DNA from: Chrysophaeum taylorii
Lineage: Eukaryota > Sar > Pelagophyceae > Pelagomonadales > Pelagomonadaceae
Direction: 5' to 3'
DNA: 35,121 nucleotides
NCBI GenBank assembly: GCA_029834535.1
Contig: JAQMWT010000414.1
Coordinates: 1-35,121, forward strand
Shown: positions 1 through 35,121 of the stretch, piece after piece
Layout of the letters: every line of letters begins with the position of its first letter
Position numbering within the stretch: the stretch's first letter is position 1
The notes under the pieces: model-generated
Seen by the model: the letters and a program-made list of their open reading frames with translations, nothing else
Databases searched by the model: none
Told to the model about the DNA's origin: nothing
Translations under genes and position numbers: made by a program

Positions 1-1500
1 CCTTCGAAGATTTGGAAGAGATAAAGCTCCGAGACTATCTTTGGAGGCAGTCGTTTCGGATGCTGGAAGGGGGGGAGGTCGTAATCTGGATGCGTAACAC
101 TCCGCTGGGAGTCTGCTATGCGTCGATGATGTGGTGTCCCACCTGCCTTTTGGCACTCTTGGACGTCCATTTGTTTTGCACGGCACTTCCCCCTAACGTC
201 ATCGTCGCAAAACCTCTCATACCTTTGATGGATCTGCCTCGTGGGCCCGCGATTTGGGGAGTAAAGTCCTTGATCTCGGTCTCCGGCGGCAAAAAAAAAA
301 AAAGCCGGCGTTTTAGTTGCTCACCCGATGAATGAGCGGATTTGCTCTTCGGGGTGAGGTTTCGGCAGAGTTCACAGGAATCGGCATCTTTCGTAGTGCC
401 TCCGACGTTGTGGGGTTAGGCTTTAATAAATCCGTCTCGGGGTCGAGATATGACCCCAGGACTCGGATTCTCGTATTGGAGCAAGTGGAATTTGGCTGTC
501 CGCCACTGTATCCTTTGGCGGCCAAGGGCCAAGAGAGGGAGGACTTCGATTAGGCACTGCAAATGATCGTGGACGTTGTCCGTTCCCATGATATCGTCGA
601 TGAAGCTGACCAGATCTCGGTACATCCATTTAGCGAGGTCGGCTGTCATCTACTTGAGAAGAGGGCGCCTGCGGTCTTCACTCCCAGGGGCAGTCGGAGA
701 AAGCTTTGGGCCCGAGCGGGCTGACTATTGTCACGGCGTCCTGTGCCTGCGGGTCCCGTCGAATGTTTGTACAAAGGTTTTGGACCCCCACCGAATGTCG
801 ATCGATGTCCGTTAACCTTCGGCCGGCCAGCTCAACGCTAGGCGTTCCTCCTGCGGTACATTCGGCCAGCTGTTGTCGACCAACTTGTTTCGTTGAGCTG
901 GCGTAAGTCGACAGCCGCGCGGGGAAGGCGTTTAGATGTCCGAGCTCTGCAATCCTTTCTTCGGGAGCATCAGGACCGGGAATCCCCAGGGGATTCGGCC
1001 GGTCTGATTCCGTCTCTGCACCATTCGGTCGCGATCTGCTGTCGGAGACATTCGATCTTTGGCTGAGTCAAGCGGTACGGCGACATCTTGATGGCTTTGG
1101 GTTGGGTCCGCGTCTTTGAATCGGTTCGAAGGGATACCGGCCGAGAGTCCCACGGGTCTCATGATGGGGTCGAAGAACGCCCAGGAATATCGAACGCAAT
1201 GTGCCACATAATTTTTGGCGTCTTCGTCCAGATGAGGGTTATTCGGGATGCCTAGCTCCTCGACGGCTTTGTCTACTTCTTCTTTCGTGGGGTTCTAAAC
1301 GACCATGGCCGCGTTCCCTTTCAGATGGTCGGGCTGTTGCGGTAGCGGTGCTCCGTCTTCGTCTCGGGGTGCGTTTTTCCATGGCACGTCAAACCATTCC
1401 TCGTACTTGAACCGGGCGAGCTCTTTGTTTTGGTTTTGTCGCTCGTCGGTTCCTTGGTTGGTTTCCCTCCCTTGGTTTGCCCTTCGAGGTTGCATCGTTT
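1..1500 (-). pseudogene. Reverse transcriptase and start of RNase H, element A, decayed
   Basis: Reading leftward, a segment near 1410-1295 contains FDVPWKNAPRDEDGAPLPQQ, the same pre-RT block as FDVPWKDAPRDADGAPLPQT in element B. At 1207-932 follow YSWAFFDPIMRPVG and GFPVLMLPKKG, the N-terminal fingers of a gypsy-type RT. At 649-416 is YRDLVSFIDDIMGTDNVHDH, holding the catalytic DD in a degenerate FIDD box (FADD in element B). Below about 250, scattered frames match the start of RNase H in B (block ending HPDYDLP). These pieces lie in different frames and a run of 13 A occurs near 290-302, so no functional enzyme can be made. The identification of RT is firm; exact domain edges are not. Confidence 0.8.
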
Positions 1501-1639
1501 TTTGCTCGCGCGGGTACCCCCTTGGTAAGATGAGTTGTGCATCGTCCCTGATGCAGCGGGCTTCGGAAGGCGGTCAACGGAAGTCCGGTGGTTGCCATTT
1601 CGATTTATCCTGGAGGTCGCGGTTCGGCACCCAGTGAAT

Positions 1640-2720
1640 TGCGCGAGTTGAAACGTTCACGAGGGCGCGTCGGGGCGCGGGTGCGATGGTTCCCACGCGC
1701 ACGGGGGTGGAGGGGCGCGCTCGATGATGTATGTTTCCGAGGGTCTGTCGGTGGGTACGACTACGTTCGGGCGCGCGATTCCAACGTTGCGGAGCGGGGC
1801 GGGAGGTGCGTTGTGTGCGTCAAGGGCGATGTATGCCATGGAAGACGGGGGTATCACGGCCGGTAGATGCTTCATTCGGTCCGTGACTGTGAGGTGGCCC
1901 CATGCGAGATCGCTCGGCATTGTGAGAGCCTCCGCGAGCATCTCTATTTTGAGTGCTTTGGTGTCCGATGGTGTGGGTCCTGTTCGCACTCCGTTCCGCG
2001 CGTGATGGTGTATATCGGTGCCGTGGCCTCTCGGATGCATCCAAAGTTTGTTGCGCTGGATGAGAGGCTGCGCAGGGTCGAGTCCGAGTTTGGCGGCGAA
2101 GGTATCTTGAATAGTGCCGCACGTTTTGGGACGCCGAATGAGCTCGAGAGGCCAGCTCGTAATGATCATGTGTCGACGGGTGCTCATGAGGTCCGGCGTC
2201 GTCGTCCACAGGTCGACGACGGTGATTGAACCCTTGCCTCAGCGTGATTCTCGAGCGAATGGAAGGTTTCCTGCTCGATGATCCAGCGTCCTACTCCGGG
2301 GAGCTGCAAGAGCTTGATGGTCCAATTGGTTGCGGGAGGACTCCTTTCCCAGCGTCGCGGGCGTAAGGTTGCACAGGGAGGAATCGACGCATGGTGTGTG
2401 CCAACGAAAAGGGCCGTGGGCCATAGGCTTTCATGCAAGTAACCCTTGACCAATGAAAGGACCCTGTCATACCGACCGCCGAGGGTGTGCTGGACGACAG
2501 GTATTCCTGGAAAGTTTATCTCATGGATGTCTTTGGCGGTGTCGGATGAGTCAATGACGAGCACGACCTTGTACGCGGTTCCGAACCATTCGTTGCTCCG
2601 ATATATACCCTGTGTGCCTCCTCCAATCCCGCCGAAGAACATTACTACGCGCGTCACGTTCTCCGGGATCCAGGAGAGCGCCCGGTGCTTGTCGATGATC
2701 GCTTTTTCCGCGGTTCGAGG
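1640..2720 (-). pseudogene. C5-cytosine DNA methyltransferase domain of retrotransposon A Pol, frameshifted
   Basis: The frame entering from the protease/linker reads VVMFFGGIGGGTQGI near 2648 (motif I, SAM-binding FxGxG loop), then VVLVIDSSDTAKDIHEINFP (motif II acidic strand) and GIPVVQHTLGG. The catalytic PC motif appears only after a frame change near 2375-2400, as HTPCVDSSLCNL; B has ASPPCVHSALCNL. Back in the first frame comes GRWIIEQETF (motif VI, Glu of ENV). After another shift near 2225 comes TPDLMSTRRHMIITSWPLEL (motif VIII-like), and VIPPSSMAYIAL near 1840 resembles motif X. In this family the enzyme transfers methyl from S-adenosylmethionine to cytosine C5. Two or more frameshifts and a separated catalytic Cys mean this copy is inactive. 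The alternative, an unrelated SAM enzyme, is unlikely given the ordered motifs. Confidence 0.75.
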
Positions 2721-4323
2721 CGTCAGCGCTCCTTGCGTCTGTGGGGCTTGCAGTCGCGGCTTGATTGATGATGTTCGAAGTGCTTGACCGTTTGTGTCTC
2801 CGGGGTCTGGAGTTGGGTAGCTGGTGATCGAGACCGTGAAGGAGGCCGTGCCCTCGTGCTCGCTTTCGTGCGGGTTTCCGTGGTTGTCGCTTGGCCACGG
2901 GGTTGTCACCCGAACTTCTTCTTGGCAGTTGACGATTTCTTCCCGTGCAAGTTCTTGACCTGGGAGGATCGCCATCGGCGTGTCGTCGATCGAAGATACG
3001 GCCACCGCGGCCGCAGTTGGGTCGGAGCGGTCATATATCGAGCAGGTTCCGGCGACGATGCCGATGTGCTCTAGGCTCGGCGCAACAGCGACAAAGGCTT
3101 CTCCGGGCTTCAGCGCGTGGCTCAGCTTGATCGGGATGTTGTGGGTTCGACCGGGGTCGATACGCTTGGAGCCGGTCGCGAACGCTCGGATCTCGGGCGC
3201 GGGCGTTTTTAGGTCGTTGCTCGGCATAGATGGGTCCTCGGCTAAGGTGATGGCGGCCGATGCCCGCGGAGGAGGCGGCGAGAGGAGGTCCTCTGCCGTG
3301 AGGAGGGGTAGGGGAACTCTCTCGCTGCCTTGACTCCGACTTTGCGCCAGCGCTTGCCCTCGGGACCCATAAATCGGCGCTACGACGGGGTGTGCTTCGT
3401 AAGCTGTCCGATAGAGGATAGCGGGTGACCGTACAATCTATCCTGCGTATGGTAGCTTCGTCATTCGGAAGGCTGTTTGGGTTCTCCAAAAGGAGATTCG
3501 GTCTCGTGGGTAATCGACAACAGCGCCCAAGGCCCGAATATCGCGTGCTCCCAGCAGAACTTGTTTATTGGTGTGTGCCACGATGGCGACGACTGGCACA
3601 GCCATTTCGTCCGAGACGGATATTCGCAGAGCAATCCACTCCGAAAATGAGGACGTATTCTTTCCCGATCCGAAGAGAGTGCGCTCGAAAGGCAGTTTGC
3701 CGCTGTCCAATAACATGCCTCGTTTCCTCATTAGGCGCGCGAGGTCGTGACAGACGTAGGTGACGTCGGCCATCCCGTCCACCCCAAGTACCGTGGCATA
3801 CCACTATTTTCCTGTTTTGTCGAATATATGGATGGGCATGAACGTTAGGCTGCCGGCTTCCAAACAGTTGAGGACGCGCAGGTCTCTGTCGATCGTTTCG
3901 GCGTTGACGAAGGCGACCGACGAGTGCATGCACATCGCTTCGTCCTCTGTCCCCGCCATTGGCATCGATACGTGCGCGCGTTCCGTGACGAGACGACGGG
4001 CCCTCGACCACCAGTTCTGTCGGTGCGTTCGCGGGTCGGCGGGAAGCTCATGGATTCTCCGCTGCAACTGCCGGCCCCTTTCTTCGTGCTCTCGAGTCCG
4101 GGATTTTGGCCGCTCTGGGCTCTTTTTGTTCCAGAGTGCCTGGACTTTCGTCCATACTCCCCACCCTCGGCGGGGGCGTCCCACTCTGTCGCTTCTTAGC
4201 CGCATGCGGGGTGCTTCCGAGCTGGGAATTTCCTTGGAACTTAAGAGCTCGCAGAGCTCGAGATCCCTGTCTGTTTCGGCCGCCTCGTTCGACCCTTCCG
4301 GTCCCGGCGTATTCGGTTCCGTA

Positions 4324-4461
4324 GCGGGCTCCTCAACTGGTGACGACTCGCTGCTTCCGCTGCCGATGTCGCGGTCGTGTTCGTGTCCGCGGGCGGGCTC
4401 CTCAACTGGTGACGACTCGCTGCTTCCGCTGCCGATGTCGCGGTCGTGTTCGTGTCCGCGG
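4324..4461 (-). repeat. Two tandem 69-nt units in acidic spacer of element A
   Basis: Positions 4324-4392 and 4393-4461 are near-identical 69-nt units, each 23 codons in the Pol frame, encoding GHEHDRDIGSGSSESSPVEE-type acidic sequence. Because the unit is a multiple of three the frame is kept. The repeat is probably a replication or recombination duplication in a flexible spacer. Confidence 0.9.
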
Positions 4462-4597
4462 CGGGTACCCCCTTGGGGAAAGTGCGGCGTCGCCCTCGAC
4501 GTTGAATCGGGGGCGAGGTCGTTGTCAGTTGAGCTGCCGGTAACGTCCCGGTCGTCCCGATCGGGCGCGTAGCCGACCGCCTCCGCGGGGTTTTGTC

Positions 4598-5000
4598 GGC
4601 GCGGGTTCACAAAGGCCTGGAGAAGGGCATCTCTTATTGTTGTGGCGGTTTCGGGTCCGTGCGGATGACTGAATAGAGTCTGGAACAATTCTCCGGGTTG
4701 ATCTTCGCGTTCGTCCGAACTTTCGCTGTCCGAGTCGGTGTCATCGTCACGGAGGTCGGGGAGTTCGTCATCGGCGGGCGAATTTGCCTCTGGTGGTCCC
4801 GTTCGGTTCACAAAACCTTGGAGAAAGGCGTCTCTTATTGTTGTGGCGGTTTCGGGTCCGTGCGGATGACTGAATAGAGTTTGGAACAATTCTCCGGGTC
4901 GATCTTCGCGTTCGTCCGAACTTTCGCTGTCCGAATCGGTGTCATCGTCAATGAGGTCGGGGAGTTCGTCATCGGCGTGCGAAGTTGCCTCCGGTGGTCC
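4598..5000 (-). repeat. Two tandem 201-nt units in acidic spacer of element A
   Basis: Two direct copies with a period of 201 nt (67 codons) are seen, for example tcacaaaggcctgg at 4608 and tcacaaaaccttgg at 4809. Each encodes NRTGPPEA, then ADDELPDL, an acidic Asp/Ser run, and GELFQTLFSHPHGPETATTI. The copies have diverged at scattered bases, so this duplication is older than the 69-nt one. The frame is preserved. Confidence 0.85.
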
Positions 5001-5311
5001 CGTTCGGTTCGCGTCGGTGTTGGAGTCGTCGTCGCGGACACCGTCACTGTCGGAGTCGCCCGGGTGCTCATCGGTTGCGTCCGCGCCCGAGTCGGTGTCG
5101 TCGTCGCTGTCAGACGCATTCTCGACGAGTTCGGAGACGTCCGTGTCCGACTCGTGCGATACGCGTGTGGTGGCGCCGCTGATTCGACTGGCAACATCCT
5201 CTGGGGCGTGCGACCTCGAAGCTTCGGAGGTGTCGCTGGCGACCGAGGGTGTTGCGTCCGACTCGTACAGTCCTAGCTCGAGGTCGGCGGCGTTTCGGAG
5301 GTTCGACTCAA

Positions 5312-7786
5312 CTAAAAGCGATAGCGCGTTCTCCCCGGGATCTGGCCGATCGGCATTGGGCACCTGGGAGGTGAGCGACCGCGGGTTGACCGTTCGCTCC
5401 GAATCGACGTCCGCTTCGGGGGTCCGGCGTTTTCCTCGTGCACGAGCGGAGCTCCTAGCGAGGTGAGCTTGGCCTGTGCGATTGCGATCTCTGCTTGCAT
5501 TTTGTCGAGCTCATCCTCCGGGACCACGTCGAGAGCAGTTGGAGAGGCGAACGTCGAGTCGGCCGGGGCGGTCATCACGCTCGGCTTTGGCGGTGGTTCG
5601 CTCGGTGGTGTCCCTGGGGGCACGAAAACCGGCTGCGGGGCTTCAAAAAACTCTCCGTCGGTGCTGCTGGCCGACCCGAGGAACGTGGCGTCGGTGAAGG
5701 AGCATCCGGCGGTTCCGTCCCTCGACTGAGGCCCAAAGAAAGATCCCGCGTAGTCCATCGAGGATTGTGTACTCGAGCTCGAGGAGTTTCGCGCTGCGAG
5801 CATGCGCTCGACGATCGCTTCGACCTGGCTGACCTGCACCACGCCAGTGTCCGGCGAGGAGGTGGCGTTTGCATTCGCGGGCGGTCGTCTGTCGCCGTAG
5901 GGTCGTGCTGCTCTCTGCTCCCTCTTCCAGGCTCCGTAAGGGATGGGTTCTTGTCCCTGCCGTCGCCGCGCTTTCATCGCTTGCTTGTACGCGTTCGGGC
6001 GCGGGCATCGGAGGGAACCATCCGCGTTTCGCGTATGGTCGATCTTGTAGTTTCCGCAGTCGCACATCTTCCGCATCCATGCGTCCTTGTTTCGCATACT
6101 GGGCCTCGGATCATCGTCTACCTCTGGCTCTTCCTGTTGCGTCGCGTATGCGCCGGGTTTCTTGCGGTCGCGCGGGTTGCGTGGCGGCGGGTCGGTGGTT
6201 TTACCGGGGTGCGCCTTCTGCCACGCGTTGAACTGGATCTCGTGCCGGAGGATTAGACTTTGTACATCGGAGAAGGTGTTGTACTGACTAGGTTGGTTGC
6301 ACCGCGCCATATGAATCTTTTGTTGCAGCTTTGTCGATGCCAAACCGGCGATCATTTGGTGAATCATCTCGATGCTATCCATCGACGTTCCCGTCAACGC
6401 GGTATAGGCCGTAGCCTCCTTCTGCAGCGACTTGAGGTAGGTCAGGACCCAAGATTCGCCCTCCTTCCTCGGCGTGGTGGCCTGCGTGATGTTCCGGACC
6501 TTGTGGAAGGCCTCCTCCGGTCGCGGCGCGGGCCGGCAGGCTTGGCGGAGCTGCTGGAGGATCCGCTGGACGTGGGAGAGGTTCACGTCGCGAAGCTGTC
6601 GGATCTGTTCCTTGTACGGCGTTTGGCTGTCGGCGTGGAATTGCAGATAGAACGACTCGGGGTGGCCGAACGAGGTACACAGCGCCTCGGCCGCTAATCG
6701 CCCTTCCTCCAACGTTGGTAGCACGGCCTGTCGCACGTCGTCCGCGAGGCCAAACGACAGCGAGCTAATAGAATAGTGGTCCTTCGATAACTCTCCGACG
6801 ATGAGGGCGGCCTCGTGATCGAACTGCCGCTGATCTTTGCCCTCGATGTCCAGCTTGATCATCTCCAGCTTGAGACGTCGGTGCCTCGGGGCAGCCGCGT
6901 CCTCGTATCTTCGGGAGGCCAGGGCGGCGGAGGGCCCTTGGCCCGTGGCGGCTCTCACCAGTGCGGCGACGATCTTGTCGGCTTCCGTGGGTTCCTTCTC
7001 CTCCTCGTGGGCTCGCGGACGATTCGCTCGCTCCGCGCGTCGGACCGGCGGTTCGCTGCTCGGCGGCTCGGAGTCGGATTCGTCGTGGTTCGAGTCTCGA
7101 GGCGATTCGGGTCGCGGTGGTTGTGCTCGCTGCTCTCGACGCGTCTTTAGCGAGCGCATTTCCTCCCGAAGATCTTGGATTTCGGTCGCTGCCGCTTCGC
7201 GAGCGTGCTCCGCGTCTTTGCGGGCGTGCTCCGCGTCTTCGCGAGCGCGCTCCGCGTCTTCGCGAGCGCGTCGGAGCTCGTTCTGAAGGGCTTCCTTCTC
7301 CTCACGGGTTGCGGTTTCGAGTTGAGCCGCCGCCGTCTGTTCGATCTGCGCCGCGATTTCTTGGGCGATCAAGCTGCGCTCTTCGTCGCGCTCTTGTGCC
7401 TGCTTCTGTATCTCCTCATCTTGTATTCGGATCCGCTCTTGCAGCAGGCTTCGCACCTCTTCATCTTGCCGGTTGCGCTGCTGCAGCTGGTCTTGGAGCA
7501 GCGATACCATCTCCTGCAGCTCGCGAACTGCTCGGGAGCTTTCGGCGGCGCGCTCATCGGCGGTTTCGGTTCGAGTCGTGGTCGGGGCGCTCGGCTGCTC
7601 GCCCGTCGGCTCTTCGTCTTTTCTCTCTTCGGCTTCTGCCGGTCTTTCGTTTTCTCGGCCTGGCTCGTGTGCGGCGGCCGGCGCCGGCGCGGGTGGCTGC
7701 GTCGGCGGGGTCTCTTTTTCTTCCGCCCCTTCTCTCCCGGCGTCGGGGGGGACGTCTTCATCTCGTATGATGCGTCGCTTCGGCAT
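5312..7786 (-). CDS. gag: Gag polyprotein of retrotransposon A
   Basis: This open frame of 824 codons starts at the ATG at 7786, the first ATG after the 5' leader, and ends TAG at 5312. Residues about 1-80 are Pro/Glu-rich. Residues about 85-215 form a long coiled coil with Gln/Glu/Arg heptads, including tandem 7-residue units of the AREDAEH type. Residues about 300-520 have the helical, charged composition of a gypsy capsid. A Cys/His cluster follows (CDCGNYKIDHTRNADGSLRC), then a basic region that may serve as the nucleocapsid RNA-binding part. The Pol frame overlaps the Gag end in the -1 frame, so Pol would need a frameshift; a CCCCC tract lies at 5418-5422. Gag would assemble the cytoplasmic particle. 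Element B has a recognisable but damaged homologue of the capsid and Cys region. It is the only intact gene of element A. Confidence 0.75.
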   Translation of the reverse strand: MPKRRIIRDEDVPPDAGREGAEEKETPPTQPPAPAPAAAHEPGRENERPAEAEERKDEEPTGEQPSAPTTTRTETADERAAESSRAVRELQEMVSLLQDQLQQRNRQDEEVRSLLQERIRIQDEEIQKQAQERDEERSLIAQEIAAQIEQTAAAQLETATREEKEALQNELRRAREDAERAREDAEHARKDAEHAREAAATEIQDLREEMRSLKTRREQRAQPPRPESPRDSNHDESDSEPPSSEPPVRRAERANRPRAHEEEKEPTEADKIVAALVRAATGQGPSAALASRRYEDAAAPRHRRLKLEMIKLDIEGKDQRQFDHEAALIVGELSKDHYSISSLSFGLADDVRQAVLPTLEEGRLAAEALCTSFGHPESFYLQFHADSQTPYKEQIRQLRDVNLSHVQRILQQLRQACRPAPRPEEAFHKVRNITQATTPRKEGESWVLTYLKSLQKEATAYTALTGTSMDSIEMIHQMIAGLASTKLQQKIHMARCNQPSQYNTFSDVQSLILRHEIQFNAWQKAHPGKTTDPPPRNPRDRKKPGAYATQQEEPEVDDDPRPSMRNKDAWMRKMCDCGNYKIDHTRNADGSLRCPRPNAYKQAMKARRRQGQEPIPYGAWKREQRAARPYGDRRPPANANATSSPDTGVVQVSQVEAIVERMLAARNSSSSSTQSSMDYAGSFFGPQSRDGTAGCSFTDATFLGSASSTDGEFFEAPQPVFVPPGTPPSEPPPKPSVMTAPADSTFASPTALDVVPEDELDKMQAEIAIAQAKLTSLGAPLVHEENAGPPKRTSIRSERSTRGRSPPRCPMPIGQIPGRTRYRF

Positions 7787-8210
7787 TGTTGCTGACGCTG
7801 TCTCTTTCAGTGCCTCTGTTCTGGCTTGGCCCGTCTTTTCGGACTCCGCTCACTCCTTTCCGGTGGTCGGCGATTTGTTTGTCCTCGGGCTTGTCGGGCG
7901 AGTCGATGCTCGTCTCCGGATTTCGCGCAAATATACGTTTTTCACACGTATGCCGCGTTCGACGCTCCGCTCAGGACCACGTCGGGAAGCTTCTTTGCCA
8001 CTCAGTTCCCAAACTGGTGGTGATACCGAGAGATGTTGTCTCGGCTGGGTACCCTCTTGTTGTTGTGCGTGTCTTCACGCGGGCGTACGATCTCGTCGAC
8101 GATCGTACGGAGCACGTTACGTGTGCTAGTCTTCTCTCGAGCGCCTTGAAGAGCTTCGGGGGTGATCAATCCCCGCGGCAACTACCGGCGGTGCTTGTGC
8201 TGTTACCAAC
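7787..8210 (-). other. 5' untranslated leader of element A, with candidate primer-binding site
   Basis: This is non-coding leader between Gag ATG and the candidate LTR. On the minus strand, 8208-8199 reads TGGTAACAGC, which resembles the TGGTATCAGAGC primer-binding sites that pair with initiator-tRNA in many gypsy elements. The match is partial, and the preceding LTR end does not finish in CA. Open frames on the opposite strand here look like shadows. Confidence 0.3.
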
Positions 8211-8654
8211 GCTTGGTTTGCGGTTGCAGGTTCGGAGATCTCGCCGATGTAGCAAGATCTCGTATCCTCCACCACCTGCGGCAGGAAAGGATTATGCGCG
8301 CCGACTTCTTACCCTGCTTCGACGGTGCCCTCGACGTCTCGAGGGTGCCGAGCGGGTTGAGGAGCGCTTCCTTCCTGTCGATCAACCTTCAAACTGTCCA
8401 CGAGCTTCAATCCGAAGACTCGTGAAATAATTTATGGTTGAGATTAGTCGATCTGAAGAAGGGGAACGCCTGGTGGCGTTGTAATACGTGCGTCAGGGGT
8501 TGAAGTAGAGTCCAGAAAAGAGTCCAGTAAACAGTGGAGTAAACGGGAAGTGGGGTAGAGAACTCGATAGAACTAAGGGGTAAGGATGGCGGTGTGAGGG
8601 TTGCCGCCACAGGAACTAAGGGGTAAGGATGGCGGTGTGAGGGTTACCGCCACA
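8211..8654 (-). repeat. Candidate 5' LTR of element A
   Basis: On the minus strand the segment begins TGTGGCGGTAACCC at 8654 and stops near the candidate primer-binding site. Inside is an AT-rich box (CATAAATTATT, about 8430) that could be a TATA element. Element B has TGTGGCGGAAACTCCC just beyond its integrase stop (26232), the place where a 3' LTR should begin, which supports this edge. Because A's 3' LTR lies outside the window, the LTR pair cannot be compared. Confidence 0.35.
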
Positions 8655-8656
8655 GG
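8571..8656. repeat. Two tandem 43-nt units at the LTR edge of element A
   Basis: Positions 8571-8613 and 8614-8656 are nearly identical (aactaaggggtaaggatggc through ccgccacagg), differing at one visible base (ttgccgcc versus ttaccgcc). They contain the LTR-edge motif TGTGGCGG twice on the minus strand, so one LTR end appears to have been duplicated. Confidence 0.85.
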
Positions 8657-8675
8657 ACAAACAAACAAACGTGTG

Positions 8676-9056
8676 TGCTTATCTCCGCCCGTCAGGCACA
8701 TCCCTCATACCCCACAAACCCACCCACATCCTTCATGCTCCCCACACACACCCCCCCTCTTAGCAGTCGACATTTAAAGACAAACAAACAAACAGACAAA
8801 CAGACAAACATCTGTCGATTAGTAGTTAGGACTGCTTAGAGGGGGGGGTGTGTGGGGAGTTTGTTTGTCTTTAAATGTCGACTGCTAAGAGGGGGGTGTG
8901 TGTGGGGAGCATGAAGGATGTGGGTGGGTTTGTGGGGTATGAGTTTGTTTGTTTGTCTTTAGATGTCGACTGCTAAGAGGGGGGTGTGTGTAGGGAGCAT
9001 GAAGGATGTGGGTGGGTTTGTGGGGTATGAGGGATGTGCCTGACGGGCGGAGATAA
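8676..9056. repeat. G-rich repeat family R: inverted copy plus two direct copies, with (TTTG)n spacers
   Basis: Unit R reads gtcgactgctaagagggggg, then a GT/G-rich stretch, gcatgaaggatgtgggtggg, and ggtatgagggatgtgcctga cgggcggagataag. It lies reversed at 8676-8787 and forward at 8860-8942 and 8943-9056, with a shorter forward piece at about 8825-8860. A further copy is at 10436-10532. The reversed and forward copies form a large foldback of about 110 bp arms with an AAAC/TTTG-repeat loop. The forward strand has several G3-G6 runs. There is no coding potential. It could be a foldback or MITE-like element or a SINE-like unit; I cannot assign it. Confidence 0.8.
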
Positions 9057-9067
9057 GTGCGCGGGAC

Positions 9068-10433
9068 CTAGTCGGGGTCATCGCCGAGGCGTGGGTCAGG
9101 CGAAGAGAGGACGGGCCCCGCCCGTAGGTCGTACGCATGCTGCCGCCGGACGTATGTGCGACGAAGGGTGACGTCCTGCTGGGATCGGGCGGCCTGGGTG
9201 GGGTTCCCCGAGGCGGCGACATGGGTGAGGGCGGTGAGGGCACAGCGAGCCCGGCCTAATGCGTTGGCGATCCCCCACTCACGGTAGATGCGGCGAGTTT
9301 GGGCATGCCCTTCTCCCGACTCCCTCGCAAGATGCTCTCGTCTTGGGTCCGCTCCAAGCGCCCACCGGAGGCTCCGCAGATGACGTACGGGAGGTCGCTC
9401 GCCAAGGCACTCCGGAAATGCCACATCCCCTTCAACTCGTGGCACGACCTCGCACAAGACCGCGCGCAGTGGCGGTCCGCCATCCACGCACGTTCATCCC
9501 TCGCCTCTACCCCAACTGTGTGATTTTTGCTCTGTGATCCTGGACCGGCTACTGCCGGCCCAGCCTGGCTCCCATGCCCGGGAGAGGTCCGAAGTTAGTT
9601 AGTTAGTTAGCTGCCTCTGCGAAGTTGGCGCAGCCGCCTGCCACCCAGGTTCGCGCAGCGATGCGCTCTGCGCATGTTTGGGCGAGAGCGTGGCACGCCG
9701 CGCTGGCCTCACCGAAGGCACCAAAGACGAGGCCGGCGACAGTGCCGTAGCTACGTAGCCGCTGTTCGACAGGGCCCAAGAAGCCAGGCGGTGGTGCTGT
9801 ACCCGGCTGGGGGATGATGGCGTCGATGCCGCGGGCGTGAGCGAGGTATTCGGAGTGGACTTGCGCTGCGCGCCGATCGACAGGCGACGGGTGGGAGGGA
9901 TGGAGGGCGTGGGCGGTGTACAACGAACCGCAAGCGAGGGTTTTGATGTCGTAGAGTTGCTCCTTGTTGTCGAGCGTGGTGAGGATGTCTGGGACGACTT
10001 GGCGTCGGGCGAGATTGCCTCGGTACCGGCCGTAGAGGCGCGTGCGAATGGTAGGGGCGACGACGTCAGCAAAGATGCCGAAAACCTCGGACAGGGCTGG
10101 GATGCCGGCCTCTTTGGTGGTGGAGAGGGCGCAATCGAGCAAGCTGTCGTGCCAGGTGGTCCGCGCTCCTCCGCGGTTGACAAGGTTGGCCTGCGCGAGA
10201 AGCACCTTGCCGTGAGCGTCGAGAGCGACGTCAGTGCCCAGAATGCGAGTGCCCACGAGGCCCGAACAAGCTGGAGAGGGGTAGCCAAAGTACTGGGCAC
10301 ACATCTCAGCCCAGCAGCGGTTGGGGATTTGAAGGGCAGAGGTGGGCCACGAGCTGATGAACGTGGTCGAGAAGCGATCCCATGAGGACGCCGCTACTCG
10401 AAGTGCATCGGTGATGGGAAGGGTGGCCGCAAC
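9068..10433 (-). pseudogene. Non-LTR-type reverse transcriptase C-terminus with nuclease-like domain, split by a LINE insertion
   Basis: One open frame runs from about 10433 to 9614 on the minus strand and a second coding-like stretch from 9290 to 9068. The first includes a late-RT style block (GTDVALDAHGKVLLAQ, then TTWHDSLLDCAL, like the DxxGxH...RHDxL region), then RQVVPDILTTLDNKEQLYDIKT. This PD...DxK spacing resembles a restriction-like (PD-(D/E)XK) fold. It then has GPVEQRLRSYGTVAGLVFGA FGEAS, a conserved tail I recall from algal and protist retroelement proteins. The second stretch (AQTRRIYREWGIANALGRA) fits as its direct continuation once the LINE at 9295-9613 is removed. The RT catalytic core is absent, so only a C-terminal fragment remains. 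Nuclease assignment is by motif only. N-terminal residues encoded by repeat copy 10436-10532 are not part of the gene. Confidence 0.55.
9295..9613 (+). mobile_element. 5'-truncated LINE (copy 1) with ORF C-terminus and (TTAG)n tail
   Basis: A frame ending TGA at 9521-9523 encodes RLPRKMLSSWVRSKRP, TYGRSLAKALR and WHDLAQDRAQWRSAI. This is the typical C-terminal tail of LINE RT proteins (SWV..., W..LAxDRxxWR). The 3' UTR ends GGCTCCCATGCCCGGGAGAG, a small hairpin, then TTAGTTAGTTAGTTAG. Flanks GCGAGTTTGGGCA (5') and GCGAAGTTGGCGCA (3') look like a diverged target-site duplication of about 13 bp. The body is severely 5'-truncated, as expected from incomplete target-primed reverse transcription. 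It interrupts the minus-strand retroelement ORF. Confidence 0.75.
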
Positions 10434-10435
10434 GT

Positions 10436-10532
10436 TTGTCTTTAAATGTCGACTGCTAAGAGGGGGGTGTGTGTGGGGAGCATGAAGGATGTGGGTGGGT
10501 TTGTGGGGTATGAGGGATGTGCCTGACGGGCG
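10436..10532 (+). repeat. Fourth copy of G-rich repeat R
   Basis: It repeats the 8860-9056 unit (ttaaatgtcgactgctaaga, G-run, through gtgcctgacgggc) between the nuclease-like retroelement ORF and the first Helitron helicase fragment. It explains the spurious N-terminus of the neighbouring minus-strand open frame. Confidence 0.85.
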
Positions 10533-10559
10533 CAACGTTTGTCCCTCGATTTAGGGTAA

Positions 10560-11165
10560 GGATCAGGTAGGCCCGCGAGCCAGCCAGCCATTGATCCTCC
10601 AAGCCGTCTACGGCGACCTCACAGACTGTTTCCACGAACCGCGGCGGCTCTTTCAGTGCGCCATTCACACGCCCCGTCGAAACGATGTTGTCGATGCTGA
10701 CAACGCGCGCATGACCGCGGCCTTTTTTCCCGGAGACGAGGCGTCGGAGTTCTTTTCGGCCGACTAGGTTGGGTCGGAAGACAACGCCTCGCTCTCAAGA
10801 GTCGAGTTTTGAACTCCCCGACAACCAACGGCATGCTGACTTTGATCGCGAGCTTAAAGTCTTCGCAACCTCGACCCGTCGCACGGCCTCTGCAACGGTA
10901 CCAGATACATGATCGATCGTGTCGTTGTCACCGAGGCTCCTCCAACCTGTATCCCTTAAGGCCCGCCGACGCCAAACGATCACCAAGAGCCAGGGCCAGA
11001 CGCCCCGCGAGGTCGGCGTCCTCTTGGCGAAGCCCGTCTTCTGCCACGTCCAGCTCTACGTGGCTCTCTGTCGATCGGCAGCCCCGAGGATATCCTCTTC
11101 TGGGACGGCGACTCCACCTACCCCACACGTGCTGCGCAATACCGATAAGCCCCCTCCCGGCGTCT
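10560..11165 (+). pseudogene. Helitron/Pif1-type helicase C-terminus, copy 1, frameshifted
   Basis: In successive frames the plus strand encodes ILQAVYGDLTDCFHEPRRLF, then RRNDVVDADNARMTAAFFPG, then a TAG after FFSAD. It continues with LCNGTRYMIDRVVVTEAPP and SQGQTPREVGVLLAKPVFCH with QLYVALCRS. These are the standard late blocks of Helitron RepHel helicases: RAILxPRNxxVxxxN, LCNGTR, and motif VI SQGQTxxxVGVYLxxPVFxHGQLYVALSR. Only the helicase end is present; Rep and the N-terminal helicase motifs are missing. The frames are broken and the motif VI His/Ser positions are altered (HVQ, LCR), so it is dead. Copy 2 lies at 12065-12665. Confidence 0.75.
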
Positions 11166-11178
11166 ACACGCGCACTGT

Positions 11179-11492
11179 GGGTGAACTTACTGGGAGAAGG
11201 TGAACTTACTGGGGTTTGAGATTGGGACTAGGTGAACTTAGTGACCAGGTGAACTTACTGAGACCAAGTGAACTTACTGGGGGTTTTAGAGTGAACGCAA
11301 AGGCTAGCGACGTGTACGGATCAAAGCAGCTTAGATTGGCGGAGGTGAGAGCGACGAGCTCGAAGGAGAGTGGGGTGAGTGGGTGTGAGCACGAGTGGGT
11401 TTACGCCGAACTTACTGGGGTTAGAGATTGGGACTAGGTGAACTTGCTGACCAGGTGAACGTAACGGGACCAGGTGAACTTACTGGGGTTAG
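11179..11492 (+). repeat. GTGAACTTACTGGG minisatellite, block 1
   Basis: Imperfect units of about 17-19 nt, consensus GGTGAACTTACTGGGACCA, are mixed with longer units carrying GGTTTGAGATTGGGACTA. They occur at 11179-11290 and 11408-11487. Between them is unique sequence (gctagcgacgtgtacggatc, aaagcagcttagattggcgg) that is also present in block 2. The frames through it are not coding. Confidence 0.9.
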
Positions 11493-11540
11493 CACAGGGG
11501 TATATATAGCCCCAGGCACTCGCACAAACCAGGACCGGCA
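11491..11540 (+). promoter_or_regulatory. TATA-type core promoter, copy 1
   Basis: TATATATAG at 11501-11509 is framed by GC-rich GGGG/CCCC and followed by a conserved stretch ending ggaccggcatt and ctaccctcaccttttggtta. The same block precedes the 996-codon ORF at 13288. Conservation of the box and about 60 bp downstream suggests a duplicated promoter plus transcript start. What it drives here is not apparent; a LINE tail follows. Confidence 0.4.
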
Positions 11541-11694
11541 TTGCTACCCTCACCTTTTGGTTATCCTAACTACTAATCGACAGATGTTTGTCTGTTTCCC
11601 TGCGAGCGCTAACCGTTGGTTGCGATGGAGGACGGCGCCTAACACGCTTGCTCCCTGCGGCGGCCCCGGCCGTCCCGGAGTGAGACGGTGCCTG

Positions 11695-12008
11695 CTCGCC
11701 TCCCGGGCTGGCCGGTTAGCACCCGGAAAGTCCGCGCTGGGATGGGGTTCGCTCGGTTGGGCAGAACGCGACGGACAGGTCGATTGTTCGTGGACCAACA
11801 CGTTTGCGGCCTGCGACGCTCTTGCACGACTTCGCACAAGACCGCGCGCAGTGGCGGTCCGTCATCAACGAGTCCTCGTCCTTCGCCTCTGCCCCAACTG
11901 CGTGATTTTCCTCTGTGATTCCGGATCGGCTCCTGCCTGTCCGGCCTGGCTCCCATGCTCGGGAGAGGTCTGAAGTCAGTTAGTTTGTTTGTTAGTTTGT
12001 TTGTTTGT
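11695..12008 (+). mobile_element. 5'-truncated LINE (copy 2)
   Basis: The plus strand contains LLHDFAQDRAQWRSVI ending TGA at 11903-11905, the same ORF tail as copy 1. The 3' UTR shares the CGGCCTGGCTCCCATGCTCG hairpin region with copies 1 and 3 and ends in a mixed TTAG/TTTG tail at 11980-12008. The left part (cgcctcccgggctggccggtt, 11699 onward) matches copy 3. The 5' limit is approximate. Confidence 0.65.
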
Positions 12009-12064
12009 TTGTCCCTCGATTTAGGGTAAGGATCAGGTAGGCGCGAGAGTAAAGGATCAGGTAG

Positions 12065-12665
12065 GCGCGAGAGCCAGACAGTGATCCTCCAAGCCGTCTA
12101 CGGCGACCTCGCAGACTATTTCCACGACCCGCGGCGGCTCTTTCAGCGCGCCATTCTCACGCCCCGTCGAAACGATGTTGTCGATGCTGACAACGCGCGC
12201 ATGACCGCGGCCTTTTTTTCCCGGAGACGAGGCGTCGGAGTTCTTTTCGGCTGACTAGGCTGGGTCGGAAGACGACGCCTCGCTCTTTACAGTAGAGTTT
12301 TCAACTCCCTGACAACCAACGGCATGCTGACTTTGATCGCGAGCTTAATGTCTTCGCAACCTCGACCCGTCGCACGGCCACTGCAACGGTACCAGATACA
12401 TGATCGATCGTGTCGTTGTCACCGAGGCTCCTCCAACCTGTATCGCTTAAGGCCCGCCTACGCCAAACGATCAACAAGAGCCAGGGCCAGACGCCCCGCG
12501 AGGTCGGCGTCCTCTTTCCCAAGCCCGTCTTCTGCCACGTCCAGCTCTACGTGGCTCTCTGTCGATCGGCATCCCCGAGGATATACTCATCTGGGTCGAC
12601 GACTCCACCCTACCCCACACGTGCTGCGCAATACCGATAAGCTCCCTCCCGGCGTCTACACGCGC
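12065..12665 (+). pseudogene. Helitron/Pif1-type helicase C-terminus, copy 2, frameshifted
   Basis: This is a direct duplicate of 10560-11165, with a small internal duplication upstream (gatcaggtaggcgcgagag repeated). It encodes YFHDPRRLFQRAILTPRRND, closer to the canonical RAILxPRN motif than copy 1, and INKSQGQTPREVGV with PVFCHVQLYVALCRS, also closer to consensus (INKSQGQT). One extra T in a T-run near 12211-12217 breaks the frame. The TAG after SAD (12256 region) is shared with copy 1, so it predates the duplication. Confidence 0.75.
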
Positions 12666-12669
12666 ACTA

Positions 12670-13002
12670 TAGGTGAACTTACTGGGACCACGTGAACTTA
12701 CTGGGGTTTGAGATTGGGACTAGGTGAACTGAGTGACCAGGTGAAACTGGGACCAGGTGAACATACTGGGGTTTTTAGAGTAAAGGGTTTTTATTATATA
12801 AATTTAGAGTAAACTCAAAGGCTGGCGGCGCGTGCGGATCAAAGCAGCTTAGATTGGCGGAGGCGAGAGCGACGAGCTCAAAGGAGTTGGTGTGAGCTAG
12901 GTGAACTTACTGACCAGGTGAACTTATATGAAACTTACTGGGACCAGGTGAACTTACTGGGGTTAGAGATTAGGACTAGGTGAACTTACTGGCCTGCACT
13001 TG
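12670..13002 (+). repeat. GTGAACTTACTGGG minisatellite, block 2
   Basis: The same units as block 1 follow the second helicase fragment (12670-12775 and 12897-13002), with the same intervening unique stretch (aaagcagcttagattggcgg at 12842). A further single unit occurs at 13372-13382. Together with the helicase and promoter this shows a duplication of about 1.0-1.3 kb (10532-11567 versus 12009-13364). Confidence 0.9.
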
Positions 13003-13287
13003 TGGGCCCTTAAAGCGCTCGAGGTGGTTCGCGCGTTCGAATCCGCCCCACCGCTGCGCCGCAAGGAGTGTGTGAGTGCCTTCGAAGCAGTTGCCGTCGC
13101 CAACTGCTGGAGCCCCATCGTCTAGCACACACACTAGACCCCCCTCATCTGGGCGCTTTCACTTACCAGGACCGGATGTTCATCTCCGACGCAGATGTTC
13201 ATCTGAAGCAGATGGCGTCGTCGTCTGCTTGGTCCCCACCGTCTCGCATGTCGCCCCAGATGTTCACGTTTCACTATGATGGGGAAG

Positions 13288-13362
13288 CACAGGGGTATAT
13301 ATAGCCCCGGGCACTCGCATACACCAGGACCGGCATTCCTACCCTCACCTTTTGGTTAGAGA
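13288..13362 (+). promoter_or_regulatory. TATA-type core promoter, copy 2, upstream of the 996-codon ORF
   Basis: TATATATAG at 13296-13304 lies in the same block as at 11491 and is about 112 bp upstream of the ATG at 13416. The spacing fits a TATA-driven transcript starting near 13325-13335 with a short leader. It is the best promoter candidate for the long ORF; the initiation site is inferred. Confidence 0.45.
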
Positions 13363-13390
13363 TTGGGACTAGGTGAACTTACAGGCCTGC

Positions 13391-13490
13391 ACTTCTTCTC
13401 TACTAACGCCATCATATGAAACAAATGGAAGCAACCGCTCCACCCCAACCAAATCAGCCACATCGACAAGTGAATGATTCCACTTCCTTG
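13391..13490 (+). repeat. Direct repeat shared with 17053-17161
   Basis: ttctctactaacgccatcat, atgaaacaaatggaagcaac and onward to tgattccacttccttgaa recur at 17053-17161 with a few substitutions and a 16-nt internal tandem duplication in the second copy. The first copy contains the start codon and first codons of the 996-codon ORF; the second has the same ATG but stops after about 25 codons. Confidence 0.85.
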
Positions 13491-16406
13491 AAGGTTATGG
13501 GCACCTGGGCTAGCCCTGGGGACCCTCACCGTGAAGTGGGAGGACGACCTGACACCTCGCTTTCAGGCCGATGTTCCCTATCCGGCAAAAGGTGTTCCGG
13601 AGTCAACCGGTCAAATCCTTACGCAAGTCCAGACGACATTCAGTCCCGCACGGCGGACCTCTTCGCGATCCGCGACGTCCTGGCCTCGTTCGGCGACGCC
13701 CATGAAGCCTCTTCTGCGGCCCGCCGTGCGAAGTGTGTTCTCAACGCCCAAGACGACCACGACGCATTTGTTGCGGCCAAAAAAGCGAAGCGCGCTCTCG
13801 ACGACCACGACGCTCTCTTAGCCTCGCGTGCGGCTGACTGTGCCAAGTGTGCTCTCCGTGACGCCAGTAGCGCTTCTGATGCGGCACTCCGCGCCAAACG
13901 AGCTCTTCTCCGTGCCGCTTGCCGCGACGTCCGCAGCGCCTCTGCTGCGACCGACCGTGCTCTTCGTGACGCCCGCAAAGCGTCAGTTGCGGCCAAACGG
14001 GCCAAACGAGCCATCGCCCGCGCCACTCGTCGCGACGCCCGTGACGCATCCGCTGCAGCCAAAGTGGCTGACTCCGTCAACGCCTCTGTCACGGCCGACC
14101 TCGCCCGCCGTGCCCCCGACGCTGCCTCTTCCGATGCTTCCGGCGCTCACGTCGCCGCCTCTCACCCGACCCGGACCCTCACACAAGAAGGCGCAATAGT
14201 TGAAGTCCACCACGCTGACGTTGATGCCACCCAAGCTCACCGCGATCTCGACGCTGTCGATGCCAAAGTTCCGGCCAACGACGCGCCCCGCGCCCTCCGT
14301 GATGCCCACGCCGACCCCGCTGCGGATCCTCGCGCCCCAGGCGAACTCGACGTTGCCTCGCGCCCTCCACTTGAAGATCCCCGAGCCCAACGTGTCACTG
14401 CTTCGCTTGAACGCTCTCAAAGCGACACCGCAATGCTCGCCACCTCGGTACGTTCGCGCACGCAACCCCGCGCCACCCGGCACCACCGTCACTCGCGCCC
14501 CGACAAAGCGCACGGACTCGACCCGACCGACCCCCGTGATCGGTTCGACAGGGAAGCAATACGTCTTTCTCCCGATCCTCCGAACCTCGCCACACGTACT
14601 CGGTCCGACGGGGAAGTCATACATCTCGTCCCAATCACCTTGACCCTCGACTCACGTACTCGGTCCGACGAAGAAGTCCCTCAGATCCTTTACCCGTGTC
14701 ATCGGTCAGACCAGGAAGTTCACAGCCTCAACCTCCACGCGAACATCGACCCGCGTACCCGACTCGCCAAGGAAGTTCAACGCCCTAACTGCCTCGAACT
14801 CCCCAAGCACATAGATCCGCGTACTCGACCCGACAAGGACATCGATACCCGCGACACGCGTGTCCGATCCGACTCGGAACCCACCACCCGTACATGCCCA
14901 GCACCGGCTCGTGCTTCGCCCGTTACGGACGCCCATCGTCTCCACGCGTATCAACCGTCACCCCGCACTAGGTTCACCGCGGACTATCCAAGTCTCGACC
15001 CATGCATTCGGTCCGACGGCCATGTCCACGGTCACGCCCCGTCCAAAGAGCCCGACAGCTGCGTCACCCCATACTTCGAGGCAGCCAACGCCCTCGAACT
15101 GGATACCGAGTCTGGCATATGCTTCACTCCGCGCAATCCAAACATCGATCCTAGTCATCGTCCAGACGATACCAAAATAAATGCGACCCTGCACACGTCA
15201 TCCCCTCTCCTCACTGAGGGACCGTATGCGAAACCCAGCATCACTGCACTGCTGCGCAATACGTTGATCCCGCAAGCCTCGCAACCTCCGCAGTCGCCTC
15301 TTCTTGCTGACTCGCGACCGTATGACTCGACCGGTCTTCTTCCTCCCGACGAAGCCGACGGTCCAGCTCTCGATGAACCATCTCATGGTGAAACCAACAC
15401 GCCGGAAATCGCCAGCCACCCTGACCGCGCTCGTTCAGCCCTTGCTCATCAGGTCTACACACCCGTGTGGCCCGACAACAGCATCGACTCTGCTGCCGCC
15501 ACCACGTGCGAGTCGCCCCTCTCTCCAGAGATTCGACTCGAGGGGGTGAAGCCTGCATCATCGTCGCACACAAGTAATTCACAAGACTCACTTCTCGCTA
15601 CGTGTACCGCCGATTCCTCCAATGATCGCGCAGACGTTGCCTACGCCAAAGCCGCGCCGCAGCCCCACGCGCATCCGCCTACTCCAAGCATGTCCGAGTT
15701 CTTGCCACTTGAAGGCACAACAGCTGACCTGTGCAACACCCGTGAGAAACAGCTCTTCAAGCTAGACCTCACCGCCAACGAGATCAGGATGTCAACACAA
15801 CCTTTGACACCTGTAGTCCCTGCATACACACAGGCGCAGCAAACAAACTTCATACGTGGACAACTGGAACCCACAGACTTTCACCAGCATGACCACTTGA
15901 CCTATGAGGACACTTGTCAGCGTACAACTACAGTCTCTGGCTCTACAGACGCTGAAGCCGTGATGAACGCCTTACTCACCCTGCACACAGATATGGTATC
16001 GCATGACATTCTCACCACCAAATTCACCTACAACGAGGTTGCAAGCGATTACACAGTCGAATTGAAACACGACTACCTTGCCCTTGTACACGACATGCAT
16101 ACAGCTCACCTTAAGAATCAGGTGCAATGCAAACCGCACACCAGGGGGTGTGAGATACACATGCTCTCTGCCTTGAACAATACGACGATCTCACGAAGCA
16201 CGTGCATCGCGTCAAACTTCAACTGCTGTTCGTACGCCTGTGAACATTTTAAGTCAGACGCTGAAGCATACAAGTTGCATTCCCGCGCTAAAGACTCTGG
16301 ACTACTTGCATCACTCCAAGACCATCTGCAAGTCCCAAGCAAGTTCATATGGACACTACCAACCCACCACTTCACAGTGGGCCTCCCAGGCCACTGCACT
16401 GGTTGA
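13416..16406 (+). CDS. Long repetitive ORF, 996 codons, function unknown
   Basis: This is the longest plus-strand frame in the repeat nest, ATG at 13416 to TGA at 16404-16406. Residues about 75-220 are Ala/Arg/Asp/Lys-rich with imperfect units around AAKRAKRA and RALRDA, predicted helical. Residues about 360-500 carry units of roughly 20-25 residues built on DPRTRSDxEV. Residues about 500-800 are Pro/Ser/Asp-rich. The last 200 are more ordinary and Cys/His-containing (CEIHMLSALNN, FNCCSYACEHF). I recognise no catalytic motif, signal peptide or membrane segment. An open frame of this length in high-GC DNA with depleted stops could partly be a composition effect, but the TATA block just upstream and lack of frameshifts favour a real gene. 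A Gag-like or structural protein of an unrecognised element is possible. Confidence 0.45.
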   Translation: MKQMEATAPPQPNQPHRQVNDSTSLKVMGTWASPGDPHREVGGRPDTSLSGRCSLSGKRCSGVNRSNPYASPDDIQSRTADLFAIRDVLASFGDAHEASSAARRAKCVLNAQDDHDAFVAAKKAKRALDDHDALLASRAADCAKCALRDASSASDAALRAKRALLRAACRDVRSASAATDRALRDARKASVAAKRAKRAIARATRRDARDASAAAKVADSVNASVTADLARRAPDAASSDASGAHVAASHPTRTLTQEGAIVEVHHADVDATQAHRDLDAVDAKVPANDAPRALRDAHADPAADPRAPGELDVASRPPLEDPRAQRVTASLERSQSDTAMLATSVRSRTQPRATRHHRHSRPDKAHGLDPTDPRDRFDREAIRLSPDPPNLATRTRSDGEVIHLVPITLTLDSRTRSDEEVPQILYPCHRSDQEVHSLNLHANIDPRTRLAKEVQRPNCLELPKHIDPRTRPDKDIDTRDTRVRSDSEPTTRTCPAPARASPVTDAHRLHAYQPSPRTRFTADYPSLDPCIRSDGHVHGHAPSKEPDSCVTPYFEAANALELDTESGICFTPRNPNIDPSHRPDDTKINATLHTSSPLLTEGPYAKPSITALLRNTLIPQASQPPQSPLLADSRPYDSTGLLPPDEADGPALDEPSHGETNTPEIASHPDRARSALAHQVYTPVWPDNSIDSAAATTCESPLSPEIRLEGVKPASSSHTSNSQDSLLATCTADSSNDRADVAYAKAAPQPHAHPPTPSMSEFLPLEGTTADLCNTREKQLFKLDLTANEIRMSTQPLTPVVPAYTQAQQTNFIRGQLEPTDFHQHDHLTYEDTCQRTTTVSGSTDAEAVMNALLTLHTDMVSHDILTTKFTYNEVASDYTVELKHDYLALVHDMHTAHLKNQVQCKPHTRGCEIHMLSALNNTTISRSTCIASNFNCCSYACEHFKSDAEAYKLHSRAKDSGLLASLQDHLQVPSKFIWTLPTHHFTVGLPGHCTG

Positions 16407-16709
16407 TCTGGACAAACCTGCACCCACAATCATTTTTTTTTTACTACCTTTATGGCACGTCAACAACAACAAGATCACCTGACGTTACCGTGTCTCCTGC
16501 TTAGTAGTCAAGGAAATCAACGTGAACCGCGCCCACAGCTCAGTTCACATGCATCGCTGTCTTGTGGAACGATTCCACCGCCCCTCACATTACGTCCCCC
16601 ATCGTCCGTCTCGACTGAGTTGTGACACGTACGTACGAACGACGACCTTCATGCTTACCCCGAGCATCGAAGTATCGTTCGAGGGGGTGTTCAGTGATAT
16701 CAAGCTCGA
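16407..16709 (+). other. Non-coding tail downstream of the 996-codon ORF
   Basis: No gene is seen. A T-run (16434-16442) follows the stop. A purine tract cgagggggtgttcagtgata near 16679-16698 resembles a polypurine tract before an LTR start (TGTTCA), but no matching second LTR is visible, so this remains a hint. Confidence 0.25.
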
Positions 16710-17011
16710 GGGCATCCGCCCTCCCGGCGTAGGTTGGCACCTATTCGCCTCCCGGGCGGGCCGGTTGGCAGCCGGAACGTTCGCAGTGGGACGGGGTATG
16801 GCCGGGGGGCGAAGACGGAAGGTTATCGACGAGTTGGTTGTCAGTCACATCGCGGTCTCCTCGTCGCATGGCGACAAGCTTGATGGTCACTCTCCGCCGA
16901 CCGACCTTTCGGCGCTCCTCGTCTACAGGCCCGTGATTCCGGACTGGCACCTGTCGGTCCGGCCTGGCTCCCATGCTCGGGAGAGGTCTGAAGTTAGTTA
17001 GTTAGTTAGTT
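16710..17011 (+). mobile_element. 5'-truncated LINE (copy 3) with 8-bp target-site duplication
   Basis: It shares cgcctcccgggcgggccggtt (16749) and the 3' UTR cggcctggctcccatgctcg plus TTAGTTAGTTAGTTAG tail (16993-17011) with copy 2. It is flanked by AAGCTCGA at 16702-16709 and again at 17012-17019, a clean 8-bp target duplication. The AQDR..WR coding block of copies 1 and 2 is not present in the middle, so it is an internally different or deleted copy. Confidence 0.7.
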
Positions 17012-17052
17012 AAGCTCGACCCTCACCCTTTACCCTCCCTACTCCCCTCTTA

Positions 17053-17161
17053 TTCTCTACTAACGCTATCATATGAAACAAATGGAAGCAGCCGCTCCAC
17101 CCCAACCAGATCAGCCAACCAGATCAGCCACATCAACAAGTGGATGATTCCACTTCCTTGA
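17053..17161 (+). repeat. Second copy of the 13391 direct repeat
   Basis: It matches 13391-13490 and includes the same ATGAAACAAATGGAAGCA start, with a 16-nt duplication (accagatcagccaaccagat region). The frame is closed early by TGA at about 17142-17144. Confidence 0.8.
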
Positions 17162-18200
17162 ACTCCTCGCCAGCATGCTGCGCAAACGAATCCGGAAAGT
17201 CATTGAATTGGCTTCGCTTCAGGCCACAGATTCTCGTTCGCTCCATGTGCATGTTCACGCAAGCCCTCCGTGCGAGTACATTTGCGGGCTCTGCACGCAA
17301 GCCCGAAGGAGCGACATTGCCGCTAACCTACTGTTAGTTGAAGTCACGTGTCGTGCGATTGAGCTCTTGTGTGCTTCAGGCTGTGCGCAGTCATTCAGCA
17401 TGGAAGGAGCAGCAAATCTTGTGTCTTATAATAGACATGGATTTTGTATGTAGTCTTTCTTAAGGACCCTCTTTTAACTGAATGATTTTAGATCGTGGCA
17501 TTTATGAGTGAAGCTTGCAGAGGAGGTGAGGGCGCTCGTGAGAGGTTTGTGTCGTGTTGTGCTACGAAAAGAGTGATAAGATGAGTGATGGGATTGGTGC
17601 TTTTAACGTCCTTGTTTTGGGGGATTTTCTCGCCCGCTTGGGTGATACGTTTGGTAGACTATAAATAGTGCTTGGCACTCGTGAAGTGCATTCTGGCAGT
17701 GTTGTATTGCTGCTTGGTATATGGTTGCTTGCTGGGGACCGCTACCTTTAAGGAGGGTGAGGGGGGTGCGTGTCGAGTCGACGCGCAGACACCAGAGAAT
17801 ATAATGCCTTAAAATTGGTAAGAGCCGAGTCCGTTATAATAAAAATAGGAGCCGGGCTTCATGACACCCGTCCACACAAGGAGAGAGGGGGGGGTGAGTT
17901 TGGAGGATGCTACGGTGCCCAGTCCGAGCCCCCGAGCTCCTCAAGGACATGCAATAAGTGGGGCAGGTCCTTGAAGACCAAGTCACGCCACAGTGACAGG
18001 TCGCTCCGCGCAACCTAGACTCATCTGTCGGAGGCATAGCATGTGATGCTATCCTGAACTCGGTCACAGCCACATGCAAGGCGCTTAAATAACCTCAGCA
18101 CACTCGTGAGCTCGCAGGCCGCCCGCAATATATCTAGAGCATACCCAACCACGTTGTCATCCACTTGCAGGGCAAGGCGGCCAGAAAGCCACGAGCAACG
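17162..18200 (+). other. Mostly non-coding, with a TATAAATA box
   Basis: This stretch is less GC-rich than its surroundings. A 92-codon frame at 17175-17453 has no recognisable feature. TATAAATA at 17660-17667 is followed by GTGCTTGGCACTCG, reminiscent of the GGGCACTCGCA that follows the TATA boxes at 11501 and 13296, so a related promoter or LTR core may lie here. I see no other gene. Confidence 0.3.
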
Positions 18201-18289
18201 AGTTGGAGTCGACGGCCTGGGTGGTGACAGGTGTCCAAAGTGCCATCGAGTCCCCCCCCCCCCGGCCTGATGTAGCGTGCTGCCACGTA

Positions 18290-19415
18290 AGTTCGGATAA
18301 TGAACATGAGGATCTGGGATCTGTCCAAAGTTTGCACGTGCTGTTTCCGTTTTGGCAAGGGCCAAGACCCGTTACTTACGGCAAAAATGGCCCAACAAGC
18401 AATTTAGCCAAATGTTCATGGCAGGAAATTTGGAGCACATTCGAAAAACAAAAGTTCGGTTGGCTCGAAACACTTGAGGATCAAAGTGTTCAAACTTGTT
18501 TTAATTGTATTGATGGCGAGGACCACGAAGAAAGCGCAGCGGCGGGTGACGACGCTGAAGACCATCCCGGCTGCGATGACGATGCAAAACTAGACCCCGA
18601 AGGCTTCGCGGCCGGAAAACAAACGCCTCGTGGCGGAGATCAAGCGCTGGGCGGCACAGCAAAGTTTGCTGAAGCCACCCCAAGTCTAAGGGCTGGAACT
18701 GGGCCGAGGTTGTGGCTTGGCTCGAGAAGGTGGAGCCAGTACTTTGCCACGGTCCCCAAGCAGAGTGGCCCGGCCAAGTCGGTGCCGGAGGGTGCAGAGC
18801 GACAGGCTCCATCAGACGGCACATCGTATGCGGCGGGAACCGCGGCGGCATCCACGAGCCGGCGCAATCTGCATCGTGCACAGCTAGCTCGGCGCCGGCG
18901 CCGCAGAAGGAGTACTGGTCGAAGGACCCCTGCCGATCGCGGATGATCATGGCCATCGTCCAGACGCGCGACGCCGGCCTTTTAAGGGACCCGAGACCAT
19001 CTCGGCAAATCCTCCCCCTCCCTCGCCCCCAGCCGCGAGGCGCCCTCCTGAGTGGATGGAGGAGGATACCCCGGACGAAGAAGAAGTCGTCGGCGACGGC
19101 CAAATCCCCGACGGAGCCGTTGGTCTTTATCTTACCTGCCGCACTGTTTTTCGAAGACCTAAGGCCCACCCCCTTCGCCTTTTTGATTCCTCCTCTGCAC
19201 TTCAGCACCTCTGCCTCCCCGTCAAACGGCCGGTAGCAGCGGCCGGCCGTCCTCCTCCGAGATGGAGAGTGCTCTCGTCATACTTACCGACGCCGAGGGC
19301 GCCGAAGTCCCTCCTTGCGGAGGAGTGCCTCGAGCATAGTAGCTGCGGCGATGACGATCGTGCGACCATCGTCGCCCCGATTGTTTGGCACAATTTCACT
19401 TTTGTTTTACCGTAA
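18290..19415 (+). pseudogene. Decayed coding region with possible Myb/trihelix-like helices
   Basis: Plus-strand frames give partial coherent stretches: RPENKRLVAEIKRWAAQQSL (about 18610-18670), then in another frame KGWNWAEVVAWLEKVEPVLC (about 18690-18750), and KEYWSKDPCRSRMIMAIVQT near 18910-18970. At 19056-19130 an acidic MEEDTPDEEEVVGDGQIPDG frame is open. The Trp spacing recalls Myb/SANT-like or trihelix DNA-binding helices, but frames change several times and stops intervene. I do not recognise a specific family. It could be a broken transposon accessory gene. Confidence 0.3.
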
Positions 19416-19792
19416 TGAACACGTCTTAGTGTTTTAAAGAGCTAGAATGAAGGTGCGATCATTTAGGAAAATAAGATAAGAAGAAGGAAGAACAAGAAGG
19501 TGAGGACGTGAGAGCGACCGGACAAGAACCAAATACGAAGCGCTTTTAAAAGAATTGGAAAAGGGTGAATAAGGCACACACCACAATGAATGACCGCCGA
19601 ACACACCACACCTCTGCAATTCAAGCGAACTGCAGAGTCCAATTGGGTAGAACGCAGATAGCCCCTTGCCAATGTGGGCTGCACGTCGTGGCTACACCGG
19701 GACTAGCCCGTTGCCAAACGAAAGTTTCGATTGGCCAAAGGAAGCGAGTCCATGGTGCCGAACCGCGAAGCCGCGAGGCAGCTTTTATTTTA
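19416..19792. other. Intergenic, no gene seen
   Basis: No convincing open frame or repeat lies between the decayed plus-strand region and the 3' end of the MULE-type gene. Tandem TTTAATAAAA just beyond the MULE stop (19786-19795 on the minus strand) could supply a polyadenylation signal. Confidence 0.3.
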
Positions 19793-22433
19793 TTAAAGGT
19801 CGAGGTCGTACTCCCGCTTGTCTCCGTGGATCTCTTGGCACCACGCGATCCAAGGGTCACACTTATCATTGGTATTGTTCTTCGGGCACACGTAGAACCA
19901 ACGCCCGTAGTTGCCCGACGAGCTCTTTGATGTTCGATATGGGCCGAGCATCTTCCCGTGAGAGCAGCGCGGTATGGGGAACGTCGCCTCGTTGTAACCT
20001 GGGAGTTTTTTTGCCTCCTTTGGCTGCGCAGAAGCGGGAATGTGAACGAAAGGCGACCCGGTGAAAGACGACCCCGTGCTCGCCGCACGCTGTCGAGACT
20101 GCTGGTTTGTGTTCCGCGGTGTCAGCGTTGGGGAAACGGGCGGAGGAGGGCGCACAGGGCGCCGCGTTCTACCGCGACTGTGGGTGGCGTTCCCAGCCCC
20201 GTGTGAGCATTGCTGGACACCAAGGCCGAGACCGCGGCCCGATTGAGAATATCCAGGAGTATGCGACGCTGTGCTTTGAGGCCGCGGCGTGGCACGTAGA
20301 GGGGGCCCTAGAGAGGGGGGCGAGTCAGCAGAGGTCGATGACTTCTGCTTGCGTTCCAGCCGTGCCGTGCGGTGCATCCAGGCAGCCAACCCTCAGGACC
20401 CTCAGCGTCGCAGCATTCATCGTATCTGATGGGGTGATGGCGATACGGTTCACTTGTGGACTGAGACTTTCGATGGCCCTTTGCTTGTCCCCTGACTCCG
20501 GGCTTTCTTGACCTTGCAATACGCGCGCTCTCGGTGGTGAGCTGTGTATTTCGTCAACTTGAAAGAAGAACCCACCACGGATCTCTTCTTCCGTGAGTAA
20601 ATCGCCATCGTCGTCGTCGTCGCTACTGTCGAAATCGCCACATGTCCCGTTGAACTTGTCCTCGGGCTCGGGCAGCACCTGCGACCCACAGGTATTAAGA
20701 CGAACCAATGTTGCACAACCTTGACAGTACTTTTTTTCCACAATAGTGATTAAATAGCAGGGCAACTGGGGGCGCGGCGACAACGCGTGCACTCACCTCG
20801 GGATCGTCTTGTTCCTCTTCGGATTGAGCTGGAAGGGGAATCTGTCCGCTTTCACTTCGCATGCACGGGACCCAGAAGTCCTGTTCGCTCGGCAGCAGCG
20901 TGTCGCACGGCGCGAACTTGGGTAGACTGTCGAACTTGCCGAAGGAGAGCGTAGCGGGCAGAGAAGACTCGCGACCTGGGTCTTGAGAACCCCTCGTGAT
21001 ATTAATGTAGCCGGCGAGGTGGAGCGCTGCGTTCATGTGCCAACAAGTTCGCGTGTTGGCACAAGGGCAACCGTCATGTGCCAGAGCAAACCTTGGTATT
21101 CGCGACTAAAACACGTCCGAAGAAATAAAGGCACGTACGGCGCCACGTCCAAGGTAGAGCACGTCCACGGGTCGCTTCGATCGAGACTCGCTCTGGTTTG
21201 AACCCCCAACTTGGAGTTGGGATTGAGGAGTATGATAAAGCTCCCCGCTTGACATGCAAAAGCGAACGCTTCTGCGATGTTTGGCGTCGGGAACTTCGAG
21301 TTGAAGTGCTCGACGAGCCTTTGGTTGTCGTCGGCACCGTGGTCCGCGCACACATATAGGTGTGTCATTACCCTGCGGTCATGACACAAGTATGTAGGAG
21401 TGGTGTTTCCTCAGCTTACTGTGCACTCCGGCACTCAAAGTCTATCTCCACGTCGTGGAAACGCGAGGCATAGAAGACCAACGCATATTCCTTAAGCATG
21501 CCGACGGTGAAGTCGGCCATGTCGCTGTGGATTCGCGCGCAAATCTTGCGCGCGAACTCCAAACACAACGCCGTCGGCAACGATCTCGCGCACCGTATTG
21601 CGTCGATCTCGTCATCGTCGGCGGAAAAAAAATTACGCTGACGATCATCATCGTTCGGTGTGACGGCAAAGGCGCGCGTATCAATACACAACAAATAAAC
21701 AGAAACAAACCTCTGAGGGTTTTGAGGGCGTGATCTATGCTGCGAAGAGTGATGTACTTCAGCTGCGATTGGCAATACGTGTTCGGACATACCTTATGAG
21801 CATGAATATCCGTCGTGGATCGCGCAGTAAGTCGCGAGCCTTGAGCACCGTTCTCTCGGTGAGGAGGAACAGGCCGCTGTTGAAGAATAGTGGACGCTCT
21901 TGGTCGCGCGAGAAGTGCTTCATGATCTTAGGCATGAAGTGCTCCATGACTTTGACAATTGAGGTTCTCTTGTTGGCCCGTATGATGCGACCAATTGTCC
22001 GCATGTTGGCCTCGGTCATGTTGTTGTACTCCTGAGCCCCGACAATAAAATCGCATTCACCTGTGAGTGTAGTGAGCACCATGCCGAGAAAAGCGCGCAC
22101 CGCCGGGGCCATGTTCTTGGCCCACATACACTCGCTGGCGCCAAGGAGCACGCCCTTGATAAGTGAGCTCCATCAAAAAGTACTTGATGAAGTTTGGTTG
22201 GTTGTGGTACTTGGAGTTGAGCACGTCCACAGTAAGGTTCGCTTCCTGCGACGACTTCGCGCGCCGGACAATACCGAGGCCCTTCGATGAGCTGCCGGAA
22301 GCGCCGATGCCTATGGCGTCGCCAAGGAACTCGTGAGCCACGGTCTCGCGTGTTTCGTGTCTCCAACTATCTTGGTCCTGTTCCGGACTTTGGGCCCGTG
22401 CGTTTGGCGGCAGGTAATCTTTGCGGAAAGAAA

Positions 22434-22483
22434 CTTCGAGTCAAGACAGAAAAAACGTGAGCTGTGTTGTAAGACACAAACAC
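22434..22483 (-). other. 50-nt spliceosomal intron in the MULE-type gene
   Basis: GTGTTTGTGTC ... TTTTTTCTGTCTTGACTCGAAG (minus strand) joins SRYKLI to LSFRKDYLPPNARAQ with the correct phase change; reading through it would hit a frame that dies downstream. Confidence 0.65.
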
Positions 22484-23295
22484 GAATCAACTTGTAGCGC
22501 GACAGAACGCGACACCAATACAAAGCGGGAAGCAGCTGGGCATCATCAACCAGAACGGTGGACACCGCATGGTGACAGTGCCCCCCCGTACGAATATGCG
22601 AGGTCTGTGCACAGTGGGGATATGAGTACGTCCCCACGTATGATGACTCGTGCGAAAGAGCACAAAGCGCGGCAAGTGCCTTGGACACACGCGGCATTTT
22701 CGCCACCACCCATGGTGACAGCGAATGCGACCGGTCTGGCAGAACACCGAGCCCGGTGTCGGCTTTTGACGTCCGTGTGCATGGCTGTGACGCAGAGGAC
22801 GAACAGCCCCGCGCGGCTTTCACCCCTCGTGATCTTCCACAGCCAGTCTGCACTGGCTCCGATGCGCCCCTGAATATCCCGATTCTTCACAGCAGGAATA
22901 AAATTTGCGTGGATCAGAGAAAGTGAGGTGAACACAGCGAAAGTACCATTACATTCGTCTGCAAACTCCCGAAATCCTGGAAACAGAAACGGCCCATGGT
23001 AGGCCCGGGACGCATTGATGTCCCCTGCAGCCTTTGTCTTCAAGTGTGCGAGAGAATCTTCGAGCGCAGCGAGATGGCAAGATTCTGCATCAACAAAGCG
23101 CGCGCTGAAGATGTCGCGAAGACTCCCGGAAAGCCAGGTGTCGACCCACTCGCAAAACGGGCTGAAGACCCTCTTGATGTCGGGCAGCATGTCCTTCTGG
23201 AGTCGACAAAAGTACTCGAAAAAAGATTCGCGGTCGGTAATGTCATGCTTCTTTGTTTTCTTAGCGTATCGATGATACTTAAATGCGCGCTGAAC

Positions 23296-23347
23296 CTACG
23301 CAAAACACATGCGCTACTGCGCTTGTATGTCAAAGATACAAACGCAC
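23296..23347 (-). other. 52-nt spliceosomal intron in the MULE-type gene
   Basis: On the minus strand CAG|GTGCGTTTG ... TTTTGCGTAG|GTTCAG joins two coding frames in phase 0 and restores the MULE PTLQQVQRA motif. It is the clearest intron in the window and shows eukaryotic origin with very short introns. Confidence 0.75.
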
Positions 23348-23569
23348 CTGTTGCAGGGTTGGCGGCATATCAAAGAAGTTACGTTTAGCATCGTCCTGTG
23401 CATGCAAGATGTCGTGCAACATCATCGGCGTCAAATGTGCCGTCCCTGCTGTTCCGAGAAGGATTGCGCGACACGCCGACTCCCAGCGCGGAGACATGGG
23501 ACTCTGAGGGGCTCGCGGCGACTGTGCGAAGTCGTTGTAGGCACCTTCGCTGGTAAGCCAGGGCTTGAC

Positions 23570-24176
23570 CTGAATGAAACAATGCTCGTCAGTCAGCGAG
23601 TATACTTAGTGAAAATGATTTGAAACACAGAACGACAGGAACAACAACGATGTTGCAAAATGACGATAAGAAAGCACAACTATAAGAAAACACGACTCAA
23701 TTCAGGTTAACTTTCTACAACAACATTTGTTTACGACGAAGGGTGGGAGAGGCCGGTTTGGCCCGCTTGCGAGGTTGTTCGCGAGTGTTAGCCTACTGCG
23801 TGTGTGGGGTGTGTGTGCGTGGGGCGTTGAACTTGGAGTAGGGACGGCGGGGGGGACGGGGACGTGACCGGGGCCGGTGTCATGGAGGGCCTGTCACGGA
23901 CGACAGCATGCTTGAGCCAAGAGCAGCAGGAGGAGGAGGCGCGCCAAAGGGTCGAAGCGAGGCAAATCATTAGCCCCATCATTTTTTCGGGCGCTTCAGT
24001 TGACTGCGCGTATGTACCGGCGACGTGCGATGGCCAATTGGCACCCGCTTGTTTTTTTTCTCAGCGAGACGCCACGTTAAGCACGAGCTTCGGACGCTGC
24101 AGAAGACCCGTAGGTCCGCCGTCTTCGGCGGCGTGATTCACACGGCTCTCCACCTGCGGCTCGGCCGGGACGCGCG
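23570..24176 (-). other. Region upstream of the first clear MULE exon
   Basis: A splice acceptor (TTTCATTCAG at 23579-23570, minus strand) shows that more exons lie upstream, but none is clear. About 23640-23740 is AT-rich. On the minus strand, 24340-24080 has an open acidic Ala/Glu frame (EEEAEAAVVASDVGDEDHED) which might be an N-terminal exon. No other gene is seen. Confidence 0.3.
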
Positions 24177-24968
24177 GTGTGGCGTCTTCGTGATCTTCGT
24201 CGCCAACGTCGGAAGCAACCACGGCCGCCTCCGCTTCCTCCTCCTGTGCTGAAGCAGCAGGTCTTTGGTCCTCCTCGTCACGCGCGGCCTCAGCCTCGAC
24301 GTGGTCGTCGCGTCAAGCCACTCGTCGACTACCTCGCGCGGAAAGAAAACCTGGGGGTGCTCGGTACGTTGTTGACGGGCGTGGCAGGCGGGGTGTCCAA
24401 GTCTGCCGCGAACGCCCTGGTGTACGGGGGGCGTTGCTCGAACAAAAACTTTGTTCGAGGGGGTGTCTTTTTCCAGTGTGCGTGCTGCCCTTTTATGACG
24501 CGGGATGAGAAGGCCGCGTTTTCGGTGGAAAATGATGTCGCCAACTGCGACGCGCGCTATTTCGTGGGGGTTGAAGTCCGAGATGGCAACGTCGAGTTTG
24601 CGTGCGCTTCCAAGGGCGGGCACCTCTGCGTGGTCTCCTCTAGCGACACGCACTTCGAGCCCCCCGAGATGCCGCTCGACGTTAAGTTTCGCAGCAAACG
24701 CCAAGCACCGAGCAAGTTCAACCTTGCGGTGCGCCCGCCGTACCTCATCTTCGAGGTCAACACCAGCGTCAATTCCATTTTGAATTGTACCCAATATGGA
24801 GTCCCTACTCCAGCCCCCGCCACTGTTGTCCCTCTATGTAGTAATGTTTCGATGTTCTCGCCGGAAGTCCCGGCAAGCGCCAACGCAAGTACAATTTCTT
24901 GCTTGACCCCGGCCGACGTTGCAACCGTCGAAGCGGGGGGGGGGCAAGTCAGACCTGCTCTTTCTTGA
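24177..24968 (+). CDS. Hypothetical protein, 263 codons, Cys-containing, strand uncertain
   Basis: The frame begins with a basic/Pro-rich segment (residues 1-45), then LGVLGTLLTGVAGGVSKSAA, a small-residue hydrophobic stretch, then GGVFFQCACCPFMT, EVRDGNVEFACASKGGHLC, and AVRPPYLIFEVNTSVNSIL. Composition and codon pattern look protein-like, and Cys pairs could bind metal. The codon-aligned antisense frame (24794-24138) is also open and includes VFFPREVVDEWLDA, so the coding strand is not certain. No family recognised. The 3' end overlaps the end of a minus-strand exon (24949-25206). Confidence 0.35.
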   Translation: MWRLRDLRRQRRKQPRPPPLPPPVLKQQVFGPPRHARPQPRRGRRVKPLVDYLARKENLGVLGTLLTGVAGGVSKSAANALVYGGRCSNKNFVRGGVFFQCACCPFMTRDEKAAFSVENDVANCDARYFVGVEVRDGNVEFACASKGGHLCVVSSSDTHFEPPEMPLDVKFRSKRQAPSKFNLAVRPPYLIFEVNTSVNSILNCTQYGVPTPAPATVVPLCSNVSMFSPEVPASANASTISCLTPADVATVEAGGGQVRPALS

Positions 24969-25206
24969 TGTGGTTGTCGACGATCGAAACACCCGCGACG
25001 AGGCTGCGCGCCTTGTCGCGCAGCGCCACCGTTTCTTCGGTAACGTACAACGGGACGAAACGAAGGAACTGCGTTCCACTTCGTCCTTGAGGATGTTGAG
25101 CAGAGGGCACGTCTGAGAGCAGGGTAAAAGCCTGCTCGAACGTGAGTTTCCCTTTGAGAAACTTGCCGTAGACTTCGTCAGAAGAAGCGGCCCCAAGGCT
25201 TCCCAC
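24949..25206 (-). CDS. Probable 3' exon of an unrecognised minus-strand gene
   Basis: It begins after a good acceptor (TTCTGTTCTTAG|GTGGGA) and reads DEVYGKFLKGKLTFEQAFTL, then FLRFVPLYVTEETVALRDKA and GVSIVDNHIKKEQV, ending TGA at 24949-24951 or splicing on at CAG|GTCTGA. A donor GAA|GTGTGA at 25324/25323 would join it in phase 0 to the Pro/Met-rich frame upstream, giving a 117-nt intron. The function is unknown. The amphipathic helical pattern and lack of internal stops support real coding sequence. Confidence 0.4.
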   Translation of the reverse strand: MGSLGAASSDEVYGKFLKGKLTFEQAFTLLSDVPSAQHPQGRSGTQFLRFVPLYVTEETVALRDKARSLVAGVSIVDNHIKKEQV

Positions 25207-25323
25207 CTAAGAACAGAAGCGTCATCACAAGACACCAGGAGCAACAAGCACGACACAACGACACGACGCATAGTACAATAAAAGCAATAGGCCCGACGGA
25301 CCAGGCCCGACACTGCGTCACAC

Positions 25324-26175
25324 TTCGCCATGCGGGCCAGCGGCTAGACCAGCCTCGCGCCGGAAAGGCGCGTTGGCCGTACCGCCCAGTCCGGCGGGGG
25401 TGGCGGAGGGATGCGGGCCAGCGGAGGCACGGACCATCTGCGGTAGTTGTGGATGCGCACTTTGCGTGGGGTGCGCCACCTATCCCGGCGGGAACACGTT
25501 GGTAAACGGGTGGTGCAACATAGGATGCATCATGGGCCCTTGCGGCGTCCCACCTTGCGTCCACGCCGTCCACGCCGGGTGCATACCGGAATACATTGGC
25601 CCCCAGGGGAACGCCGTGGACGTTGAGCCGGCGGCACTCGATGACGTTGTAGGCTAAGGTGTCGGCGTGTGCGGGTGCGCCAGCGTCCCAAGCGGCGGCG
25701 GCTGCGACGGCCACATCGAATGCATCGGCGCCGGGTGCAGCAGCGCCTGCGGCTGGTACTGCGACGCCGGGACCTGCGGCCAGTGCCCCGGCGTAGGCTG
25801 AATATGCCACAGGTGCGCCTGTTGCATGTTCACCGTCTGTGGCTGCGGCTGCGGCACTGGTGGCTGCGATGCCGGGGCCATGGCCGCAGGCCCCGGCAGC
25901 TGCGACAGCATCGACACCGATGCGGCTGCGGCAGCTGCTGCGACGCCGGGGCCATGGCCGCAGGCCCCGGAAGCGGCGTCGGCACCGGCTGCACGTTCAC
26001 CGGCTGCGGCTGCGGCTGCGGCACCGGCGGCTGCGACGCCGGGGCCATGGCCGCAGGCCCCGGCAGCTGCGACAGCATCGGCTGCATCGACACCGGGTGC
26101 GGCTGCGGCAGCTGCTGCGACGCCGGGGCCATGGCCGCAGGCCCCGGAAGCGGCGTCGGCACCGGCTGCCCCTGA
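25324..26175 (-). pseudogene. Pro/Gln/Met-rich low-complexity coding segment, two in-frame TAGs
   Basis: On the minus strand the frame gives AMAPASQPPVPQPQPQTVNM, then HPAPMHSMWPSQPPPLG, and after TAG (25654-25656) AFPWGPMYSGMHPAWTAWTQ, MMHPMLHHPFTNVFPPG, a second TAG, then AHPTQSAHPQLPQMV and the exon at 25206. The bias to P, Q, M and H continues across both stops, so it was one coding region, perhaps the disordered N-terminus of the downstream exon's protein. The 5' part is made of the minisatellite at 25845-26165. Confidence 0.35.
25845..26165. repeat. GC-rich minisatellite built on gccggggccatggccgcagg
   Basis: Four copies of gccggggccatggccgcaggccccgg start near 25871, 25945, 26038 and 26122, separated by variable gctgcggctgcggc-type spacers, giving a period of about 74-93 nt. 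The core is nearly palindromic around ccatgg. On the minus strand it encodes PGPAAMAPASQ. Confidence 0.85.
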
Positions 26176-26272
26176 TAAAGGGGGGGGGGCTAACGGAGGG
26201 GTAAGCCTTAGGAAGCGGGAGTTTCCGCCACAGGACTCCCCTGGTGAGAATGCGAGCTGCCCCGGCGAGTGG

Positions 26273-28909
26273 CTAGCGCGAGGAGCGCGGCTTCGCCTTA
26301 CGAGCGTCTCGTAAACGAATCTTCTTGTAAACGCGGGTGATGATCGGCTCGGGAACTCGACCACCGCGTAGAGTAAACTTGGGGACCAACACATCAATCT
26401 CGTGCGGAGCGAAATCCGTGACACAAGGAGTTGTGCTGGATGAGATCCTGGACTTGTCGGTGAAACTGCGACCGTCAGCGTCCTTGTACTCAGGCTTGAG
26501 CTTGCGGTTCGAAAGGTGAGAGGTCGGCTTGAAATAAGCGACATTATCGTTCGGACTCAAATCGGAATAGAAATGTAGACCAACACGATTATTCTGGTAA
26601 TCGCAAGGCTCGTGAACTTCAGCAACATAGATCTTCTTGCGCCAATCAGAGCGCTTCCGGTCAGGAATCCGGAAAACAACAAACTTACCGTGCTGATAGT
26701 CATCACGGAATGTCTCTTCGGGTTTGCGGATGGCTTGATCAACGATCGGAGGAACCATCACAGGCGCGATCTGACTAACATGAACACGCCGTTCTTCGGG
26801 CGGAGAGTCGAGATACTCAATCCTATAGGTGACCAGGGAAAGGCGTTCCTTGATAATAAACGGTCCTCGCCATTCCGGTCGAAGCTTGTTCTGAAGGAAA
26901 GGAATGTAGAGCAAAACATGCGATCCTTCCTTGTATTCAACATCAACATGATCAGCATTGTAAGCCAATCGCTGTTTCTTCAAAGCTTTATCACGAGTCT
27001 CGCGGACGATCCTTGTATAATATTTCAATCGTTCGCGAGTCTCGGCGACTGCATCAGAGCGAGTCTTCGGCAATAATCGTGTATCAAAATCCATGAGCGT
27101 ATAGTCAGTCGGCAGCATCGGCTGACGGTTCAGGCGCAGCATAAAGGGGGAAATCTGCGTGCCTGGAATAAACTTGCGGTTGTAGCAAAACGCAATATAA
27201 TGAGCAAAGTCAGGCCAATCCGTGATGTTCCGGCCTTGAAGGCAAGCACGTAGGAAGGCCTTGATAAATCGGTTGACACGCTCAGCCGGGTTCGACTGGG
27301 CATGATAGGGAATCGTAGTTTGGTATCGTGTGTTGAAGAGATGGCAAAACTCGCGCATCAACTTTTTCACGAACTCTTTACCGTTGTCGGTACGAATCAT
27401 CTGGGGCAAGTAGCCCTTGAGGAGCATGTTAATGACAAAAGACTCGAGGACAGACTCAGCAGTCTTATCGTTCAAAACATCCAGAATCAAGAAGTGCGAG
27501 AACGGATAAAAAAATATTAGAAGATACGTCTCGGGACCAGCGCTGGGCAAGGGTCCAAATAAATCCATGCAAAGAACAGCACCATCACCATCGTAGACGG
27601 GCTGCTGCAAGAGTCCAGCTCGTTTCGGCTCAGGCGTACGAGCTTTCTGGCAAACTAAGCATTCAGCAATGAAGACTCCAACTTCGTTCGACATGTGAGG
27701 CCACCAAAATCGTTCTTGGATAGCCTGGACGGTACTGTGACGTCCCATATGACCACCGTTAACCGGAGTGTCATGATAGAGTCGAATAATGCGTTTGCGC
27801 AACGTAGCAGGTGCAACAATCATCGGGTGCGAATCAGCAGAAATGCGGCAAATAATGTCTTTCACAACTTCACATCGGTCGTTCGCTTGGTAATGTCGCG
27901 ACGTATGACCTTGGGCCATCCGATAGCGAATATCCTCGCAAGTAGCATCAGCTTCTTGCTCACGCGCGATCTCATCGAGCGTCATATTATCGGGAATTTT
28001 ATCAATGTAGTCCTTGTACGCGGCTGCGTCCTCGAAGACCTGCGGCTCATCGCGCACGCGGTGCTTCCGACGTTGTCTCGTAGCGTGAGACGTAGCCAAT
28101 CTCATCGGATCTTTTTTATGAGACTCTTCCTCGTCTTCCGGCGGTTCGGTCGTGACAAACGACAATATGAAGTGACAGCCGGAGGCAGGAATTCCTTGGT
28201 CATCAATAGGTCGGGGAAGCTCTTGGAACACCAAATAAGCGTGGTTCAAAGGTTCTCCAAACTCGTCAGTCTCGATGACATGATCTATCGGATTGCGGGA
28301 GAGACAGTCAGGGATACTCATTCCCGGTGACTTTCCCGGCTTGTAACCAAGATCAGGGTCAAAGTTGGCGAGGCGCATCGCCCAACGAGCAAGCTGTCCA
28401 GACGAGTGCGTCGCCTTACGTAAAAACGTCAAATTTCGGTGATCGGGCTCCAAAACAGTCCGGTGCCCTTCGATATAGGCTCGAAAGTGCTCTAGAGAAA
28501 GGATAAAAGCCAGCAGCCCCAGCCGACGGGGCTCATAATTGCGCATCTCCTTCGGCACGGCTCGGCTCCAGTATTCAATCACTCGTTCTTCTCGAGTCAC
28601 TCTTTCTGCCTTGTCCTCGACTTCGACAATCTGGACGAGATATGCTCCAAGTCCATCTTTGGAAGCGTCGGATCGGATGTGGAAAGGCAGATCACAATCG
28701 GGGTGGTAGACTCCTCTGGAATCAACCAAAGCTTCAATAATCGTATCCCGAGCCTTTAGACACTCGGGCGTCCACTCGAACTTTACGCCTTCGAGACGTA
28801 ATCGTCTCAGCGGCTCCACAATCTTCGAGTAGCCTTTCACATATCGCCGGCAGTAACTACTCATGCCGATGAAAAAGCGTATCTGGGTCTTCGGAGAACT
28901 ATTCGGCAA
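26273..28909 (-). CDS. pol: RNase H-integrase part of element B Pol, intact
   Basis: This open frame of 878 codons has no internal ATG requirement, since it is part of Pol. Residues 1-70 are the RT thumb/connection (TQIRFFIGMSSYCRRYVKGY). RNase H follows with catalytic D81 in IRSDASKDGLGAYL, and YEPRRLGLLAFILSLEHFRA (E126) and PDHRNL (D156). The integrase zinc finger is H379, H387, C417 and C420 (CLVCQKAR). The integrase core has D449 (LCMDLFGPLP), D508 (IRTDNGKEFV) and E543 (NPAERVNRFIK). A GPF/SH3-like module (LRPEWRGPFIIKER) comes near residue 690. About 150 further residues include GKFVVFRIPDRKRSDW and KIYVAEV, GLHFYSD, a beta-rich piece that may bind chromatin or DNA. The enzyme degrades RNA in the hybrid and inserts cDNA. 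All catalytic residues are present. Confidence 0.9.
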   Translation of the reverse strand: MPNSSPKTQIRFFIGMSSYCRRYVKGYSKIVEPLRRLRLEGVKFEWTPECLKARDTIIEALVDSRGVYHPDCDLPFHIRSDASKDGLGAYLVQIVEVEDKAERVTREERVIEYWSRAVPKEMRNYEPRRLGLLAFILSLEHFRAYIEGHRTVLEPDHRNLTFLRKATHSSGQLARWAMRLANFDPDLGYKPGKSPGMSIPDCLSRNPIDHVIETDEFGEPLNHAYLVFQELPRPIDDQGIPASGCHFILSFVTTEPPEDEEESHKKDPMRLATSHATRQRRKHRVRDEPQVFEDAAAYKDYIDKIPDNMTLDEIAREQEADATCEDIRYRMAQGHTSRHYQANDRCEVVKDIICRISADSHPMIVAPATLRKRIIRLYHDTPVNGGHMGRHSTVQAIQERFWWPHMSNEVGVFIAECLVCQKARTPEPKRAGLLQQPVYDGDGAVLCMDLFGPLPSAGPETYLLIFFYPFSHFLILDVLNDKTAESVLESFVINMLLKGYLPQMIRTDNGKEFVKKLMREFCHLFNTRYQTTIPYHAQSNPAERVNRFIKAFLRACLQGRNITDWPDFAHYIAFCYNRKFIPGTQISPFMLRLNRQPMLPTDYTLMDFDTRLLPKTRSDAVAETRERLKYYTRIVRETRDKALKKQRLAYNADHVDVEYKEGSHVLLYIPFLQNKLRPEWRGPFIIKERLSLVTYRIEYLDSPPEERRVHVSQIAPVMVPPIVDQAIRKPEETFRDDYQHGKFVVFRIPDRKRSDWRKKIYVAEVHEPCDYQNNRVGLHFYSDLSPNDNVAYFKPTSHLSNRKLKPEYKDADGRSFTDKSRISSSTTPCVTDFAPHEIDVLVPKFTLRGGRVPEPIITRVYKKIRLRDARKAKPRSSR

Positions 28910-30015
28910 AGTACCTGGAAAATCGGCATCTTCTGCTGTGCTTCCAGCGTCTTCGGAATCGGCTTTAAGCCTTCAGGGGTCGAAATGTGTCCCGTAAATT
29001 CTATCTCATCCTTGAGAAGGTGGAACTTTGCGGTTCGACCGCTGTACCCTGTCTGTGCCAAATGACACCTAACTTCGATCAAAACTTGCAAATGTCGATG
29101 AAGATCGTCGGATCCCATCATAATATCGTCAGCAAACGCAACCAAGTCTCGATACATCCATTTCGAAAGGTCGCTCGCCATTTGCTTGCTGAATAGAGCT
29201 CCGGCCGTCTTCACAAGAAACTACGAGCTCCAAGTGGGCTAACCATCGTGACAGCGTCTTGCGCTGCCGGATCCAGACGAAGGTTGTGGTATCCCCATCT
29301 AATATCAATGCATGTCCGCCAGCGTCGCATGGCGAGAAAAGCTAAAGCATCGTCTTGTCGAATGTTCGGCCAACTGTCATTGACCAATTGATCGTTGAGC
29401 TGACGTAAGTCAACTGCAGCACGGAGCGCGCTGGCGTTCCAATCTCGGCTCCTTGCTTGGGAAGCATCAACACAGGAAAGCCCGAAGGTGAGTTGGCCGG
29501 GCGAATGACTCCATCACGACACCACTCAGTGGTCTGCTTGCGGAGACAATCGAGCTTCGCAGGCGTCAATCGGTAGGGCGCCATCTTAATCGGTCGCGGA
29601 TTCGCGTCTTTGAATCGCAGAGACACAGGTGGCGAGTCCACAGGTCTCATAATCGGGTCGAAAAATGCCCACGAGTATTGCACACAATGACGGAACATCA
29701 ATTTTGCATCATTGTCTAAGTGCGGATTGTCAGGAATTCCAAGCTCTTGAACAATCTTGTCAACTTCGTCCTTCGTAGGAATTTTCACTTTCATCGCATC
29801 GTTATCCTTGAAATGCGCGGGAGTTTGCGGCAGCGGTGCACCATCAGCATCGCGCGGCGCATCTTTCCACGGCACATCGAACTTTTTCTCGTATTTTAAT
29901 CTCACTTCCGGGTGGCTTTTGTTGATCTTCTCGCCTTTGACACGAACGCTCGGCTCGCTCTTAATCTTCGGTTCCCGATCTTGCTCCGGATCTGGCGGAA
30001 CGTCCAAATTTGGTT
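28861..30015 (-). pseudogene. Reverse transcriptase of element B, frameshifted
   Basis: The N-terminal part (30007-29342) is open and shows FDVPWKDAPRDADGAPLPQT, then YSWAFFDPIMRPVD, KMAPYRLTPAKLDCLRKQTT and GFPVLMLPK, the gypsy RT fingers. Frames change several times between about 29440 and 29215. The palm reappears in 29214-28861 with YRDLVAFADDIMMGSDDLHR, the catalytic FADD box, and IEFTGHISTPEGLKPIP. A last 1-nt shift near 28915-28930 separates it from the RNase H frame. It copies element RNA into cDNA when intact. The entry frame differs from that of the methyltransferase; the two meet at an 11-C tract (30019-30029). Confidence 0.85.
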
Positions 30016-30029
30016 GTCGGGGGGGGGGG

Positions 30030-31210
30030 CAGCAGAAGAAGCATGAGACGTCCCCGGCTCATCTGTTGCAGGCGGAAGCAAAGGCACTTCGGGCGAATTC
30101 CATTTGCTGCGATCCTGGAGATCATCAGTCGACACCCATCTTACGACACGCGTGCGCGTGTTTAACAGCGGAACTTGTGCGTGACGAAGGGTGGTTTCTT
30201 CGATTTGCAAATAATGGTCGAACGGTCGGTCTGCAGGGCTCAACGCGGACGGCAAAGCCTCGCCCCTCAAGTGAAAATCCTTAGTCACAGAGCTGTGCAG
30301 GTCGAGTACTAATAAAGCCATCGTTTCTGGTGGCACGACGGACGCCAGGTGTTTCAACGAGGTCTTCCTGGAGAAGCCGGCCCAATCAAAATCAAGGGTC
30401 ATCGTAAGCAACTCCGCAGTCATTTTCACATTCCGAGATCGGTAATCGGAACGGTGCGGTCCTACTCGAAGCGGGACACGCGTAACGGTTTAAGCTGCGT
30501 CCGTCGCGGCTCGTGATGATCCTAAATTGTTCATTTGAAGTAAATGTCGCTCGTCTGCGTAGCCAAGCGCAGCGGCGAATTCCCGTTGCCTATTCTTGCT
30601 AGTCTTGGGAGCTGCGCGCAAATGGGGCGGGTGGCTGGAGACCAACAACCGCACGCGACAGCTCATCAAGTTGGGCGTTATGTCGTAAAAATTGACGACG
30701 TACACGTAAGGGTGTAAACGCGCAACATAAGAAATAATCGAGGCCTCCTGCTCTATCAACCACATGAAGAAACCAGCCATCTTGCATAATTTCATCGTCC
30801 GGTGGTGGCGGTGACTCACTTGCCAACATCGCTGGAAGTCAAGTTGCACAGAGCGGAGTGTACGCAGGGTGGCGACGCGATGCACATCGACGACGACCAT
30901 TCCGTGTAAGGTAAATAAGTTTCGATCAACCGTAAGGTTGTAACATAGCGACCACAAAGCGTGTGCTGCACCACAGGAATGTTCTGTAAATTCTCGCGAT
31001 GGATCTTGTTGGCGGTGTCCGACGAGTCGAATGCTAACACGGCTCGAAACGACGTCCCACACAGTTCGTTGGCTCGTTGGAGGCCTAAAGTGCTGCGTCC
31101 GGCTCCACTGAACAGCATCACCACCTTGCGATAAGTGATCGGAAGCCAACGAACCTTTTGGCGGCGGATCTCCGCTTCGGTGATCTCGCGGCACTTTTCT
31201 CATCTTCTTC
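30030..31210 (-). pseudogene. C5-cytosine DNA methyltransferase domain within element B Pol
   Basis: On the minus strand, motif I VVMLFSGAGRSTLGLQRAN starts at 31127, followed by RAVLAFDSSDTANKIHREN (motif II) and NIPVVQHTLCG. Motif IV, ASPPCVHSALCNLTS, carries the catalytic Pro-Cys pair in frame. After a frame change near 30820 come FFMWLIEQEAS (motif VI Glu), VVNFYDITPNLMSCRVRLLV with SSHPPHLRAAPKT (motif VIII, RxR) and FAAALGYADERHLLQMNNLG. A TAA at 30490-30492 precedes ASVVPPETMALLVLDLH (motif X-like PP box, about 30340) in the same frame. The span of about 300 codons equals a compact C5-methyltransferase. It would methylate cytosine in DNA using SAM. It has no separate start or promoter and lies in the Pol path between linker and RT. 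The target recognition region cannot be identified. Element A carries the same domain at the same place. Confidence 0.82.
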
Positions 31211-33125
31211 CGACCGTCGAGCGAAATCGTCGTCTCGTCTGGGTCGTTTGGGGGAGGACGCGTCCAAAGCAGCAGCTGGAGCATCCTTCTGCGCCGTGCT
31301 CAACAACATCGGCGGGGGAGATTCGTCGCAGTGCGTCAAGTGACTAGCGACGGAAACAGTGAAGGAAAGGTCCCCCTTGTCGTACCCTTCTTCACATTAT
31401 TTCGTAAGCTCGTTGATCGTAGGAACGCTCAACTCATCTTCGTACCGAACGATATCGCCGATTGCGAGAACCTCGCCTCGAGTGACGACCGTCGGCACTT
31501 CTTGCGTGGAAGTAACAGCCACGCGGGCAGATGACTTGTCGTGCTCTTCGCAAGAAGAACACATTCCTTCGACAATGCTCAGCTCCTCGGATTCAGCGAA
31601 CGTGGCGACGAAGACCTGTCCTTTTTCCATAGGCTTCGACAAAATAACCGGTACGTTGTAAGTTCGACCGGGCTCGATTTGTAGCGTGCGCGCAGCGTAA
31701 GCAACAACTCCCTGCGGGGCTTCTCCCGGTGCTGGGGGGAGTTTGGTCGTAGAATGTCCCCGAGTCGTCAAGGCTACCGCTCGTTCCGGCGGCGGGCTGC
31801 GGAGATCTGTGATCGTGCACAGACGAGCATACACTCGAGTCTTGACCAGGTCGAGACTCCGTCGAATGGCGTCGTGCTGGTGATTGTAAATCGGCACTGT
31901 TACCGGATTTCGATCGTAAACAGATCGAAAGGTCACAATGGGTGCATCGACTCGTTCACCCCTGACTCTGATCTTCTTGCGTCCGTAGACGACTTGGGTT
32001 CGGTAAAAACAAATTCGGTCGTGGAGGTAGTCCACCACGGCTCCTAAAACTCGGATGTCGCGCCCTCCCAACAGGAAAAGATAGCTGGCGTCGGCTACAA
32101 TAGCGACAATGGGGGCAGCGATGTCGTCGGCGAGAGCAACTCGGATCGCGATCCAACGATAGATCGTCGTCGTATTCAACCCCGCCCGATCCGTACAGCT
32201 TGCGCTTAATCGGAAGCTCGCCTTCATCGAAAATTAAACATCTTTGGCCAGCTTTCTGACCATTTCACGGCAAATATAGGAAACATCTGCCATTCCATCA
32301 ACACCGATGGTCGTCGAGAATTTCGGTCCGTCACGATTCCTGTAGATGTGACAGGCCATAAACGTCAGAGTACCCGTATCCAAACAACTGAGGGTAACCA
32401 AATCTTCTTCGATAGTCTTGCCATCTCGCGGCGTTAACGAAGTGTGAGAACATTGGGCTCTGACTCTGACTCGCTCGTCGTTGGGCATCGACACCGCGGC
32501 TTGAGCTCTCGTATCATTTGTCGTCGTCGTCATCGACGCAGCGCTCGCGGCAGCCTCTTTATCTGGTGGCTTCCGCTCTTCCTCCATGACAATCTCGGAG
32601 GGAATCAATGCTGGTAGGGGATCCCGATCTTCGGCGTTCTCTGAAGCAAAAGACCTCTCCCATAAATCGTTCATTTCGTCTTTCCAGAATGCATCCGTAG
32701 ATTCATTCGTCATCTGTTGATCGTCACATTCGGTGCCGATCGGTTCCGCGTCGGCTGCGGCTTCGATACCGTAGCTGAGCGATCGATTATTCTTTAGTTC
32801 TGGTGGCTTCTTTAGCAAGAAGTTCCGAGTTCTCGTCCACCAATTCTGCAGGTTCCACGTCGGCTCTGCTTCGTCCAAATCGAGAACGCTGCTAATCTTC
32901 TTCTTAAATCCATCTTCTTCGGTTGGGTTCGGCTCAACTCCGGCAACGCCGTCACGGCTCTTCTCTCTTGGCGGTGACAAATCCGGGCATTGCTTAATTG
33001 GAGAAGCGTCCCTTTCGTCTTCGGACCGTGCACGTAGCCTCTCGTCCGACGCATTATGCGTTTTCGTATCCTTTTCTTCCGGCGGCGTATCCGTGGCTCG
33101 ATCCGTCGTAACCGAAACCGTTTCG
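31211..33125 (-). pseudogene. Acidic spacer, retropepsin and linker of element B Pol, two in-frame TAAs
   Basis: The coding frame leaves the C-tract at 33125-33132 and runs through an Asp/Glu-rich spacer, LQNWWTRTRNFLLKKPPELK, then LDTGTLTFMACHIYRN and GVDGMADVSYICREMV, the retropepsin active-site region. After TAA (32234-32236) the frame continues with LFLLGGRDIRVLGAVVDY, the second protease signature. The linker EPGRTYNVPVILSKPMEKGQ to TRGEVLAIGDIV follows; after a second TAA (31397-31399) comes a basic/acidic spacer leading, with one frame change near 31200, into the methyltransferase. Protease would cut the Gag and Pol precursors. Homologous with element A over its length, which shows the stops are lesions. 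Confidence 0.75.
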
Positions 33126-35121
33126 GGGGGGGTCCGCAGGAAAAGATGGCGTCGTCCCCGACGTCAACTCTATCGTAAGATCGTCGTCTGCATCACTCGC
33201 AATGGTCATCGTCTCATCTGTCGAATGATCATCCGTGCTATCGCTGCAGAAATCCATGTCTGGCTCACTGCCAGTCCGGTCGCCAAAGGTCATCTCGGGG
33301 GGATCCAAAGATAAGCCGATAGCGTCGAGGGCTTCCTCGTCAAAAACAAACGGTGGGTCGTCCTTGGACGACTCGTCAAGTAACGTAATCGAGGACACTG
33401 GTTCACAAGGTACGGCTTCTTCGTCTTCCGAGTCCGAATCGCCTTCCCAGTATCGTGGAGCTTCGAGTTCATCGCTCGACTCTTCGAGTTCATCGCTCGA
33501 CATCTCTTCATGAATCTGTGCCAAAGACCGACGATCGGTCAGCACAACGTTGGGTGGCTCGTCCGGCTGCGGACGAGCAAGATCTTCGAGTGCGGCCGCG
33601 GCAAAAGCGTCGGCTGCGTTGTCGGAGCGGGTGTCCGTGTTCGGGTACATCATCACTCCTAATGGTAACTGTTGACCGCAAGGGGTCGTAAACGCGAACG
33701 TGGCTGACGAATGATCGCGGTCGCGTGATCTTCGTCGGCGGCGTCGGCGCGAATGTCTGCTAGGGCTCCGGCTGTCTTTCCGTCGGCGCGAACGTGAGCT
33801 GTGACTACGGCTCCTGTCGCGGCGTCGGGGACTGCGGCTGCCTCGTCGGCTCGATCGTGTAGAGGACGATCGGCCATGTCCATCTTTCAAGTGCTTCACT
33901 GAGTCCATTACTGTGGTCAGCTGCGTGCCCATGTCGTTGAGCCTGCTCTGAATGTCTTGAGCAGCGCTCGAACCGAGAGTGGCATTCGAACTGCCATCAT
34001 CGCGCGACGGGGTGCCCTTCTTCTGTCGACTCTCCCATCTGCCTCGAGAGGGAGGTTTCTTATCATTTTCGATGAACTTGCACATCGCAACATAGTAATC
34101 ATCTGGTTCGCAGTTGCAAATAACTCGGCTTCCGTGCTCGTCTTTGTCGTGGGTCGAGAGGAAAAACCCACAACTCTTGCAAGTTAGCTCGTACCACTTC
34201 TTCGTGTTGTCTTCCACTCGTAGCGGTTCATATTTCGGTTTCTTGTCTTTCTGACCTGAGGCCAACGCTCGGCCTCCGCGTCCCTGCGGCGGTCGCTGCG
34301 TTTTCGGGTTCGACGGGTTCTTCGCGTTGCGGTCATTCCGCTCTTCCAGCGCGGTCTCGTGGTCGATCTCGAGACGCGTAATCAATGTCAACGTCGACGT
34401 AAATGTCTTATCCGTCGTCGGGTGCCCGCTGCGCATGGTCCGCACGCGGGATCGTAAATCGCTGGACTCCAGTCCACGTATCAAATAAGAAATGATCTCA
34501 ACACCCTTGATGTCTCGATTCGCCGAAGAGCAGAAGGCCATCGCCTCGCTCTGAAACTTGGCGCAATATGTGTGCACGTGTCGTTCCCCAGATCTTTTCG
34601 GAACAGTCGGCTGGGTCGTACTCTGAAGTTTCCGTCGTGACTCCTCTGTCGTCACAGGCAGAGGGCAAGTCGATCGAGAATACTATAAGATTCGGAGACA
34701 GTACTCCTTGTTCAGCCGTCGTAGCCGTCGTACCACTGTCCCGTACTACTCGTCATCAACGTCCCGACGTAAATAAAAGGACGCTGGGCGGTCGAGGTTC
34801 TTGCACTCTTCCTTGTACTTCGCAAGATGTTCACGGAAGATCGGTGGTACCGTGTCGCGTAAACTGACCGGTAATAATTATATTAGCTTCTCAATGCTGC
34901 AATGGTCTTCTGATAGCGTGCTCATCACGGCGTCCGCATCTAAATCGAATTGGTCCTGGTCACGACCGTCAAGGACCAATTTAAGCGTCTCGGTCTTCAA
35001 TCCGGAGGGTGGCCGCCGATCCTTATTGCGATCGTGCTTGGCCAATGCGCTGGCGAATCGATCGGTGAAGTCCATGAGGAACTTCTTGTTGTTATCCTCC
35101 CCATCGTCGCGCGTCTCCTCC
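33054..35121 (-). pseudogene. gag: Gag of element B, interrupted and cut by window edge
   Basis: Frame from beyond 35121 to 33054 is continuous except for TAA at 34878-34880, TAG at 34746-34748 and TAG at 34683-34685. The capsid start LKLVLDGRDQDQFDLDAD matches LKLEMIKLDIEGKDQRQFDH of element A. After the stops an open frame of 533 codons carries a Cys cluster (CKSCGFFLSTHDKDEHGSRV then CNC), an Arg/Ser-rich tract (SRSRRRKDSRSPSRHSRRRR) likely to bind RNA, and an acidic end with a duplicated SSDELE unit. The Arg/Ser tract is not seen in element A. The last part (33125-33054) is probably read in the Pol frame instead. Confidence 0.75.

Follow-up and report, generated by a model that had tools for sequence, protein, structure and literature searches.

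Does a retrotransposon in the genome of Chrysophaeum taylorii carry its own cytosine methyltransferase, and what would the element use it for? The question is raised by the window, i.e. the whole stretch of 35,121 nucleotides that was analysed, in which motifs resembling those of C5 cytosine methyltransferases lie within the Pol region of an element called here element B. This element extends over 26164..35121 on the minus strand, as delimited by BLASTN against the loci L061-L063, and continues past the window on its 5' side. Read from its upstream side, it begins with an open frame of 542 codons including an SR-rich stretch (33057..34682, minus), a putative Gag by its position, which aligns with L063 and partly with L061 and whose Pfam match is sub-threshold. 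In the region upstream of the methyltransferase domain (32239..33163, minus), two possible protease sites were read by eye on the minus strand, CLDTGT (DTG) at 32386-32369 and GVDGMADV (VDGMA) at 32305-32282; no Pfam match to an aspartic protease was obtained in the window copy nor in L061 or L062.

The C5-methyltransferase-like domain itself is present as a frame-broken copy at 30319..31193 (minus), recognized by its motifs and by homology to copies fetched from the genome. It is followed by a reverse transcriptase (RT) region in broken frames (28864..29513, minus) that corresponds by homology to the RVT_1 stretch in L061 and L062 and carries the RT box DLRQLND at 29411, and then by an open frame of 899 codons (26276..28972, minus) with Pfam matches to RT_RNaseH, Integrase_H2C2 and rve. 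The order RT, RNase H, then integrase was also found in L061 and L062. In addition, direct repeats flank the element in one copy, L062 (1-206 and 9526-9739, at least 206 and at least 214 bp, 92% identical). From the Pol domain order and these repeats, rather than from an RT tree, element B is classed as a Ty3/gypsy-like LTR retrotransposon. A primer-like site read from that one copy, TGGTGGAGGATATGAGATTCGA at L062 202-223, spans the end of the left repeat and could pair with the 3' end of a tRNA. At its 3' end, element B is accompanied by a tandem repeat of about 167 bp (window positions 25823-26169).

The window's own genome (70.8 Mb, 697 contigs) was searched with a 126-residue fragment of the window copy, and at least 150 matches were found, one of them in the window itself, with 150 of the 706 candidates being scored. 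A stop was counted inside the match in 5 of the 150 matches listed, and open frames around the matches reach 3067 codons. This longest frame, in L061 on contig C5, encodes matches to PF00145 (18.9 bits), RVT_1, RNase H, H2C2 and rve, in that order, while part of the linker between the methyltransferase domain and RT is missing from L062. Considered with the repeats of L062, the L061 frame shows that the methyltransferase-like stretch belongs to Pol in LTR elements and is not peculiar to the window; in answer to the proposed search for intact copies, open copies of the domain were found. Among the matches listed, at least 18 of 68 chosen RT matches had a methyltransferase match 1.63-1.95 kb upstream, and the other 50 had no partner among those listed, which leaves them at most candidates for members lacking the domain. 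Elsewhere in the genome, contig C696 contains eight listed RVT_1 matches between 10962 and 56289, with open frames of 565-716 codons, and these might represent group II intron proteins from an organelle genome.

The domain of the window copy begins at 31193 on the minus strand and its motif pieces are spread over three frames. They comprise LFSGAG (31115-31098), SPPCVH (30875-30858, with PPC at 30875-30864), WLIEQ (30762-30748), CRVRLL (30660-30643) and LASVVPPETM (30348-30319), all on the minus strand, which we take to be motif I, motif IV, a candidate for motif VI, a motif VIII-like box and a motif X-like box, respectively. Motif VI reads IEQ and not ENV, in 29 of the 29 fetched loci, and its Glu lies 38 residues after the Cys of motif IV, the same spacing as that of the Glu in the reference set. 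The Gln after PC is absent. The sequence-only reading had placed C5-methyltransferase-like motifs, in element order, upstream of RT in a gypsy-like Pol, which the window positions, the L061 frame and the profile comparisons given below bear out. Its list of motifs stands for I and IV, calls for a correction at VI, which reads IEQ, and is weakly supported behind motif IV.

Kinship to known enzymes was first of all sought in profile libraries. The window fragment (31199-30821) scored 13.7 bits against PF00145, below the cut-off of 22, and matched a PHROG DNA methyltransferase profile at E 0.001. L061 (18.9 bits) and L062 (19.7 bits) were also below the Pfam cut-off, which is exceeded by copies of the domain on C456 (23.3), C238 (22.7) and C434 (22.5); the PF00145 search suggested earlier is positive at the curated cut-off for these three copies and not for the window copy, L061 or L062. 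The best E values for PHROG DNA methyltransferase were 1.7e-6 (L061) and 1e-6 (L053), and those for NCBIfam dcm were 0.0016 (L061) and 0.0013 (L053). These PHROG, NCBIfam and Pfam matches of the copies span motif I and the next 30-50 residues. A phage search with L053 yielded six records with E values no higher than 10, the lowest being 0.4, and two of the six are annotated as DNA methyltransferase. Among viral contigs, 127 pattern matches were obtained and none was confirmed, the patterns lying outside the motifs.

Profiles were then compared with each other. The reference alignment A3 had six rows, five phage proteins and L001 from the same genome as the window, and gave a probability of 96.4 and a score of 72.9, aligned from motif I to PPC, with at most 21.7 in 100 column shuffles. 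Two of its rows, L066 and L067, are annotated as hypothetical proteins and are themselves marginal matches to the element B domain. With both left out, the four independent references, namely L001 and the phage proteins found with it, still reached a probability of 93.5 and a score of 56.8 (46.4 with the element B rows alone), and 100 column shuffles did not exceed 19.9. A sequence-to-profile comparison scored 51.8 versus at most 17.0 in 60 shuffles. In its global mode, hhalign assigned probabilities of up to 99.6 to shuffled columns, and the scores from that mode were set aside for this reason. Sequence comparison thus identifies the element B domain as a real, strongly diverged relative of C5 methyltransferases, with firm kinship for motifs I-IV. 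That the resemblance is due to chance and the stretch is an unrelated Pol spacer is scarcely credible, even though the window fragment, L061 and L062 stay under the Pfam cut-off, a protein collection gave 0 of 7108 candidates at E 0.001 for the L063 region and alignment A2, with 8000 candidates scored, found a single match (a PF00145 protein, E 4.9), since the same family is named by three libraries (Pfam, NCBIfam and PHROG), several copies exceed the Pfam cut-off and the profile score with independently chosen references lies above all 100 shuffles, controls that rule out chance for motifs I-IV.

The part after motif IV behaves differently. With six references its profile score was 23.9 versus at most 19.2 in 100 shuffles, a comparison that includes the two rows picked by likeness to element B, and with the four independent references it was 16.4 versus up to 22.5 in shuffles. 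In the sequence-to-profile comparison, 2 of 60 shuffles were as good. In pairwise comparisons, the element B sequence scored above all 500 shuffles with P0001 and above 497 of 500 with each of L070 and L066, and did not stand out from shuffles with the other four of the seven references (L071, L069, L067 and L001). As P0001 is the top profile match, it provides an independent test through its second half only. The corresponding fragment of the related element A, described below, stands out with none of the seven references (best L069, 28 of 500 shuffles as good), and elements A and B are clearly homologous to each other in this part (score 245). Methyltransferase kinship is hence weakly supported here. 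An AlphaFold model built from 14 near-identical or partial rows had a pLDDT of 36.8, and the 50 Foldseek rows listed for it, none of them a methyltransferase by description, were given no weight.

Copies of element B keep the domain under purifying selection. Twenty-nine loci (L032-L060, the window excluded) were selected because their protein matches to the window were the strongest, and FSGAG, SPPCVH and WLIEQ were present in all 29, in any frame. Sixteen of them are open and of equal length over a stretch of 294 residues that begins with the domain and ends at motif X. In these 16 copies pooled dS was 0.078 and dN 0.0099, giving a dN/dS of 0.126, a value that the choice of copies by protein match to the window lowers somewhat on the side of dN. 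The least-changing stretches are those containing motifs II-IV, with a dN of 0.001 for residues 49-98 and 0.002 for residues 98-147, versus 0.008 for the motif I stretch and 0.025 for the last one. In L061-L063, dN/dS was 0.13 for the methyltransferase domain; in one pair each, RT gave 0.16 (8 changes) and the linker before RT gave 0.07 (10 changes), and no ratio was obtained from RNase H and integrase.

A related second element, element A, is located at the left edge of the window (320-8400, minus). Its RT is present in broken pieces, one of which (861..1201, minus) is 71-74% identical in DNA to the element B copies, and upstream of this piece lies a diverged, frame-broken homologue of the domain (1660..2708, minus) that shares 48% and 37% of its residues with element B in two aligned pieces. 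Its boxes, all on the minus strand, read FFGGIGG (2639-2619), TPCVDSS (2397-2377) and WIIEQ (2285-2271), followed in the later part by MSTRR (2187-2173) and AVIPPS (1860-1843). The long upstream frames of element A (568 and 845 codons) matched no Pfam family at E 0.01. The presence of the homologue upstream of RT in both elements is most simply read as presence in their common ancestor, and capture of the domain probably predates the separation of the two elements.

Between the two elements, the window contains an open frame of 999 codons on the plus strand (13407-16406) that matched no Pfam family at E 0.01 and lies where the GC skew is negative. Direct and inverted repeats are densely packed at 8570-13500 and 16700-17160, for example 10558-11292 and 12052-12781, which are 93% identical. 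Positions 16707-17009 match an internal part of L063 (8524-8826) at 98% identity.

The PF00145 search of the genome also brought up other repeated methyltransferase-like frames, family C (L003-L030, on contigs C4, C120, C64, C326 and others). These have the boxes LPCQHLS and VENV and reach 46 bits against PF00145. By pattern, the stretch is open in 16 of 28 loci, and 15 copies of equal length gave a dN/dS of 0.17. No retroelement domain was found in the tested frames of the 3.4-kb loci of family C, and its domain retrieved 0 of 1186 candidates in a protein search. Finally, L001 and L002 match PF00145 over most of the profile and look like host genes; from their motifs, L001 is presumably Dnmt2-like and L002 Dnmt5-like.

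Methyltransferases in retrotransposon Pol were published in 2018 by de Mendoza et al. (PMC5890265), among them that of the gypsy element KnitGypsy-Dnmt3 of Klebsormidium nitens, together with the Symbiodinium elements SymbioDIRS-Dnmt3 and SymbioLINE-Dnmt. Dnmt3 domains borne by DIRS elements carried out de novo CG methylation in yeast and methylation of cDNA was proposed (PMC5890265). DIRS elements with Dam-like adenine methyltransferases are described as well (PMC5890265, PMC6338049), and a later paper refers to the elements of streptophytes and dinoflagellates as Copia and DIRS (PMC12344493). The suggestion that placement and family might be new has accordingly to be given up as regards the kind, a gypsy Pol with a Dnmt3 domain being already known (PMC5890265). 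A name-based literature search, which cannot find an unnamed family, gave no report of element B; within the library searched, the names of the Klebsormidium and Symbiodinium elements occur in the 2018 paper alone.

As far as its published description goes, KnitGypsy-Dnmt3 resembles element B: it is a gypsy element of the LTR type, exists in several copies and has, within the frame of Pol, a C5-methyltransferase domain under purifying selection. It differs by its Dnmt3 domain, whereas element B had no special likeness to Dnmt3 in searches, a comparison made by description for KnitGypsy and not by a tree. In searches of solved structures with the family profile, no DNMT3 was found at E up to 10, and the matches listed were not significant. 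KnitGypsy-Dnmt3 also has DIRS-like repeats (Fig. 4 legend, PMC5890265), whereas L062, a single copy, has one direct pair in 9.9 kb. SymbioDIRS-Dnmt3 shares with element B a methyltransferase in Pol and SymbioLINE-Dnmt carries one in an ORF upstream of RT, but both belong to other retrotransposon orders, whereas element B has RNase H and an rve integrase after RT. The Dam-like DIRS elements likewise share a retroelement-borne methyltransferase, yet the enzyme is structurally unrelated and the element order is another one (PMC5890265). As far as tested, element B thus seems to differ from the published cases in the lineage of its domain and, judging from one copy, in how its repeats are arranged.

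What the domain may do is suggested by its place in Pol. In LTR elements, parts of Pol are packaged together with RT, so that a methyltransferase in Pol would meet the genomic RNA, the primer tRNA and the cDNA. The methyltransferase-derived domain of element B would be made as part of Gag-Pol, upstream of RT, would travel in the particle together with RT and would methylate cytosines of the nucleic acid there, first of all those of freshly synthesized cDNA, either prior to integration or as it takes place. We tentatively favour this joint reading, i.e. a gypsy-like Gag-Pol with a captured and selected C5-methyltransferase domain that is packaged and most likely methylates cDNA, and give it close to an even chance. 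Counted against it were the absence of a CpG footprint, the IEQ box, the lack of Gln after PC and the weak second half.

The first of these concerns the idea that the element marks its own DNA in a CG context, which has found no support so far. CpG observed/expected was 1.30-1.35 in L061-L063, 1.31 in the window copy of element B and 1.25 in element A, to be compared with 1.17 for the whole window, 1.07 for 9-26 kb, 1.26 for L001, 1.46 for L002 and 1.03-1.08 for family C loci; no CpG depletion was therefore found in element B (L061-L063 and the window copy). C/T differences per site between copies amounted to 0.073 at CpT, 0.054 at CpG, 0.045 at CpC and 0.040 at CpA, with no concentration at CpG, in a comparison of 29 copies where 268 of the 406 possible pairs were retained after filtering by length and identity, the pairs are not independent and codon position is not controlled. 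Both results argue against long-lasting heavy CG methylation. Young copies may have had too little time for CpG decay.

The other three observations raise the possibility that catalysis was lost and that the domain is kept as a SAM-binding, nucleic-acid-binding or structural part of Pol. This would account for an altered motif VI, for the missing Gln after PC and for a part behind motif IV that is hardly like known enzymes in a domain that is under selection all the same. Against this, 29 of 29 loci have both SPPC and a Glu with the spacing expected of such enzymes, and the stretches with motifs II-IV are the least changed ones (dN 0.001 and 0.002). We consider loss of catalysis unlikely, with a substantial residue of plausibility.

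The domain could also be a Dnmt2-type RNA cytosine methyltransferase acting on the RNA or the primer tRNA of the element and not on DNA. LTR elements use a tRNA primer, and the primer-like site of L062 as well as the absence of a CpG footprint would fit such an activity. Moreover, the only methyltransferases reached in solved structures at E up to 10 were two Dnmt2 / tRNA C38 enzymes (E 0.76-0.94), matched over motif I and the next strand and helix at a level that is not significant. E values near 1 are not decisive, though, and unrelated chains rank higher (GGA1 at 0.34 and a designed barrel at 0.65), which makes the Dnmt2 chains a lead and no more; the primer site comes from one copy. Motif VI of Dnmt2 is ENV, unlike the IEQ of element B, whose domain is furthermore embedded in Pol. 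A Dnmt2-type enzyme is on balance rather unlikely. A further variant, in which the domain has a Dnmt2-like or bacterial-like source, goes back to a capture separate from the published Dnmt3 cases and acts in the particle on RNA rather than by setting CG marks, appears improbable.

Methylation of cDNA in the particle by a captured domain remains the tentatively favoured reading of element B. The short list of retrotransposons with a cytosine methyltransferase is extended by one whose domain, in the searches made, is unlike the published Dnmt3 ones. With many open copies, selection in element B and a homologue in the diverged element A, the use that such an enzyme may have for a retrotransposon, whether as a mark on cDNA, on RNA or on the primer, becomes testable.
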